Shown here piece after piece: positions 1-64,000 of a DNA stretch of 64,000 nt. Numbering within the stretch: position 1 is the first letter of the stretch; each line of letters opens with the position of its first letter. A program made the position numbers and the translations under genes. The notes beneath the pieces are model-generated. The model was not told where the DNA came from and made no database searches. It saw only the letters and a list, made by a program, of their open reading frames with translations. The stretch lies in the NCBI RefSeq assembly GCF_003584565.2, contig NZ_CP031010.1:1612001-1676000 (forward strand). Reading direction: 5' to 3'. This DNA comes from Alteromonas sp. RKMC-009. GTDB taxonomy: Bacteria; Pseudomonadota; Gammaproteobacteria; Enterobacterales; Alteromonadaceae.

Positions 1-73
1 GCCCACTATCAAAATCCCGCCAGATTCGGTACTATCCGCCGTCCTGTTTTTTAATTTATCTCCTGGCGAAATC

Positions 74-1172
74 ATGTTTGAAGTAAATCCTGTCAAAAAT
101 GCCATAGCAGATATCCGGGTGCGCTCTGAAGCACTTAGGGGGTATCTTTGACTTCGATACGAAGTCTGAACGTTTAGAAGAAGTTAACCGTGAGCTTGAA
201 AGCCCGGACGTCTGGAATGAGCCTGAGCGCGCACAAGCCTTAGGGAAAGAAAAAGTAGCCCTGGAGCAGGTGGTTGAAACCATTCAGAAGCTCGAACAGG
301 GTGCTGAAGACGTTGAAGGCTTACTGGAACTGGCCATCGAAGCGGAAGATGAAGAAACCTTCGAAGAAGCGAAATCTGAACTTAATTCGCTCGTTGAAGC
401 GTTGGAAGTACTCGAATTCCGCCGTATGTTTGCAGGTCCTAACGATGCCTGCGATGCGTATATCGATTTGCAGGCGGGCTCCGGTGGTACGGAAGCTCAG
501 GACTGGGCCAATATGCTTCTGCGTATGTATTTGCGCTGGGGTGAAGCACACGGCTTCAAAACAGAAATTATCGAACTGTCAGAAGGCGAAGTGGCTGGTA
601 TCAAGAGTGCCACGATCCGTTTTGAAGGCGAGTATGCGTTTGGCTGGCTGAGAACGGAAACCGGTGTACACCGCCTGGTGCGTAAGTCACCGTTTGACTC
701 CGGAAACCGCCGTCACACGTCGTTCTCTTCTGCGTTCGTCTATCCTGAAATTGATGACAATATCGAAATCGATATCGATCCGTCTGATTTACGTATTGAT
801 ACTTACCGCGCCTCCGGTGCCGGTGGTCAGCACGTTAACAGAACGGACTCGGCGGTTCGTATTACCCACGAACCCACGGGCATCGTAGTGCAGTGTCAGA
901 ATGACCGCTCACAGCACAAGAATAAAGATCAGGCAATGAAGCAACTGAAAGCCAAACTTTATGAGTTTGAGCTGCAGAAGCAGAATGCTGAAAAGCAGGC
1001 GTTGGAAGATAACAAGTCTGATATCGGCTGGGGCAGCCAGATCCGCTCTTACGTGCTGGACGATTCCCGCATTAAAGATTTACGTACAGGTGTAGAAACC
1101 CGTAATACGCAAGCCGTCCTCGACGGTGATTTAGATAAATTCCTGCAAGCCAGTTTGAAATCTGGCCTGTAA
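74..1172 (+). CDS. prfB: Peptide chain release factor 2 (RF2), with programmed +1 frameshift
   Basis: RF2 terminates translation at UGA and UAA. The gene is read in two frames: 25 codons from the ATG at 74 up to an in-frame TGA at 149-151, then, after skipping T149, 340 codons to the stop at 1170-1172. The product is 365 residues, the same as E. coli RF2. The stop-recognition tripeptide SPF falls at residues 205-207 and the catalytic GGQ at 250-252. The frameshift makes RF2 self-regulating, because low RF2 lets the ribosome pause and slip at its own UGA. lysS follows after 24 nt in the same orientation, as in many gammaproteobacteria. A gene call starting only at 270 would miss the N-terminal 65 residues. 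Confidence 0.97.
134..152 (+). promoter_or_regulatory. prfB +1 programmed frameshift site
   Basis: The sequence CTTAGGGGGTATCTTTGAC contains an internal Shine-Dalgarno-like AGGGGG (137-142), then TAT, the slippery CTT (146-148) and the in-frame TGA (149-151). Slippage by +1 continues with GAC at 150. It matches the conserved E. coli prfB site base for base over this stretch. Confidence 0.97.
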
Positions 1173-1196
1173 ATTACACTTAAAAGTGAACAGGTT

Positions 1197-2738
1197 ATGA
1201 CCGACCAACAACTCGACGAAAATAAACTCATTGCCGAGCGCCGGGCTAAATTGAGCGCGATTCGGGAAAACTGCCGTGCCAATGGTTTCCCTAACGACTT
1301 CCGCCGCGAAAACTACGCTGAGGAACTGCAGGCGCAGTTCGGTGAAGTGGATAAAGAAGCGCTGGCGGAACAGGGCAATAAGGTTTCCGTTGCCGGCCGT
1401 ATTATGGCCAAGCGCGGTCCGTTTCTGCTGCTGCAGGATATGACCGGTCGTATTCAGGCTTACGCCGACAAAGAAACACAAAAAGAAATTAAAGCGAAAT
1501 TCGGTAGTCTGGACATCGGTGACATCATCGGTGTAGCCGGCGACCTGCACAAGTCAGGTAAAGGTGACCTGTACGTGAACATGGAAAACTGGCAACTGCT
1601 GACCAAATCACTGCGTCCGCTGCCAGAGAAATTCCATGGTCTGAGCGATCAGGAAACCAAATACCGTCAGCGTTATGTGGATCTGATCACCAGTGAACAT
1701 ACCCGCCGCAACTTCAAAATCCGCAGTGCCCTGATTAACGGCATCCGTCAGTACCTGACCGAGCGTGATTTTATGGAAGTGGAAACGCCAATGCTGCAGG
1801 TCATTCCCGGCGGTGCAACGGCCAAGCCTTTCGTGACTCACCACAATGCGCTGGACATCGACATGTACCTGCGTATCGCACCGGAACTGTACCTGAAGCG
1901 TCTGGTTGTGGGTGGCTTCGAGCGGGTATTCGAAATCAACCGTAACTTCCGTAATGAAGGTTTGTCGACCCGTCACAATCCTGAGTTCACCATGCTGGAA
2001 TTCTACATGGCGTACTCTGATTACAATGACCTGATGAACCTGACTGAAGACATGCTGCGCAAGCTGGCTCAGGACATTCTTGGCACGACAGAACTGGTTA
2101 ATACTACCCGTGACAGCGAAGGCGAAGTGACGTCTGAAACCCGCTATGATTTCGGTAAGCCTTTCGATCGTCTGAGCATGGGCGAGGCTATCCTGAAATA
2201 CTGGCCAGAAGCCAACGAGGCTGCTATCCGCGACCCGGAAGCGCACCTTGATGAAATGAAAGCCATGGCGAAACAGCTGCACATTAAAGAGCCTGAAGTA
2301 GACGGGATCTGGGGTGCAGGTAAGTACCTGTGTGAAATCTTTGAAGCGACAGCTGAAGAGAAACTCATCCAGCCCACCTTCATCACTGAGTATCCGTGGG
2401 AAGTGTCTCCGCTGGCCCGTCGTAACGACGATAACCCGTTCATCACAGATCGCTTCGAGTTCTTCGTAGGCGGCCGTGAACTGGCTAACGGTTTCAGCGA
2501 ACTTAACGATCCTGAAGATCAGGAAGCCCGTTTCCGTAAGCAGGTTGAAGAAAAAGATGCCGGGGATGATGAAGCCATGCACTTCGATGAAGATTACATC
2601 CGTGCACTGGAATATGGTCTGCCGCCAACAGCGGGTCAGGGGATCGGTATCGACCGTCTGGCTATGTTGTTCACTGACAGCCCGACAATCAAAGACGTTA
2701 TCCTGTTCCCGCACATGAAGCCGGAAGTACAGGAATAA
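1197..2738 (+). CDS. lysS: Lysyl-tRNA synthetase, class II
   Basis: The enzyme charges tRNA-Lys with lysine in the cytoplasm. The 513-residue product has an N-terminal OB-fold anticodon-binding domain (roughly residues 60-150) and a class II catalytic core. Visible core signatures are the motif 2 region around [11 protein letters not shown] and the C-terminal motif 3 [10 protein letters not shown]. Length fits the bacterial LysS family (about 505 residues in E. coli). It lies 24 nt downstream of prfB and ends just before a strong terminator, so the two probably form one transcription unit. Confidence 0.97.
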
Positions 2739-2760
2739 ATCTCTATTCTGCTTGCTAAAA

Positions 2761-2793
2761 AACGGTATGCGCGAAAGCCCATACCGTTTTTTT
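2761..2793 (+). terminator. Rho-independent terminator after lysS
   Basis: The stem AACGGTATG (2761-2769) pairs with CATACCGTT (2780-2788) around a 10-nt loop and is followed by a T run to 2793. Confidence 0.9.
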
Positions 2794-2878
2794 ATGTCTT
2801 TGATTCAATCGCTTTACTCCGGCCTGTCGTATCACTCGTAACAAGGCGTATTTAAGAACACTTTTGCAGGAGCCGGAT

Positions 2879-3721
2879 ATGACAGGGAAAGAGAAAAACG
2901 AAGACGAGCGTCATGTTGACTCGCCGCTTACGAAGGAAGAAGAGCAGGATGTGCGTGATCACCAGAGTCTGAGCTCAGTTTCTCTGTATGCGGTGATTCA
3001 CCGTGAGGGGCTTGAAGAGCTTGAGCGGCCGGGTATGTCGCTGTGGTGGTCCGGCGTGGCCGCCGGCATTGGCATATCAACCTCAGTACTTGCAGAGGGC
3101 ATTCTGCATACGGTGTTTGAAGGTTCAGACTATCAGTTTGCGCTGGAGAACTTCGGGTATACCGTGGGCTTTGTCCTTGTGATCATGGGCCGGCTGCAAC
3201 TGTTTACTGAAAATACTCTCACTGTCATTTTACCGCTGCTTAACCACCGCTCTCTCACCATGCTTGGCTGTACCGCAAGGTTGTGGGCTATCGTGTTTGC
3301 CGCCAACATGGCGGGTACTCTACTGGCCGCGACGTTAATGTATCAGTTACATACCGTGCCGGTGGAATACATTGAGGGGATGAACGCTATTTCAAGACAT
3401 TATGTGGAGCTGGAATTCGGGCAGGCCTTTTCCTACGGGGTCATTTCAGGCTTCATTATCGCCGGTATTGTCTGGATGAAACCGTCGGTGCAGAGTGCCG
3501 CTTTCTTCGTCATCGTTATGTTTACTTATCTCATTGCTATGGGGAATTTCACCCACGTGATTGCCGGGTCTACGGAATTGTTCCTGCTTGCGATGCAGGG
3601 GGAAGTCACACTATATCAACTCTGCTCACTGATTTTTGCTACGCTGCTGGGGAATATTGCCGGTGGGACAGGGTTATTTGCCATGCTGGCTCACGGGCAG
3701 GTCGCCCATGAAATCGATTAA
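2879..3721 (+). CDS. Formate/nitrite transporter (FNT) family inner-membrane protein, YfdC-like
   Basis: The 280-residue protein has a hydrophilic, charged N-terminus of about 50 residues, then the hydrophobic segments typical of FNT channels, with the conserved GRLQLFTENTL region in the middle. The FNT family moves small monovalent anions across the inner membrane. The soluble N-terminal extension is typical of the YfdC branch, whose substrate is not established. The ATG at 2879 is preferred to the upstream in-frame TTG at 2864 because an AGGAG-type ribosome site lies 6-8 nt before it. The gene is convergent with panE; the stop codons overlap. Confidence 0.85.
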   Translation: MTGKEKNEDERHVDSPLTKEEEQDVRDHQSLSSVSLYAVIHREGLEELERPGMSLWWSGVAAGIGISTSVLAEGILHTVFEGSDYQFALENFGYTVGFVLVIMGRLQLFTENTLTVILPLLNHRSLTMLGCTARLWAIVFAANMAGTLLAATLMYQLHTVPVEYIEGMNAISRHYVELEFGQAFSYGVISGFIIAGIVWMKPSVQSAAFFVIVMFTYLIAMGNFTHVIAGSTELFLLAMQGEVTLYQLCSLIFATLLGNIAGGTGLFAMLAHGQVAHEID

Positions 3722-4638
3722 GCCGGAAAACGGTCTGTCAGTGCATCAAACAAAGACTGATGAGCGGGAACCGGGATGTGATGCGCTGCAGCTTTCTGTA
3801 ACAGGTATCCGGTAATCGCACCGGTTTCCAGCGGACGGCCATGAGCAGCGTCCTGGTGCATACTGGAGTAGTTGGCTGCCGTGGCCCCGGCAACCCGCAA
3901 TACACGGTTTTTCAGAAAGTCTGCACTTTCCTTGTAACCGCAAGCCTCCATGACCAAGCTGGTTTCGCGACATAACGATGAAATCACTGCGTCATATGCC
4001 GGCTCTGTAAGTTGCCCGTTGCGGATGTTATGCAGTGCCGTGAGCGGATTAATCACCAGATTGACAGACAGCTTCTGCCAGAGAGCGAGAGCAATATTGT
4101 CGCAGCGTGTTACCGGCGGAAATGCCTGCCCGAGGATTCGAAACACTTTTTCATCCGCACTGTCATTCCTGTTTTGTCCTGTTGCCGGGCCTGCCAGCGT
4201 TTCACCAAAACCGGTATGGCGCACAGCGTTCTGCTGACGCAGAGCGCCGTGGCTGGTGGTTGCCTGATAAAGTCTTACAGAAGGCAAAACAGAACGAAAG
4301 ATCTCATCTCCCCCCATACCGTTTTGCAGCAGCAAGGCCGGCGTATTATTCGTAAAAACGTGAGACCACTGTATCAACGCTTCTTTCAGTTGATAAACCT
4401 TCACAGGAATAACAATCAGATCGAACAGAATATCCACCGGGCTGTCCGAAGTAATGATGGTGTCAGGCAAGGAAACCGTGCTGTCATTTTGCAATGTCAC
4501 CGTCTTAACGGTGGTCTGTTGCGCACCAGAGCGGGGCTGTCTCACTGCACGGGTGACATCAAAGCCGGCTTCCAGTGCCTTTGCAGCAAAGAGTGAACCT
4601 ACAGCGCCGCTGCCTATAACACAGAGCCTGACTGACAT
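3718..4638 (-). CDS. panE: 2-dehydropantoate 2-reductase (ketopantoate reductase family)
   Basis: This 306-residue protein starts with a Rossmann NADP-binding motif (VIGSGAVGSLFAAKALEAG) and has the ApbA/PanE layout: N-terminal dinucleotide domain and helical C-terminal domain with a KLSVNLVINPLTALHN segment. The family reduces ketopantoate to pantoate for coenzyme A synthesis; paralogues with other 2-oxo acid substrates exist, so the exact substrate is inferred. Its ATG overlaps the stop of the upstream pseudouridine synthase gene by one base (TAATG), which indicates translational coupling within a three-gene minus-strand operon. Confidence 0.85.
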   Translation of the reverse strand: MSVRLCVIGSGAVGSLFAAKALEAGFDVTRAVRQPRSGAQQTTVKTVTLQNDSTVSLPDTIITSDSPVDILFDLIVIPVKVYQLKEALIQWSHVFTNNTPALLLQNGMGGDEIFRSVLPSVRLYQATTSHGALRQQNAVRHTGFGETLAGPATGQNRNDSADEKVFRILGQAFPPVTRCDNIALALWQKLSVNLVINPLTALHNIRNGQLTEPAYDAVISSLCRETSLVMEACGYKESADFLKNRVLRVAGATAANYSSMHQDAAHGRPLETGAITGYLLQKAAAHHIPVPAHQSLFDALTDRFPA

Positions 4639-5348
4639 TACCGGCTCTTTATTTCCGGCAGGGTGAAAGATGGCCAGGGCAGTGACCGGTTGTCCGGCTG
4701 TTCCGCAAGCCAGCCGGAAAATGCCTCAGAGACAAAGCGCGAGCCTTCCTCAGGCGTACAGGTGATGCTGAAATCCTCACCGTTATAGCAAAAGTGTAAT
4801 TGCCACGCGTGCAGATAGACACGGTCAGCCTCTTGGCCGCCATATAACGTGTCACCCAGAATAGGCGCACCCAGACTTTTCATGGCAACTCGTATCTGAT
4901 GGGTTTTCCCGGTAAGCGGTTTAACCAGCGCAATGCGTCCGGTTTCAGCACGGTGATAACTGAAGAACTGGGTGACAGCCGGATTTTCGCGGGTTTTCAT
5001 CAGCACATGCTGTCCACGGCGCCGGTTTTTCATATCACCGGCTATGGTGCCCTGTTTCTTCGCCGGTTTTCCCGACAGGATGGCCAGATAATATTTTTGT
5101 ATGTCACGACCGGCAAACAGCCCGCTTAACTGTGCGGCTGCAGAAGCATTGCGGGCGATCAACAGACAGCCCGAAGTTACAGTATCGAGACGGTGACATA
5201 AGTAAAGTTGCTGTTCACCGGTGAGTGCCCGGACAGCATGTATCACGCCCAGCGCGTCATCGTGCATAGGCATGCCGACGGGTTTATGAATGACATAGAA
5301 GTCGGGATGTTCAAAACACATCCCGACAGAGGTAGCGGGGCTATCCAC
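4638..5348 (-). CDS. RluA-family RNA pseudouridine synthase
   Basis: The 236-residue protein has the RluA catalytic signature HRLDTVTSG, in which the Asp attacks the target uridine, and the downstream KTHQIRV and GDTLYGG blocks. It has no S4 RNA-binding domain, so it resembles the short TruC/RluA-like subgroup. It should isomerise a uridine in rRNA or tRNA; the position cannot be read from sequence. The start lies inside the 3' end of the Hpt gene (8-base overlap) and the stop overlaps panE. Confidence 0.88.
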   Translation of the reverse strand: MDSPATSVGMCFEHPDFYVIHKPVGMPMHDDALGVIHAVRALTGEQQLYLCHRLDTVTSGCLLIARNASAAAQLSGLFAGRDIQKYYLAILSGKPAKKQGTIAGDMKNRRRGQHVLMKTRENPAVTQFFSYHRAETGRIALVKPLTGKTHQIRVAMKSLGAPILGDTLYGGQEADRVYLHAWQLHFCYNGEDFSITCTPEEGSRFVSEAFSGWLAEQPDNRSLPWPSFTLPEIKSR

Positions 5349-5985
5349 GGATCAGGTTCAGTGCGGTATCGTAATCAAGTTCGTCAATGGCATCACGCAG
5401 GGTTTGCTGTAATGCCGGATCCGGCGTGGTGGCGGCCAGCCAGCTGTCCAGCTGATCCTGTGCAATAAATTCACTTTGTTCCAGCGCCTGAATAAAGGCA
5501 GCAGGCGCCTGACCGGTTTGCGGAGCAGAAGCCGGGGATTCAGCGGTACCGGTGGTGGCTACAGCAGGCTCACTGTCCTGTTGACCGGCTGCCGGCGCAT
5601 TCATAGCGGCTTCTGCGGCTTGCAGGTCGTCAAGCAAGGCCGGATTAGCCTGTAATGTTGCGATAGCGTCCAGGGTAACAACCACTGTTTGCTTGAGGGC
5701 AGGGAGGGAAGCCGGCACCGTTTCCTGCGCTTTAAGCTCGTTTTCTGTTTCTTTACAGGTCAGGTGAAGCTGGTTAATCCCCAGATTACTCGATACCCCT
5801 TTGATGGTATGAATATACACTCTGGCTTCCTGCCAGTCACAGTTATCGAGTAAAGTTTGAAGTTTATCTGAGGCGTGCTGGTATTCGTCGGCAAACTTTT
5901 GCAAAAGTCGCAGAAACAGCGTTTTATTCCCACTTAACTGAGAAAGGCCAAATTCGAGATTGATTATCTTTTCGGCAGAATCCAT
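5341..5985 (-). CDS. Histidine phosphotransfer (Hpt) domain protein
   Basis: The 214-residue protein carries an N-terminal Hpt domain with the phosphorylatable histidine in HTIKGVSSNLG at about residue 60. Hpt proteins pass phosphate between a hybrid sensor kinase and a response regulator. An Ala/Pro/Gln-rich linker (about residues 115-165) separates it from a short helical C-terminal segment I cannot assign. The ATG at 5985 is chosen because GGAGAG precedes it at good spacing; the frame stays open further upstream without a credible ribosome site. First gene of the three-gene minus-strand operon. No kinase or regulator lies nearby. Confidence 0.85.
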   Translation of the reverse strand: MDSAEKIINLEFGLSQLSGNKTLFLRLLQKFADEYQHASDKLQTLLDNCDWQEARVYIHTIKGVSSNLGINQLHLTCKETENELKAQETVPASLPALKQTVVVTLDAIATLQANPALLDDLQAAEAAMNAPAAGQQDSEPAVATTGTAESPASAPQTGQAPAAFIQALEQSEFIAQDQLDSWLAATTPDPALQQTLRDAIDELDYDTALNLIRG

Positions 5986-6132
5986 ACAGTCTCTCCAGGT
6001 GTTTACACCAGTGTATTTCATTAATAAATAAATTGATACAAAGGGGTTAAGGAGACCTGGGCTTTCTGAGCCAAATTCTGGTAGTCTCAGTAACAATCTG
6101 TATTCTGTTCCGGCACAACGGGGCAGACCTGT

Positions 6133-6151
6133 TTAAGACGGATTGTCTTAA
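6133..6151. repeat. Palindrome in the Hpt/M16 divergent intergenic region
   Basis: TTAAGAC and GTCTTAA form perfect 7-bp arms around a 5-nt centre, ending 16 bp before the M16 peptidase ATG. It could be an operator or a leader hairpin; no known consensus is recognised. Confidence 0.4.
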
Positions 6152-6167
6152 CAGTGACGAACTTACA

Positions 6168-9017
6168 ATGAAAAAAGGAAGCCTGATGGCGTTATCTCTG
6201 GCCACAAAAGTTTTAGTGTGTGCGAGCGTTGCAGTGTCATTAAGCGGATGTCAGTCTCAGAAGCCTGCTGAGCAGACAACCGTTGCGGTGCAGGAGCAGC
6301 AAGTCCATATCCCCTACGAAAAATATACGCTGGATAACGGCCTGACCGTTATTTTGCATGAGGACCATTCTGATCCACTGGTACACGTGGATGTGACGTA
6401 TCACGTAGGCAGTGCGCGGGAAGATGTCGGTAAGTCCGGCTTTGCCCATTTCTTCGAACATATGATGTTCCAGGGCTCAGAGCATGTTGCTGATGAAGAA
6501 CACTTCAGGATCATCACTGAAGCCGGCGGAACCCTGAACGGAACCACCAATACAGACCGGACCAATTACTTTGAAAGTGTACCGGCTAATCAGCTTGAAA
6601 AAGTACTGTGGCTTGAAGCCGACCGCATGGGCTTTTTGCTGCCGGCGGTAAATCAGACCAAGTTTGAGAACCAGCGCGATACCGTGAAAAATGAGCGGGC
6701 GCAGCGGGTGGATAATCAACCTTACGGATTGCGGTCTGAGAAAAATGGTGAAGCCCTGTATCCGGCAGGCCATCCTTATTCCTGGTCCACCATCGGTTAT
6801 GTGGAAGATCTCGACCGGGTTGATGTAAACGATCTGAAAGCCTTCTTTAAGCGCTGGTATGGTCCTAACAATGCCGTGCTGACCATTGGTGGCGACATAG
6901 ATGTCGCGCAGACCAGAGCGTGGGTGGAAAAGTATTTTGGCCCGGTGCCCCGTGGTCCTGAGGTGGCAGATCCTGAGCCACAGCCGGTAACCCTGAAGGA
7001 AGACCGGTACGTGACGGTAGAAGACAAAGTGCATCTGCCTTTACTGCAAATCACGTTTCCTACGGTTTACGCCAGGCACCCTGATGAAGCGCCTCTTGAT
7101 GTACTCGCTGACATTCTCGGCGGCGGTAAAACATCGCTGTTCTATAAAAACCTGGTGAAAGAAGGCGTTGCGGTTCAGGCGGGTGTTTCTCACCCCTGTC
7201 GTGAACTGGCCTGCGAGTTTCAGTTACTGGCACTGGCGAATCCGCAGAAGGTAGAAAAGCTTGCTACGCTGAAGACGCTGGTTGATGAGACACTGACAGA
7301 GTTTGAAACCCGCGGCGTTAATGAAGATGATCTTCAGCGCACCAAAGGCGGGATTGAAGCATCAACCATTTTCGGTCTGCAAAGTGTATCGGGTAAAGTC
7401 AGTGCCCTGTCCGGCGGGGAAACCTTTTACGGCCAACCTGACCTGGTTCAGGCTGATCTTGACCGTTACCGTAACGTGACAGCAGAAGATGTTATGCGGG
7501 TTTACCGTCAGTACATTAAAGGCAAGCATGCTGTGACCGTGTCTGTGGTACCTCAGGGGCATCCGGAAATGGCGGCTGCCCCGCAAAACTTCACGCTTCC
7601 GCCCCGTGATATTCCCGGACCTGACGAGTCTGCCGGTGACGTGGTGACGGCGGAAATTAAAGATTCGTTTGACCGGACAGTGGTTCCGGAAGCGGGTCCT
7701 GCGCCGACGGTGCATGTGCCTGAATTCTGGAAAACTAAATTAGCGCCGGGTATCGATATGCTTGGTGTAACCAGCGCTGAAACGCCAACGGTGACACTGA
7801 CGCTGAATCTGGAAGGCGGCATGCTGCTCGACCCGCAGGATAAGGCCGGTCTGGCTTATCTCACGGCTGCGATGATGAATGAATCAACGGAAAATTATTC
7901 CAACGAAGCGTTATCAAATGAACTGGCGAAACTGGGCAGTTCGGTGAGCTTCAGCGCGTCAGGCCGTTACACCCAGGTGTCAGTATCGTCGCTGACAAAG
8001 TATCTGGATGAAACCATGGCACTGGTGCAGGAAAAGCTGTTTCATCCTGCATTCAATGAAGAAGATTTCAACCGGCTGAAAGCCCGCATGGCGCAGAGTC
8101 TGCAGCAAAGTATGCGTAATCCGGATTACCTGGCAAACCGTGCAAAAGAAAAAGTGTTATACGGAGAAGAAAACCGGGTAAGCCTGCCGGCTTCCGGTAC
8201 CCTTGAAACACTGGCTAATATCGAACTGGCCGACATCAAAGACTTCTACAGCAAGTATTACACGCCGTCCCATGCCACCATTGTGGCAGTCAGTGATTTA
8301 ACTCAGGTCCAGATGGCTTCTGCTTTATCTTTCCTGTCAACGTGGCAGCCTGCGGACTACACCATTCCTGTGTTCAGCGACTTTCCTGAGTATGATAAAA
8401 CGCAGATCTTCGTGGTAGATAATCCTCAGGCCGTACAGTCGGTGGTATATCTGGTGAAACGGGCGCTGACCTTTGATGCAACCGGCGATTACTTTTTAGC
8501 ACGACTGATGAATTTCCCGCTGGGCGGAGCATTTAACAGCCGTATTAACCTTAATTTGCGGGAAGATAAGGGATACACCTACGGCGCGTCCACGTCTTTC
8601 ATTGGCGGTAAAACCTTAGGCTGGTTTGAAGCCCATGCAAATGTGACGGCGGTGAATACCGCTGACTCCATCAAAGAAATGATGAAGGAAATTAAGCTGT
8701 ACAGAGAGCAGGGCATGACGGAAGAAGAACTCCGCTTCATGCAGAACGCCTTTACGCTCAGCGATGCGCTGGAATACGAAACACCGAGCAGCAAGGTAGC
8801 ATTTCTGCGTCAACTGCTGGCCTACGATCTGGCAGATGATTACCGTGAAACCCAGACCAGCCTTATCAGGAATATGACAACGGACAGGTTGAATGCTGTG
8901 GCGCAGCGGGAATTGAATTTGGACGAGATGCAAATTATTGTGGTAGGGGATGCTGAGGCACTGGCGCCACAGCTTGCTACACTGGATTTGCCCGTTGTCC
9001 CGCTGTCACTGAATTAA
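6168..9017 (+). CDS. M16-family zinc metallopeptidase, lipoprotein
   Basis: The 949-residue protein begins with a lipoprotein signal peptide ending in LSGC, so it is likely anchored to a membrane in the periplasm. The first M16 domain has the inverted zinc motif HFFEH (about residue 90) and the distal glutamate in KNERAQR. A second, catalytically inactive M16 half follows with the RxDKGYTYG-like LREDKGYTYGA segment near residue 800, as in two-domain M16B peptidases. Such enzymes degrade or process peptides inside a closed chamber. The substrate is unknown. It is followed within 60 nt by gshA on the same strand. Confidence 0.92.
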   Translation: MKKGSLMALSLATKVLVCASVAVSLSGCQSQKPAEQTTVAVQEQQVHIPYEKYTLDNGLTVILHEDHSDPLVHVDVTYHVGSAREDVGKSGFAHFFEHMMFQGSEHVADEEHFRIITEAGGTLNGTTNTDRTNYFESVPANQLEKVLWLEADRMGFLLPAVNQTKFENQRDTVKNERAQRVDNQPYGLRSEKNGEALYPAGHPYSWSTIGYVEDLDRVDVNDLKAFFKRWYGPNNAVLTIGGDIDVAQTRAWVEKYFGPVPRGPEVADPEPQPVTLKEDRYVTVEDKVHLPLLQITFPTVYARHPDEAPLDVLADILGGGKTSLFYKNLVKEGVAVQAGVSHPCRELACEFQLLALANPQKVEKLATLKTLVDETLTEFETRGVNEDDLQRTKGGIEASTIFGLQSVSGKVSALSGGETFYGQPDLVQADLDRYRNVTAEDVMRVYRQYIKGKHAVTVSVVPQGHPEMAAAPQNFTLPPRDIPGPDESAGDVVTAEIKDSFDRTVVPEAGPAPTVHVPEFWKTKLAPGIDMLGVTSAETPTVTLTLNLEGGMLLDPQDKAGLAYLTAAMMNESTENYSNEALSNELAKLGSSVSFSASGRYTQVSVSSLTKYLDETMALVQEKLFHPAFNEEDFNRLKARMAQSLQQSMRNPDYLANRAKEKVLYGEENRVSLPASGTLETLANIELADIKDFYSKYYTPSHATIVAVSDLTQVQMASALSFLSTWQPADYTIPVFSDFPEYDKTQIFVVDNPQAVQSVVYLVKRALTFDATGDYFLARLMNFPLGGAFNSRINLNLREDKGYTYGASTSFIGGKTLGWFEAHANVTAVNTADSIKEMMKEIKLYREQGMTEEELRFMQNAFTLSDALEYETPSSKVAFLRQLLAYDLADDYRETQTSLIRNMTTDRLNAVAQRELNLDEMQIIVVGDAEALAPQLATLDLPVVPLSLN

Positions 9018-9032
9018 TTTTTATTGAAATTT

Positions 9033-9066
9033 GAGGGTTACGCCCCACATCGTGGTGCTGACCCTC
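9033..9066 (+). other. Leader hairpin before gshA
   Basis: GAGGGT (9033-9038) is complementary to ACCCTC (9061-9066), and an inner CCAC/GTGG stem with a 3-nt loop sits between them. The structure fills the gap between the M16 stop and the gshA ATG. Confidence 0.45.
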
Positions 9067-9074
9067 CTCTATGG

Positions 9075-10682
9075 ATGAATACATTGACCTCATCAGAGCC
9101 AACTTTCTCCCGTCGCCTTGCGGCGATGAACGCGACTGCGTTTTCAAGTGCACTAAAAGACATTAAACATGGCGTCGAACGTGAAGGCCTCCGTATACAG
9201 TCCAATGGCCGGCTGGCGGAAACAGCCCATCCTCAGGCTCTGGGTTCGGCACTGACCCACGAGTGTATCACTACCGACTTTTCTGAAGCCTTGCTGGAAT
9301 TTATTACGCCGCCGGTGGCAGACAGTCAGGTAACAGAAACCCAGTTAAGGGATATCCACAAATTCGCCAGTGAAAATATGAACGGCGAAATGTTGTGGCC
9401 CATGAGCATGCCGTGTTTCATTGATGATGAAAATAAAATTCAGCTGGCTTATTACGGTGAATCTAACGTTGCACAAATGAAGCGCGTGTACCGTATGGGA
9501 CTTAAAAATCGCTATGGCAGTATGATGCAGGCGATTTCCGGTGTGCATTTTAACTTTTCATTGCCGGATACATTCTGGCAGGCGTGGGCAGAACTGAACG
9601 GTGTAGAATACTCTCAGGATCAGGTTTCTGCTGATTATTTCTCGCTGATCCGTAATTACCGCCGTTTTTGCTGGTTACTGCCGTATCTGTACGGGGCATC
9701 GCCGGCGCTGTGTCAGTCCTTCCTGAAAGGGAAGCCGACGACGCTGAATTTTGAAAAAGTCGGTAAAGGCACGGTTTATCTGCCTTATGCGACCTCTTTG
9801 CGTATGAGCGATCTGGGTTACACCAACTCAGAGCAGTCAGCTTTACAAATTTGCTATAACCACATCGATACCTATGTGGAAAAGCTTCGTAGTGCCATGT
9901 ACACGCCGTCCTCACGGTTTGGCCAGTTTGCCGCCGGAGAGGGCGGGCATTTTCAGCAGTTATCTAAGAATATTCTGCAGATAGAAAATGAACTGTATTC
10001 GCCTATTCGTCCCAAGCAGCCCACGCGCTCCATGGAAAAACCTACCGATGCCCTTGTGCGCCGCGGCGTTAACTATGTGGAAGTGCGGGTACTGGACGTG
10101 AATCCTTTCTCGCCTGTGGGCATTGACAAAGGCCAGATGGATTTCCTCGATGTCTTCATGCTTTCATGCCTGCTGACAGACAGCCCTGAAATGACGGCAG
10201 AGGAGCTCACCGTTTGCCGGGAGAATATGGATAAAGTGGTCCTTGAAGGACGTAATCCTGACCTGATGCTGGAAAACAAAGACGGCAGTGTTGCATTTCG
10301 CGAATGGTGTGAAGGGCTGTTTGCTGTATTTGAGCAAACCGCAAAAGTGCTTGATAACGCCAACGGAACATCGGCATACAGCGATGCTGTCAAAGCTGAG
10401 TGGCAAAAAGTACTTAATGCTGATGAAACGCCATCCAGTAAAATTCTGGCAACGTTGCTTGAAAATGATATGGATAACGGTGTACTGGGGCTTAATCTGG
10501 CCAGACAGTACGCGGAAGCATTTAAAGGCTATGAATATCTGCACTATGATTTGAAAACATTTGAAAAAATGGCCGCTGATTCACTGGCTGCGCAGCACGC
10601 TGTTGAGGCGACGGATGAAGTACCTTTTGCAGATTTTATTGCCGGTTATTTCGCAGAACCGATGGCTACACGGGACAGCTGA
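9075..10682 (+). CDS. gshA: Glutamate-cysteine ligase
   Basis: The enzyme joins glutamate and cysteine in the ATP-dependent first step of glutathione synthesis. The 535-residue protein matches the proteobacterial GshA type 1 family throughout, with blocks such as ALGSALTHECITTDFSEALLEFITP, SMPCFIDDE, GVHFNFSLP and VRVLDVNPFSPVGI. The ATG at 9075 is a best guess: it lacks a clear Shine-Dalgarno, and an upstream TTG (9024) and a downstream ATG (9126) are also in frame. The homology begins near residue 30, so 9126 cannot be excluded. A stem-loop occupies the leader. Confidence 0.95.
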   Translation: MNTLTSSEPTFSRRLAAMNATAFSSALKDIKHGVEREGLRIQSNGRLAETAHPQALGSALTHECITTDFSEALLEFITPPVADSQVTETQLRDIHKFASENMNGEMLWPMSMPCFIDDENKIQLAYYGESNVAQMKRVYRMGLKNRYGSMMQAISGVHFNFSLPDTFWQAWAELNGVEYSQDQVSADYFSLIRNYRRFCWLLPYLYGASPALCQSFLKGKPTTLNFEKVGKGTVYLPYATSLRMSDLGYTNSEQSALQICYNHIDTYVEKLRSAMYTPSSRFGQFAAGEGGHFQQLSKNILQIENELYSPIRPKQPTRSMEKPTDALVRRGVNYVEVRVLDVNPFSPVGIDKGQMDFLDVFMLSCLLTDSPEMTAEELTVCRENMDKVVLEGRNPDLMLENKDGSVAFREWCEGLFAVFEQTAKVLDNANGTSAYSDAVKAEWQKVLNADETPSSKILATLLENDMDNGVLGLNLARQYAEAFKGYEYLHYDLKTFEKMAADSLAAQHAVEATDEVPFADFIAGYFAEPMATRDS

Positions 10683-10707
10683 AGCCTGAATTGACCTTGC
10701 CGGGGAT

Positions 10708-10736
10708 AAAAAAATGCCTGGCAAGGGGGCCAGGCA
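10708..10736 (-). terminator. Minus-strand rho-independent terminator with no obvious gene
   Basis: The 8-bp arms TGCCTGGC (10715-10722) and GCCAGGCA (10729-10736) enclose 6 nt. Seven A residues at 10708-10714 give a perfect U tract only for a minus-strand transcript. The plus-strand side (TAAGAATG) has no T run, so this is not a good terminator for gshA. Confidence 0.6.
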
Positions 10737-10797
10737 TAAGAATGTTCCAGGGAAACACACACATTTATTACCAGAACACTTATTAAGACAGCGGGCA

Positions 10798-11436
10798 GTG
10801 AGAAAGTTCAACAATTCACAACGATTTTTTGCAGGTGCCGGAATTGTACTGCTTTTAAGTGGTATTACCGGTTGTGCCACGTCGCCTCCGCAGGACACCA
10901 GTAACATTTGCGAAATCTTCTACGAGAAAGAAGACTGGTATGATGCGGCCGCTGATGCCCGCGATAAATGGGGCGTGCCAATCCATGTTCCCATGGCAAT
11001 CATGTATCAGGAAAGCTCATTCCGGCATGATGCACTGCCACCAAAAGATTATGTATTTTTTGGTCTTATTCCATGGGGCCGGGTCAGTTCCGCTTACGGA
11101 TATTCTCAGGCGAAAACGGTTACCTGGTCTGACTATGTCAACGAAACCGGCAACAGCTGGGCGGACCGGGATGATTTTGATGACGCCATGGATTTCATGG
11201 GCTGGTTTATTTCCAAGTCGTACAAAATTAATGGTGTATCAAAGTGGGACGGTTATGCCCAGTACCTGAATTACCATGAAGGGTGGGGCGGGTATAAACG
11301 TCGTACCTACAACAGTAAGCCCTGGCTGAAAAAGGTGGCTGGTACGGTTAAAGCACGCTCATTGCGTTATGCTACCCAGTTAAAAACCTGCGAAGAAGAC
11401 TTGCAGAAAAGCTGGTTTTGGAAACTGTTCACATAA
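10798..11436 (+). CDS. Lytic transglycosylase (SLT-like) lipoprotein
   Basis: A 212-residue protein starting at GTG 10798 has a basic N-terminus, a hydrophobic stretch and the lipobox LSGITGC, so it should be a lipoprotein. The mature part contains AIMYQESSF, matching the catalytic Glu-Ser motif of SLT-type peptidoglycan transglycosylases, followed by the Y-G-Y-S-Q-A block typical of the fold. It probably cleaves or binds peptidoglycan. The frame is open back to ATG 10714, but that codon lies in a terminator hairpin and the resulting N-terminus would bury the signal peptide, so the later start is preferred. Confidence 0.75.
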   Translation: MRKFNNSQRFFAGAGIVLLLSGITGCATSPPQDTSNICEIFYEKEDWYDAAADARDKWGVPIHVPMAIMYQESSFRHDALPPKDYVFFGLIPWGRVSSAYGYSQAKTVTWSDYVNETGNSWADRDDFDDAMDFMGWFISKSYKINGVSKWDGYAQYLNYHEGWGGYKRRTYNSKPWLKKVAGTVKARSLRYATQLKTCEEDLQKSWFWKLFT

Positions 11437-11530
11437 TGATGATGTGATTGCGTAAAGGGCTGGCATTATTGGTGTGAAAGTACCGGACGCGGCAGTTTTT
11501 TCCTTACGAAGGATTCAATACGAAGTTTAC

Positions 11531-11620
11531 TGAGAGAGAAAAGAAGTAGGCAGGCGCACCACACACCTGCCTACAATCGACGCTAAGCCAAGACCGTTAA
11601 TCACCCAACGTCGAACAGGC
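11531..11620 (-). ncRNA. Candidate Fur-regulated small RNA
   Basis: A minus-strand promoter (-35 TTGCAA, 17-nt spacer, -10 TATATT) overlaps a Fur box, and the predicted transcript from about 11620 ends at a 9-bp hairpin, CCTGCCTAC/GTAGGCAGG (11546-11574), followed by a pyrimidine-rich TTCTTTTCTCTC tail. Length would be about 90 nt. The 5' end contains CCTGCCT, complementary to the AGGCAGG of the terminator stem, so an alternative fold is possible. A 25-codon GTG-initiated frame is contained in it, which is not improbable by chance. No RyhB or PrrF core sequence is recognised. Ends are approximate. Confidence 0.5.
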
Positions 11621-11626
11621 AGGAAC

Positions 11627-11659
11627 AATATAGTGTAAATGATAATGATTTGCAATAGC
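11627..11659 (-). promoter_or_regulatory. Promoter with overlapping Fur box
   Basis: On the minus strand, -35 TTGCAA (11650-11655), a 17-nt spacer and -10 TATATT (11627-11632) form a near-consensus sigma-70 promoter. Two overlapping 19-mers offset by 6 nt (11635-11653 and 11641-11659) each match 14 of 19 bases of the palindromic Fur consensus, in the usual hexamer-array manner. A repressor bound here would cover the whole spacer. The site is also 160 bp upstream of the plus-strand small membrane protein gene. Confidence 0.65.
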
Positions 11660-11819
11660 GTTTTGTGAATTAAATCCTATTTTTTTAAAAGCCTCTTTTT
11701 GATCTGCATCACGGGTCTTATTTGCATCGACTGTTCCCATTGATTCAGATCACAGATTTACCTGCCGCAGCCATGCACACTAGCACTGTAAAAAGTTATC
11801 AATGTTAGGGAGTAATCTG

Positions 11820-11945
11820 ATGTGGCTGACCATGCTTAAAGACCCTGTAGTATGGGGTTCACTTCTGGGTATTTTTATTGTTGTTTTGATGATGTGTTAT
11901 TACACATGGCTGTTTATGCACAACAGCGCGGGACCGGATAAATAG
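11820..11945 (+). CDS. 41-residue single-span membrane protein
   Basis: ATG 11820 is preceded by a good ribosome site (AGGGAG) and opens a 41-codon frame ending in TAG at 11943. The peptide has a short amphipathic start (MWLTMLKDPVVWG), one hydrophobic helix of about 20 residues and a polar tail ending NSAGPDK. It resembles the small DUF3149-type membrane proteins of Alteromonadales and Vibrio, but that match is from memory of the general layout and is uncertain. It is convergent with smrB, 4 nt from its stop codon. Function unknown. Confidence 0.7.
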   Translation: MWLTMLKDPVVWGSLLGIFIVVLMMCYYTWLFMHNSAGPDK

Positions 11946-11949
11946 TTTG

Positions 11950-12516
11950 TTATTGTTTACTGAGGCCCGGATCAAGGGTTTCGATAAGCACCAGTAACGC
12001 GCCTTGCCCGCCATACTCCAGGGGAGCCTGGTGAAACGCTTTGACATGGGGGTGTTGAACCAGGTAGTGAGGCAAGGCGTTTTTTAGTACGCCGGAACCG
12101 ATGCCATGCACAATGGCTACACAATCAATAAGCTCCTTGCGCGCGGTGTAAATGAGTGCGGATAATTCCAGTTTTACGTTTTCGCGGTTCAGACCGTGTA
12201 AATCCAGTACAAGCTCAGGATAGAAATCTCCCCGCCGTAATCGCTTCAAACTGTGTGTCGGTTCATTTTCGCGGCAATACCGCATGGGACCCTGATGGGG
12301 CAGGCTGGCCTGATAGACATCTGAAAACGCAAAACTGGCATCCAGCAGCTTTTGCTGACGGCTGTCCGGGCGGGTGGCGGAATGCAGTCGCTTCGCCGGC
12401 ACATGACGGCGTTTATGCACAATTTTGTCCTGTGACAGCGGCTTTATACCACTTACCGCTTCCCGGAATAATGACATGTCATTGTCGTCGTCTTCCGGTT
12501 TCCACTGATCAGCCAA
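11950..12516 (-). CDS. smrB: Smr-domain endonuclease SmrB (ribosome rescue)
   Basis: The 188-residue protein has a disordered, basic N-terminal half and a C-terminal Smr domain with LDLHGL, HGIGSGVLK and the AFHQAPLEYGGQGALLVLIE block, closely like E. coli SmrB. SmrB is recruited to collided ribosomes and cleaves the mRNA between them. It is divergent from prmB with a 124-bp gap, the usual arrangement in gammaproteobacteria. Confidence 0.93.
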   Translation of the reverse strand: MADQWKPEDDDNDMSLFREAVSGIKPLSQDKIVHKRRHVPAKRLHSATRPDSRQQKLLDASFAFSDVYQASLPHQGPMRYCRENEPTHSLKRLRRGDFYPELVLDLHGLNRENVKLELSALIYTARKELIDCVAIVHGIGSGVLKNALPHYLVQHPHVKAFHQAPLEYGGQGALLVLIETLDPGLSKQ

Positions 12517-12578
12517 CCATTTTCTCCTGTCTGTTTTAGCCTGTGTTCATCTGCACGTCTGTTATCGCGCAATTTGTG

Positions 12579-12607
12579 TTGGGTGTCATTGCGAGTTTCG
12601 GTATGAT
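12579..12607 (+). promoter_or_regulatory. Predicted promoter of prmB-aroC
   Basis: TTGGGT (12579-12584), a 17-nt spacer and TATGAT (12602-12607) lie 33 bp before the prmB ATG. Confidence 0.55.
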
Positions 12608-12640
12608 ACCAGCTTTATTTCTGGCGATGTACCACACTCC

Positions 12641-13579
12641 ATGACCGATAAGATTTATTTAGACGAAGCCATCCGTGAACTGCACACCATGCTGGACATG
12701 GTGAGATGGTCTGTGAGCCGTTTTAACGATGCGCACCTGTACTACGGGCATGGCACTGATAACAGCTGGGATGAAGCTGTTTGCCTTGTGATGCATGCAT
12801 TGCATCTGCCTCAGGATATTACATCGCAAACCGGTGACGGCTTATTTTCAGCCCGTCTTACCACTTCAGAAAAAGAGAAAGTTGCAGATTTAGTCTTAAA
12901 GCGGGTACAAACACGCATGCCATTGCCGTATATTACCCGTGAGGCATGGTTCTGCGACATGCCATTTTACGTTGACGAAAGAGTGTTGATCCCCCGTTCA
13001 CCGTTTGCCGAATTGATCAAAGATCGCTTTTCCGCTTATCTGTCATCTGAGCCGGCCAGTATTCTGGACATGTGCACAGGTGGGGGTTGTATTGCTATTG
13101 CGCTGGCCCATACATTTCCTGAAGCCCAGGTGGATGCCGTGGATATTTCCCACGACGCCCTGGAAGTGGCAGATTTCAATATTCAGGAACATCAGTTAGG
13201 CGACCGTGTTTTCCCTATTCATTCAGACTTATTTACCAGTCTGGAAGGCCAGCGGTACGACTTAATCGTGTCGAACCCGCCTTATGTCGATGAAGAAGAC
13301 ATGAATGATTTGCCGGACGAATATCAGCATGAGCCTGAATTAGCCCTGGCGGCAGGAGAAGATGGTCTGGATCTGGTTGAGCAGATGCTGAAGCAGGCAC
13401 CGGTGTATTTAAAAGAAAATGGCTGGATGCTGGTGGAAGTCGGCAACAGTCAGGTGCATATGGCTGAACGTTTTGCCGGGTTAAACGTGGAATGGGTAGC
13501 ACTTCAACACGGCGGACACGGTATTTTTGCCGTCTCCCGTGCGTCTTTGGTTTCATATCTTAACGGGAAGGAAAGTTAA
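12641..13579 (+). CDS. prmB: Ribosomal protein L3 N5-glutamine methyltransferase
   Basis: PrmB methylates a glutamine of ribosomal protein L3 using S-adenosylmethionine. The 312-residue protein has an N-terminal helical domain, the SAM-binding glycine loop in [13 protein letters not shown] (about residue 143) and the catalytic NPPY motif (about residue 211) that holds the glutamine side chain. The position directly upstream of aroC (5-nt gap) and divergent from smrB is the standard PrmB context, which separates it from its paralogue PrmC. Confidence 0.95.
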
Positions 13580-13584
13580 TACAG

Positions 13585-14688
13585 ATGTCTGGTAATAGCT
13601 TTGGAAAATTATTCACTGTCACCACATTCGGTGAAAGCCACGGGATTGCAATAGGTGGCGTGGTTGATGGCTGTCCTCCGGGACTGGAAATCTCAGAAGC
13701 CGATCTGCAAGTAGATTTAGATCGCAGAAAACCCGGCACTTCCCGTTACACCACCGCCCGCCGGGAAGGTGATGAGGTACAAATTTTATCGGGTGTGTTT
13801 GAAGGTAAAACCACCGGTACCAGCATTGGCCTGTTGATCCAAAATACCGATCAGCGCAGTGGTGACTATTCCAATATCAAAGACCGTTTCCGTCCCGGTC
13901 ATGCGGATTACACCTATCATCAAAAATACGGCATGCGGGATTACCGTGGTGGTGGCCGCTCTTCTGCCCGTGAAACGGCTATTCGTGTTGCGGCAGGCGG
14001 TATTGCCAAGAAATTCCTGAAAGAAAGTTGCGGCATCGAAATTCATGGCTATCTTTCCCAGCTTGGACCGGTCAAAGTAGAGACCGTTGATCACAGCGTG
14101 ACGAATACCAATCCGTTTTTCTGTCCTGACGAAAGTAAGCTGGACGAATTAGACCAGTACATGCGTGACCTGAAAAAATCAGGCGACTCTATCGGTGCGA
14201 AAGTCTCGGTAGTGGCGACGGGAATGCCTGTCGGATTGGGTGAGCCGGTTTTCGACCGCCTCGATGCTGACATTGCCAGTGCCATGATGGGCATTAACGC
14301 GGTGAAAGGCGTTGAGATTGGCGATGGTTTCGGTGTGATTGAACAGAAGGGCAGTGAGCACCGCGATACACTGACACCGGACGGCTTCAGCAGCAACCAC
14401 GCCGGTGGTGTGCTGGGTGGTATTTCCAGTGGCCAGGATCTGGTTGTGCACATGGCGCTTAAGCCAACGTCCAGTATTTCAGTGCCCGGTAAAACCATTG
14501 ATGTGGACGGCAACGAAATCGATATCGTGACGAAAGGTCGTCATGACCCGTGCGTAGGTATCCGTGCTGTGCCCATTGCTGAAGCAATGCTGGCGATTGT
14601 GTTAATGGATCACGTGCTGCGCCACCGCGCACAGAATGCCGGTATCATGTCCGGCACACCTGTCATTCCGGGCAACTCTGCGAAATAA
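13585..14688 (+). CDS. aroC: Chorismate synthase
   Basis: AroC converts 5-enolpyruvylshikimate-3-phosphate to chorismate, the last common step to aromatic amino acids and folate, using reduced FMN. The 367-residue product has the family start [18 protein letters not shown], the central [16 protein letters not shown] signature and the C-terminal [19 protein letters not shown] block. Complete and of normal length. Co-directional with prmB and probably co-transcribed. Confidence 0.97.
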
Positions 14689-14727
14689 GCGCCTCTCTTT
14701 GAACAATTCCAATCTGTGGTGCGTGTT

Positions 14728-15903
14728 ATGAATGCTCATTCGCGCACCAATATCATTCTGCTAGCTGTTACCTACTGGTTGTATTTTGGTCAGCTTGGTG
14801 TACTCACACCCTATTTAGGCATTTTTCTTGATGGCCGCGGGTTTACCTCGTCAGACATCGGCGAATTGTGGGCAGTGATTACTTTATCCCGAATTGTCGG
14901 TCCGTCTCTGTGGGCCAGTGTGGCAGACAAAACCGGTAAAGCGGTAAATGTTGTCCGCCTCGGTTGCCTGTTGTCTGTGGTGTGTTTTACATCTGTATTC
15001 TGGTTTAGCAGTTTCTGGGGCCTCACGCTGGCCTTCGGATTAATGATGATGTTCTGGACGGCGGTGTTGCCTCAACTTGAGGTGATCACCATTCAGTCGG
15101 TAAAACCCACCAGGATAAGTTATGGCCAGGTTCGCCTGTGGGGCAGTATCGGTTTTATAGTACTTACAGTGTCCACAGGAAAAGCGCTGGATATCTTTTC
15201 CTCAGAAGCGCCGGTGTATGCCAGTTTATTTGTGCTGACCGGGTTGTTTCTGGCTTCTCTGTTTATTCGTCAGCCGGACAAAGTGCCGTCTAAGGATGAA
15301 GAAACCGGTACGCTGTGGCAAATTGCCCGCAACAGAACCTTTTTGTTATTTCTAGCCTCCGCCGCTCTATTGCAGGTAAGTTTTGGCGCTTATTACGGGT
15401 TCTTCGCTTTGTACATGCGGGATCTCGATTACAGCGGTCAGCAAACCGGTATGCTCATCGCCATTGGCGTTGTGGCTGAAATCGGCATTTTCCTTATCGC
15501 CCGCAGACTGATTGCCAGAGTGGGTGTGTGGCAATTGTTATTGTGGTGTATGGTGTTAACAGCAGGCAGATGGTACGCACTGGCGGCGTGGGCAGAGCAT
15601 GGCGTGGTTGTGGTGATAAGTCAGCTTATTCATGCGCTCAGCTTTGGCCTGGCGCATGTTACTGCTATGCACTTTATCACGCACTTTTTTCCGTCCCGTT
15701 TCCAGAGTCGCGGTCAGGCCCTGTACGTCAGTATTGCTTTCGGTATGGGCGGAGCGCTGGGCAACTATGTGGCAGGTCAGTTGTGGGACCAGGGTGTTCA
15801 TGCTTATGAAACCTTTGCCTTTGCGGCCGGAGCGGCGTTTCTGGGGGCTGTTTGCTTGCTGTTCTGCCATCGTCCGACAATTAATACACAGGGCGCATCC
15901 TAG
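14728..15903 (+). CDS. MFS transporter, HcaT/MFS_1-like
   Basis: The 391-residue protein has about 12 hydrophobic segments and begins with the YWLYFGQLGVLTPYLGIFLDGRGF pattern of the HcaT/nucleoside-symporter-like MFS subgroup, including a G-x-L-x-P first helix and a cytoplasmic VADKTGK loop. It should export or import a small solute; the substrate is unknown. The ATG at 14728 is chosen over the GTG at 14716. It follows aroC by 39 nt and may share its transcript. Confidence 0.8.
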   Translation: MNAHSRTNIILLAVTYWLYFGQLGVLTPYLGIFLDGRGFTSSDIGELWAVITLSRIVGPSLWASVADKTGKAVNVVRLGCLLSVVCFTSVFWFSSFWGLTLAFGLMMMFWTAVLPQLEVITIQSVKPTRISYGQVRLWGSIGFIVLTVSTGKALDIFSSEAPVYASLFVLTGLFLASLFIRQPDKVPSKDEETGTLWQIARNRTFLLFLASAALLQVSFGAYYGFFALYMRDLDYSGQQTGMLIAIGVVAEIGIFLIARRLIARVGVWQLLLWCMVLTAGRWYALAAWAEHGVVVVISQLIHALSFGLAHVTAMHFITHFFPSRFQSRGQALYVSIAFGMGGALGNYVAGQLWDQGVHAYETFAFAAGAAFLGAVCLLFCHRPTINTQGAS

Positions 15904-16074
15904 CGTTCCTGTGCTTTTTTGCCACTATCCCCGTTGATGACAATTTGTTGCATTTAAAATAGCCATACAGGTTGAAATAAGTCTGTAAATCCCTCAGTGT
16001 AGATTGCACCTGGCGGTGAAATTTGTGTCATTCTGACTCTGATCATCGCCGTATTTTCTGGCAAGGGAGTGCAT

Positions 16075-17409
16075 ATGAAAAGGTTTTTTGTTTTACTGCT
16101 GGCTTTCGCAGCGTGGGGCGTTTGTGCACAGGATTTTGACAGTGCAAAACTGGACAAATACTTCGCGTTACTGGAAAAAGAAGACAAGGCGATGCTGAGT
16201 GTGGCGATTGTTGATGGCGGTGAGCCGGTTTATCAACGCTCCATTGGCTTTGCTGATGTCGCCTCTGGCCGTAAAGCCGGAGCGGATACGCAGTATCGCG
16301 TGGGCTCGATCACCAAAGTGTTTACCGCAGTGATGATTTTTCAATTAATTGAAGAAGAAAAACTGAGCCTTGATACACCCCTCTCCACATTCTTTCCTGA
16401 TATTAAAAATGCCGGTGCTATCACTATCGGCATGTTGCTGAGTCATCGCAGCGGCCTGCACAATTTCACAAATTTACCGGCATACCGCACATACATGACA
16501 TCTCCCCGGAGTAAGGCTGAGATGCTGTCTGTATTTGAAGCGCTGGAAGCTGATTTCCCGCCTGGTACAGACACACGTTATTCCAATACTGGTTATGTTT
16601 TGCTGGGGTACATCATTGAAGAGCTCGGAAACGACAGCTATGCCAGCCAGCTGCAAAGCCGTATTGTGAAAAAGGCGGGATTAAAGCGTACGGCATACGG
16701 TGATGCCATTGACGTTGAGCAGGGGCAGGCTAATTCGTATTACTATGACGGTGGCTGGCAGCCGGCTACCGAAACCAACATGAGTGTGCCCCATGGTGCC
16801 GGTGCAGTTATTTCCACGCCCACAGACGTAGCGACGTTCCTGACGGCATTGTTTGAAGGCAAATTAGTATCATCGTCATCACTGGCTATGATGAAGAGGG
16901 TGCAGAAAGGATTGGGTCACGGCTTGTTTCCGTTTCCTTTCTACGAAAGAACTTTGTGGGGCCATAATGGCAGCATTGACGGCTTTGCTTCCCAGTCCGG
17001 CTATTTTGAGATGGGGAACGTAGCGTTTGCCTTAACTGCAAACGGCGTGAACTACACCCTGAATGAGATCAGTGTTGCGGTGCTGAGTATTTACTTCGGA
17101 CTGCCCTATGAGTTACCGGATTTTTCAAAAGAACCTGTGACGCTAAGTGAGTCGCAACTGTCCGGCTATGAAGGCACATACAGCTCGGATGCTATTCCTC
17201 TTAAAATCACGCTGACGGTCAAAGACGGGATATTAATGGCGCAAGCCACAGGCCAGAATGCCTTTCCGCTGACAGCGTTTTCGCCAACGGAGTTTCAGTT
17301 TGAGCCTGCCGGTATTGTGATGATGTTCAAATCATCCGGTAAAGAAAATGAGAAGCCCGCCTTTGACTTATTGCAGGGGGGCGGGAAATATCCATTCGTC
17401 AGAGAGTAA
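16075..17409 (+). CDS. Serine beta-lactamase-like hydrolase (class C / esterase family)
   Basis: The 444-residue protein starts with a signal peptide (MKRFFVLLLAFAAWGVCA, cleavage likely before QDF), so it is periplasmic or secreted. The catalytic SxxK is SITK (about residue 80), the YxN motif is YSN, and a C-terminal HNG segment replaces the KTG box. The last 90 residues form a small beta domain often seen behind this fold. The family includes AmpC-like lactamases, D-Ala peptidases and esterases; HNG rather than KTG favours an esterase or peptidase over a true beta-lactamase. GTG 16069 lies just upstream in frame, but AAGGGA fits the ATG. Confidence 0.85.
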   Translation: MKRFFVLLLAFAAWGVCAQDFDSAKLDKYFALLEKEDKAMLSVAIVDGGEPVYQRSIGFADVASGRKAGADTQYRVGSITKVFTAVMIFQLIEEEKLSLDTPLSTFFPDIKNAGAITIGMLLSHRSGLHNFTNLPAYRTYMTSPRSKAEMLSVFEALEADFPPGTDTRYSNTGYVLLGYIIEELGNDSYASQLQSRIVKKAGLKRTAYGDAIDVEQGQANSYYYDGGWQPATETNMSVPHGAGAVISTPTDVATFLTALFEGKLVSSSSLAMMKRVQKGLGHGLFPFPFYERTLWGHNGSIDGFASQSGYFEMGNVAFALTANGVNYTLNEISVAVLSIYFGLPYELPDFSKEPVTLSESQLSGYEGTYSSDAIPLKITLTVKDGILMAQATGQNAFPLTAFSPTEFQFEPAGIVMMFKSSGKENEKPAFDLLQGGGKYPFVRE

Positions 17410-17475
17410 GGTTCGCCGGGTATCTGCAGATTAAGTGCAGCAGGCAGACATTCATCAGCCTGCTGCTGGTGCTCA

Positions 17476-18996
17476 TCAGGCGGCGTTAGCCGGGCGGGTG
17501 CAGCTGGCAATCACCTCAGCGCCTTCCGGTCCGTCCTGTTCTAAAAATACATCAAATTTCCACAGGCGGAATAAATGCCGCATGACTTCCTCTTTCGATT
17601 CTGCCAGCGGAATACCCCGTTGCGGAATGTACCGCAGCGTCAGGGAGCGGTCGCCCCGGACATCTACGTTGTATACCTGAATATTGGGTTCCAGGTTACT
17701 CAGGTTGTACTGGGCGGACAATTTCTCACGGATCTTTAAATATCCCTGCTCATCGTGAATGGCGCTGACACTGACAAAATTATCGCGCGCATCATCTTCA
17801 ATGGCGAACAGCTTAAAGTCCCGTATGAGCTTGGGAGACAAAAACTGGCTGATGAAACTCTCATCTTTGAAGTTATGCATGGCAAAATGCACAGTTTCAA
17901 GCCAGTCTTTTCCTGCAACATCCGGTAAGTAGTATTTATCCTCCGCCGTGGGGTTCTGGCACACACGTTTGATGTCCATGAACATATTGAAACCCAGGGC
18001 ATAAGGGTTAATACCGGAATAGTAAGGACTGTTATATTCAGGCTGCATCACCACGCCGCTGTGGCTGTGCAGAAATTCCATCATAAAGCGGTCAGTGACC
18101 AGTCCTTCATCGTACATCTGATTCAGAATATGATAGTGCCAGAAGCAAGCCCAGCCTTCGTTCATTACCTGAGTCTGTTTTTGCGGATAAAAATACTGGG
18201 AGACTTTTCGGACAATTCTCACCAGTTCCCGCTGCCAGGGCTCAAGCAGGGGGGCATTTTTCTCTATAAAATAAAGCAGGTTTTCCTGAGGTTCTGACGG
18301 AAAACGCTTTTGTTTCGGTTTTTCACTGGCGTTAGCATCGGGCAGGGTACGCCACAGTTCATTTACCTGAGATTGCAGATATTTCTCCCGCTGCTCCTGT
18401 CTGGCCTGTTCTTCCTGCATGGATATTTTTTGCGGGCGTTTGTACCTGTCTACACCGTAATTCATCAGGGCGTGGCAGGAGTCCAGAATACTCTCTACTT
18501 CATCGGTGCCATAGCGTTGCTCGCATTTGGCGATGTAGTTTTTGGCAAACACCAGATAATCGATAATAGAGCTGGCATCCGTCCACGTCTGGAACAGATA
18601 GTTGCCTTTAAAAAAGGAGTTATGACCATAACAGGCATGGGCCATGACCAGTGCCTGCATGGTGATGGTGTTTTCTTCCATCAAATACGCAATGCACGGG
18701 TCGGAATTGATAACAATTTCGTAGGCCAGTCCCATCTGGCCGCGACGATAATTTTGCTCGGTTTGAATGAATTTTTTGCCAAAAGACCAGTGTGCATAAT
18801 TAATGGGCATACCAATACTGGCATAGGCATCCATCATTTGCTCAGCAGTAATAACTTCAATTTGATTCGGGTAAGTATCCAGTTTGAAATTTTTGGCGAT
18901 GCGATCGATGTGGCTTTCGTACTGCTCTAGCATATCGAAAGTCCAGTCCGGACCGTCACTCAAAGGGGTCTTAGCCCGCTTCGTCGTTTTTGCCAT
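17476..18996 (-). CDS. spoVR: SpoVR-family protein
   Basis: The 506-residue product matches the SpoVR/YcgB family, with the conserved HACYGHNSFFKGNYLF and NEGWACFWHY blocks rich in His and Cys. Its biochemical role is not settled; in proteobacteria it is co-inherited with PrkA and YeaH as a stationary-phase or nutrient-stress module. ATG 18996 is preceded by GGAGG, so the longer open frame to 19092 is not used. It follows yeaH by one base, third gene of the prkA-yeaH-spoVR operon. Confidence 0.93.
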   Translation of the reverse strand: MAKTTKRAKTPLSDGPDWTFDMLEQYESHIDRIAKNFKLDTYPNQIEVITAEQMMDAYASIGMPINYAHWSFGKKFIQTEQNYRRGQMGLAYEIVINSDPCIAYLMEENTITMQALVMAHACYGHNSFFKGNYLFQTWTDASSIIDYLVFAKNYIAKCEQRYGTDEVESILDSCHALMNYGVDRYKRPQKISMQEEQARQEQREKYLQSQVNELWRTLPDANASEKPKQKRFPSEPQENLLYFIEKNAPLLEPWQRELVRIVRKVSQYFYPQKQTQVMNEGWACFWHYHILNQMYDEGLVTDRFMMEFLHSHSGVVMQPEYNSPYYSGINPYALGFNMFMDIKRVCQNPTAEDKYYLPDVAGKDWLETVHFAMHNFKDESFISQFLSPKLIRDFKLFAIEDDARDNFVSVSAIHDEQGYLKIREKLSAQYNLSNLEPNIQVYNVDVRGDRSLTLRYIPQRGIPLAESKEEVMRHLFRLWKFDVFLEQDGPEGAEVIASCTRPANAA

Positions 18997-18997
18997 A

Positions 18998-20287
18998 CTA
19001 TCCTCCCGGGGCTGCTTCCTGTTCCGACTTTTTAAAGAGTTCGCGGAATACAGGGAAAATATCGCTGACACTTTGAATGTGTTTACAGACAAAATTATCG
19101 CAACTGTTCTCGACCTGCTGGTATTCCCGCCACAGGCTCTGATGTTGCCGCTCTGTTATTTCGATATAAGCAAAATAGCGGGTTGCCGGTAGCAACTCCT
19201 TCATGAGTATTTGTTTGCATTGCGGCGAATCATCGGCCCAGTTATCACCATCCGATGCCTGTGCAGCATAGATATTCCAGTCGCTCTCTGTATACCGCTC
19301 TTTGATGATTTCATCCATAAGCTTCAGCGCGCTGGACACAATGGTACCGCCGGTTTCCTGTGAGTAGAAAAACTCCTGTTCGTCGACTTCTTTAGCCTGA
19401 GTGTGATGACGGATGTACACCACTTCAACGTTCTCATAGGTACGGGTAAGAAACAGGTACAGCAAAATGTAAAACCGTTTTGCCATATCCTTGGTTGCCT
19501 GATCCATTGAGCCGGATACATCCATCAGGCAAAACATTACCGCTTTGCTGGTGGGCACCGGGCGCCGGTCATAGTTTTTGAAGCGTAAATCAAACGTATC
19601 AATAAATGGCACTCTGGCAATTTTTTGTTTCAACGCTGATATTTCTTTTTCAAGCTCCATGATGGCCAGCGCATTGTCATGCTTGTCAGCTTTCATGGCT
19701 TCAAGTTGTGCTTCTTTCTCGCGGATTTTCTTCCGGTCACTGCCGGTCAGCGCGATACGCCTTGCAACTGACCCTTTCAGCGAACGGACAATGTCGAGGT
19801 TACTGGGGACACCATCAGTCTGATAGCCGGCACGGTAGGTTTCGTACTGTACCACCTTATCAAATTGATTTTTTTTGAGGTTGGGAAGGGCGAGATCGTC
19901 AAATAACAAATCAAGGTATTCATCTTTGGAAATTGAGAATACAAATTCGTCCTGGCCTTCGCCACTGTCACTGGCATCACCTTCGCCCTGTCCTTGTCCG
20001 CCGCCCCCGCCGGGAGGACGTTCAATTTTGTCCCCGGCCGTGAACTGATCGTTGCCGGGGTGAACGATGGTGCGCTGGCCGCCCTGGCCGGTATGAAATA
20101 CCGGCTCTTTGATGTCACGAGCGGGAATACTGATCTGCTCGCCGGTCTCCAAATCGGTGACTGAACGCTGGCCGACCGCATCGGATACCGCCCGCTTTAT
20201 TTGCTGCTTGTAGCGGCGTAAAAAGCGTTGACGGTTTACCGTGCTCTTTCCCTTACTGTTTAATCTTCGGTCGATAAAATGCGCCAT
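18998..20287 (-). CDS. yeaH: YeaH/DUF444-family protein with von Willebrand A-like fold
   Basis: The 429-residue protein has a basic N-terminus, a Gly-rich acidic insert around residues 90-110 and a C-terminal vWA-like domain with the metal-site motif DVSGS (about residue 253) and the ETGGT block. It acts with the PrkA kinase in a stress signalling pathway; E. coli YeaH/YeaG respond to nitrogen starvation. Second gene of the operon, 60 nt after prkA. Confidence 0.93.
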
Positions 20288-20347
20288 AGATACCTACTAT
20301 TTGGTTGCAACAACAATGCGTGAGTCTGGTTTGCCTGAAGCGACAAA

Positions 20348-22270
20348 TCAGGACGCTTTGCGTACCCGCAGATACCATTCGCACAGCAATCTGACTTGTT
20401 TGGAGGTATAGCCTTTCTCCACCATACGGTTAACGAAGTCATCATGTTTTTTCTTATCTTCAGTGGAGCCTTTAGTGTTAAAAGAAATCACTGGCAATAA
20501 GTCTTCTGTGTTGGAGAACATTTTCTTCTCAATCACAGTGCGTAGTTTTTCATAGCTCGTCCAGGCTGGATTTTTGCCCCCGTTATTAGCACGGGCCCGC
20601 AACACAAAGTTGACAATTTCGTTGCGGAAATCCTTAGGGTTACTGATACCCGCCGGCTTTTCTGTTTTTTCCAGTTCGGCATTCAGTGAGCTGCGGTCAA
20701 ACAGTTGACCGGTTTCCGGATCGCGGTATTCCTGATCCTGAATCCAGAAGTCAGCATAAGTGACATAACGGTCAAACAGGTTCTGGCCGTATTCAGAATA
20801 GGACTCCAGATAGGCTGTCTGAATTTCTTTGCCGATGAATTCCACATAGCGGGGAATAAGATAGCCCTTCAGATATTCGCGGTATCTGTCCGCCGTATCC
20901 TGAGGGAACTGCTCACGCTCAATTTGCCGCTCAAGCACATAGAACAGGTGTACCGGGTTTGCTGCCACTTCCTGATGGTCGAAATTGAACACACGGGATA
21001 AAATCTTAAAGGCGAAACGGGTAGAGAGCCCTTCCATACCTTCATCTACGCCGGCGTAATCACGGTATTCCTGATAAGACTTAGCTTTCGGATCGGTATC
21101 TTTCAGGCTTTCACCATCGTAAACCCGCATTTTAGAGTAGACACTGGAGTTTTCAGGCTCTTTAAGACGGGACAATACTGTGAACTGTGCCAGACACTCC
21201 AGCGTGTCCGGAGCACAGGGCGCACCGCTGAGCTCACTGCTATCGAGCAGCTTGCGGTATATCCGCATCTCTTCTGATACCCGTAAACAGTAGGGCACTT
21301 TTACAATGTATACGCGGTCGAGAAATGCCTCGTTGTTCTTGTTATTGCGGAAAGACTGCCACTCGGATTCGTTGGAGTGAGCAAGGATCAGGCCGTCAAA
21401 GGGCAGGGCAGAAAACCCTTCAGTCGGGTTATAGTTGCCTTCTTGTGTGGCCGTCAGTAGCGGGTGCAGCACCTTAATTGGCGCTTTAAACATTTCAACG
21501 AATTCCATCAGGCCCTGGTTAGCCTTACACAGTGAACCGGAATAGCTGTAAGCGTCCGGGTCGTTCTGTGCGAATTGTTCCAGACGGCGGATATCCACTT
21601 TGCCCACCAGTGATGAGATATCCTGATTGTTTTCGTCACCGGGTTCTGTTTTAGCAATACCCACCTGATCGAGCACAGACGGATAAACCCGCACTACTTT
21701 GAATTTAGAAATATCGCCACCAAATTCATGCAACCGCTTACGGGCCCAGGGTGACATAATGGTTTTGAGATAGCGTTTTGGAATGCCGTATTCTTTTTCC
21801 AGAATATTGCCATCTTCGGCAAGGTCGAACAGTGAAAACGGATGGTCGTTGGTCGGTGAGCCCTTGAGCATGTAAATCGGTACTTTTTGCATCAGCTCTT
21901 TAAGCCGTTCAGCAAGAGAGGATTTACCGCCCCCGACGGGACCAAGCAGATATAAGATTTGTTTCTTTTCTTCCAGGCCCTGAGCAGCATGCTTCAGATA
22001 AGAGACAATTTGCTCTATCGCTTCTTCCATACCGTAAAACTCATGGAAGGCCGGATAGCGTGCAATGACCCTGTTCGAAAAAATGCGGCTGAGTGCCGGG
22101 TCAGTAGAGGTGTCGACCATTTCAGGCTCGCCTATTGCCTGTAACAACCTTTCTGCGGAGTTCGCATAGGCTGTCGGGTCGCTTTTACAGATATCCAGAA
22201 ATTCCTGGATGGTGAATTCTTCTTGTTGGCGCTCTTCGTAACGTTGCTGGTAATGCTCGAAAATACCCAT
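20348..22270 (-). CDS. yeaG: PrkA-family serine protein kinase (YeaG)
   Basis: The 640-residue protein is nearly collinear with E. coli YeaG: an AAA+ domain with Walker A GPVGGGKSS (about residue 105) and a C-terminal PrkA kinase domain ending EWYLRVRK. The family phosphorylates protein substrates, or acts as an AAA+ protease in some species, during starvation. ATG 22270 matches the family N-terminus (GIFEHYQQRYE) and is preceded by GGGGAAA; the upstream TTG at 22282 is not needed. First gene of a three-gene operon with yeaH and spoVR. Confidence 0.95.
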   Translation of the reverse strand: MGIFEHYQQRYEERQQEEFTIQEFLDICKSDPTAYANSAERLLQAIGEPEMVDTSTDPALSRIFSNRVIARYPAFHEFYGMEEAIEQIVSYLKHAAQGLEEKKQILYLLGPVGGGKSSLAERLKELMQKVPIYMLKGSPTNDHPFSLFDLAEDGNILEKEYGIPKRYLKTIMSPWARKRLHEFGGDISKFKVVRVYPSVLDQVGIAKTEPGDENNQDISSLVGKVDIRRLEQFAQNDPDAYSYSGSLCKANQGLMEFVEMFKAPIKVLHPLLTATQEGNYNPTEGFSALPFDGLILAHSNESEWQSFRNNKNNEAFLDRVYIVKVPYCLRVSEEMRIYRKLLDSSELSGAPCAPDTLECLAQFTVLSRLKEPENSSVYSKMRVYDGESLKDTDPKAKSYQEYRDYAGVDEGMEGLSTRFAFKILSRVFNFDHQEVAANPVHLFYVLERQIEREQFPQDTADRYREYLKGYLIPRYVEFIGKEIQTAYLESYSEYGQNLFDRYVTYADFWIQDQEYRDPETGQLFDRSSLNAELEKTEKPAGISNPKDFRNEIVNFVLRARANNGGKNPAWTSYEKLRTVIEKKMFSNTEDLLPVISFNTKGSTEDKKKHDDFVNRMVEKGYTSKQVRLLCEWYLRVRKAS

Positions 22271-22445
22271 AGATTTCCCCAAAAAACGGATTCCCGTCTT
22301 TACAGCTTAGTCCTCTTTGGCAACTTTAAAAGGAAATTTTCAGGATATTTGGTAATAAACGCTCAATAATTAGTCTAATAAAAGAATGAACCTTTTCGAA
22401 TAGATTTTGTCTTTTATGCCAGTCAGTTGACGTTAAATTTGTGTA

Positions 22446-22478
22446 ACAAAAAACCCGCAAGCGATTGCGGGTTTTTTC
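22446..22478 (-). terminator. Terminator after sodB
   Basis: AACCCGCAA (22452-22460) pairs with TTGCGGGTT (22465-22473) around a 4-nt loop. T runs occur on both strands, so it can work in both directions, but only sodB ends into it. The remaining 22271-22445 is the prkA leader and promoter region; I could not pick a confident promoter there. Confidence 0.88.
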
Positions 22479-22503
22479 TTTAGATTCAGCTTTCGCTCAG
22501 TAA

Positions 22504-23088
22504 TTACTTCGCGAAGTTTTCGTTCGCGAATTCCCAGTTAACCAGTTTCCAGAAGTTTTCCAGATACTTAGGACGGGCATTGCGGTAGTCGATGTAGTAA
22601 GCGTGTTCCCACAGGTCAACTGTTAAAAGAGGTGTTACACCTTCTTCAGTAATTGGCGTACCTGCGTTGCTGGTGTTTACGATGTCCAGAGAGCCATCAG
22701 CAGTTTTCACTAACCAGGTCCAGCTTGAACCGAAGTTATTTACTGCTTTGTCATCGAATGCAGCCTGGAAGTCTTCGAATGAGCCCCATTTTGCTTTAAT
22801 CGCTTCAGCAACAGAACCTGTGGCTTCGCCGCCACCATTTGGGCTCAGGCAGTGCCAGTAGAACGTGTGGTTCCAAATTTGAGCAGCGTTATTGAAAACA
22901 CCGCCTTCTGAAGTTTTGATGATTTCTTCTAAATCTTTGCTTTCCAGGTCTGTGCCTTCCACTAAACCGTTCAGTTTAGTTACGTAGGTGGCGTGGTGCT
23001 TACCGTAGTGGTATTCCAGCGTCTCTGCTGAAATGTGCGGTTCAAGTGCATTTTTTTCGTACGGCAGTGGTGGTAGTTCAAACGCCAT
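22504..23088 (-). CDS. sodB: Superoxide dismutase, Fe type
   Basis: The 194-residue cytoplasmic enzyme dismutates superoxide to oxygen and hydrogen peroxide. The metal ligands are visible in [11 protein letters not shown] (His about 27), WNHTFYW (His about 74) and [15 protein letters not shown] (Asp and His about 157 and 161). Overall sequence matches the iron-dependent SodB of gammaproteobacteria. A GGAG ribosome site precedes the ATG. The leader carries GAAAAGAA, complementary to the tail of the candidate Fur-controlled RNA at 11531-11620, though this is low-complexity sequence. Confidence 0.96.
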
Positions 23089-23333
23089 TTGAATTCTCCA
23101 TTCTTTTCAATGTATTAACGTCGATATTCCCACTTTGTTCACAACATGGGCGCGGGAAAACGACAACGGTCAAAGCTGTATACAGATATAAGGGTAGATT
23201 TTGATAACTCAATGACAAATTTATGCATTTTTAGTGGTGCAATGCAAAAAAATCATCATCTGATTTGCCAAAAAATAGTGATATCCACTGGTAAGGTTAA
23301 CAGGCCATTTCAGATCACATTAATGAAAAGATA

Positions 23334-23394
23334 GTCATGCTATGACAGAAAAACCGCTCTCAGCCCTTGAATCCGGCGCTAAGATACCCATAAT
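23334..23394 (+). promoter_or_regulatory. Predicted grxD promoter with upstream palindrome
   Basis: TTGAAT (23367-23372), a 16-nt spacer and CATAAT (23389-23394) make a plausible promoter 37 bp before grxD. A palindrome GTCAT-GCT-ATGAC (23334-23346) lies just upstream and could bind a regulator. The rest of the sodB/grxD gap (23089-23333) is AT-rich and must hold the sodB promoter, which I could not place with confidence. Confidence 0.45.
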
Positions 23395-23430
23395 GCACTG
23401 AAAGTATCTCCCACCACCAGAGAGGATCGG

Positions 23431-23781
23431 ATGGAAAACAGTACCGAATCAACCGTAGACAGAATTAAGCAGCAAATTGGCGAAAACCCAATTCTTTTAT
23501 ACATGAAGGGTTCTCCTAAACTGCCTAGTTGTGGTTTTTCTGCACAAGCCGTTCAGGCGCTGATGTCATGTGGTGAACCATTTGCATATGTGGATATTCT
23601 GCAAAATCCGGATATCCGTGCGGAATTACCTAAATACGCTAACTGGCCAACTTTCCCACAGCTATGGGTAGATGGCGAACTGGTTGGCGGTTGTGACATT
23701 ATTATCGAAATGTTCCAGCAAAATGAATTACAACCTTTGATCAAAGACACTGCTGCAAAGTATAAAACTGAAGAAGAATAA
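23431..23781 (+). CDS. grxD: Monothiol glutaredoxin (Grx4 type)
   Basis: The 116-residue protein has the monothiol active site CGFS (about residue 31), preceded by KGSPKLPS, and the WPTFPQLWVDGELVGGCDI block that binds glutathione. Grx4 proteins carry a bridging [2Fe-2S] cluster and deliver or sense iron-sulphur clusters, often with BolA. GAGG precedes the ATG. It ends at a strong terminator and is a single-gene unit, divergent from sodB. Confidence 0.95.
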   Translation: MENSTESTVDRIKQQIGENPILLYMKGSPKLPSCGFSAQAVQALMSCGEPFAYVDILQNPDIRAELPKYANWPTFPQLWVDGELVGGCDIIIEMFQQNELQPLIKDTAAKYKTEEE

Positions 23782-23816
23782 TCCGGTTTTCAGAGTCTGA
23801 AAAAAGTAAAAAAATA

Positions 23817-23838
23817 CCCGGCATTTGCCGGGTTTTTT
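23817..23838 (+). terminator. Terminator after grxD
   Basis: CCCGGCA (23817-23823) pairs with TGCCGGG (23826-23832) around a very short loop, followed by TTTTTT. Confidence 0.88.
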
Positions 23839-24165
23839 GTGTCAGAAAAACACAATACGGTCGAAAGGGAGATAACCAAAAATTGTATGTAAATTAGCCG
23901 GATCGGGCTGATTTTCACTGCGCTTAAACCCCGCCAATATTGTAATAGACAGGTCAGAAATCAAAATCCTCCATCACTTTAAAAAATATTTTTAATTTGG
24001 CTAAAAAGGTTTGTTTTCTATGGGTTTGCGGTCTATAAGTTCCCCAACTAACGCGGTAAAAGTTAGTGTGTGTATTATTAAAAATAAAAAAATTCCGGCT
24101 AAATTGACACGTCATATTCAGTGCTGATTCAGCCGGGGAAAAATCGCAAAATCCAGGAAACCACT
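23839..24165 (+). other. Leader region of the first TonB receptor gene
   Basis: This 327-nt AT-rich gap holds no credible gene. The one structured element is an inverted repeat ACTAAC (24047-24052) / GTTAGT (24062-24067), 100 bp before the ATG, which may be an operator. No Fur box was seen. A TTGACA at about 24104 lacks a partnered -10 at normal spacing. Confidence 0.4.
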
Positions 24166-26736
24166 ATGAAAACGTCAATGTCAAAACTGACAAAAAATGT
24201 GCGTACTGCACTGGCAGCTTCTGCTGCTGTAAGTATGCTGGCCTCTGTGAATGCTTATGCGCAGGAAAGTGAAGAAGCTGCAGCGAAAGATGTTGAAAAA
24301 ATCGCTGTTGTCGGTACCCGTGCCGCTCCCCGTTCAGTCGGCGACTCTCCTGTTCCGGTAGATATCATCTCCAGTGATGAGTTCCAGAACCAGGGCGCAA
24401 CGGACATGGTATCGATGATGCAAACCGTCGTACCTTCTTTCAACGTAAATGACCAGCCTATCAACGATGCGTCAACACTGGTTCGTCCGGCTAACCTGCG
24501 TGGTATGGCTTCAGACCACACTCTGGTGCTGGTAAACGGCAAGCGTCGTCACCGCTCTGCAGTCATTACCTTCCTGGGTGGTGGTTTGTCTGACGGTGCA
24601 CAGGGTCCAGATATTTCTGTTATTCCTTCATCTGCTCTGAAACAGGTAGAAGTTCTGCGTGACGGTGCTGCTGCACAGTACGGTTCTGATGCGATTGCCG
24701 GTGTTGTTAACTTCGTACTCAAAGACGCTGATGAAGGCGGCATGTTCGAAGCCCGTTACGGTTCATACTATGAAGGTGACGGTGACATGATGCAGGTTTC
24801 CGGTAATATCGGTTTACCGTTAAGCGAGAACGGTTTTATTAACCTGTCTGCTGAATACCGTACTTCTGATCCAACGTCACGCAGTGTGCAGCGCGATGAC
24901 GCAGCTGCGCTGATAGCTGCCGGAAACACATTTGTTGAAGATCCTGCACAAGTTTGGGGTAGCCCTGAGATCAAAGACGACATCAAAGTTTTCGCAAACT
25001 TAGGTCTGGAACTGAGCGACAATGCCGAAGCCTACATGTTCGGTAACTACGCTGAGCGTGAAGTAGAAGGTGGTTTCTACTACCGTAACCCGCATAATCG
25101 TAGCGGTGTTAACGACGGTGGTACAGATGCTGACGGCAACCAGTTACTGCTGGTTGGTGATCTGACCGGCGATATGTCCGGTAACTGCCCGACTGACATT
25201 CTGGTCGGTGACAATGTATTGCAGAACCCGCGTTATATTGAAGAAGTAGCAAACAATCCTGATTGTTTTGCATTCAACGAAATGTTCCCGGGCGGTTTCA
25301 CGCCGCGCTTCGGCGGTACTGTTCAGGATATGTCACTGGTATTCGGTACCCGTGGTGAATTGGCTAACGAAATCGGTTATGACGTCAGCTTGAACCTGGG
25401 TCAGAACGAAATTGATTTTGCGATTTCAAATACCATCAACCCGTCTATGGGTCCGGAAACACCTACGTCATTCAAGCCGGGTACGTATGTACAGTCTGAA
25501 CAGACTCTGGATATTGATCTGACTAAGCCAATCGAAGTGGGTCTGAATGAGCCGCTGTACCTGGCAGGTGGTTTCCAGTACCGTCATGAAAGCTACGAAG
25601 CGAAAGCCGGAGACATTGCGTCTTACACTATCGGCCCGCTGGCTTCTCAGGGCTTCGGTATCGGTTCAAACGGTTTCCCCGGTCTGTCTAACAAGAGTCA
25701 GGGTGAAGCGTCACGTCACAACATCGCATTCTACCTGGACGCAGAATTATATCTGACTGACGACTTCCTGGTTGCAGCAGCGGTGCGTTATGAAGACTTC
25801 TCGGACTTCGGTAATACCACGAAAGGTAAACTGTCTGCCCGTTATCAGCTGACTGACAGCATTGCATTCCGTGGTGCGTACTCAACAGGCTTTAAAGCAC
25901 CAACGATTGGTCAGAGCACAGTACGTAACGTAACCACGGCATTCGGTTCAAGTGGCCAGCTGGAAGATCAGGCTACATTGCCTCCTACAGATCCTATCTC
26001 TGTTCAGAAAGGCGGTACGCCGCTGACGCCTGAAGAGTCTGTATCCATGAGCTTCGGTGTGGTTGCTGAGTTTGATAACGGTCTGTTCCTGACTGCTGAC
26101 TACTACAACATTGAAGTGACTGACCGTATCAGTACAACATCTGCTATCGCATTAACAGAAGAAGACATTGCTGCGCTGCTGGCCCAAGGCGTTTCTGATG
26201 CATCAAGCTTCTCTGCGGTGAAGTTCTTCACCAACGACTTCGATACCACTACTGAAGGTCTTGACGTTGTTGCTAACTACAGTCAGGACATGTTCGGCGG
26301 CGAGACTAAGTACTCTCTGGCATACAACTGGACTTCGACCACTGTAGACCAGGCGTCTGAGAACATCACACCAGAGCGTGTACGTATGCTTGAAGACAAC
26401 CTGCCGGCAACCCGCTGGAGCTTCACTGCTAACCACACCAATGGTGACTGGCGCGTACTGGGTCGTGTGAACTACTACGGCAGCATCTTTGAAGATCACC
26501 TGGATTCAGGCTTACCAATCGATAACATCGGTTCTGAGCTGTCTCTGGATGTTGAAGTGGGTTACAGTGTAAGCGAAAACCTGCAACTGGTTGTCGGTGC
26601 GAAGAATGCGCTGGATGAATATCCGGACCGCAATACGCAGTATGACAATGAGATTGCCGGTGCAGCTTATCCGGTTACCTCTCCGCTGGGTATCAACGGT
26701 GGCTTCTACTACGTTCGCGGTATTTATACCTTCTAA
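24166..26736 (+). CDS. TonB-dependent outer-membrane receptor (no signalling domain)
   Basis: The 856-residue protein has a signal peptide ending AYAQ, a TonB-box-like EKIAVVGTR, a plug domain (about residues 60-170, with LVNGKRRHRSAVITF and VEVLRDGAAAQYGSDAIAGVVNF) and a 22-strand type beta barrel ending in an aromatic residue (YTF). It imports a large or scarce nutrient using TonB energy; the substrate is unknown. It is a close paralogue of the receptor at 28932, with long identical stretches in the plug, but lacks that protein's STN domain. ATG 24166 is used because AGGAAA precedes it and it gives a normal signal peptide. Confidence 0.93.
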   Translation: MKTSMSKLTKNVRTALAASAAVSMLASVNAYAQESEEAAAKDVEKIAVVGTRAAPRSVGDSPVPVDIISSDEFQNQGATDMVSMMQTVVPSFNVNDQPINDASTLVRPANLRGMASDHTLVLVNGKRRHRSAVITFLGGGLSDGAQGPDISVIPSSALKQVEVLRDGAAAQYGSDAIAGVVNFVLKDADEGGMFEARYGSYYEGDGDMMQVSGNIGLPLSENGFINLSAEYRTSDPTSRSVQRDDAAALIAAGNTFVEDPAQVWGSPEIKDDIKVFANLGLELSDNAEAYMFGNYAEREVEGGFYYRNPHNRSGVNDGGTDADGNQLLLVGDLTGDMSGNCPTDILVGDNVLQNPRYIEEVANNPDCFAFNEMFPGGFTPRFGGTVQDMSLVFGTRGELANEIGYDVSLNLGQNEIDFAISNTINPSMGPETPTSFKPGTYVQSEQTLDIDLTKPIEVGLNEPLYLAGGFQYRHESYEAKAGDIASYTIGPLASQGFGIGSNGFPGLSNKSQGEASRHNIAFYLDAELYLTDDFLVAAAVRYEDFSDFGNTTKGKLSARYQLTDSIAFRGAYSTGFKAPTIGQSTVRNVTTAFGSSGQLEDQATLPPTDPISVQKGGTPLTPEESVSMSFGVVAEFDNGLFLTADYYNIEVTDRISTTSAIALTEEDIAALLAQGVSDASSFSAVKFFTNDFDTTTEGLDVVANYSQDMFGGETKYSLAYNWTSTTVDQASENITPERVRMLEDNLPATRWSFTANHTNGDWRVLGRVNYYGSIFEDHLDSGLPIDNIGSELSLDVEVGYSVSENLQLVVGAKNALDEYPDRNTQYDNEIAGAAYPVTSPLGINGGFYYVRGIYTF

Positions 26737-26755
26737 GCGTAGCAAAGGGTTATAA

Positions 26756-26777
26756 AAAGGGGGCATCTGCCCCCTTT
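26756..26777 (+). terminator. Terminator after the first TonB receptor gene
   Basis: AAAGGGGGCA (26756-26765) pairs with TGCCCCCTTT (26768-26777) around 2 nt, 20 bp after the stop. The T run is short. Confidence 0.75.
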
Positions 26778-26880
26778 GTACCCTACTTAAGTATAAAAAA
26801 TAATGCATGACTTCATGAGCAAAAAACTGGCATCATAGAGCGACTTGTAACGGTTTAGCTACATTGCCTGTAAAGAGATT

Positions 26881-27438
26881 ATGTCCAACAAATCGACTAT
26901 CGCCGCCACTTTTATAAAATACCGCACAAAGATGATGCGGGCGGTGAGTGCTATTGTCAGTTCGGATGATATTGAAGACATCGTGCAGGAAGCCTTCATT
27001 AAAAGTTATGAGGCTGAATTAAAACAGGAAATCCGCTATGAGCGGACCTACATGCTGAAAACGGCCAGAAATCTCGCGCTTAATCATGTGAACAGTGCGG
27101 CGAGCCAGTTAAACCAGCCGGTAGATGATATGGATATGCTTCCTCACGATTTAGTGGGTTACAGCCTTGAGAAGCATGTCGAAAGTAAAGAGCGCTTTAT
27201 TCATTTTTGCAGAGCAACAGAATCCTTGTCGCCTGAAGTGAAGCGGGTGTTTTTATTAAAGAAAGTCTATGGCATGAGCCAGCGGGATATTGCAGATCTG
27301 ACGGACCTGAGCGAAAGTACCGTCGAAAAACATGTAGCCAAAGGGCTATTGCAATGTTCACGTTTTCTGGCAGCCAGTGCCGGTACCGGTGCTAAAGGTA
27401 CAACAGGGCAGACAAGATCAGGACAAACAAGTAGTTAA
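26881..27438 (+). CDS. ECF-family RNA polymerase sigma factor, FecI-like
   Basis: The 185-residue protein has sigma-70 region 2 near the N-terminus (SSDDIEDIVQEAFIKSYEAE) and region 4 with a helix-turn-helix (YGMSQRDIADLTDLSESTVEKHVAKGL). This arrangement and the adjoining FecR gene, 3 nt downstream, define the FecI group, in which a sigma factor is activated by an outer-membrane receptor through a FecR protein. The C-terminal tail is low in complexity (Gly/Thr/Gln). The likely target is the receptor gene at 28932 and possibly the paralogue at 24166. Confidence 0.92.
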   Translation: MSNKSTIAATFIKYRTKMMRAVSAIVSSDDIEDIVQEAFIKSYEAELKQEIRYERTYMLKTARNLALNHVNSAASQLNQPVDDMDMLPHDLVGYSLEKHVESKERFIHFCRATESLSPEVKRVFLLKKVYGMSQRDIADLTDLSESTVEKHVAKGLLQCSRFLAASAGTGAKGTTGQTRSGQTSS

Positions 27439-27441
27439 GCC

Positions 27442-28509
27442 ATGAGTAATGTGAGCAAATTCACCAGTAAGGATGACATACACGAGGAAGCTTGCCTTTG
27501 GGTAAGCCGTATTGATCGTGGCTTAACCAGCGAAGAAACAGACACGCTCAGGGACTGGCTGAATGCCAGTCAGAGTCACCGCCGTATTTTATTTGACGTG
27601 GCGCGTGTCTGGGATGATTTAAGCGTGCTGAATGAATTAAAAGGCATGTTCCCCCTGCGTCCGCAGATTAAAGGGGAAACGGGCAAAGCCAGAAAAGTAC
27701 TTCGCCAGGCACGCTGGAGCGTGGCAGCCGGTTTTCTGCTTATGGCAGCGGCCGCTGCCATGATGGTTGATTCTTACTGGCTGGGTCAGAATGACACCGG
27801 CTATCATCTGGCGCAACGTATTGGAACGGCCATTGGCGAACAGAAAACACTGACCTTAAATGATGGCTCAGTGGTGCACATGAACACTAACTCGGCTATT
27901 CAGATTAACTTTGACGGCGAGCGCCGCCTTATTGATTTAATTAAGGGCGAGGCACATTTCACTGTGGCTCACGACGCTTCCAGACCATTTACCGTAACAG
28001 CCGGCATAAATACGGTTACAGCCATTGGTACTGCTTTTAATATGCAGTACACAAACAACGAAGCATTTGAGCTGGTGGTGACAGAAGGTAAAGTGCTGGT
28101 GCAGGACAAACAAAATTCTGTGAGCCGGGAAGAAATTGCAGAAATGATTCAGAAAGGCAATGCATTTGGCAATCTGAAACTGCTCACTGCCGGCGAAAAA
28201 GCCAATGTCGACGGCGAACTCAGCGACCTTAAAAATCTCGATACCGATGCAATGGAACAGGACCTGGCCTGGCAACAGGGTATGATTGTGTTTAAAGGCG
28301 AGGCGCTGGAAGATGCTTTACGTGAAATTGAACGTTACACCGCTGTTGATTTTACCATTGAAGGTGAAGCGCTGAAGCAGAAGCGGGTTGCCGGATATTT
28401 CAAAGTGGGCGACATCAGTGGCTTATTGTCGGCGTTGAAGAACAGCTTCCACATTGAACATAAACGTGTTGACGCGATGACCATTCAGTTGTCTGAACAA
28501 CAGGGATAA
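27442..28509 (+). CDS. FecR-family transmembrane anti-sigma regulator
   Basis: The 355-residue protein has an N-terminal cytoplasmic DUF4880-type segment (ACLWVSRIDRGLTSEETDTLRDWL), one membrane helix (about residues 92-110, SVAAGFLLMAAAAAMMV), a periplasmic FecR domain (about 125-225, with LNDGSVVHMNTNSAI and GTAFNMQY) and a C-terminal DUF4974/STN-like domain. FecR proteins hold the sigma factor inactive, or activate it, on a signal from the receptor STN domain. Directly downstream of the sigma gene, and upstream of the STN-bearing receptor, so the three form a complete cell-surface signalling set. Confidence 0.92.
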   Translation: MSNVSKFTSKDDIHEEACLWVSRIDRGLTSEETDTLRDWLNASQSHRRILFDVARVWDDLSVLNELKGMFPLRPQIKGETGKARKVLRQARWSVAAGFLLMAAAAAMMVDSYWLGQNDTGYHLAQRIGTAIGEQKTLTLNDGSVVHMNTNSAIQINFDGERRLIDLIKGEAHFTVAHDASRPFTVTAGINTVTAIGTAFNMQYTNNEAFELVVTEGKVLVQDKQNSVSREEIAEMIQKGNAFGNLKLLTAGEKANVDGELSDLKNLDTDAMEQDLAWQQGMIVFKGEALEDALREIERYTAVDFTIEGEALKQKRVAGYFKVGDISGLLSALKNSFHIEHKRVDAMTIQLSEQQG

Positions 28510-28517
28510 CACAATTT

Positions 28518-28550
28518 ACACTGCCCGCTAAGACGGGCAGTGTTGTATTT
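28518..28550 (+). terminator. Terminator after the fecR-like gene
   Basis: ACACTGCCCG (28518-28527) pairs with CGGGCAGTGT (28534-28543) around 6 nt, followed by the T-rich TGTATTT. It separates the sigma/FecR unit from the receptor gene. Confidence 0.75.
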
Positions 28551-28931
28551 AACGCTTTGACTGTCATATGAATATTCCGGAGAAATAATACCGGGTCCGC
28601 CGTTTAACCCTATATTTCCGCTTTATACTCTTTATTCCCACTTTTCCTGCTGTTTCCATATTGTGTAAAAGCACAGAATTCTGTAGCGTTGCGTATAAAG
28701 GAAGTGATCCGGCAAGGCGGGAAAATATTTAACTGAGCGGTTTGATGTTTTCGCCGCTATTATTGTATCGGGTTCTGGTTTTACTATTATTAACGAATAA
28801 AAGAAAAGTAGTTGTGTTGCTAAACGTCCTGTTTACTCACAAAAATAACAATAAAACGGGCTGAAAACGGGCCCCCCGGTATGGGTGGCGGTTTTTTTTA
28901 CAACACAGATATAGTCGACAGTCAGATTTTC
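28551..28931 (+). other. Promoter region of the STN receptor gene
   Basis: A 381-nt gap without a credible gene. It is AT-rich with a G/C-rich block and an 8-T run near 28890-28900. The sigma factor-dependent promoter expected for the receptor should lie here, but FecI-type promoters vary too much for me to place it. No Fur box was seen. Confidence 0.4.
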
Positions 28932-31826
28932 ATGCGCAAAACACTTCTTCGCTTATCGCTAATCCGCGTGTTGACTGCTGCAAGCTTTTGCGCAGCCAGT
29001 TATACCGCGCCTGTGTTTGCGCAGCAAAAAATCGATTTTGATATTCCCCCTCAAAGTGCAGACGCTGCTCTCACTGAATTTGCCAAACAGGCAAATACCA
29101 CATTACTTTTCCCCTACGAACTGGCAGAGAAAGTCCGCGCCAATGGACTTACCGGCTCGTTTACTTTGCAGGAAGGGTTATTGCAGCTGCTCCGCGGCAC
29201 CGCACTTGCTGTACAGATTGACGCAACCGGCATGTTAACGGTGAAAGCGGTCAACGAGCTGAAAACACCGCCACCGCGCCCGCCACGCCCCAGAGTCAAT
29301 GACGATATTGGTTTTTCTATTGAACGGATTGCTATTGTGGGCACCCGCAGTGCGCCACGTTCAGTTGTTGAATCTCCGGTACCTTTAGACATTATTGCCG
29401 GAGATGCACTGCAGGCGCAGGGCAGCACAGATGTATTAACCATGCTGGCCGGCGTGGTGCCGTCGCTGAATGTTAACGACCAGCCCATTAACGATGCCGC
29501 CAGTCTTGTCCGCCCGGCAAACCTGCGGGGAATGGCGGCTGATCACACGCTGGTATTGTTGAATGGCAAACGCAGACACCGTTCTGCAGTGATCACATTT
29601 TTAGGCGGCGGGCTGTCAGACGGCGCTCAGGGACCGGATATTTCAGTGCTGCCGGCAGGCGCCATGCGTCAGGTGGAAGTACTGCGCGACGGCGCTGCTG
29701 CGCAATATGGCTCTGATGCGATCGCCGGTGTTATCAACTTTGTACTGGATAACCGCCGTGAGGGCGGGTATGTCGCCGGCAAAACCGGACAGTATTACGA
29801 AGGTGACGGAGAAAGCGTGCAGTTGCAGGCGAATACCGGTCTGGCACTGGGTGACGGTTTTTTTAACATTACGGCAGAATATCAGCAGCAGAATGCGACC
29901 AGCCGGTCTGTGCAGCGCTCTGATGCACTGGCACTGACCGAAGCCGGCAATCCCTATGTTACTGACCCCTCGCAAATCTGGGGCGCGCTGGATGTGGGCA
30001 GTGATATGAAACTGGCTTTTAATGCCGGCGTGCCTTTGGATGATCACACTGAATTGTATTTTTTCGGCACCGCGGCACGGCGTGCTGTAGATGGCGGCTT
30101 CTATTACCGCCATCCGCATACCCGGCTGGGTGTGTTCAGTGATCCGGAGTCGTCAGAGAATAAACTGTTAGTTGCCGATAAAGACGGCATAGGACAGGGG
30201 ATAGCCTGCCCGGATATTTTCATTACCGGCGCAAATGTGCTGGACAATCCTGCTTATCAGCTGATTGCGGATAATACTACGCCTACAGGGGCAAACTGTT
30301 TTGCATTTAATGAGTGGTTCCCGGGTGGTTTTACTCCCCGCTTCGGGGGCGTGATCAAAGACGGGTCTTTATTCGCAGGGGTTCGGGGCGAACTGAACAA
30401 GCACTGGCTATTTGATCTCAGTGGCAGCGTCGGATACTCCAATGTGCGTTTTCGACTGGAAAACACGGTCAACCCGTCCCTGGGCGATGCGTCTCCTTTG
30501 TCCTTTTCCCCCGGCGCAGTAAGCCAGGTCGAGCGGACGGTAAATCTTGATTTTTCCCGCTTCTATGATGGCTGGACGTCCAAACCGGCCAGCGTGGCTG
30601 TCGGCTTCGAATGGCGTCGGGAAACCTACGGTCAAATCGCCGGCGATGAGGCATCGTGGGTGGAAGGGCCTTTTGCCAACGACGCTTCCCGCAACGATTC
30701 CGCCGGCTTCAGTGTGGGGTCCAATGGCTTTCCCGGCTATCAGCCTATGTCTGCGGGCCACTGGAGTCGTCACAACTGGGCCATGTATGCAGATCTGGAG
30801 TTACATCTGACTGAAGATTTGCAGGTAGCAACGGCGTTGCGTGGAGAGCATTTTTCAGATTTCGGCTCAACGCTGGACGGCAAGATTAATCTGCGGTATG
30901 TCCTCAACGATGTGATTTCTTTTCGCAGCTCGCTGAGTACCGGTTTTAAAGCGCCTACGGTAGGGCAGAGCAACGTCATTAATATTACCACTGCCTATGC
31001 CTCTTCCGGTCTGGAAGATCAGGCAACCCTGCCGCCTACCCATCCTATTTCCGTGCAACTGGGAGCAGAACCTCTGACGCCGGAAGAGTCTGTGAACGGT
31101 AGTGTGGGCTTTGTCGCTTTTTGGGATGAAGATTTTTACCTCACGCTGGACTATTTCAATATCCGTCTGCAGGACAGAATAAGTACAACATCTGCCATCC
31201 CTCTTACTGACAGTGATATCGACCTGCTGTTAAGTCAGGGTAACCGTGAAGCGGATAATTTTAATGCGATAAAGTTTTTTGCCAATGATTTCGATACCGA
31301 AACACAGGGTATAGATGTAGTAGTGAATTACCGTTTTGATGTCGCCGGTATTACCCATGCGCTTACTACCTCGATGAACTGGACTGACACCAAAGTGAAG
31401 CGGTTATCAGCATTCCCGCAACGAAACCGTGACGGTGAAGTGGTACTGGTACCCAGTCTTACCCCACAGCGGGTCAGAATGCTGGAAGATAACCTGCCAG
31501 CTGTCCGGGTAACCAGCACGTTAAAACAGCACTGGCAGGCCTGGTCACTGTTGTGGCGCCTGAAATATTATGGTGGTTTTTATGAGGATCATGTAGACGC
31601 CGCAGCAGACATGGACATTAACAGTGGCAGTATGATTACGCTGGATACAGAAATGAGCTGGCATTATTCAGAAAATCTGACCTTCGCGTTAGGCGCATCT
31701 AATCTGTTTAATACGTATCCGGACCGGAATCCATACAGTGAGGTCGTCGGCGCGTTGTATCCGCCTACAGCGCCGTCCGGCATCAATGGTGGTTTTTATT
31801 ATCTGCAGTCGCGATACGACTTTTAA
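28932..31826 (+). CDS. TonB-dependent receptor with N-terminal STN signalling domain
   Basis: The 964-residue protein has a signal peptide ending PVFAQQ, an STN domain (about residues 30-100: IDFDIPPQSADAALTEFAKQ, then a SFTLQEGLLQLLRGT repeat), a Pro-rich linker with TPPPRPPRPR, then plug and barrel domains. The STN domain contacts the FecR protein in the periplasm and reports ligand binding to the sigma factor. Plug and barrel are closely similar to the receptor at 24166 (shared NVNDQPINDA, LRGMA-DHTLVL, FLGGGLSDGAQGPDIS). The substrate is unknown. The ATG at 28932 gives a normal signal peptide, though its ribosome site is weak. Confidence 0.93.
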   Translation: MRKTLLRLSLIRVLTAASFCAASYTAPVFAQQKIDFDIPPQSADAALTEFAKQANTTLLFPYELAEKVRANGLTGSFTLQEGLLQLLRGTALAVQIDATGMLTVKAVNELKTPPPRPPRPRVNDDIGFSIERIAIVGTRSAPRSVVESPVPLDIIAGDALQAQGSTDVLTMLAGVVPSLNVNDQPINDAASLVRPANLRGMAADHTLVLLNGKRRHRSAVITFLGGGLSDGAQGPDISVLPAGAMRQVEVLRDGAAAQYGSDAIAGVINFVLDNRREGGYVAGKTGQYYEGDGESVQLQANTGLALGDGFFNITAEYQQQNATSRSVQRSDALALTEAGNPYVTDPSQIWGALDVGSDMKLAFNAGVPLDDHTELYFFGTAARRAVDGGFYYRHPHTRLGVFSDPESSENKLLVADKDGIGQGIACPDIFITGANVLDNPAYQLIADNTTPTGANCFAFNEWFPGGFTPRFGGVIKDGSLFAGVRGELNKHWLFDLSGSVGYSNVRFRLENTVNPSLGDASPLSFSPGAVSQVERTVNLDFSRFYDGWTSKPASVAVGFEWRRETYGQIAGDEASWVEGPFANDASRNDSAGFSVGSNGFPGYQPMSAGHWSRHNWAMYADLELHLTEDLQVATALRGEHFSDFGSTLDGKINLRYVLNDVISFRSSLSTGFKAPTVGQSNVINITTAYASSGLEDQATLPPTHPISVQLGAEPLTPEESVNGSVGFVAFWDEDFYLTLDYFNIRLQDRISTTSAIPLTDSDIDLLLSQGNREADNFNAIKFFANDFDTETQGIDVVVNYRFDVAGITHALTTSMNWTDTKVKRLSAFPQRNRDGEVVLVPSLTPQRVRMLEDNLPAVRVTSTLKQHWQAWSLLWRLKYYGGFYEDHVDAAADMDINSGSMITLDTEMSWHYSENLTFALGASNLFNTYPDRNPYSEVVGALYPPTAPSGINGGFYYLQSRYDF

Positions 31827-31852
31827 GAAAGAAAGGGAAGAATAAACGTCAG

Positions 31853-31884
31853 AGAAGTGTGACTATGAGGATCAGCACACTTCT
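31853..31884. terminator. Hairpin between the convergent receptor and bfd genes
   Basis: AGAAGTGTG (31853-31861) pairs with CACACTTCT (31876-31884) around 14 nt and overlaps the end of bfd. The flanking T runs are weak, so terminator function is tentative. Confidence 0.45.
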
Positions 31885-32066
31885 TTGAAAAGAGATTCAT
31901 CGACAATGGTCGAATCGATAATTTGCTGGGCCATCTGAATGCATTTTCCGCACTGGTTTCCCAGTTCCAAATGCTGACGCAGTTCACGGATGTTACCCAC
32001 ACCGTCCTGTTCCACTGCATTCATGATGTCTTTATCCGTCACGCCGTAACACATACAAACGAACAT
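31872..32066 (-). CDS. bfd: Bacterioferritin-associated ferredoxin
   Basis: The 64-residue protein has the Bfd cysteine pattern: MFVCMCYG with Cys4 and Cys6, then GNQCGKC near residue 40, which bind one [2Fe-2S] cluster. Bfd reduces and releases iron stored in bacterioferritin during iron limitation. ATG 32066 is chosen because it gives the standard family N-terminus with AAGG 8 nt upstream; the frame is open further upstream. A promoter with an overlapping Fur-like site lies directly before it, consistent with induction when iron is scarce. No bacterioferritin gene is in the window. Confidence 0.93.
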   Translation of the reverse strand: MFVCMCYGVTDKDIMNAVEQDGVGNIRELRQHLELGNQCGKCIQMAQQIIDSTIVDESLFKEVC

Positions 32067-32090
32067 ACAACAAACCTTATTAACTTCAAC

Positions 32091-32126
32091 GTGAATGATA
32101 ATAGTTGTTATTTGTATAATTAGCAA
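32091..32126 (-). promoter_or_regulatory. bfd promoter with Fur-like box
   Basis: On the minus strand, -35 TTGCTA (32121-32126), a 17-nt spacer and -10 TATTAT (32098-32103). The segment 32091-32109 (GTGAATGATAATAGTTGTT) overlaps the -10 and matches about 12 of 19 bases of the Fur consensus. Confidence 0.6.
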
Positions 32127-32210
32127 TACTTCTGCAACAATCTTTCGATTAATCTTTAGTCTACATTAAGAAAACAAAGGGATTTATTTTTGATTTAGGC
32201 CTGAAAAACC

Positions 32211-32238
32211 TTGGCTTTCAGATAACTGCACCTATATT
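32211..32238 (+). promoter_or_regulatory. Predicted peroxiredoxin promoter
   Basis: TTGGCT (32211-32216), a 16-nt spacer and TATATT (32233-32238), about 53 bp before the ATG. I looked for an OxyR site here and found nothing convincing. Confidence 0.45.
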
Positions 32239-32290
32239 GGTTATGCCTGCGGGCAAACAGATAATATTTAAAAGATTAATGGAGCGAACA

Positions 32291-32896
32291 ATGAGCGTAC
32301 TGGTAGGCCGTCCGGCCCCTGACTTTACTGCAGCAGCTGTTTTAGGAAGTGGTGAAATTGTAGATTCTTTCACGTTAAGTGAAGCTATCAAAGGTAAGAA
32401 AGCCGTTGTGTTCTTTTACCCTCTGGACTTCACTTTCGTATGTCCTTCTGAGCTGATCGCATTTGATAAGCGTTATGAAGAATTCCAGAAGCGCGGCGTG
32501 GAAGTGATCGGTGTTTCTATCGATTCTCAGTTCTCACACAATGCGTGGAGAAATACACCGGTAAATCAGGGCGGTATTGGTCCGGTTAAGTACACTCTGG
32601 TTGCTGACGTTAAGCACGAAATTTGTCAGGCCTACGATGTGGAACATCCTGAAGCGGGTGTTGCTTTCCGTGGTTCATTCCTGATTGATGCTGAAGGTAA
32701 CGTACGTCACCAGGTCGTTAACGATCTGCCTCTGGGCCGCAACATTGATGAGATGCTGCGTATGGTTGACGCGCTGACGTTCAATGAAGAGCACGGTGAA
32801 GTATGTCCTGCTGGCTGGACTGAAGGTAAAGCGGGTATGGATGCATCTCCTGCCGGTGTTGCTAAATACCTGTCTGAAGAAGCAGACAAGCTGTAA
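32291..32896 (+). CDS. Typical 2-Cys peroxiredoxin (AhpC/Prx1 type)
   Basis: The 201-residue protein reduces hydrogen peroxide and organic peroxides. The peroxidatic Cys is in FTFVCPSE (about residue 51) and the resolving Cys in EVCPAGW (about residue 172). The GGIGP motif is present and a helical tail follows the resolving Cys, features linked to over-oxidation sensitivity in this group. ATG 32291 has GGAGCG upstream; the TTG 54 nt earlier is discarded because it lies in the predicted promoter. It is a single-gene unit with its own terminator. Confidence 0.93.
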   Translation: MSVLVGRPAPDFTAAAVLGSGEIVDSFTLSEAIKGKKAVVFFYPLDFTFVCPSELIAFDKRYEEFQKRGVEVIGVSIDSQFSHNAWRNTPVNQGGIGPVKYTLVADVKHEICQAYDVEHPEAGVAFRGSFLIDAEGNVRHQVVNDLPLGRNIDEMLRMVDALTFNEEHGEVCPAGWTEGKAGMDASPAGVAKYLSEEADKL

Positions 32897-32915
32897 GCAA
32901 AGCCTGAAATACCGG

Positions 32916-32954
32916 AAAACGCCGCACGGAGCACTGCTCCTGCGGCGTTTTTTT
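32916..32954 (+). terminator. Terminator after the peroxiredoxin gene
   Basis: AAAACGCCGCA (32916-32926) pairs with TGCGGCGTTTT (32941-32951), with an inner GGAGC/GCTCC stem, then a T run. It may also serve the convergent transporter gene. Confidence 0.92.
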
Positions 32955-32976
32955 ATTTCTGCTGTGGCGTTATCAC

Positions 32977-34299
32977 TTAACGCTGTGAGCGGGAAAGTGT
33001 ATCTCCCAAATCTTCCAGCGTTTCTCCTCTTGTCTCGGGGAAAAAGGTAATCACACAGATAAGCTGGCAGGCCATCATAACCGTAAAGAACGCAAACAGA
33101 GCGGATGCTGAAAACTGGCTCAGCAACCAGGGCATCAGCAGGGCAATCAGCGCTGCGAACACCCAGTGAGTACTGCTGCCCAGGGCCTGACCTTTGGCGC
33201 GGACGCTATTAGGAAATATCTCTGAAATAAACACCCATATAACAGCACCCTGGCCCATGGCATGAGAAGCAATGAATAAAAATATCAGACCCACCACGAG
33301 TATTCCCTGCCATTGCAACCAGAACGCGCAGGTGAGCAGGCTCAGAGACACCAGATAGCCCAGTGAGCCGGCAAACAGCAATTGTCGTCTGCCCATTTTA
33401 TCAATCAGTGCCAGTCCGGCGAGGGTAAACACCAGGTTTACCAGACCAATGCCTGCACTGGATAACAAAGCCGAAGAAGCATCCAGGCCGGCCAGTGAGA
33501 ATATTCTGGGTGCAAAGTAGATAACAAAATTAATGCCTGACAACTGATTAAACATCGCCACCAGAAAAGCCAGCAACACCGGTAAACGGTAGGCAGCATT
33601 AAACAGTGACGGACTGCGATGATTCTGAACATCCCGCTTTACCGCAGCCAGCACAGCATCCGGGTCAGTTTCACCGGCGCGGAGCAAAATATCACGGCTC
33701 TGTTTTTCATCATTCCGGTGCAGAAGCAGCCAGCGCGGGCTTTCCGGTACATTAAGTACTAATAACAGATAAATCATTGCCGGAATGGCTTCTATACCCA
33801 GCATCCACCGCCAGTCGAGGCTGAACCAGGCGGAGAGTATAAAATTTGAAAGAAAGGCGATGAGAATACCAAACACAATCTGGAACTGATAGGTGGCTAC
33901 CATACGGCCCCGTTTCTGCGCCGGCGCAATCTCAGCAATGTAGGCGGGCACCGCAATGGACGACACACCGACCCCAAACCCGCCAATAAAGCGCATAATG
34001 CTGAAAAACACAGGATCGGTTGCCAGTGCTGAGCCTATGGCTGACACCACATACAAAATGCCAATGCCAACAAGTACTGGTTTGCGTCCAAACTTATCGC
34101 AGGGAATATTGGCGGTGAGGGCGCCGGCAACGGTACCCCACAGGGCAGAAGACATGACCAGCAATCCGTGAGTCAGATCTGAGGTTTGCCATAAAGCCTG
34201 AATGGGTTGATCAGCGCCGGAAATAACAGCGGTATCAAACCCGAAAAGAAAACCGGCGAAGGCGACGGTCAGGGTCCAGAGGACAACGGGATGTTTCAT
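32977..34299 (-). CDS. MFS sugar porter (sugar:H+ symporter family)
   Basis: The 440-residue, 12-helix protein carries the sugar porter signatures: GFDTAVISGA in helix 1, the RFIGGFGVGVSSIAVPAYIAE block in helix 4, PESPRWLL in the central loop and the C-terminal PETRGETLEDL. It is like XylE/AraE/GalP-type symporters; the sugar cannot be assigned. ATG 34299 starts the conserved region, but no clear ribosome site is seen and the GTG at 34308 is an alternative. No sugar catabolic gene adjoins it. Confidence 0.85.
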   Translation of the reverse strand: MKHPVVLWTLTVAFAGFLFGFDTAVISGADQPIQALWQTSDLTHGLLVMSSALWGTVAGALTANIPCDKFGRKPVLVGIGILYVVSAIGSALATDPVFFSIMRFIGGFGVGVSSIAVPAYIAEIAPAQKRGRMVATYQFQIVFGILIAFLSNFILSAWFSLDWRWMLGIEAIPAMIYLLLVLNVPESPRWLLLHRNDEKQSRDILLRAGETDPDAVLAAVKRDVQNHRSPSLFNAAYRLPVLLAFLVAMFNQLSGINFVIYFAPRIFSLAGLDASSALLSSAGIGLVNLVFTLAGLALIDKMGRRQLLFAGSLGYLVSLSLLTCAFWLQWQGILVVGLIFLFIASHAMGQGAVIWVFISEIFPNSVRAKGQALGSSTHWVFAALIALLMPWLLSQFSASALFAFFTVMMACQLICVITFFPETRGETLEDLGDTLSRSQR

Positions 34300-34405
34300 A
34301 ACGTACACGACTTAAACGATTCAGTTATTCTCAGTGTACGTTACAATTTGTTAACAAGGAAGAGGCGGCGTCAAATAGAAACAGGATAACTGTCCCTGTG
34401 ACCGG

Positions 34406-35041
34406 TCATTCCGCAGGCGCGACTGGCCAGCCACCTAAATGTTTGTAGCGGTTCACAATGTAGCAAAACAGTTCTGCTGTCCGCTCTGCATCGTAAAGGG
34501 CACTGTGTGCTTCACTCTGGTCAAATGCAATCCCGGCTTCGCGGCATGCCTTAACCAGTACCGTCTGACCAACGGCTAACCCTGCCAGTGTCGTTGTATC
34601 GAAAGACACAAACGGGTGAAACGGAGTGCGCTTAATGTTACTGCGGGCAATCGCGGCATTCACAAAGCTCTGATCAAAGGTGGCATTATGGGCCACAATC
34701 ACTGAGCGTTGACAATCTGCATCTTTTTGCAGTTTGCGGATTTGCTTACATACGTCTTTCATGACATCGGCTTCATCCAGTGCGCCCCTTAACGGACAAT
34801 GAGGATCGATACCATTAAACTCCAGTGCAGCCGGCTCCAGGTTCGCGCCCTCGAAGGGATTGACATGGTGATGCACGGTTTTGTCGGGGTGCAAATCACC
34901 TTGTTCATCCATACGCAAAGTGACAGCAGCGATTTCCAGCAGTGCATCAGTTGTAGCATTAAAACCGGCAGTTTCCACATCAATAATGACAGGAAAATAA
35001 CCACGGAAACGGTGCTTTAACAAATTCGCGTTTTCAGACAT
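34406..35041 (-). CDS. rnt: Ribonuclease T
   Basis: RNase T is a DEDDh 3'-5' exonuclease that trims tRNA and other stable RNA ends and single-stranded DNA. The 211-residue protein aligns with E. coli Rnt throughout: Exo [10 protein letters not shown] (about residue 20), Exo [13 protein letters not shown] and Exo [18 protein letters not shown] 35041 gives the standard N-terminus ([18 protein letters not shown]). Divergent from motY, the arrangement known from Vibrio. Confidence 0.95.
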
Positions 35042-35231
35042 AGAACGAAGAAGCCTCTGAATAAACAAGTGCATGGGCAAAGGAAAAGTGGATTATCGCA
35101 AGATAAGCCGTATGTATCTACCTTTGTTACCTGTGAGGGAAGGGGATTATACTGACCATTGTGCTAAACTTTTTTCGCAGGGCGGCGATAAAGAAAGAGC
35201 CACCTCTTTTCTCTTTGTTTCAGGGCATATT

Positions 35232-36095
35232 ATGTTTCGACAGGCTTTATTGTGTTTTTTGCTGATAAGTGCACCGGGTTACGGCGCAATGCGCCAGTAT
35301 TCTGCGACTGTGGAATCCTCTGACTGGCAATTGAAAGATGAAAGCCGTCTGCAGTGCACTTTATCTCATGCAGTGCCCGGTTACGGCGATGCCGAGTTCT
35401 CCAGCGTAGCGTCGAAGCAACTGAATATGGAATTCGAACTGGACATGCAACTGCTGCCGAAGAAATTTGGCGTAGCCGCCGTTTATTCCGTCCCTCCTTC
35501 CTGGATGCCCGGCGCAGCACCTAAAAATATCGCTGATATGACCCTGCGAACCCAGTACAACGGCGACCTGCCTGAGCAGGCTGCCTGGACAATGCTCAGT
35601 GAACTGGAAAAGGGCTACTGGCCGACTATCTACTATCAGGACTGGTACAACGAATACGACAAAGTGGCTGTTGCCCTGAATGCCAGCAACTTCACACCGG
35701 TATACCGCAACTTCGTGAAGTGCGTGTCACAACTGTTGCCCTACAGTTTTGATGATATTGCGTACACTGTGCTGTCTTACGAGAAAAACAGTGTGGATTT
35801 AACCAAATACTCAGAAAAGCGTCTGAACATGATTGGGGAATATCTGAAAGAAGACAGCGGACTCGAACTGGTGCTACTGGACGGTTATACCGACAGCTAT
35901 GGCGGACGCTGGAGCAATGAGCAGTTATCTGTCCGCCGAGCTAATCAGGTGAAAGAGTACTTTACAGCCATGGGGGTGGATGCCTCCCGTATCGAAGTCA
36001 CTGGCCACGGCGAGAAGCGTCACATCTCGCCCAATGACAACAGTGACGCCCGTGCGCTCAACCGTCGCGTTGTGGTGCGGTTGTCCAGGGGATAG
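35232..36095 (+). CDS. motY: Sodium-type polar flagellar motor protein MotY
   Basis: The 287-residue protein has a signal peptide (MFRQALLCFLLISAPGYG), an N-terminal domain with SVPPSWMPGAAPKNIADM and AAWTMLSELEKGYWPT, and a C-terminal OmpA-like peptidoglycan-binding domain (DGYTDSYGGRWSNEQLSVRRANQV, then GHGEKRH). This matches Vibrio MotY, which forms the periplasmic T ring that holds the PomAB stator in the sodium-driven polar flagellum. ATG 35232 is chosen for the signal peptide. The divergent neighbour rnt is the same as in Vibrio. Confidence 0.9.
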   Translation: MFRQALLCFLLISAPGYGAMRQYSATVESSDWQLKDESRLQCTLSHAVPGYGDAEFSSVASKQLNMEFELDMQLLPKKFGVAAVYSVPPSWMPGAAPKNIADMTLRTQYNGDLPEQAAWTMLSELEKGYWPTIYYQDWYNEYDKVAVALNASNFTPVYRNFVKCVSQLLPYSFDDIAYTVLSYEKNSVDLTKYSEKRLNMIGEYLKEDSGLELVLLDGYTDSYGGRWSNEQLSVRRANQVKEYFTAMGVDASRIEVTGHGEKRHISPNDNSDARALNRRVVVRLSRG

Positions 36096-36103
36096 GCGTC
36101 GGG

Positions 36104-37111
36104 TTATTTTCCGCTGTGTTGTAAATAGCTTTTTACCGGCGGGACCTGATCGGTAAAAACGCCATCAACCGCCAGCGGCCCTGTCAGCAGTCCGAGGATC
36201 TGTTCTGCTGTCATACCTGTTGGCAGTGCATCAATTCTGAATGTATAAGGGTGAATAATCAGCCCTTCTTTTTTCGCAGTTGCCAGCCAGGAAGCAGGGA
36301 CAACTTTACCTTGCTGCATTGCCTGCATGTCCAGTAACTGTGGTAACCAGGGACCAATGCCATCAGCATATTTTGCGATATCATGCATGCCCTGTTCAGT
36401 CAGAAGTGCCTGGTAATCAGTGGGAGACTCACCCCAGCTGTTGTCAGCCAGCAATAAGACTACCTTGCCTTTAAAACCCAGCTCGTCGCGCAGACGCTTA
36501 ACTTCAGCAAAATCAAAACACTGTACATAAATATTGGCATTCCCGCCATTGAGGTCATAGCGCGCCAGTGTATCAAGCAGAAGTTGGCTGATATCTGTGC
36601 CTTCTTTTTTATGCCAGGCTGGCGACTTGATTTCAGTATAAAAGCCAATGTTGCTGTTAAATTCGCGGTTTAACTCACTGATGAGTTCTATATGTTCATC
36701 TAACGTAGCAATGGTAAACAGCGCTTTACTGCCATGATAGCGATTGGCAAACACTTGTTTTCCAGCGGTATCCGACCGTTCTTTTACTTGAAGAGTGCGC
36801 AATTCCGCTAACGTGAAATCCAGTGCATACCAACGGCCATCTTCACGGGCGCGGTCAGGAAACTTCGCGGCCACATTGGTTACTGTATCCAGATGAATAT
36901 CATGAAGTACAACCAGTTCACCATCTTTGGTGGCTACCACGTCCTGTTCGATGAAATCCGGTTGCTGGGCGAACGCCAGTGTTGCGGCTTCCAGCGTATG
37001 CTCGGGAAGATAGCCAGATGCACCTCTGTGAGCAATGATATCGAATGCAGCGGCACTGGTACTCAAACACAGCGTAGAAAAGGTGAAAGAGAGCAAAGTG
37101 TTTTTTAACAC
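36104..37111 (-). CDS. glpQ: Periplasmic glycerophosphodiester phosphodiesterase
   Basis: The 335-residue protein begins with a signal peptide (from GTG 37111, KNTLLSFTFSTLCLSTSAAA) and continues into a GDPD domain with the catalytic HRGASGYLPEHT (about residue 27) and HDIHLDTVTN metal-binding blocks. GlpQ hydrolyses glycerophosphodiesters from phospholipid breakdown to glycerol 3-phosphate. The GTG start is chosen because AAAGGA lies 8 nt upstream and the signal peptide fits; the longer frame adds 36 unlikely residues. Convergent with motY, 8 nt apart. Confidence 0.9.
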   Translation of the reverse strand: MLKNTLLSFTFSTLCLSTSAAAFDIIAHRGASGYLPEHTLEAATLAFAQQPDFIEQDVVATKDGELVVLHDIHLDTVTNVAAKFPDRAREDGRWYALDFTLAELRTLQVKERSDTAGKQVFANRYHGSKALFTIATLDEHIELISELNREFNSNIGFYTEIKSPAWHKKEGTDISQLLLDTLARYDLNGGNANIYVQCFDFAEVKRLRDELGFKGKVVLLLADNSWGESPTDYQALLTEQGMHDIAKYADGIGPWLPQLLDMQAMQQGKVVPASWLATAKKEGLIIHPYTFRIDALPTGMTAEQILGLLTGPLAVDGVFTDQVPPVKSYLQHSGK

Positions 37112-37277
37112 AAACAGATCCTTTATTGGTGAACGACACAGGTAACGACAGCAAAAGAAAAGCATACAGGATGTTTTTGCCGGAACCAAAACCTCTATTC
37201 TGGCGGGGAAAGAAGACATTTGTGTGACGTAGATCTGTAAAGGCGGAAGGTATGGTTAAAATGGTCAGTGAGGAAAG

Positions 37278-37316
37278 AGAACAGGGCGGCTCAGTAAATT
37301 CTGCGCCGCCCTGACA
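37278..37316 (-). terminator. Terminator-like hairpin after the repeat protein gene
   Basis: CAGGGCGGC (37282-37290) pairs with GCCGCCCTG (37305-37313) around 14 nt. On the minus strand it is followed by the T-rich TTCTCTTTCC. It lies between the gene at 37322 and glpQ. Confidence 0.55.
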
Positions 37317-37321
37317 TATGT

Positions 37322-37681
37322 TCAGAAGCGCTTAAACGGGGGACGACTGCCCTGTTTTTGACTTTGCTGTTCCGTTTCCAGCAGTTCAAACTGAGCGACA
37401 TCGTATACAGGCATCGTTGTTGTGATGCGACGGTACGGAGGCTTACCCCGCATGATGACCTCTTTCACTTCCACATATTCTTTAGGTTCGCCACCTGCCA
37501 ACTCAAGTTGAGCCACATCATGTACCGGCAGGCTGACTATTTTGCGTTTAAACGGTGGTTTACCGGCATAATCCACAACCTGGATATCAATCATTTCATT
37601 ATTTCGTGTTTCGCCGGCAGCCGCTCCGGTAAACAGGGCCGGTAAAACACATAAGCTCAGCAGAGAGAGGGTTCTTTTCAT
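37322..37681 (-). CDS. Secreted small protein with internal GKPP(F/Y) repeats
   Basis: The 119-residue protein has a signal peptide (MKRTLSLLSLCVLPALFTGAAAG) and two copies of a unit of about 45 residues: GKPPFKRKIVSLPVHDVAQLEL and GKPPYRRITTTMPVYDVAQFEL, with a third partial copy RPPFKRF at the C-terminus. I do not recognise the family. AAGGA precedes the ATG at good spacing. The basic, Pro-rich motif and periplasmic or secreted location suggest a binding role but no function can be given. Confidence 0.75.
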   Translation of the reverse strand: MKRTLSLLSLCVLPALFTGAAAGETRNNEMIDIQVVDYAGKPPFKRKIVSLPVHDVAQLELAGGEPKEYVEVKEVIMRGKPPYRRITTTMPVYDVAQFELLETEQQSQKQGSRPPFKRF

Positions 37682-37999
37682 AACAGTGTCCTTTTATTTG
37701 CATTAAAATGGTGCTTTATTCCATTGTATGGCTGAATAAAAATGAAACAATACTATCTGGAGATAGCTTTATTCTATCAGTCATGAAGTTTGAACAATGG
37801 TTAGCTATCAAATGTGGAGGATTTCACTGCATTTTTATCTTTTTGTGCTTTTTGGTGGTGCAATTTAGCTGGATGTGCACTTTTTTGGTTTGTTAAATAG
37901 ACACTGAGAGGTACGGGACAATGACAAATCAGTAACTTACCGGAATGGCGTTTAAGTTGCTGTAACTGTACAGGTATCGTCAGCAGGGCCGGAACAGTT
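37682..37999 (+). other. Intergenic region without a recognised gene
   Basis: A 318-nt AT-rich gap between divergent genes. It contains an inverted repeat CTATC/GATAG near 37754-37766 and a near-palindrome CTGTAACTGTACAG about 40 nt before the next ATG. A 62-codon plus-strand frame at 37708 has no ribosome site and a composition typical of chance. Confidence 0.35.
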
Positions 38000-38440
38000 A
38001 TGAAGTACATCATTTTATGGGTAGCAGCAATGCTGCTTACAACTGCGGTAGTTGCCAGTGAACAGGCGGTGCCACTTGACCAGAGTGCTGGCGGTACACT
38101 GTATCTTGAAGCGACGCTTGAATCGGCAGTCACAGCTTCATTTCTTCTCGACACCGGCTCCGGCTTGCTGACCTTAAATAAAGCAACTTTTGAGGCGTTA
38201 ACCAAAGGCCGGAAGCTTGAACAAACGGGGAAATCGGCAGCCAGACTGGCGAACGGAAAAATTCTCACTGTGTCGCAGTATCAGCTCAGTTCAATCCGTA
38301 TCGGACAGGCTTGCGAACTGGGTCCGGTAGAAGTTGCCGTGATGCCCGGAGGAAACAATATTCTGGGTATCAATACACTGCTTAAAGCGGCACCTATGAC
38401 CATCACGGCTGAATCCGTCACCCTGTCCGGTTGCCGCTGA
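38000..38440 (+). CDS. Retropepsin-like aspartic protease family protein, periplasmic
   Basis: The 146-residue protein has a signal peptide (MKYIILWVAAMLLTTAVVA) and the aspartic protease active-site motif LLDTGSG (about residue 50), then a GxNxLG-like NNILGINTL block near the C-terminus. This is the clan AA, single-domain layout, which works as a dimer. Substrate unknown. Convergent with nth, 4 nt apart. Confidence 0.75.
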   Translation: MKYIILWVAAMLLTTAVVASEQAVPLDQSAGGTLYLEATLESAVTASFLLDTGSGLLTLNKATFEALTKGRKLEQTGKSAARLANGKILTVSQYQLSSIRIGQACELGPVEVAVMPGGNNILGINTLLKAAPMTITAESVTLSGCR

Positions 38441-38444
38441 TAAA

Positions 38445-39080
38445 TCAGACTTCTGTTTTTTCCTTAAACTCACACAAGTCTTCAATAATACAGGAACCAC
38501 AACGTGGTTTGCGGGCGATGCAGGTGTAGCGGCCGTGAAGGATCAGCCAGTGGTGAACGTCGACCTTAAATTCAGCAGGCACGACTTTTAACAGCTTTTC
38601 TTCCACTTTGTCCACGTTCTTGCCCATGGCAAATTTAGTGCGGTTTGATACCCGGAAGATGTGAGTGTCCACAGCAATGGTGGGCCAGCCGAATGCTGTA
38701 TTCAGTACTACATTCGCCGTTTTACGGCCAACGCCCGGCAAAGCTTCCAGCGCCTCCCGGCTTTCCGGTACCTCGCCATTGTGCTTTTCAACAATGATCT
38801 GGCTGAGCTTGTGCACGTTTTCGGCTTTGGCATTGTAGAGGCCAATAGTTTTGATGTATTCCTTTAAACTATCTACGCCCAAATCTGCGATAGCCTGCGG
38901 CGTATTGGCCACGGGAAACAATTTGGCCGTCGCCTTATTCACACCCACATCGGTTGCCTGTGCGGATAAGGTCACTGCGACCAGCAATTCAAAGGGTGTA
39001 GTGAAGTTCAATTCAGTCGTGGGATGAGGATTAGCGTCTCTCAGCCGGGTCAGAATTTCCTTTCTTTTAGTATTATTCAT
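38445..39080 (-). CDS. nth: Endonuclease III (DNA glycosylase/AP lyase)
   Basis: Nth removes oxidised pyrimidines and nicks the abasic site. The 211-residue protein has the helix-hairpin-helix LPGVGRKTANVVLN with the catalytic Lys (about residue 120), the catalytic Asp in VDTHIFR and the C-x6-C-x2-C-x5-C [4Fe-4S] loop (CIARKPRCGSCIIEDLC). It follows rsxE by 8 nt; rsxABCDGE-nth is a conserved cluster. Confidence 0.97.
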   Translation of the reverse strand: MNNTKRKEILTRLRDANPHPTTELNFTTPFELLVAVTLSAQATDVGVNKATAKLFPVANTPQAIADLGVDSLKEYIKTIGLYNAKAENVHKLSQIIVEKHNGEVPESREALEALPGVGRKTANVVLNTAFGWPTIAVDTHIFRVSNRTKFAMGKNVDKVEEKLLKVVPAEFKVDVHHWLILHGRYTCIARKPRCGSCIIEDLCEFKEKTEV

Positions 39081-39088
39081 AGCAAAAC

Positions 39089-39781
39089 TTAACTTTCAGC
39101 AGTTACCCTGATTCGGGTGACGGTTTTGGCTTCCGGAACCTTTTTGGCAGCCATCCGCGCGTCGATAACATTTTTAAGAGCAATGAGCAGACCCATGCCA
39201 ATGAATGCGCCCGGCGGCAAAATAGCGAGCAGGAAAGGCTGGTCTGTATCAAACAAAGTAATGGTCCAGTTGGTCGCTATGCTGCCAAAAAGACGGTCGG
39301 CTCCGCTTAGCAGGGTACCGGAACCCAGCGCTTCGCGCATGGCGCCTAGTAACATCAGCACAGCAGTAAACCCTGCACCCATCATCAGGCCGTCAAGGGC
39401 TGCCGGCAGGACCGGATTCTTCGAGGCAAAGGCTTCAGCCCGGCCAATGATGGCGCAATTTGTCACAATTAACGGAATAAAAATGCCCAGTGTTAAATAG
39501 AGTTCGTAAGTAAAGGCGTTCATCAGTAGCTGAACAACGGTTACAAAACCTGCAATTACCATCACGAACACCGGGATCCGGATTTCGTTCCTGACAATAT
39601 TTCGTACCAGACTCACGGTAATATTTGAACCAACCAGCACCAATGTGGTTGCCAGCCCCAGGCCAAGCCCGTTAATAACTGTTGCGGTGACCGCAAGAAG
39701 GGGGCATAAACCCAGAAGCTGAACCAGTGCCGGATTATTTTTCCATAAACCTTCGATGGTCAGATTTTTCCACTCACTCAT
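39089..39781 (-). CDS. rsxE: Rsx/Rnf electron transport complex subunit E
   Basis: The 230-residue protein has six membrane helices and the RnfE/NqrD family start with [18 protein letters not shown], a conserved Cys region that joins RsxA in binding a membrane [2Fe-2S] cluster. The complex moves electrons from NADH or ferredoxin; Rsx in E. coli keeps SoxR reduced. Its start overlaps rsxG by 4 bases. Confidence 0.95.
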
Positions 39782-40428
39782 TCTGAACCTCCGGGTTGCT
39801 TAGCCATGCAATTAACTGGCAGGGCAAATAAAGACTCACGGTTTGCTTCCACATACAACAGGGCCCGTTTTACTGCACCTGTAACGGCACGGGGAGTAAT
39901 CGTTGCGCCGGTAAACTGGTCAAATTTGCCACCGTCTTTTTTTACCTGCCATTTGTTCAGCGCCGAATCATCGAAGGACTCACCGTTGAAAGACGTTATC
40001 CAGTCACTGACTGACAATTCAATTTTGTCACCCAGCCCTGGAGTTTCCTGATGTCTCACAGTCCGCACGCCGGTTACCGTCATGTCATCAGTGACACCGA
40101 TAACAATGGCAATATCCCCACTGTAACCGTCCGGTGCCACAGCTTCAATAGCAAGGGCGGCGGGCTCTCCGTTTAACCGTGCACGGTAAACGTGGCGTAA
40201 AGTGCCCGGCTTACCAAGCAGCGGATCAGTGACGGCGGTGCAATCTGCATACAGTTCATTATCATAAAGCGACTGGGGTACCACTGCGTTCAGCAAAGAC
40301 ATCAATTTTTGCTGTTCCTGCTCTGCAATGCGCGACTCAGTGCCGAAAAAAGTAGTGGCAATTAAACCGGTGGTCACAATGGCAAAAGCGCCCAGCATCA
40401 CGCCATTTTTCACAATACTGTTCATCAT
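39778..40428 (-). CDS. rsxG: Rsx/Rnf electron transport complex subunit G
   Basis: The 216-residue protein has one N-terminal membrane helix and a periplasmic FMN-binding domain. The flavin is attached to a Thr in the [11 protein letters not shown] motif (about residue 172). Start overlaps the rsxD stop by 4 bases (ATGA). A second ATG follows immediately, so the exact start codon is either of the two. Confidence 0.95.
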
Positions 40429-41498
40429 GCTTTACCCCGCGGATGGCCGTAGGTGCGCGGACGGGTGTAATAATCGATTAGCGGCACAGCCATGTTCATG
40501 ATAATGACCGCAAAGGCGACCGCATCAGGATACCCGCCAAACGTACGGATAATCACAATCCAGAATCCGATGAGCGCGCCAAATACTATCCGACCTCTTG
40601 CTGTGGTGGAGGCGGAAACCGGATCAGTGGCAATGAAAAACGCACCGAATAATACGCTGCCGTTGATAAGGTGAAACACCGGTGACGCGTAGATATCCTG
40701 ATTGAGCAGATGAAGAAATAAAGCGCACAGGGCAACGCTGGCGATCATGCTGCCGGGAATGTGCCAGCTGATAACCTTCAGACGCCACAGCGCCAGCCCG
40801 CCAAGGGCCCAGGCTGCGCTTACCCAGGACCAGCCTGCGGCACCGCTGTCAAAAAGGCCGCCATCGTAAATTGGCGATGCCAGTAACTCAGAGTGAGTTG
40901 AAGAACGGGTCAGGCCGGTTTTCAACTGATCCAACGGCGTCGCAGATGTCATGCCGTCAGCCACATCCCTGATTTGAGTAACATCCAGACCGGTTTGCGT
41001 ATAACCGGTAAAAATCAGGCTCAATGTATCTGCAAAGGATAATGCTGCCGCTCTTACGCCTTCCGGTGGCAGCCACTGAGTCATTGCCGCAGGGAAAGAT
41101 ACCAGCAGCACGACATAAGCCACCATCGCCGGATTGAACAGGTTATAGCCCAATCCGCCGTAAAGCTGTTTCACGATTGCTATGGCGAAAAAAGTGCCGG
41201 TGACGGTCATCCACCAGGGCAGAGTAGGAGGGATACTGACTGCCAGCAGGCAGGCTGTGAGTACGGCACTGTAATCAGACAGATTGCGTTTAACCTGTTT
41301 GTTACGCAGAGACAAAATCGCGGCTTCTGTTGCCAGTGCTGTAGCAACAGCAAGGAACGCCTGAATGACGACGCCCCAGCCAAAGAATACAACCTGACAA
41401 GCAATACCCGGCAACATGGCGTACAGCACCAGGCGCATGACCTGACTGGTATCACGCTTTGCGCGTAAGTGAGGGGAACTGGCAAGATTTAGTTTCAT
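40425..41498 (-). CDS. rsxD: Rsx/Rnf electron transport complex subunit D
   Basis: The 357-residue protein has about nine membrane helices and the covalent FMN site SATPLDQ (about residue 170), the SGAT-like motif of RnfD/NqrB proteins. It carries electrons across the membrane in the complex. It directly abuts rsxC. Confidence 0.95.
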
Positions 41499-43847
41499 TT
41501 AGTCATTATTCCCGTTGTCTCTGGCGGCTTTTTTCGCTTTTGCTTTTGCAACCGCAGCAGCAATACGGGCTTTCTTTTCATCCGCAGGATCTGCTTTTTT
41601 TTGTACTGTGTCTGAATCAGCCTGTGCATCTGTTTGCTTGTCAGCGTCGGGTTTATCAGTCGTTTCCTGAGCCCCTGCTCCGGTTTTTGCATCCTGTTCC
41701 GGTGCGCCATCATTGTCTTTTGCCGCCTTTTTCGCTTTTGCTTTGGCAACAGCGGCTGCGATACGCGCTTTTCTGGCTTCTTCAGCAGACGGTGCTGCAG
41801 GGGAGGATTGGGTTGCTTCAGGTTCTTTTTGTGCCGGTTCTGTTTGTACCGGCGGTTTTTCGCTGTTGTCGTCTGCAGACTGTTGCGCTTCTCTGGCCGC
41901 CTTTTTGGCTTTAGCTCTGGCTATGGCTGCTGCAACTGCAGCTTTCTTATTGTCAGTTTCGCCTTCCGGTGCAGGAGCGGCGTCAGCGGGATCAGCAGGA
42001 GGCGTTGCATTTTGAGCTGCTTTCTTAGCTTTCGCTCTGGCTATGGCTGCTGCAACTGCGGCTTTCTTATTGTCAGTTTCGCCTTCCGGTGCAGGAGCGG
42101 CGTCAGCGGAATCAGCAGGAGGCGTTGCATTTTGAGCTGCTTTCTTAGCTTTCGCCCGGGCGATGGCTGCTGCGACTGCGGCCTTCTTATCAGTTGCAGC
42201 AGGAGTTTCGTCCTGTGAAGCGGGGGCCGTTTCCGGTTGCGCTTCTGCTTTTTGTGCTGCCGCTTTGCGGGCTTTGGCACGTGCCAGTGCGGCCGCTACT
42301 TTATCTTTGGGTGCTGTATCGCTGCTTGGCGAGGCAGGAGCGTCAGTTACCGGTTGTGCGGCAGCTGCCAGCCTTGCTTCTTTGGCTTTACGATGCTTCG
42401 CTTCCCGCTCTTCTTTTTCCCGTTCAAGACGGGCCTTGCGGGCTTCGAAACGTTCTTTGGCTTTGTCTGCTTTCGCTTTTTCGTCAAGCTCCAGGCGAAT
42501 GTCAGCTTTGGCTTTACGGTAATAATGAACCAGCGGTATTTCACTGGGGCATACATAAGCGCAGGCACCGCATTCGATACAATCAAACAGATTATATTCC
42601 TGTGCCTTATCGTATTCTTTCGCTTTACTGTGCCAGTACAATTGCTGCGGAAGCAATGTTGCCGGACAGGCATCAGCACAGGCACTGCAACGGATACAGG
42701 CGCGTTCGTCGTCACCGTTGGTGAGTTCACCTGTAGCCGGTACCAACAGACAGTTGGTGGTTTTTACCACTGGTACCGCGGCGTCATTTAAGGTAAAGCC
42801 CATCATCGGGCCGCCCATGATGACCTGTGGCGTTGTCTGCTTTTCACCGAGGTAACCCGCCTGAGACAACACGTGATTCACCGGTGTCCCAAGGCGAACA
42901 CGATAGTTTCCGGGGCGTTTAACTGCCTGACCTGTGACAGTGACGATCCTTTCGATCAGGGGTTTACCTTCAATAACGGCTTGAGCAACTGCAAAGCAGG
43001 TACCCACATTGAACATGGTCACACCCACATCAAGAGGTAATCCTTTGCGGGGCACTTCACGGCCGGTAACGACCTGAATAAGTTGTTTTTCACCGCCGGC
43101 AGGATACTTTGTCTCTACTGTTGCCACACGGATGTGGGGCAGGGTTTCAACCTGTTTTGATAAAACCCTGATGGCTTCTGGTTTGTTGTCTTCAATGGCG
43201 ATCACCACGCATTTGGGTGACAGCAGGTGTACAAGAATTTCAATACCGGCCATGATGCCGTCAGCGTGCTCACGCATCAGCCTGTCGTCTGACGTGATGT
43301 AAGGCTCGCATTCCACGCCGTTGATGATCAGAAACTCAACTGGCTTGTTGGTATTCACCTTAATGTGGCTGGGAAAGCCGGCGCCTCCCATACCTGAAAT
43401 TCCTGCATCACATAACCTTTCAGTCAGTAACACCTTTTCTTCTTTTACATAGTCGGGGCAGGGAGAAAGAGGATACCAGGTATCATGGCCATCGGCTTTC
43501 AGCGTCACACAAAGTTCATCCAAACCACTGGGATGAGCGGTAACATGCTGCGATATGCTGGCTATGGTACCGGAGGTGGGCGCATGGACAGGCACAGAAA
43601 AAGGCTGGCTGGACTGAGTCAGTGGCTGACCTTTGAGAACCTTATCGCCGGGGCGCACCAGTAACGTGCCTTCTGTACCAATATGCTGGCGTACCGGCAC
43701 GACGTATTCCTTTGCCAGCGGCAGATCCACTATTTGAGTCTGATTCGAAAGCCCTTTATGACCTTCAGGATGTACGCCACCGGGAAAGCTGCTGAGCTGA
43801 CCCTTATCCAGCCGGGCCAGAACATCTTCATAAACAGGAAACATCAC
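41499..43847 (-). CDS. rsxC: Rsx/Rnf electron transport complex subunit C with repetitive Ala/Lys tail
   Basis: The 782-residue peripheral subunit has the RnfC/NqrF-type N-terminal domains, the NADH/FMN region with GGAGFPSHIK (about residue 155) and two [4Fe-4S] motifs, CIRCSACADACP and CIECGACAYVCP (residues about 380-435). A long tail (about 480-782) follows, rich in Ala, Lys, Glu and Pro, with six units of the type AAxARAKAKKAA separated by acidic linkers. This tail is far longer than the catalytic core needs and is variable in the family. Two units come from a 120-bp tandem duplication. Confidence 0.95.
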   Translation of the reverse strand: MMFPVYEDVLARLDKGQLSSFPGGVHPEGHKGLSNQTQIVDLPLAKEYVVPVRQHIGTEGTLLVRPGDKVLKGQPLTQSSQPFSVPVHAPTSGTIASISQHVTAHPSGLDELCVTLKADGHDTWYPLSPCPDYVKEEKVLLTERLCDAGISGMGGAGFPSHIKVNTNKPVEFLIINGVECEPYITSDDRLMREHADGIMAGIEILVHLLSPKCVVIAIEDNKPEAIRVLSKQVETLPHIRVATVETKYPAGGEKQLIQVVTGREVPRKGLPLDVGVTMFNVGTCFAVAQAVIEGKPLIERIVTVTGQAVKRPGNYRVRLGTPVNHVLSQAGYLGEKQTTPQVIMGGPMMGFTLNDAAVPVVKTTNCLLVPATGELTNGDDERACIRCSACADACPATLLPQQLYWHSKAKEYDKAQEYNLFDCIECGACAYVCPSEIPLVHYYRKAKADIRLELDEKAKADKAKERFEARKARLEREKEEREAKHRKAKEARLAAAAQPVTDAPASPSSDTAPKDKVAAALARAKARKAAAQKAEAQPETAPASQDETPAATDKKAAVAAAIARAKAKKAAQNATPPADSADAAPAPEGETDNKKAAVAAAIARAKAKKAAQNATPPADPADAAPAPEGETDNKKAAVAAAIARAKAKKAAREAQQSADDNSEKPPVQTEPAQKEPEATQSSPAAPSAEEARKARIAAAVAKAKAKKAAKDNDGAPEQDAKTGAGAQETTDKPDADKQTDAQADSDTVQKKADPADEKKARIAAAVAKAKAKKAARDNGNND
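41941..42180 (-). repeat. 120-bp tandem duplication in rsxC
   Basis: The blocks 41941-42060 and 42061-42180 are identical except for about six positions, most of them near the end of the second block. Each encodes 40 residues including KKAAVAAAIARAKAKKAA and DAAPAPEGETDN. Being a multiple of three, it keeps the frame. Confidence 0.95.
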
Positions 43848-43849
43848 GA

Positions 43850-44419
43850 TTACGACACCATCTTAATTGGAATATCGCCTTTGGGCGTTTTATCAAAATC
43901 CCATTTCCATGACGCCGTTGTGGTTTCAACGGGCACCATGTCGATACAGTCAACAGGGCAGGGGTCCACGCAGAGATCACAACCCGTACATTCCTGAGTC
44001 AGCACCGTGTGCATATGTTTTGCAGCGCCCAGAATGGCATCTACCGGACATGCCTGAATACATTTGGTACAGCCGATACATTCATCTTCGCGGATGAAGG
44101 CGACTTTTTTCACGTCTTCTTCACCGTGGGCTGAATCGAGGGGTTTGGCTTCTTTACCGGTCAGGTCGGCAAGTTTTTTAATCGTGGACTCGCCGCCGGG
44201 CGGACATTTATTAATGTCATCACCGTTCGCAATTGCTTCTGCATAGGGGCGGCAACCCGGATAACCACACTGACCACATTGCGTTTGCGGTAAGATTTCA
44301 TCGATTTGCTCAACCAGAGGGTCGGCTTCAACTTTAAAGCGGATACTGGCGTAGCCTAAAAGCAGGCCGAATGCGACGGCAAGTACGCCGATGGCGATAA
44401 GTGCTACTGATATCGTCAT
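43850..44419 (-). CDS. rsxB: Rsx/Rnf electron transport complex subunit B
   Basis: The 189-residue protein has an N-terminal membrane anchor ([21 protein letters not shown]), a 4Fe-4S domain with [16 protein letters not shown] (about residue 50) and two ferredoxin motifs, [12 protein letters not shown] and [12 protein letters not shown]. It passes electrons within the complex. The ATG overlaps the rsxA stop by one base and rsxC follows after 2 nt. Confidence 0.96.
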
Positions 44420-45000
44420 TATAATTTCACCAGACCGCTGAAACCCATAAATGCCAGCGACATAAGGCCGGCGGTAACCATGGCAATAGAAGCGCCTTTA
44501 AAAGCCACCGGAACATCTGCTGCGGCCAGACGTTCACGCATTGCAGCGAATAAAATAAGCACAAGAGAAAAACCAACAGAAGCACCGAAGCCGTAAATCA
44601 GGCTCTCAATGAGATTATGTTGCTCTGTCAGGTTTAGCAGCGCAACACCCAAAACCGCGCAGTTGGTAGTGATAAGAGGCAGAAATATTCCGAGTAGCCG
44701 GTATAAGGTCGGGCTGGTCTTGTGCACGACCATTTCAGTGAACTGTACCACGACGGCAATCACCAGGATGAATGCCAGTGTACGCAGATAACCGATGCCC
44801 AGGGGCACAAGCAGCCACGTTTCGACCAGATAACTGGTGACAGATGCCAGTGTTAAAACAAAGGATGTCGCCATGGCCATGCCAATGGCCGTTTCAAGTT
44901 TTCCGGACACGCCCATAAAGGGGCATAAACCCAGAAACTTAACCAGCACGAAATTGTTAACGAGTACTGTACCCACAAGGAGTAACAAAAAATCTGTCAT
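44419..45000 (-). CDS. rsxA: Rsx/Rnf electron transport complex subunit A
   Basis: The 193-residue, six-helix protein is a close match to RsxA/Rnf[21 protein letters not shown] near the N-terminus holds the Cys that binds the membrane iron-sulphur cluster together with RsxE. First gene of the rsxABCDGE-nth operon. It has no clear Shine-Dalgarno site. The phage module begins on the other side of its promoter region. Confidence 0.96.
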
Positions 45001-45068
45001 AGTAAAAGCAGTGAACGCATATTGGACATTAGAAAATTTAAAAAACAGCAGTGTCTGTCACGTTGCGT

Positions 45069-45121
45069 ATTATCGCTTTTTGTCGCGCGATTAACAACTT
45101 AATACAAATGAGAATAATTTA
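45069..45121 (-). promoter_or_regulatory. Predicted rsx operon promoter and Fur-like site
   Basis: On the minus strand, -35 TTGTTA (45092-45097), a 17-nt spacer and -10 GATAAT (45069-45074) lie 70 bp upstream of rsxA. Just upstream, 45103-45121 contains AATGAGAATAATT, 11 of 13 core bases of a Fur site, but only about 11 of 19 over the full site. Confidence 0.5.
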
Positions 45122-45187
45122 AAGAAATGAATTTCTGCGATGAAACAAAGAGGAGAAATAAGAGTGGCTCCCCGCCCCGTCCTTACT

Positions 45188-45281
45188 GGGAACTATTAAC
45201 GTTCCATTCATCCAATTTCGCCGCAAACTCCCGCCATCATTGAGAAAGGCGGCATAAGGACAATTTCTTCTAATAGTTCCC
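45188..45281. repeat. 11-bp inverted repeat at the host/prophage junction
   Basis: GGGAACTATTA (45188-45198) and TAATAGTTCCC (45271-45281) are exact inverted copies 72 bp apart. The left copy also forms GGAAC-TATTAAC-GTTCC (45189-45205), and a CCGCC/GGCGG pair lies between the arms. The area upstream of terS and next to a G/C-rich run (45164-45180) could be a cos/packaging site, an attachment region or an operator. Confidence 0.6.
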
Positions 45282-45292
45282 CTGTACCAAAG

Positions 45293-45309
45293 TTGCCCTA
45301 ACCCTGCTG
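45293..45309 (+). promoter_or_regulatory. Phage 17-bp motif, copy 1 (before terS)
   Basis: TTGCCCTAACCCTGCTG, exact copy, 24 bp before the terS ATG. It contains the direct repeat CCCTA-ACCCT. A CGACA element follows further downstream, as in copy 3, though the fit is weaker. Confidence 0.7.
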
Positions 45310-45333
45310 CTGGGGCAAAACGACAATACAGAC

Positions 45334-46287
45334 ATGAAAACAGATAAAACGCAGTATCTTCAACCGCGGACGGACATTACATTTCGATGTGATGCCTGTC
45401 AACACGTCTGGGATGCAGAGCCGGACGAAGTAAAAGAGGATAGCGGATTATCTCATCCTTACCGGTATTTTGCTGATTGTCCGGAGTGTGATTCCCGTTC
45501 TCAGCAAATACCCTGGCAGCGCGGTTTATTCTCCAGCTATGTAAAAAGCACTGGCCCTAAAACGCTGGAAGGTAAAGCGGCATCAGCTGCAAACCTTGAT
45601 GGCCACCCAACGCCTGAAGAGGCAATGCGAACCCGCTTCAATGCGCTAAAGCACGGCGCAGCCGCCAAGCAGGCAATGTACTTTCCGGCTAAACCCGGTA
45701 AATACGATGCCTGTAAAACCTGCACGATTGATTTTGAATATTGCGCCAGTCAGGTTGCCTGTGCCCGCCGCACAGAACTGTTTATGCGCCATCTCATTGC
45801 GATAGAAACCAATGACCCCAGAGTGCTGCGCGAACATCACGCCATTACTCAGGCCAATCTGGCCACGCTGATGGATGACATGTTGCTCAGCGTGATCAGC
45901 AAAGGGGTATTGTTAGAATCTCCAGCTTATGCATTCGATAAAGACGGTAACTTCCATTTAGCGCAGTACATTGATGATGAAACCGGCCAACGCCGCACCA
46001 TCATGGATGCCAAAGCCAACCCGCTGCTGAAACATATTTTTGATCTGATGAGTAAAAACAACCTGTCGCTTTCTGACCTCGGCATGACACCAAAAGTACA
46101 GGAAGAAAACGAAATTCAGATGGGCCGGTTACAGCAGGATGACAAACAGAAGGCTGATTTGCTCAGTTTCCAGGAGTCTCAGGCAAAGAGTCTGGAGAAT
46201 TTGCAGCAGATGCTGAAGAACTCACAGGATGCACTGAAGAAAGATCCTATCCTAATCGAACACCAGCAAGCGAACGGCGATGGCTGA
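45334..46287 (+). CDS. Phage terminase small subunit-like protein with cysteine clusters
   Basis: The 317-residue protein sits directly before the large terminase gene. It has an N-terminal zinc-ribbon-like pattern (Cys19, 22, 49, 52), the TGPKTLEGKAASAANLDGH and NALKHGA segments frequent in small-terminase-type proteins, a second cluster C-x2-C-x6-C-x5-C (Cys127, 130, 137, 143), and a Gln-rich helical C-terminus. Small terminases recognise phage DNA for packaging. The assignment rests on position and on the TGPKT/LKHG segment. Confidence 0.7.
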   Translation: MKTDKTQYLQPRTDITFRCDACQHVWDAEPDEVKEDSGLSHPYRYFADCPECDSRSQQIPWQRGLFSSYVKSTGPKTLEGKAASAANLDGHPTPEEAMRTRFNALKHGAAAKQAMYFPAKPGKYDACKTCTIDFEYCASQVACARRTELFMRHLIAIETNDPRVLREHHAITQANLATLMDDMLLSVISKGVLLESPAYAFDKDGNFHLAQYIDDETGQRRTIMDAKANPLLKHIFDLMSKNNLSLSDLGMTPKVQEENEIQMGRLQQDDKQKADLLSFQESQAKSLENLQQMLKNSQDALKKDPILIEHQQANGDG

Positions 46288-47881
46288 ACGGGTTACAGCC
46301 AAAGAGCGGCGCAGACTGCAAAATTTGGCAGAAACGGAAATTCTGCGATACCAACATGACCATGCCCTGTGGCACAAACACGTTCATGATGTGACACTCG
46401 ACCCCATGCAGGTACTGAAGTGTCTGGAGATGGACAAACACCAGAATACTGTAGACAACAGCTGCCGCCGTACCGGTAAAACAGCAGTGAAAGAAATGTG
46501 GATACAGAAGTATCTGGCGTGCAACCCTGATCAGGAACTGGGCATCGTTGCCCCTAAAGAGGCGCAGAGTCTGGTAAACCTCGGGTATCACCTCGACGCA
46601 ATCCGCCGTTCCGACATTCTCAGTAATTTCATTGAATACCGTAACGGCCGTAAACAGATGAGCGACACGTATTACCGTTTCGCTAACCGCAGTATTGCGC
46701 GGGGTTACGGTATCTTCAGCCAGATAGACGGTGGTGACTTAACGATTGCCAGTATTGAGGAAGTGGACGACCTTGATCAGGAGCGTCTGAATTCCCGTTT
46801 CTTACTTACCATGGGGTCAACACGCCGGCTGGGTGCGGATGAAGATGCCAAGAATGATCCGATAATCCGGATTACCGGTGTATTCAAAGGTGCATCAGTA
46901 CTGTCTAATTTGCTTGAAACGAAAAAGTATCATCTTCTGCCTACAGTAGACTGTCATCTGGGAGTCCAGCTGGGCATTCTGAATGGCAAGTTTATCGACG
47001 ACATGAAAGTGCAACTTTCTCCGGAAGAGTACATTCGCCAGCTGCTCTGCATTAATACATCTTCCACTAACCTTATCTGGGAAAAATACATTCGTGCCGC
47101 CATTCAGACCGGTGCAAAAGTGAATGTTGAAATGGTGGTCCCCGAGCCCGGCAGCCGTTACAAAAAACGCGGCCTGCTCAGTTTCGGCTATGATGCCGCC
47201 GGTCACGGTGAATCGGCCAACGCATCGAAGCATGCTTTTATCGTGTCAGAACAGGTTGGAAACTACGTTGTGATCCTGTTCGCCAAAACGTGGGCACCCG
47301 GTACCGATGACACCGTTGTGAAAAATGACCTGCTGGCGTTCTGGCGTTACTTCCGTCCGGATTACGCTATCGGGGATGCTTACGGACTGGGTATGCTTAC
47401 CCAGCTGAATCACGACTTATTTGCCGAAGGGCTGACAGATATCAATATCCGTGCAGTGAATGATGGTGAGTCAAACGCCAGTGCGTGGAATGAATGGGCC
47501 TTTGCTCCTCTGCGTTTTGAAGGGTCAATGAAACACAACATGGCGCAGGCGCTGCGGGCTATATTTCATCATCTTCATGCAGTGATCCCTTACGTCGACC
47601 ATTTAAACCCAACCGGACTGGATGCCGAAAGCCTGGCGGTCAGCGATATGCAAACTTTCATTAAGCAGCTGTCGAACATTCGTCCTGAAGAAACAACAAA
47701 AAGCTATTCCAGCTACGTTATGGTGCTGAAGAAAATAGGCGATGACTTGTTTGATGCGGCCATGGCCAGCATCTGGGGTCTGGCCACGCGGGGTAACCCC
47801 AAGCCGGCCACAGTGGTTGCCACCACTTCACGTACCCGCGACGAACTGCTGGGCACTCAAATGTATATTGCGGGGAATTAA
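46280..47881 (+). CDS. Phage terminase large subunit
   Basis: The 533-residue packaging motor has an N-terminal ATPase with a Walker A-like CRRTGKTA (about residue 62) and Walker B ASIEEVDD (about residue 158), then a C-terminal nuclease-type domain beginning near FGYDAAGHG with acidic residues at DAYGLGML. It overlaps the preceding gene by 8 bases. It pumps DNA through the portal and cuts it. Confidence 0.88.
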   Translation: MAERVTAKERRRLQNLAETEILRYQHDHALWHKHVHDVTLDPMQVLKCLEMDKHQNTVDNSCRRTGKTAVKEMWIQKYLACNPDQELGIVAPKEAQSLVNLGYHLDAIRRSDILSNFIEYRNGRKQMSDTYYRFANRSIARGYGIFSQIDGGDLTIASIEEVDDLDQERLNSRFLLTMGSTRRLGADEDAKNDPIIRITGVFKGASVLSNLLETKKYHLLPTVDCHLGVQLGILNGKFIDDMKVQLSPEEYIRQLLCINTSSTNLIWEKYIRAAIQTGAKVNVEMVVPEPGSRYKKRGLLSFGYDAAGHGESANASKHAFIVSEQVGNYVVILFAKTWAPGTDDTVVKNDLLAFWRYFRPDYAIGDAYGLGMLTQLNHDLFAEGLTDINIRAVNDGESNASAWNEWAFAPLRFEGSMKHNMAQALRAIFHHLHAVIPYVDHLNPTGLDAESLAVSDMQTFIKQLSNIRPEETTKSYSSYVMVLKKIGDDLFDAAMASIWGLATRGNPKPATVVATTSRTRDELLGTQMYIAGN

Positions 47882-47884
47882 CAC

Positions 47885-49282
47885 ATGGGCATATTCAGTA
47901 AAATTTCTGGCATGCTGGGCCGTCATCCGTCCGGTGATGCGGTGGTATCACCTGAAAATGACCAGGCAAAAGAAAATGACACACGGGGCGGTACCACCGT
48001 TGACTCCGGTAATTACCTGCGCCGTATGTACGATGAGTTGTTTATCTCTCCGGAATATAAATCGTCAGTACTGAATATCCGGTTGATGGACAAACAGGAT
48101 GGCCGTGTAAAGAAAATTCACAAGCGCATGGCCCGCGATGCCACAAAGGGCGGTATTCGTCTGCAGTGGAAAGGTGCAGAGAATAAGCGGATTGCCAAAT
48201 TGTTCAAGCAGTGGCAAAAGCGGCTGGGGCTGGATAATGCACAAAAACTGCAGTCTGATGCACGGGGTGCAGTCATGGAAGGCCAGCTGGCGCTGCAATG
48301 GGTGATTAATAATCGCCGTGAGGTGACACTGGGTTTACGGATGCCGGGTGAAACTATGTATCCGGATACCGATGCCACAGGCCAGTTCAAAAGTACCCGT
48401 TCTGCGTATAAGCAACTGGATCCTGTCGGCGGGCATCAGGTCATTGCCGAATTTGCTTTCTGGCAGATTTCTATGGTCCGGCTGGACCCTGATAACTACG
48501 ATGATTACGGCGCACCTGGCCGCCCGTATCTGGATGCGTCCCGCAAGTCATGGAAGCAGCTCACCATGACAGAAGATGATTTGGTTATCCGCCGCCGCAC
48601 CCGCGCTCCCCAGCGCTTCAGTCATGTACTGGAAGGTGCCAAGGACGAAGAACTACAGAAATACAAAAATGAACAGGAAGCCGGCAAGGGCTTAATCACT
48701 ACTGATTTTTATTCGAATTACAAAGGTGGCGTAAACGCACTGGGCGGTGATGCCCAGTTAGATGCCATTGCCGATGTGGTGCATCTGCTTGATACATTCT
48801 TTGCCGGTGCACCCGCGCCAAAAGGCCTGTTCGGTTACTCGGAAGGGCTGAACCGTGACATTCTTGAAGACCTGAAAAAAGACTATTTTGAAGAAATAGA
48901 CGGTCTGCAGGACACATTATCCCAGGCATATTACGAAGGGTTCCGTTTGCAGCTGCTTCTGAACGGGATTAATCCGGATGCCTATGATTTTCAGGTGCAG
49001 TTCTCAGAACGTAAAACGGAAACCCGCAATCAGAAAGCGGATCTGGCACTGAAGTATCAGGCCATGGGCGTACCTGACTCGCTCATCTGGGAAACGGCGG
49101 GCCTTGAATCAGCAAACGTGATAGACCGCATCAAAGCCCAGAAAGCCAGCAAAGACCCGTACCCCGGCGAACAGGACGATGATGATGGTACCGTCACCAA
49201 TGACGGTACCAAACAACGTGTCAGTATTACTCCGGGAAATCAGCCCAAAGGGGAATCGGCCACCCATGTGTCAAACTCTTAA
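47885..49282 (+). CDS. Phage portal protein
   Basis: The 465-residue protein follows the terminase by 3 nt. It has helical segments such as ELFISPEYKSSVLNIRLMDK, a stem-like C-terminal region (GLFGYSEGLNRDILEDLKKDYFEEIDGLQDTL) and an acidic disordered tail. Portals form the dodecameric ring for DNA entry. Family membership is inferred from position, length and helical pattern. Confidence 0.78.
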   Translation: MGIFSKISGMLGRHPSGDAVVSPENDQAKENDTRGGTTVDSGNYLRRMYDELFISPEYKSSVLNIRLMDKQDGRVKKIHKRMARDATKGGIRLQWKGAENKRIAKLFKQWQKRLGLDNAQKLQSDARGAVMEGQLALQWVINNRREVTLGLRMPGETMYPDTDATGQFKSTRSAYKQLDPVGGHQVIAEFAFWQISMVRLDPDNYDDYGAPGRPYLDASRKSWKQLTMTEDDLVIRRRTRAPQRFSHVLEGAKDEELQKYKNEQEAGKGLITTDFYSNYKGGVNALGGDAQLDAIADVVHLLDTFFAGAPAPKGLFGYSEGLNRDILEDLKKDYFEEIDGLQDTLSQAYYEGFRLQLLLNGINPDAYDFQVQFSERKTETRNQKADLALKYQAMGVPDSLIWETAGLESANVIDRIKAQKASKDPYPGEQDDDDGTVTNDGTKQRVSITPGNQPKGESATHVSNS

Positions 49283-49544
49283 GCCACTGGAAGACAGAAT
49301 TATTATTTCTGACGATGCCAGAGAAAATGATTCCATTATTGAAGTGACAGACAAACGGCCGTCGAACATTGCCACTGTTCTTGCCGTGGGCCCGGGGCGT
49401 GTTCTGAAAAACGGCCGCCGTGCTCCGGTGGGGGTAAGCGTGGGTGATAAAATCTTCATCAGCTGCTACGCCGGATACCGCTACGAACTGGACAGCGGCA
49501 CAGTACGCATTATCCATGAAGCTGATGTGCAGGCGGTGTTATGA
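49266..49544 (+). CDS. Phage-encoded GroES-like co-chaperonin
   Basis: The 92-residue protein aligns with GroES: LKPLEDRIIIS at the N-terminus, then the flexible segment, then VLAVGPGRVLKNG and VSVGDKIFISCYAGYRYELDSGTVRIIHEADVQAVL. GroES caps GroEL in protein folding; several phages carry their own to fold the capsid protein. ATG 49266 lies inside the last 17 bases of the portal gene, and the stop overlaps the next gene by 4 bases. It is located just before the capsid genes. Confidence 0.85.
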   Translation: MCQTLKPLEDRIIISDDARENDSIIEVTDKRPSNIATVLAVGPGRVLKNGRRAPVGVSVGDKIFISCYAGYRYELDSGTVRIIHEADVQAVL

Positions 49545-50590
49545 GCGAACTGTCACGTAAAAAAGCAACCATCCGCCGCGCTCAGGCCCTCGCTCTGGCG
49601 GCTTACTTCGCACTGGACAAAGAAACCCTGTCCGCGCAGCAGGAACACTATGAAAGCAGCTTGTCTGAAATACTCACCGTACTGGCCTTTCATACAGACA
49701 GCTCAGGCATTGTGAGGTTACAGCAGTTGCAGGCGCTGCGCCGTGATGTGGAATCGGTACTGGATAACCTTGCCAGATTACAAACCTCGTTACTGAACAG
49801 CAGTATTCAGCAGGGTGCGGAAATAGGTACCCGTGCTTTCCAATCGTATAAAACTGTCGAAGCGGCTGTGGATATCAGCCAGCGCACTACACGGTATGTT
49901 CAGCAGTTTACCGGCGCTGACGGGCTGCAACTGTCTGATCGTCTCTGGATTGTTAACGACAGCAATAAAACTGCAGTGGTACGCGCTATCAACCGTGCCG
50001 TTATTCAGGGGCATTCTGCCAGTGAAGCAGCAGCGCAGCTGATCGCCAGTGGTGAAGTGCCGGCGGCGCAGATGCAAAATAAAGTGCAACAGGGCAGCGA
50101 ACAAAACATTGGCAATGTACTGAAGGCGCAGGCAAAGGATCCTGACGCGGCTTACTGGCAGGCCAGACGGTTGTTCCGTACTGAAATCAACCGTGCACAC
50201 GGCATGGCTTATCAGAACAGCCTGGCAGATGATGACGATGTGATCGGCACACGCTTTATGCTCAGCCCCAATCACCCCCGTGTCGATATTTGTGATATGC
50301 ATGCCACAGTGAACCGGTATGGCCTTGGCCGTGGCGTATATCCTAAAGGAAAAAGCCCGTGGCCGGCACACCCCAATACCTTAAGTTATGAAGAGGCGGT
50401 TTTCGAAGACGAAGTGTCAGAGGAAGACCGTTCGGGGAAAGAAGACCGCATCAGCTGGCTGGCTAATCAGCCCGGCAATATTCGGGTGGGCGTGCTGGGC
50501 GTGTACAAAAATAACCTGCTGCAGTCCGGTGTACTCAAAGAAACCATGATTAATTCAAAAGTCAGAGCGTTGAAAAAGCGCTTCGGATAA
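49541..50590 (+). CDS. Phage head morphogenesis protein, Mu F-like
   Basis: The 349-residue protein has a long helical N-terminal half and the C-terminal minor-head module with RTEINRAHGMAYQNS and SPNHPRVDICDMHA, typical of Mu gpF/SPP1 gp7-like proteins, which sit in the head near the portal. It follows the co-chaperonin with an ATGA overlap. Confidence 0.82.
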   Translation: MSELSRKKATIRRAQALALAAYFALDKETLSAQQEHYESSLSEILTVLAFHTDSSGIVRLQQLQALRRDVESVLDNLARLQTSLLNSSIQQGAEIGTRAFQSYKTVEAAVDISQRTTRYVQQFTGADGLQLSDRLWIVNDSNKTAVVRAINRAVIQGHSASEAAAQLIASGEVPAAQMQNKVQQGSEQNIGNVLKAQAKDPDAAYWQARRLFRTEINRAHGMAYQNSLADDDDVIGTRFMLSPNHPRVDICDMHATVNRYGLGRGVYPKGKSPWPAHPNTLSYEEAVFEDEVSEEDRSGKEDRISWLANQPGNIRVGVLGVYKNNLLQSGVLKETMINSKVRALKKRFG

Positions 50591-50594
50591 CCTT

Positions 50595-50611
50595 TTGCCC
50601 TAACCCTGCTG
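50595..50611 (+). promoter_or_regulatory. Phage 17-bp motif, copy 2 (before the capsid ORF)
   Basis: Exact copy of TTGCCCTAACCCTGCTG. After a 7-nt spacer it is followed by CTTGCCACACTG, similar to GTTGCGACACTG behind copy 3. The ATG of the capsid ORF is 48 bp downstream. Confidence 0.75.
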
Positions 50612-50659
50612 TTACCCCCTTGCCACACTGCTGACAGGTATTGTTAGAAGAGTGTGGAC

Positions 50660-53215
50660 ATGAGCCAACACAACAATCGTCGAATCCAATTGGAAGCACC
50701 TGCGGAAACCCGCACGGTGCGCTTTCTTGCCTCTGCAGTCTCGGTGGATGCCGAACGGCAGAGCAGTGTCGTTACGGTTACCCGCACCGGTCAGTTTTTT
50801 GACCCCCGGTACGGCCAGTTTGAAATTACCCCCGTGATGCTACAAAGCATGGTGGATAACTTCAATAAAGGCGTATTCGGTCAGGACATCTCAATTGACC
50901 GTGCGCACAATCCGGCTGACGGCGCGGCAGGTACCATCACACGCTTATTCCTGGACAGGAACAAACTGCGTGCAGAGGTGGCGTGGACACCCTTTGGTCA
51001 CGACCTGATCAAGCAAAAAGGGTATCGCTATCTGTCGGCAGAATTCATGGAGAATTTTGTCACCAATGAACACCCGTTCACTGAGCACGGGCCAACCCTG
51101 TTGGGTGCTGGCTTAGTTGTTCGTCCCTGTGTCAAAAACCTAGACCGGGTTGAACTCTCTGAAGGCGATGCTGCATTTACCGGCATGCAGCTTATCAGTG
51201 AGCAGCTCGCTACCGAACTATCCGAGGAATCAAACGTGAAAGAATTAATCAAATTGTTCACCACTGCGCTGCAGAATAAGAAACTCAGCGAAGCGGCTAT
51301 TAATAAGTGGGTTGCTACTGCAACAAATGCCCTTGAAACGGTTTCTGATGAAACCCAGCAAAGGCAACTGATGGCACAACTGCAGGAAACGGCGTTATCG
51401 CTGGCAGAATCTGCGCCTGAAACGGTACCGGTTATTAATTTGAGTGCGCCATCTGCCGGCTTATCGAAAGATGACGTTGTTGCATTGATGCAGCAAATGA
51501 AAACGGAAGAGGCCAAAGCACTCAGCGAAGCGCAGCAGAAGAAAGATGCGAACATTAAACTGTTCAGCGATCACATTACTGCCACCAAAGCGCTGTCTGA
51601 AGAAACCAAAGCCAAATTGCTGAAAGCGGCAGACCTTATCACCGGTGATATGACTGAAGGCCAGGTGAAAGCCATGGCAAACCAGCAAATTACCCTGGGT
51701 GAAGAACTGGACTCACAAACCAAACTGGCAGGTATGGGCTTTACCGGTGCACATGGCCCGATGGGTTCAGTCATGCTGGCATCCGGTCACAACGCAAATG
51801 CAATGAAGCTGGCACAGGATGTCCGTAAACAGTTAAAACTGACATCTGCATTTGCAAACGGGGCAATCCGTTTGTCTGATTCTGTTGACCCGTTCGTGGA
51901 TAACGTACTGACATTGTTTGATGGTCAGTATAACCAGCAACTGATGCGTGAACACAAAGTGCTCTCCGGCGAAGAAGGCAGCATGAGTGACACATCTTTA
52001 CCGTATGCCTTCCGCCGTGAAGTAATTCGTGAAGCGCTGCACGACTTAAACATTCTGCAGCTGGTTGCCACTACCACTGACCCGTCTGCCCAGACAACCA
52101 CCCAGATCCCTTACGAAGAGCGTAAAGCGTTCAATGGCCGTACTGATGGCCTGGTATTTGAACGCGGCGGTATTCCTAAGGCCGGCGTAAGTCAGAAAAT
52201 GGACACCGCGTACGTGAACGCCATGAAGATTGCGTTCAACGTGTCTAACGAAATGATGCACTTTACCCGCGTTTCCGGTGTGAACTGGGATGCATGGGGC
52301 CGCCATGTGGCAACCTGTTCACGTATTCTGCGTGAAATTGTGGTGCGCCGTCTGGCTAACGAAATGCTGCGTATGTCTGACAGCTTCAATGCAGGCACTG
52401 TCACCAGCGAGAACATTGCGTCACAACTGGATGGTTCAACCAGCCAGATTAAAACGGCCCAGTTCCCTGTTGTCCGTCCGCATCAGGTTTATGACCTTCA
52501 GGGTACGGCAGTGGGTTCTGCTTCTAATCCGCTGGTACTTACTGTTGACGGTGCGAACATTGCGCCATTCGACGGTACCGGTAAGCAGGCAACCGGCACT
52601 TACTATGTGATCACTAACGCCAACTTGGGTTACATCACACTGGTTGATGAAACCGGTGCAGCGGTCACACCAAATGCCTCTGCCGCCACGCTCAGCTACA
52701 GCTATGCAACCAATGTCAGCAAGTTTGATATTGACCTGCCGTCTGACACCAAGCTGGAAGCGCACTTAAACGGCCTGTTACGTAAAATTGGCAGCCGCAA
52801 GGCCACCATGAAAGACGACCGTTACATTACGCCGAACTTCCTGCTGATGAGCAACACCCTGAACGACACCTGCACTAACGCTGACCAGTTCGTGGTGAGC
52901 CTGAAGCGTGACGGTGCAGACACCAACAGCATGGGTGACCTTGAAAAAGTGAAAGGCTTGCCATCATGGGCCACTAACGCCCCGGGCATCGACTTAGGCG
53001 ATGAGCGTATTCTGATGGGTGAGCGCGGAACGTCTCACTACGTAGTAGCCAAAGCATTTGCGATTGGTGAAATGCAGGAAGGGCGCGACCCGGTAACCGG
53101 TGAAATGAACGGTACCAAAGAAGCATACGGTGAAGAATACAACGCGATTCATACACCCAAGCCGCTGGCGAACCGTTACACCTCTGTACTGGTTTATTCA
53201 GCAACGGGCCGTTAA
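50660..53215 (+). CDS. Fused phage prohead protease, scaffold-like region and major capsid protein
   Basis: One 851-codon frame joins three parts. Residues 1-180 resemble Mu gpI-type prohead proteases (RTGQFFDPRYGQFEITPVML, DRAHNPADGAAG, YRYLSAEF). Residues about 190-350 are helical and Glu/Lys/Gln-rich, like scaffolds. Residues about 380-851 look like an HK97-fold capsid protein (FANGAIRLSDSVDPFVDNV, then RVSGVNWDAWGRHVATCSRILRE). ATG 50660 is preferred to the GTG at 50654. An in-frame GTG at 51236 with its own ribosome site could give a 659-residue scaffold-capsid product. A terminator follows the stop. Confidence 0.8.
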   Translation: MSQHNNRRIQLEAPAETRTVRFLASAVSVDAERQSSVVTVTRTGQFFDPRYGQFEITPVMLQSMVDNFNKGVFGQDISIDRAHNPADGAAGTITRLFLDRNKLRAEVAWTPFGHDLIKQKGYRYLSAEFMENFVTNEHPFTEHGPTLLGAGLVVRPCVKNLDRVELSEGDAAFTGMQLISEQLATELSEESNVKELIKLFTTALQNKKLSEAAINKWVATATNALETVSDETQQRQLMAQLQETALSLAESAPETVPVINLSAPSAGLSKDDVVALMQQMKTEEAKALSEAQQKKDANIKLFSDHITATKALSEETKAKLLKAADLITGDMTEGQVKAMANQQITLGEELDSQTKLAGMGFTGAHGPMGSVMLASGHNANAMKLAQDVRKQLKLTSAFANGAIRLSDSVDPFVDNVLTLFDGQYNQQLMREHKVLSGEEGSMSDTSLPYAFRREVIREALHDLNILQLVATTTDPSAQTTTQIPYEERKAFNGRTDGLVFERGGIPKAGVSQKMDTAYVNAMKIAFNVSNEMMHFTRVSGVNWDAWGRHVATCSRILREIVVRRLANEMLRMSDSFNAGTVTSENIASQLDGSTSQIKTAQFPVVRPHQVYDLQGTAVGSASNPLVLTVDGANIAPFDGTGKQATGTYYVITNANLGYITLVDETGAAVTPNASAATLSYSYATNVSKFDIDLPSDTKLEAHLNGLLRKIGSRKATMKDDRYITPNFLLMSNTLNDTCTNADQFVVSLKRDGADTNSMGDLEKVKGLPSWATNAPGIDLGDERILMGERGTSHYVVAKAFAIGEMQEGRDPVTGEMNGTKEAYGEEYNAIHTPKPLANRYTSVLVYSATGR
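51224..51238 (+). promoter_or_regulatory. Internal ribosome site and GTG start for the scaffold-capsid part
   Basis: GAGGAA (51224-51229) precedes an in-frame GTG (51236-51238) by 6 nt, right where the protease-like part ends and the helical region starts (VKELIKLFTTAL). Confidence 0.55.
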
Positions 53216-53232
53216 TCCGGTTCACTTACCCC

Positions 53233-53261
53233 AAAAGGGCAGGCATTTGCCTGCCCTTTTT
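53233..53261 (+). terminator. Terminator after the capsid ORF
   Basis: AAAAGGGCAGGCA (53233-53245) pairs perfectly with TGCCTGCCCTTTT (53248-53260) around 2 nt, giving 13 bp plus T residues. It sits between the capsid gene and the next phage gene. Confidence 0.88.
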
Positions 53262-53274
53262 CATGGAGCGCATT

Positions 53275-53706
53275 ATGCAAAAGCTATTTACCAACAACAC
53301 TGACAAAATTGTTTTTGAAAGCGGTGTACTTATTCCCCCGGGTGAAAGTCGTCCTGTAACGGTTATTCCCTCTTCATCAAAGAAAAAATTCGACCCTGTT
53401 CCCATTTTGGACAGACCTGTAAATGCATTAGAGAATAGTCTGGCTGGTTTAACATTGGACCAGCTTAATCAGGTGAAGGGCGCGGAAGAAAGTGGCGCAA
53501 ACCGTAAAACGGCCCTGACTCTGATTAGTCAGGAAATCGAAAAACGGGAATATGACGCGGAATTAAGTGATTTCGCCAGAGAACTGTCTTCAGTGACCAA
53601 TCTGGACGAATTATTACTTGCAGTTGCTGACGATGAAGCCAAGGTAGCCATGGTGGAACAGGAACTACAATCCCGCGCAGAGAAAACTAAAGATGACAAT
53701 AAGTAG
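53275..53706 (+). CDS. Phage protein of unknown function (head-tail region)
   Basis: The 143-residue protein has an N-terminal small beta-rich part (MQKLFTNNTDKIVFESGVLIPPGESRPV) and a helical, acidic C-terminal part. ATG 53275 is preferred to ATG 53263 because GGAGCG then serves as its ribosome site. The stop overlaps the next gene by 14 bases. It lies just behind a terminator, so it depends on readthrough. No family recognised; position suggests a head decoration or connector role. Confidence 0.65.
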   Translation: MQKLFTNNTDKIVFESGVLIPPGESRPVTVIPSSSKKKFDPVPILDRPVNALENSLAGLTLDQLNQVKGAEESGANRKTALTLISQEIEKREYDAELSDFARELSSVTNLDELLLAVADDEAKVAMVEQELQSRAEKTKDDNK

Positions 53707-54298
53707 AACCACACTGATTACAGCGGTGACGGATGCTTTGTCGGGCAGCGCTAAGCTGCTCGACTTCACCAGCGACAGCAGTTTTGCCGATACCATGATT
53801 GATAACGCACTGGATGCACTGGCGAAGCTGGCCCCTAACACCGGTATCGATACTATTACGTTGCAACCCAATGTGCTGACGTATGCCGCCCCGGCAGATG
53901 CCTGGGCATACAAGTCTTCACCGTGGGGGACAGAACAGAATGTAGCGCCGTGGGAATCGGGGTTTGTGTCCAGACTGCCCAACGTGGAAATGAACAACGG
54001 CAACCTGTATTTCAGTTTTGCCCCGACCGCCAAAATGCTGGCCAGCCTCGGCAGCAGCTTCACTTATTATTACTACGCCACTTATGCCTACGATGGCACC
54101 ACCATTACGGTTGAGCCACGCAAACAGGGATTATTGTTACTGCTTTGCCAGATGGAGTGCATGAAAGCGCTGATGATCCGTGAAGCCGGTACACAGGTGA
54201 CAGCGAAAACATCAAACGGCCGCATTCAGTTCGGCAGCCCGAAAAAGGCTTACGACATTCTGGATAGTGAAGCCAGCGCACTGGCCCGTTCGCTATGA
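53693..54298 (+). CDS. Putative phage head-tail connector protein
   Basis: The 201-residue protein begins inside the preceding gene and ends 4 bases inside the next. The sequence starts with helical segments (TLITAVTDALSGSAKLLDF) and later has LLLLLCQMECMKALMIREAG. Placed between capsid and gp10-like genes, it fits an adaptor/connector, but no motif proves this. Confidence 0.6.
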   Translation: MTISRTTLITAVTDALSGSAKLLDFTSDSSFADTMIDNALDALAKLAPNTGIDTITLQPNVLTYAAPADAWAYKSSPWGTEQNVAPWESGFVSRLPNVEMNNGNLYFSFAPTAKMLASLGSSFTYYYYATYAYDGTTITVEPRKQGLLLLLCQMECMKALMIREAGTQVTAKTSNGRIQFGSPKKAYDILDSEASALARSL

Positions 54299-54792
54299 AT
54301 GAAGTGGTGCTGCAGCTGAACACCCGTGCTCTGCTGAATTATTTGCAGAAGAGCATGGGAGATATCGACGCTACTGCAGCGAAGATATTACGCCGTGGTA
54401 CCAATGAAGGGGTACGTGAAGCAAAGCGTGCTGCGCCTAAAGCAGAGTCAACGCTGACAAATTCAATAAACGGTAAACAGGTTTCTTTAAGTCATCAGCA
54501 AATCGTTGCCGGCGCTCATTACTCAGCGTATGTGGAAAAAGGTACGAAGAAAGGTGGCTGGGTACCGGAACAAACACTGATGGACTGGCTGAATGTAAAG
54601 AACATCACACCCGCCGACAGTGAAATGAGCATGGAAGAACTGGTGTACCTGATCCAGACAAAAATTTTCTATCACGGCACACAGGCTCAGCCTTTCATGA
54701 AACCAGCAGCAGAACATGTACGAAAAATACTGCCGGCCACTGCAGTTCGTGTTTTGAAAAATGACTTAGATATTCGGAATGCTAAAAGATGA
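54295..54792 (+). CDS. HK97 gp10-like head-tail completion protein
   Basis: The 165-residue protein shows the gp10-like pattern: LLNYLQKSMGDIDATAAKILRRGTNEGVREAKRAAP, then GAHYSAYVEKGTKKGGW and AQPFMKPAAEHVR near the end. These proteins close the head-tail joint or help tail assembly. It overlaps both neighbours by 4 bases. Confidence 0.8.
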   Translation: MNEVVLQLNTRALLNYLQKSMGDIDATAAKILRRGTNEGVREAKRAAPKAESTLTNSINGKQVSLSHQQIVAGAHYSAYVEKGTKKGGWVPEQTLMDWLNVKNITPADSEMSMEELVYLIQTKIFYHGTQAQPFMKPAAEHVRKILPATAVRVLKNDLDIRNAKR

Positions 54793-55196
54793 AGCCATCT
54801 GACAACCTCAACAAGATAAAAGCCGATCTGCAATCACTGGTACCGACTGCGTATATCACCCGCAGCTATGAAGAACTGAACACCCGCGAAAATGACTCAC
54901 GCCCGATTTATGCGGTGGTGTCTGCCGGCTTTCCCCGTTTCGGTGACTGGTTGCGCACTAACGACCGCAACCATAAATTTATGATCATCGCCCAGCAATG
55001 GGTCAATGACACCGTAACCGGTGAAGAGCGGGAAGAAATGGAATTCGCCATGCTGGATATCATCACCACGCTGGTTCAGCAGGACGGTGTATCCGGCGAT
55101 GAAACCAATATTGAAATTACTGAAGCCCACACATCCAGACAGATGGATCCTAATCATGCCTGGGTAGTGGCAGAACTGCAATTTAACGACCTGTAA
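54789..55196 (+). CDS. Putative phage tail terminator/completion protein
   Basis: The 135-residue protein has an alternating helix/strand layout with FPRFGDWLRTNDRNHKFMIIAQQWV and EMEFAMLDIITTLVQQDG, resembling tail terminator proteins of siphoviruses in size and position (directly after the gp10-like gene, before the tube). Not proven by motif. Confidence 0.6.
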   Translation: MKPSDNLNKIKADLQSLVPTAYITRSYEELNTRENDSRPIYAVVSAGFPRFGDWLRTNDRNHKFMIIAQQWVNDTVTGEEREEMEFAMLDIITTLVQQDGVSGDETNIEITEAHTSRQMDPNHAWVVAELQFNDL

Positions 55197-55200
55197 GAAT

Positions 55201-55217
55201 TTGCCCTAACCCTGCTG
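55201..55217 (+). promoter_or_regulatory. Phage 17-bp motif, copy 3 (before tail genes)
   Basis: Exact copy of TTGCCCTAACCCTGCTG. It is followed, after 7 nt, by GTTGCGACACTG. The next ATG is 43 bp downstream. Confidence 0.75.
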
Positions 55218-55260
55218 AACACCTGTTGCGACACTGGCCCAATCAAAAAAGGGGGCCAGT

Positions 55261-55464
55261 ATGCCTGTTATCAAAAATTCCACATCCAAACCGGTACGCA
55301 GTGCCGGTGTCGATTTTAAACCCGGTGAAAACAAGTTTGCTGACGGTGCGCTAACACCTGCTCAACTGGCGCAAGTGAATGCTGCGCCGGCACTGGAAAT
55401 TATTGCGGTACCAGCGGATGAAAAAGCCGCGCTGCCACAGAAATCACAGGAGTCCAAAGCATGA
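55261..55464 (+). CDS. Small phage protein of unknown function
   Basis: The 67-residue protein has a Lys/Pro-rich start and the segment FKPGENKFADGALTPAQLAQVNAAPALEI. AGGGGG precedes the ATG at good spacing. It is the first gene after motif copy 3 and overlaps the tail tube gene by 4 bases. Similar short proteins precede tail tube genes in Mu-like phages, but I cannot name the family with certainty. Confidence 0.65.
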   Translation: MPVIKNSTSKPVRSAGVDFKPGENKFADGALTPAQLAQVNAAPALEIIAVPADEKAALPQKSQESKA

Positions 55465-56408
55465 GTGCGACTTTCCAGAAGTACAAAGTAAAACGTCTGC
55501 TGCTTACCATGGCCGTGTTTGCGTCCGGTCAGAGCTTAACGGTAGGTGAAGATTACATCGCTGCGGGCCAGACGCCGGTTCATATTCAAACCAAGAATGC
55601 CACCCTGACCCTCAATGTCGATACCCTCGACCGCGAACTGGACGATGCCACACTGGGTTATAAGCCTCAGATGCTGGTTGGCCAGCACTTCGAAATCTCT
55701 ACGGAAATTGAAGTGGCCGGTGCCGGTACCGCAGGCAATGCGCCGGTATATGGCGGCATGTTCAAAACGGCAGCTTTCGGTGAAACGCTGAATGCCGGTA
55801 CGGATGCCACTTACGAACAGCTGGACGATGATAGCTGGCCGGATGCCACGTTCTACTTTTTCCATGCTGGCCGGAATCACAAATTGCTGGGTGCCCAGGC
55901 TAACATCAGTTGGTCGCTGGCGAACGGTGCAGTGCCTACCTATACGCTGACCATCAAAGGCATTTATGGCGGGGTACTGGCGGCAACCATGCCAACACCG
56001 TCATTCAATCAGATCACGCCGGTGAAAGTGGGCAGTCAGTACACCACGTTCATGCTGGACGGCACAGAATACGCCATGATCAATTACTCCTGTGACCAGT
56101 CGATGGAAGTGAATTACACCGACATTCCGGGCTATGAAGGCATCAGTATTGATGACATCAAGCCGGAAGGCTCTATCGAAATTCTGGCGCCGGAACATGG
56201 TGATTTCGATCCGTTTGCGCTGGTTACCAGCGAAGCACAAACATTCATGCCGGTGTCGTGTGTGCACGGCGGTACTGCCGGCAACATCGTCACGTTCTCA
56301 AACCCCCAAATTCAAATCCTTGGCGTCAGTTACGGTGAATTTGAAGGTAAACGCACCTTCATTCTGCCCTACGGCGGCATTGGTAAAAACACAGTTACGG
56401 TGGCCTGA
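55461..56408 (+). CDS. Phage major tail tube protein
   Basis: The 315-residue protein is rich in beta-strand segments and follows the head-tail genes, immediately before the tail chaperones; size and position match siphovirus tube proteins. It would polymerise into the hollow tail tube around the tape measure. The C-terminal part (VSCVHGGTAGNIVTFSNPQIQIL) may be an extra Ig-like or tube-end domain. Its stop overlaps the next ATG by one base (TGATG-type). Confidence 0.75.
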   Translation: MSATFQKYKVKRLLLTMAVFASGQSLTVGEDYIAAGQTPVHIQTKNATLTLNVDTLDRELDDATLGYKPQMLVGQHFEISTEIEVAGAGTAGNAPVYGGMFKTAAFGETLNAGTDATYEQLDDDSWPDATFYFFHAGRNHKLLGAQANISWSLANGAVPTYTLTIKGIYGGVLAATMPTPSFNQITPVKVGSQYTTFMLDGTEYAMINYSCDQSMEVNYTDIPGYEGISIDDIKPEGSIEILAPEHGDFDPFALVTSEAQTFMPVSCVHGGTAGNIVTFSNPQIQILGVSYGEFEGKRTFILPYGGIGKNTVTVA

Positions 56409-56725
56409 TGAAACTGCAAATAGTCAAAAAAGAAAGTGTGGTATGGCCGGTGACTGTGAATGTTCCGGCTGATGGCGGCGGTACCGAGCAACACAAGTTT
56501 TTTGCCCGCTTTAAGCGCCTGTCAGAAGAGGAATTCGACAGCGTGTCAAAAGGCGGTCAGAACCTGCTGCTTAAGAAAGTGGTGATGGAAGTAGGTGACA
56601 CGGAAAAGGACATGGAAGTCGTCTCCGCTGCTGATCACAAAGAGCTGCTGGCAGACACCAATTATCGCGTTGGCCTTTACAACGCTTACCTGCGGATGGA
56701 TGCCGGGGTAGAGGAAAAAAACTAA
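56408..56725 (+). CDS. Tail assembly chaperone (G-like, zero-frame product)
   Basis: The 105-residue protein contains an N-terminal beta-strand part and EFDSVSKGGQNLLLKKVVMEV, and ends in EEKN. It has the position of lambda gpG, between the tube and tape measure genes. It is extended by a -1 frameshift near its end, giving a longer GT-like protein of about 229 residues that helps load the tape measure. Confidence 0.8.
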   Translation: MKLQIVKKESVVWPVTVNVPADGGGTEQHKFFARFKRLSEEEFDSVSKGGQNLLLKKVVMEVGDTEKDMEVVSAADHKELLADTNYRVGLYNAYLRMDAGVEEKN

Positions 56726-56752
56726 CAGAGGCCGCCCTGTTCTGGGTCGGCC
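56716..56752 (+). promoter_or_regulatory. -1 programmed frameshift signal A-AAA-AAC with downstream stem
   Basis: The heptamer A AAA AAC (56716-56722) is in the correct phase (GAA AAA AAC) just before the zero-frame TAA. After a 7-nt spacer, GGCCG (56730-56734) can pair with CGGCC (56748-56752). The -1 frame stays open from CTA 56722 to the stop at 57094-57096. Confidence 0.85.
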
Positions 56753-57096
56753 CTTCTGTAACCAGCAAGGACAAAGACGAATACATTGCGCAGCTGCGTG
56801 ACGGCTACGGCATGACAGAGGCGCAAATTAAGGAGCACCTGCAACAAGATGATGACTTTCAGGATCGCACACTTGAACTGCTTCCGGAAAACCAGGCTGC
56901 TTTTTATTGGTTTCTGGATGTTGATGACCTCTGGATTTTTTCCGAAGGCATTCGTGTGGCGCTGGATATCCGCGCCGTTCTGGCAGATGCAGAAGCTATC
57001 GAACGCCGTTACACCAAACAAGATTACGTGAAGCTGCGGCAACTAAGCCGCCATGTAGTCGCTACTCTGGCAGAGCGATACCGTGAGCAAAAGTGA
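56722..57096 (+). CDS. Tail assembly chaperone, frameshifted extension (T-like)
   Basis: Read in the -1 frame after the slippery site, this adds about 124 residues (LTEAALFWVGPSVTSKDKDE, then the acidic and Trp-rich middle, ending AERYREQK) to the G-like protein. ATG 56812 is in frame, but the open frame runs right back to the slip point, so it is not an independent gene in the usual arrangement. The C-terminal half resembles DUF1799-type tail proteins. It overlaps the tape measure start by 14 bases. Confidence 0.75.
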   Translation, partial: LTEAALFWVGPSVTSKDKDEYIAQLRDGYGMTEAQIKEHLQQDDDFQDRTLELLPENQAAFYWFLDVDDLWIFSEGIRVALDIRAVLADAEAIERRYTKQDYVKLRQLSRHVVATLAERYREQK

Positions 57097-60000
57097 TTTA
57101 GACATCATGATCAACCTGCTGGCAAATACCAAAGGTATGCGCAAAGAGTATCAGCAGGCCATTACCGAGCAGGTTGCCCTGAATAAAGAACTGACCCGTG
57201 GTCAGTCTGCATCAGCAGGACAGGCTGCGGCATTCACGCTGGTTGAAGCCAGCGTGAAGAAACTGGACAACCATGTTCAGCAGCTGGTGAACCAACAGAA
57301 CCGGCTGAACAAAGAAATCAATGAATCCCGTCAGCAATCCACCACAGCCACAGCCGGCATTACTCAGTATGAAAATGCTTTGCAGGAAGTGGAACGCGAG
57401 CTGCGGCAGGTTATTGCACACCAGAACAACCTGAACAGCACCTTACGCAACACTGAGGTTAGCGGCAGAGCGGCCAGCCGGAATATTAAAGATATTGAAA
57501 CCAGCAGCCGCGGCTTAGGTGATGCCGTTCGCCCTCTGGCTGGCTATATGGCCGGTGTGTTCGGCGTGTTTGCCGCCACCAACGCTGCCGTGAACATCAA
57601 AGACACGCTGGCAGATTACCAGCAGTTCCGTACCCGGCTGCAGTACTTAAGCGAAGATACCCGCGACTACGCAAACAGCATGGCATTTCTGACGACTCTG
57701 GCTGAAGAACACGGTAAATCAGTACTTACCATGGGTGAAAGCTACGCGTCACTGGCGGCTCTTCGTAAAGGTGACATCATCGACCAGCAGCAACAGCAGC
57801 AGCTGATGACTGGCCTGAGTAACGCACAAAGCGCACTGGGCGTATCGACCGACCAGCTGGGCAACCTGATGTACGGTTTAGGGCAGGCATTGTCCCAGCC
57901 TAATATTCAGGCTCAGGAATTTAATCAGGTCATGGAACCGTTACCGGGCCTGATGCAGGCGATGACCCGTGCGGCCGGACTGCAAGGGCAAACATATCGG
58001 GATCTGGTACTGGCCGGTAAAGTGACCAGCGCCATGTTCCGTGACGACTTGATTAAAGCGCTGGGTGAGTATGACGGCGCGGCCAAAGCGAATATCAACA
58101 ATATTACCGCACAGGAAAACGCCCTTGAGAACCTGCGCGTTCAGACCATCGCTGCCTTTGAAGAGCCCATAAACAACGTATACGGCACGCTGCTTGAAAC
58201 CACGGCAGATGCAATGACATTTGTTCGGGACAATGCAGAAACACTCACCTCTGCAATCGAAACACTGACAACCGTGGGCCTGATCCGGGGCGTGGCTGCT
58301 GTTACCAATTACACGACAAGTCTGGGTAAAGAAGCTATTGCGAAAAACGCCAGCGCACAGGCTACGTTAATCGCAGCCAAACGGCAGCATGAGTACAACC
58401 TTTCTGTACAGGCAGGCGCTCAGCGCTCACTGGCAGTAGCCACATCTGATACAGCCAGAGCTGCAGCACTGACACGCCTGGCAAAAGCTAATCAGGCGGT
58501 GGTGGCCAGCCAGACGGCAGTGAATGTGGCCACAGCGCAATACGCAGTGGTTGGCAGAGCTGCTACAGCAGTAGCCCGCGGACTATGGGCCGCTATTGGC
58601 GGTATTCCGGGACTTATTCTGCTGGGGGCTTACGCGGTATATGAATTTGCCAGCAGCACTGATGAAGCCACATCCAAAACCGGTGACTTAAAAACAGAAA
58701 CTAAGGATTTAGCATCAGAGATTAACGACCTGATAGCCAAATATAAGCAGCTGGATGATGCCGGCAAAAATATCGAACTGAAGAAACTGGATGCGCAGGA
58801 ACTCTCTGCGCGTCAGAAAGTACTCGAGTTAGAAAACAAAATTCGTGAAACACGGGATAAGTATTACCAGCCTGGTACCGTCCGGTATCAGGAACCGGCT
58901 GAACTGGTTGCTTTGAGAAAGTCACAGGCCGAATTTCAAAAACTTGCCGACGACACGGCAAAGAAAAAAGCAGAACTGTTCAATATTGATTTATCCAGTG
59001 TCCAGTGGGTGAAACCAGACCCTGTTGTTGAAGTAAACAGTGAGCTGGAGAAGTTGCTGGCTAATCTGGAAAAACAACGTGCTCTGTATGGCGAAACGAG
59101 CGAAGCGGCAAAAGTTGCTTATGAAACCACCTATGGTTCATTAAAAAGCTTAACAGCAGAAGAGAAAGCACAGCTTATTCTGGCCGCATCAAAACTTGAT
59201 GCGAAAAAAGCTGAAGCAGATGCCAATCGCACTCTGCAGGCGGAAGTAGACAAACTGCTTGAGAAACACCACGAAGAATTGGAACTTTACGGCGATACCA
59301 GCCGGGAAGCACAGGTGCGTTACGACATCGAATACGGTGCTTTGAAGAACGTAAACGATGAGCTGAAGAAAAAACTGATCCTGCAGGCGCAGGAACTGGA
59401 CAACCTCGCAGAAGCAAAAACGATGCAAAGCAAGGTTGAACGTATTGCCGCCGCCACGCAAACCCCGACCCAGCGTGAGAACAGTACTTATCAGGAAAAC
59501 ATTATCACGCTGGAAACCTACCGTGATTCTCTGCCGGAAACAGACCTGACCAAACGACAGGAAATAAACCAGCTGATTGAAGCAGAGCAACGCCGGCATG
59601 ATCAGGTTCTCCGTGAAATTGAAGACAGCCGGAAAACTGACTTCGACATGATGTGGCAGGAATCTTTCGATCGCTTCGCAGCCGGTGTCGGGCAGGCAAC
59701 AGTTTCTGCACTTGATGACTCTGAGAATTTAGGTGATGGCCTGAAGAATGTCATTACTGCGGTGGGTAAACAGTCTCTGGCCACACTGGTTGAAATAGGT
59801 GTGAAAGAGGCAGGGAATTTCGCTATGCGGGCCTTGCTACGTAAAAGCGATCTGGCTGACGATGCAGCCACGCAAACAGCAGGTAATGCCCTTGCAGTGA
59901 CTACGGGGGTTACCACCGCTGCCGCGCTGACGGCAGCATGGACTCCCGCTGCTGCAATGGTATCGCTGGCAACAATGGGAGCCAATGCCGCTGCCGCCAG

Positions 60001-60385
60001 TGCCGGTATTACCAGCACTATGGCATTAACAAAAGGGTTGGGTTACGCAGGCATGTTCGACAATGGTGGCCGCATTCCTGCCGGCCAGTTCGGTATCGCC
60101 GGTGAGTTTGGTCCGGAAATCGTCAGGGGCCCTGCGTATGTTACCAGCCGCAAAGATACCGCTTCTATGCTCAGTTCTGCGCAGTCGCAAACCAGCGCGG
60201 GCAGCACAGTCGTTAATTATACAGATAACTCCGTTACCAACATTTCCGGCGGCAACACTGATGAAGTTGTTGAGAAAGTACGCCCCATGCTTAAAGCACA
60301 GAAAGAAGAAACATTAGCTGAAGTCGGTATGCAACTTAAGCGCGGCCGTGGTGTTGTGTATGACGGACTGAGGGCTTCACGATGA
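57083..60385 (+). CDS. Phage tail tape measure protein
   Basis: The 1100-residue protein has long coiled-coil segments, a tape measure domain around residues 190-330 (LSEDTRDYANSMAFLTTLAEEHGKS, TGLSNAQSALGVSTDQLGNLMYGLGQAL), hydrophobic segments near residues 500-525 and 950-990, and a Ser/Ala-rich end. It sets tail length, at about 1.5 angstrom per residue giving roughly 165 nm by the family rule. It starts at GTG 57083 and is the largest gene in the phage part. Confidence 0.9.
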   Translation: MSKSDLDIMINLLANTKGMRKEYQQAITEQVALNKELTRGQSASAGQAAAFTLVEASVKKLDNHVQQLVNQQNRLNKEINESRQQSTTATAGITQYENALQEVERELRQVIAHQNNLNSTLRNTEVSGRAASRNIKDIETSSRGLGDAVRPLAGYMAGVFGVFAATNAAVNIKDTLADYQQFRTRLQYLSEDTRDYANSMAFLTTLAEEHGKSVLTMGESYASLAALRKGDIIDQQQQQQLMTGLSNAQSALGVSTDQLGNLMYGLGQALSQPNIQAQEFNQVMEPLPGLMQAMTRAAGLQGQTYRDLVLAGKVTSAMFRDDLIKALGEYDGAAKANINNITAQENALENLRVQTIAAFEEPINNVYGTLLETTADAMTFVRDNAETLTSAIETLTTVGLIRGVAAVTNYTTSLGKEAIAKNASAQATLIAAKRQHEYNLSVQAGAQRSLAVATSDTARAAALTRLAKANQAVVASQTAVNVATAQYAVVGRAATAVARGLWAAIGGIPGLILLGAYAVYEFASSTDEATSKTGDLKTETKDLASEINDLIAKYKQLDDAGKNIELKKLDAQELSARQKVLELENKIRETRDKYYQPGTVRYQEPAELVALRKSQAEFQKLADDTAKKKAELFNIDLSSVQWVKPDPVVEVNSELEKLLANLEKQRALYGETSEAAKVAYETTYGSLKSLTAEEKAQLILAASKLDAKKAEADANRTLQAEVDKLLEKHHEELELYGDTSREAQVRYDIEYGALKNVNDELKKKLILQAQELDNLAEAKTMQSKVERIAAATQTPTQRENSTYQENIITLETYRDSLPETDLTKRQEINQLIEAEQRRHDQVLREIEDSRKTDFDMMWQESFDRFAAGVGQATVSALDDSENLGDGLKNVITAVGKQSLATLVEIGVKEAGNFAMRALLRKSDLADDAATQTAGNALAVTTGVTTAAALTAAWTPAAAMVSLATMGANAAAASAGITSTMALTKGLGYAGMFDNGGRIPAGQFGIAGEFGPEIVRGPAYVTSRKDTASMLSSAQSQTSAGSTVVNYTDNSVTNISGGNTDEVVEKVRPMLKAQKEETLAEVGMQLKRGRGVVYDGLRASR

Positions 60386-60987
60386 GCAGTATTCCGGTTT
60401 TTCCCCGCCATATTTTGCCGGGTTCCCTCAAATTTCGCATTCAGCCTAACAGCCATGTGACAACCGGCCCCAACAGAATGAGTGAAGTGTGGGTACGCCC
60501 CGGAGCAATCTGGACGTTCTCGGCTACATTCACCAAAATTCGCTATACACCGGCCCGTGAGCTGGACACATTCATAGACAACCTCGACGGTTCAGCCGGC
60601 CAGTTCATGATGTGGGATTCCACGCACCGTCAACTGGGCGAGTGGGGCGGCACACCGGTGGTAAATGGAAACAATCAGTCCGGTACCGTGCTGACCATTC
60701 GCAATGCTGAGCCAAACAGCCTGATTGCCCCTGCCGGTGACCGTTTTCAACTGGATAACTATCTGTACAAACTGATGGAAGATGCGGTTGCAGACAGCAG
60801 CGGTAATTGCACACTGCGGTTCAGGCCGCAGCTGTTTACTGAGCCGACAGACGGCACAAGCCTTATCGTCACCGACCCCATGTGCAAAATGATGCTGCCG
60901 GATAACGCGCAGGGTCCGAATTTCGCCAGCCGCAAACTCATCCTGACTGATTTCACCATCAGCGGTTACACGAGTTTACGCCGATGA
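60382..60987 (+). CDS. Phage distal tail/minor tail protein
   Basis: The 201-residue protein starts within the end of the tape measure gene (4-base overlap). It has beta-rich segments (RMSEVWVRPGAIWTFSATFTKI, GQFMMWDSTHRQ) and a position matching lambda gpM/L-type or distal tail proteins. The exact family is uncertain. Confidence 0.65.
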   Translation: MSSIPVFPRHILPGSLKFRIQPNSHVTTGPNRMSEVWVRPGAIWTFSATFTKIRYTPARELDTFIDNLDGSAGQFMMWDSTHRQLGEWGGTPVVNGNNQSGTVLTIRNAEPNSLIAPAGDRFQLDNYLYKLMEDAVADSSGNCTLRFRPQLFTEPTDGTSLIVTDPMCKMMLPDNAQGPNFASRKLILTDFTISGYTSLRR

Positions 60988-61619
60988 GTACCCGTGTTCT
61001 TGATCCGCAAATGGAAAGCCTGCTGGAAGGCGAAGAGAAAAAAGCCTGCCTGATGGGTTCGATTGTCTGGCCGTCCGGTGTGGTCCGCTTTCACAACGGC
61101 ATAGGCACTCTGCGCTGGGATGGTGAAGCATGGTACGGCGTAGGCGAATGGGGAAACATCGACAATATCCGTGAAGGTACGCCGGGCGCCATGACACTGA
61201 ATCTGCGAACGGCTGATGCCGCACAGGTGGAAGAGGCATTGCGGGAAGATGCCGGCGGCGGCGAAGTGCGCATTTATCTCGGTGCGTTTAACGACGATTT
61301 TCAACTGGCCGCTGTGCAGCTGATGTACATCGGCGAAGTAAACCGTACCCCGGTGAAGTACACAGCGCCCCCTACCATTTCTGTTGAAGTTGTCAGTATT
61401 TCCAGCCGCTGGAACATGCCCAAGCGGTACACCAATTACAACTCTGCATCACAACGCGCCCGTCATCCGCAGGACAGCTTTTTTGATGATGTGGAAAACG
61501 TAGCGAAGGGCCCGCTTTCTTCTTACAGCGGCAGCAACACTATCACTACCGGACGTTCATCTGCAGGGGGGCGCAGCAGCGCTGGCGGTGGCGGCGGATC
61601 AGGACTTGCGAAAAAATGA
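60984..61619 (+). CDS. Phage minor tail protein (DUF2163-like)
   Basis: The 211-residue protein begins MSTRVLDPQMESLLEGEEKKACLMGSIVW (a start typical of the tail module between tape measure and NlpC genes), has beta-rich sequence and a C-terminal Ser/Gly-rich tail. Overlaps both neighbours by 4 bases. Function inferred from place in the order. Confidence 0.65.
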   Translation: MSTRVLDPQMESLLEGEEKKACLMGSIVWPSGVVRFHNGIGTLRWDGEAWYGVGEWGNIDNIREGTPGAMTLNLRTADAAQVEEALREDAGGGEVRIYLGAFNDDFQLAAVQLMYIGEVNRTPVKYTAPPTISVEVVSISSRWNMPKRYTNYNSASQRARHPQDSFFDDVENVAKGPLSSYSGSNTITTGRSSAGGRSSAGGGGGSGLAKK

Positions 61620-62023
61620 AGAGACTCACTACCTGGACACAGCAACTTACGCAATTTATTACCGGCAAAAAGCATCAGCCCTTTGAATGGGGTGTCAATG
61701 ACTGCTGTTTGTTTGCCGCTGATGCAGTACTGGCCATCACGGGAGAGGATCCAGCCATTCAGTTCCGGAACCGTTACAGCACCCGCCTCGGCGCGGCCCG
61801 TGTGCTTAAAAATGAAGGACACGACAACATAGAAAGCGCGATTACGGCGATGCTGGGCGAACCGGTACCGAGACTCAGTGTGCGCCGTGGCGATGTGGTA
61901 CTGGTGGATCTTAACGGCGATATGACCGCCGGCATTATGTTTGGTCAGGTGCTGGCTCCTGGTGAGCAGGGTATTGCTACCGTGTCACCGCTGGATATCA
62001 CTACGGTCTGGAGGGTTGGCTGA
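61616..62023 (+). CDS. Phage tail NlpC/P60-like protein (DUF6950 type)
   Basis: The 135-residue protein has WGVNDCCLFAADAVLAITG (about residues 25-45), the nucleophile-Cys block of NlpC/P60-type peptidases, and RRGDVVLVDLNGDMTAGIMFG. In siphovirus tails such a protein acts in peptidoglycan penetration or tail tip assembly. It ends by overlapping the start of the J-like gene by one base. Confidence 0.75.
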   Translation: MKRLTTWTQQLTQFITGKKHQPFEWGVNDCCLFAADAVLAITGEDPAIQFRNRYSTRLGAARVLKNEGHDNIESAITAMLGEPVPRLSVRRGDVVLVDLNGDMTAGIMFGQVLAPGEQGIATVSPLDITTVWRVG

Positions 62024-64000
62024 TGCCTACGGTCATTATTGGTGTAGCGGCAGCCATCGCTGCAAGTGCAGTTGTTACCTCTGTAGTGTATGCCATTGCC
62101 ATCGGGGTTGCTGTAGCCGTAGCTGCGAATTCCATGATTCCCGATATACCGTCTTCAATGGGCGGCGTGGATACATCTAACCAGAACCTGCGCACAGAAA
62201 GTAACCCGCCACGACTGATGATTGTCGGCGAGGCGGTGACCAGCGGCCCTATCACGAAATATGAAAAGCTCATCGTTAACGAAACCGAGTTTCACCTGTT
62301 CGTTACCCCGCTGGCCGACCATCCCTGTGAAAGTGTTGAGTTGTACCAACTGGACGGAGTGGAACGCACCAGCTGGATTGGCTCCGGTTACCGGCTGATT
62401 TACGAACTGGGCAATCAAACTGAGCCGAATACCATTCTGTCGCAGGAAATGGTCACTGTTGATGAAAACTTTGTCGGCTTCGGGATCACCTATGTGTATC
62501 ACCGCTACGAAATAAACCCCGACATTTTCCCCAACGGTGTGCAGGACGTTAAATTCAAAGTAAAAGGCATTGCGGTTTATGATCCCCGCAAAGATTCCAC
62601 CGTTGGCGGTAGCGGTACCCATCGTGCAAACGACGAAACCACATGGGAATGGAGCGACAATGCAGCGCTGGTTAACCTGCACTGGAAGCGTTTCGGTGGC
62701 GATTACGAAATTCCGGTGGAAATGTTCGATATCCAGAATCTGGCATACGAAGCGGGTTTGTGTGACGAGGAAGTCACCTTCACTGATGCACAGGGCACTG
62801 AACACACAGAGAAGCGCTGGACGTGTAACGGTATTATCGACCTGAACCAGGGCCAGCGTCTGGTTGAAGAGGAACTGCTGAAAAGTTGTGGTGGCCGCTG
62901 GGTTGAAGCCGGCGGTAAATTCTGGCTGCTGACAGCTGCTTATCGTGGCCCTGCCACAGTAACGCTCACAGATGACGACCTGAAAGACGACATCAGCCGC
63001 GAACCGTACACCGCCATGGAAGATCGCTGTAATGCGGTAACGGCAACGTTCATTAATCCTAAGGCGTTTTATCAGCAGACAACCTGTACCGAAATTAGCA
63101 GCACGTATTATGAAACCGTGCGTGATAAGCGCTATTTGCTGCATAAGCGTGAGCTGGGTTACACAAACTCTGACACAATGTGCCAGCGCCTGAACCGTAT
63201 CTTCATGGAGCAGGTCGGGGCAGGTGACACCCTGAAAATTGTGGTCGGCTGGCGCGGAATTAAATGTCCGCCCGGCACTGTGGTATCGCCGGATTTCAAG
63301 GAAGCCGGAATCAGTGGCAAGGAATATGAGGTTATTGATTACGACCTCGACCCGAACGAATTTCTGTGGACACTGACACTGAAAGAAACCGGTGCAGCAC
63401 TGTATGACGATTCCGTTATTCCGGCAGAAAAAGACTTACTGCCCAATACCACAATCGACAACACGCTGATTTCTGAACCGTACAATGTCCAGTACACAGA
63501 AACCCCCGCTGACAGTTTCCGGCAGGGTGTATTGACTTGGCAACATGAAACCCCGTTAAGCCTGCGCCGGTTCTCTGTGGAAATCACCCGTGTTCCGGAC
63601 GATGGCTTCAGCCGCAAGTACTACCCGACAGACCCGGAGCAGAATATAACCAACCTGCCAATTGGCACGTATCAGGTAGCTGTGCGGGCGCAAAACCGGT
63701 TTGAGAAAAGCAGCGACCCGGTTTACAGAACGTTTGCAGTTAACAGCACTGCCACACCATCCGGTGTAACCACACAGGTTCTGACCGGTAAGGTCATTGT
63801 GACCGGCCCGCCACTTCCGCACGATGGTGCTACGTATGACTGGCGGTATGCCTTCGATGGCGTGTGGGGTTCGTCGTACGATGGTGGCCGCAATGTTTCT
63901 CTGACCATCACCAATACGCCGCAGGGCGGCACTGTCACAGTGTGGTACAGGCTTATCGACGGTGAACGGGCCGACCCGAACTGGACCAGCTTTCAGATTG
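62023..64000 (+). CDS. Phage host-specificity protein J-like (partial, runs off the window)
   Basis: The frame opens at ATG 62023 and is still open at the window edge, giving at least 659 residues. It starts with a hydrophobic segment (IIGVAAAIAASAVVTSVVYAIAIG), then regions like central tail-tip proteins (GLCDEEVTFTDAQGTEHTEK, VTLTDDDLKDDISREPYTAM), and fibronectin-like domains after about residue 490. These proteins form the tail tip and hold the receptor-binding part at the C-terminus, which lies outside the window. Confidence 0.82.
   Translation, partial: MPTVIIGVAAAIAASAVVTSVVYAIAIGVAVAVAANSMIPDIPSSMGGVDTSNQNLRTESNPPRLMIVGEAVTSGPITKYEKLIVNETEFHLFVTPLADHPCESVELYQLDGVERTSWIGSGYRLIYELGNQTEPNTILSQEMVTVDENFVGFGITYVYHRYEINPDIFPNGVQDVKFKVKGIAVYDPRKDSTVGGSGTHRANDETTWEWSDNAALVNLHWKRFGGDYEIPVEMFDIQNLAYEAGLCDEEVTFTDAQGTEHTEKRWTCNGIIDLNQGQRLVEEELLKSCGGRWVEAGGKFWLLTAAYRGPATVTLTDDDLKDDISREPYTAMEDRCNAVTATFINPKAFYQQTTCTEISSTYYETVRDKRYLLHKRELGYTNSDTMCQRLNRIFMEQVGAGDTLKIVVGWRGIKCPPGTVVSPDFKEAGISGKEYEVIDYDLDPNEFLWTLTLKETGAALYDDSVIPAEKDLLPNTTIDNTLISEPYNVQYTETPADSFRQGVLTWQHETPLSLRRFSVEITRVPDDGFSRKYYPTDPEQNITNLPIGTYQVAVRAQNRFEKSSDPVYRTFAVNSTATPSGVTTQVLTGKVIVTGPPLPHDGATYDWRYAFDGVWGSSYDGGRNVSLTITNTPQGGTVTVWYRLIDGERADPNWTSFQI

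Follow-up and report, generated by a model that had tools for sequence, protein, structure and literature searches.

Described systems and the locus

Lambda CII binds TTGC repeats (TTGC-N6-TTGC) astride the -35 region. Among repeated elements of mycobacteriophages, the SAS of the cluster K SAS/ESAS elements adjoins the start codon, and the cluster A stoperators are asymmetric, oriented, intergenic and phage-specific. According to published accounts, the Mu late promoters Plys, PI, PP and Pmom have activator C and non-consensus -10 and -35 elements (PMC4461284), Mor and C have a dyad-symmetric binding element, Mor's lying at -51 to -36 (PMC4287176), and the ribosome-binding sites of T4 genes e, soc, 49 and I-TevI are hidden in read-through RNA by a 5′ strand from the late promoter region, the T4 late promoters being TATAAATA (PMC3014915).

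We compared these systems with a repeated box in a prophage of Alteromonas sp. RKMC-009, analysed within a 64,000-nt window (the whole stretch from 1,612,001 to 1,676,000 of contig NZ_CP031010.1; coordinates below are window positions unless marked as genome positions). As described for Mu C (PMC4461284), one phage activator would serve several separate late units through non-consensus promoter elements; the units likewise precede head and tail genes, and the candidate here is a small protein bearing a helix-turn-helix. Unlike the Mor and C element, the box would span roughly -41 to -27 and lacks dyad symmetry in the closely related phages (close group), and the candidate has no match to the Mor/C family (PF08765). 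The T4 arrangement, a 5′ arm that overlaps or precedes the start point and a 3′ arm at the initiation region, is predicted here as well, but the lock is a prediction only, in a temperate phage, for several structural and lysis units and at about half of the sites tested. The box resembles a lambda CII site in sitting astride -35 and in its repeat-like TTGC/CTGC pair in the close group, but the spacing is N7 rather than N6, the pair is not conserved in distant boxes, and late rather than establishment genes follow. SAS/ESAS elements are similarly repeated and oriented before several genes of one phage, whereas here a -10 element and start point come after the box. Judged by titles and abstract openings, none of the non-subscription papers listed in a literature search describes this element.

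The repeated box and its probable -10 hexamer

The initial annotation had pointed to a 17-bp motif, TTGCCCTAACCCTGCTG, in three intergenic gaps. All three copies are exact and on the + strand (45293-45309, 50595-50611 and 55201-55217), at the reported 24, 48 and 43 bp from start codons at 45334, 50660 and 55261; the window contains no further match with up to three mismatches, and 100 shuffles gave a mean of 0.19 matches, none reaching three. The count of three was incomplete, as the prophage has two more copies outside the window. Exact matches to the 15-bp core TTGCCCTAACCCTGC number five in the genome as a whole, always in the prophage, on one strand and at late units, with none in host DNA elsewhere: at 45293, 50595 and 55201, and at genome positions 1680035 and 1683330 (68035 and 71330 if window numbering is continued). 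The terminal TG is limited to the first three copies. Box 1 (45293..45307, +) precedes terS: a gene ends on one side of it, and on the other the ATG follows 41 nt after the box start. Box 2 (50595..50609, +) precedes the protease/capsid gene and box 3 (55201..55215, +) the tail block, and relatives have a box in each of these gaps. For copies 2-5, a stop codon stands a few nt ahead of the box. The reported CCCTA-ACCCT direct repeat is present in the RKMC-009 box and is not retained in relatives (CCCTAACGCTG, CCCTAACTTTG). The L089 box is flanked by CGACA and TGTCG.

The first unit starts with a probable terS (45334..46287, +; 317 aa), so assigned for preceding terL and for homology to terS-position genes of relatives, with no PHROG match; the terL protein matches one of 50,697 phage records. 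The second starts with a head maturation protease/capsid-like gene (50660..53215, +; 851 aa; phrog_328, head maturation protease), 3′ of which a hairpin scan placed a terminator-like hairpin with a T run (53237..53262, +), a single such hairpin being weak by itself, given that the region has 27 where shuffles have 20.2 +/- 4.2. The tail block, identified by PHROGs, occupies 55261..62023 (+) and continues past the window, with starts at 55261 (a small gene), 55461, 56408, 56812, 57083 (tape measure), 60382 (distal tail), 60984 and 61616.

At 29-34 nt from the box start, the close group carries a hexamer, xAxxxT. Across 23 non-redundant sites, which come from few related phages and hence are not independent, T occupies index 34 in 23/23, A index 30 in 22/23 and index 32 in 21/23, and A is found at index 41, 7 nt past the hexamer and the predicted +1, in 17/23. 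At any other offset A....T occurs in at most 7 of the 23 sites, and among 37 seemingly unrelated single core matches only 4 have A and T at the -10 positions. The repeated box is accompanied by a -10-like hexamer at fixed distance, as expected of an activator-dependent σ70 late promoter. By this spacing, the predicted -10 elements are GACAAT at promoter 1 (45322..45327, +), with a predicted +1 at 45334, which is the first base of the terS start codon; CACACT at promoter 2 (50624..50629, +), with a predicted +1 at 50636; and GACACT at promoter 3 (55230..55235, +), with a predicted +1 at 55242, the latter two preceded by TGC. The "second, weaker element" TTGC-ACACTG of the initial annotation is real; its most fitting interpretation is an extended -10, which that annotation had not recognised. 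It had also left out the terS start point, the leader hairpins and the candidate activator gene.

The sites have no recognisable -35 hexamer, and a promoter scan returned no consensus promoter at the three window boxes. An ordinary σ70 promoter using TTGCCC as its -35 was rejected: the -10 starts 23 nt past TTGCCC, too far, and the scan was negative. A late promoter that includes an activator site, in line with the late promoter or activator site originally proposed, is the best reading of a σ70-like -10 at constant spacing with A favoured at the expected start, and would place the box at about -41 to -27 relative to the predicted +1.

Across relatives, the box sequence differs between phages while the gaps occupied are the same; since the box changes and the layout is kept, its reader is probably a phage-specific factor. 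In G399 and L078, inserted genes each have their own box and xAxxxT, and the gene behind copy 4 is related to a gene in G404 that stands elsewhere and on the opposite strand, preceded by a two-mismatch box and TAAATT in register. For distant phages, shared 11-mers in gaps were followed by local alignment of upstream regions against 100 shuffles. Eight of the 15 loci that had a terS as well as a capsid segment (L071, L074, L084, L089, L090, L091, L093 and L095) pass the 96th of 100 shuffles, six of them, all except L074 and L095, beating every shuffle; the other seven (L080, L081, L082, L083, L086, L087 and L094) show no shared element. The -10s of distant phages were first aligned by eye; in a formal offset check on seven phages, with L074 left out, an A....T offset common to all boxes of a phage was found in five against 0.69 expected, L090 and L093 having none.

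Predicted leader hairpins and the terS start

About half of the promoters hold the 5′ arm of a predicted hairpin that extends to the ribosome-binding region of the gene behind it. At promoter 2 the arms are CCACACT (50623..50629, +), upstream of the predicted +1, and AGTGTGG (50651..50657, +), just 5′ of the ATG at 50660; at promoter 3 they are ACTGGCCC (55233..55240, +) and GGGCCAGT (55253..55260, +), the latter abutting the ATG at 55261. A duplex test of the arms gave p<=0.025 at 4/4 RKMC-009 sites and p<0.05 at 10/19 of all sites; its arm window was chosen after the hairpins were known, so the fairer figure is the comparison with 234 other gene starts, in which the fixed hairpin geometry occurs at 9/18 box genes versus 26/234 (Fisher 0.00014), and at 8/18 box genes with a wider arm. 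L078 is included in the accessibility and duplex tests (19 sites) and left out of the 234-gene comparison (18 sites). At 16/19 sites the initiation region has lower accessibility in read-through RNA than in RNA begun at the promoter. Against a shuffled arm the outcome is mixed, read-through accessibility falling below the mean at only 12/19 sites and within the lowest 5% at 7. By analogy with T4 gene e, read-through mRNA could be shut and promoter-initiated mRNA open, a form of control that we infer from the complementarity. Terminator-like hairpins seen by eye between the box and the capsid gene in L071, L089 and L093 are left unexplained by the promoter model.

The terS start differs from these. 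Start-site energies are 0.2, -1.5, 0.8 and -1.5, compared with a median of -4.4 across 102 genes, and because the predicted start is the A of the ATG and a Shine-Dalgarno sequence is absent, the terS mRNA may be leaderless.

Competing readings and the candidate activator

From the boxes, their spacing, their change between phages and the hairpin complementarity, all obtained by sequence comparison, we infer promoter activity, and we consider it rather probable that each box is part of a late promoter and the recognition site of a phage-encoded activator. The activator would bind the 15-bp box at about -41 to -27 of late promoters that lack a recognisable -35 and have a σ70-type -10, often TG-extended, at a fixed distance. 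After induction it would bring host RNA polymerase to five promoters together: those of terS/terL/portal, of protease/capsid, of the tail genes, of an additional late gene and of the genes at the lysis end. Transcription of terS would begin at its own ATG; at many of the other promoters, DNA just before +1 would supply a 5′ hairpin strand that pairs with a 3′ strand at the next ribosome-binding region, so that upstream read-through RNA would be poorly translated and promoter-begun RNA free.

The alternative that survives best, though we think it unlikely, is that the promoters are real but are switched on by a CII-like protein of the phage (CP76 family; genome 1686237-1686746). Its gene is present in 20/22 records (Pfam PF06892) and the close-group box is repeat-like, the RKMC-009 box reading TTGC-N7-CTGC; this is not the TTGC-N6-TTGC of a CII-dependent promoter, distant boxes lack a TTGC pair, and the copies stand at late rather than early units. 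A CII-like match is also absent from G409 and G410, which are metagenome assemblies and maybe incomplete, while their phages L090 and L093 carry boxes.

Somewhat less credible still is a role in RNA, the box being a binding or processing site in intergenic mRNA beside the leader hairpins. The location of copies 2-5 just past stop codons, with a hairpin after most, fits this idea, but xAxxxT at a fixed position, followed 7 nt later by a preferred A, is a signature of promoters in DNA. Moreover, the terS box starts 41 nt from an ATG without a Shine-Dalgarno sequence, and in L059, L060, L070, L075 and L090 boxes come directly after terminator-like hairpins (by eye). We give equally little weight to activation by another phage factor or a host factor: several further early genes are universal or unnamed, but a host factor would not explain the change of box from phage to phage within Alteromonas. 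A scattered repressor operator silencing late genes in the lysogen is very improbable: the box is asymmetric, oriented, intergenic and phage-specific like cluster A stoperators, but the five copies are confined to late units, the repressor and early genes of the prophage have none nearby even when two mismatches are allowed, and a fixed -10 would not be expected.

For the favoured late-promoter reading, the best candidate for the activator is an unnamed, fast-evolving 134-aa helix-turn-helix protein (genome 1698606-1699010), chosen for its presence, position and divergence. Its gene lies between a tyrosine and a serine recombinase gene, a place immediately ahead of the late block once the phage DNA is circular, and is plausibly the regulator "encoded to the right" that the initial annotation had anticipated. 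The protein is found in 20/21 phage-bearing genomes or records searched, and the best locus of its relative in each genome adjoins a tyrosine recombinase, a serine recombinase or terS. The Vibrio/Photobacterium phages L080, L081 and L086 have a relative, though no box was found in them. The XRE-type regulator P0003 (genome 1696380-1696766, - strand) was rejected as activator: it is present in only 10/22 records and missing from G401, G402 (a 30.9-kb record) and G407, although their respective loci L070, L064 and L097 carry the CGC box.

Taken together, these features may, as a tentative proposal that we hold with less than even confidence, represent an undescribed late regulon of gamma- and betaproteobacterial phages, in which an unnamed helix-turn-helix family and its box change together in each lineage, up to five promoters fire at once, the terminase mRNA is leaderless, and many promoters double as a translation-lock strand so that blocks are translated only from their own promoter. 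It would offer a circuit of late-gene control that can be tested in a phage family almost without named-phage relatives. Boxes that have diverged almost completely over a conserved gene order form a natural set for studying specificity change between an activator and multiple sites, and the possible leaderless terS and promoter-embedded locks would be added control layers that simple reporters can test.

The candidate activator has no clear match in Pfam, PHROGs or NCBIfam, and ten members of its family gave no match to PF08765 even with an E threshold of 1. Mor (1rr7) and Mu C are absent among the matches listed in a fold comparison, which counts neither way. The protein may work like Mu C. 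Profile comparison of its family with Mor/C gave E 0.0026 at a probability of 11.5%, with 87 columns in order (0.068 with two sequences only), and the relative in yong1 is annotated as a "middle operon regulator".

Box copies and the hexamer behind them

The initial annotation had described a 17-bp motif as identical at 45293, 50595 and 55201, and the match is exact at all three; the window holds no further match at ≤3 mismatches (shuffles, n = 100, average 0.19, none reaching 3). Its 15-bp core, TTGCCCTAACCCTGC (hereinafter the box), occurs exactly five times in the 5.01-Mb genome, at 45293, 50595 and 55201 in the window and at genome positions 1680035 and 1683330 past it; all five are inside the prophage and on a single strand. 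Among 395 genomes of the family searched, the exact core is found in three, namely our own, L052 and L053; the one copy in L052 is identical to the capsid promoter of the relatives G404/L076 over the printed stretch, and that in L053 lacks a –10 element.

With the leading T of the box taken as index 0, the five copies read GACAAT, CACACT, GACACT, CAGAAT and CACGAT at index 29-34. We compared 23 non-redundant sites of the close group of related phages, retained from 32 distinct 48-mers after near-duplicates were dropped; these sites stem from few related phages and are not independent. T is present at index 34 in 23/23, A at index 30 in 22 and at index 32 in 21, and index 33 is A or C in all 23, while weaker preferences appear for T at index 26 (14/23), G at index 27 (15/23) and A at index 41 (17/23), the expected transcription start point. 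Index 34 and index 30, the most constant of all, correspond to the bases of greatest weight in the σ70 –10 element. As a control, A and T are in register in five of 38 other single core matches (36 viral stretches, 2 genomes), or 4/37 without the family member L052. A consensus promoter scan finds none at the three window boxes. These sites are very probably late promoters.

Prophage setting and gene order

The minus-strand genes left of about 45.1 kb, which give only a few weak matches in a PHROGs scan, are read as host, and from their sizes and order we take them to be the rnf/rsx operon. A 14-bp att core lies at 45160-45173, with a second copy at genome 1702309. The late genes run rightward through probable terS (45334) and terL (46280), both without a PHROG match (the terL homologue in the relative phage yong1 bears the annotation "DNA packaging protein"), to genes for portal-like (47885), head morphogenesis (49541), protease/capsid-like (50660) and neck (54295) proteins and the tail genes (from 55261), including tape measure (57083) and distal tail (60382). 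Past the window come first tail-tip and other late genes, a repressor-like, a CII-like and a 210-aa recombinase-like gene, and farther right SSB, an antirepressor-like gene, a tyrosine recombinase, a 134-aa gene and a large serine recombinase. In the circular form, the serine recombinase is followed by box 1 and terS.

The att core falls within the 3′ end of this serine recombinase gene (window 45160-45257; genome 1700784-1702355; L011/L156), which the prophage splits into 523 codons running into host DNA at the right end and the last ~30 codons at attL, so that integration alters its C-terminus. Two tRNA-Asn genes lie directly beyond attR (L156 314-390 and 409-485, minus strand). The prophage has three recombinase-like genes in all, two tyrosine-type (210 aa, L010 15149-15781; 331 aa, L011 7172-8167), with relatives in 10/10 other phages compared, and the large serine recombinase at genome 1700784.

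Boxes in related phages

Among terL relatives (16 loci from viral contigs, 25 from genomes), a box at ≤3 mismatches is found in 14 of the 16 viral loci, the exceptions being L062, a 4.0-kb fragment, and the distant L071. The box types are TTGCCCTAACCCTGC in 5/5 copies of our own phage, TTACCCTAACTTTGC in the 3/3 copies found in G400 and at L077 terS, and TTGCCCTAACGCTGC in 2/3 copies of G396 and 3/4 of G401, the remaining copy in each off by one base; G399 and G404 have mixed types. Distant phages carry their own repeats before both terS and the capsid gene (GTTCCCTTTTACTGTCG in L089, GCCATTCCCCTAGTAGTG in L090, ACAAAACCGGCCCTT in three copies in L093, CCCCTTTTTTTGCC in three copies in L095; looser repeats in L084, L091 and L071). 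An A....T offset common to all copies exists in five of these seven phages against 0.69 expected, the two without being L090 and L093; no common element was found in 7 of 15 distant loci having both terS and capsid gene.

Gene insertions and terminator-like hairpins favour promoters over a simple repeat. Inserted genes at G399 38777 and L078 14335 each have their own box and xAxxxT hexamer. The gene behind our copy 4 has a relative, at 46% identity, on the opposite strand in G404 and also elsewhere, preceded by a 2-mismatch box and TAAATT at index 29-34. By eye, terminator-like hairpins end directly before the tail-block box in L059, L060, L070 and L075 and before the capsid-gene box in L090. 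A further one follows our capsid gene at 53237; such matches are only mildly commoner in the region (27) than in shuffles (20.2 ± 4.2).

Where boxes stand ahead of the capsid or tail block, extra genes are inserted in L064, L078, L097, G399 (38777-39046) and, before the tail box, L060/L070/L075. Terminator-like hairpins with T runs also lie, by eye, between box promoter and capsid gene (L071 6844, L089 16582, L093 11155), an arrangement that would point to attenuation, antitermination or a small RNA.

Leaders, the terS start and the candidate activator

The leader shows complementarity to the 19 nt ahead of the predicted +1, a stretch that the promoter's own transcript lacks, at 4/4 own sites (p ≤ 0.025) and at 10/19 sites overall (p < 0.05); the sites are not independent. 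With one fixed geometry, p < 0.05 is reached at 9/18 box genes versus 26/234 other gene starts (Fisher 0.00014), and with a wider arm at 8/18 box genes. In printed sequences and folds, stems are kept though their sequence differs among phages: the lysis-end leader has ATACCCGAA/TTCGGGTAT in our phage, AATAACACCAT/ATGGTGTTATT in G399 and, with one G-U pair, GGTGTCATCAA/TTGGTGACACC in G400, and the tail leader has ACTGGCCC/GGGCCAGT in our phage, CTAGCCC/GGGCTAG in G404 and GGACC/GGTCC in G400. The G400 lysis-end hairpin does not hide the G-rich stretch, since this sits in the loop.

At our copy 4, predicted folds suggest an RNA switch: the initiation region would be paired in read-through RNA, and in promoter-initiated RNA the freed arm would pair elsewhere (predicted accessibility 0.19 versus 0.42). 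Of 19 sites, 16 are less accessible in read-through than in promoter-initiated RNA, one shows no difference and two are more accessible, although read-through accessibility is under the shuffled-arm mean at only 12/19. Hairpins of this design are described for T4 genes e, soc, 49 and I-TevI (PMC3014915).

In our phage, transcription is predicted to begin at the A of the terS ATG, so that the terS mRNA may be leaderless. In seven distant phages, a hexamer with A in second and T in last place was seen, by eye and post hoc, to end 7-9 nt upstream of the terS ATG as read here. Anti-Shine-Dalgarno pairing at four terS starts is 0.2, –1.5, 0.8 and –1.5 kcal/mol, compared with a median of –4.4 kcal/mol for 102 genes >150 aa, 18% of them with pairing weaker than –2.

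The whole statement, in which these late promoters are switched on by the 134-aa helix-turn-helix protein (genome 1698606-1699010) as candidate activator and reader of the box, we consider somewhat more probable than not. The parts are of known kinds, namely those of the Mu late regulon and the T4 translation lock. Their combination appears new, as do boxes re-coined from phage to phage and a regulator family that has no name.

No box was found in the Photobacterium and Vibrio phages (L175-L178, G413-G415), where the relative of the candidate activator has ~230 aa and apparently contains the domain twice; in G414 its gene overlaps terS. A highly conserved G-rich DNA element, GGGGTGGGGG(C/G)TCGGCA ... 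GGGGGGTGGGTACC in printed loci, either precedes the candidate activator gene or overlaps its 5′ end (L011 just upstream of 8606, L158-L177; about 1698500 in our genome). Distant phages have it as an open frame reading GVGxR..GGGY, and stops break the frame in the close group. Upstream of terS, several relatives carry phage-specific direct repeats spaced 65-120 bp, adjoining the G-rich element in L071; together these may constitute a cos site with terminase-binding repeats.
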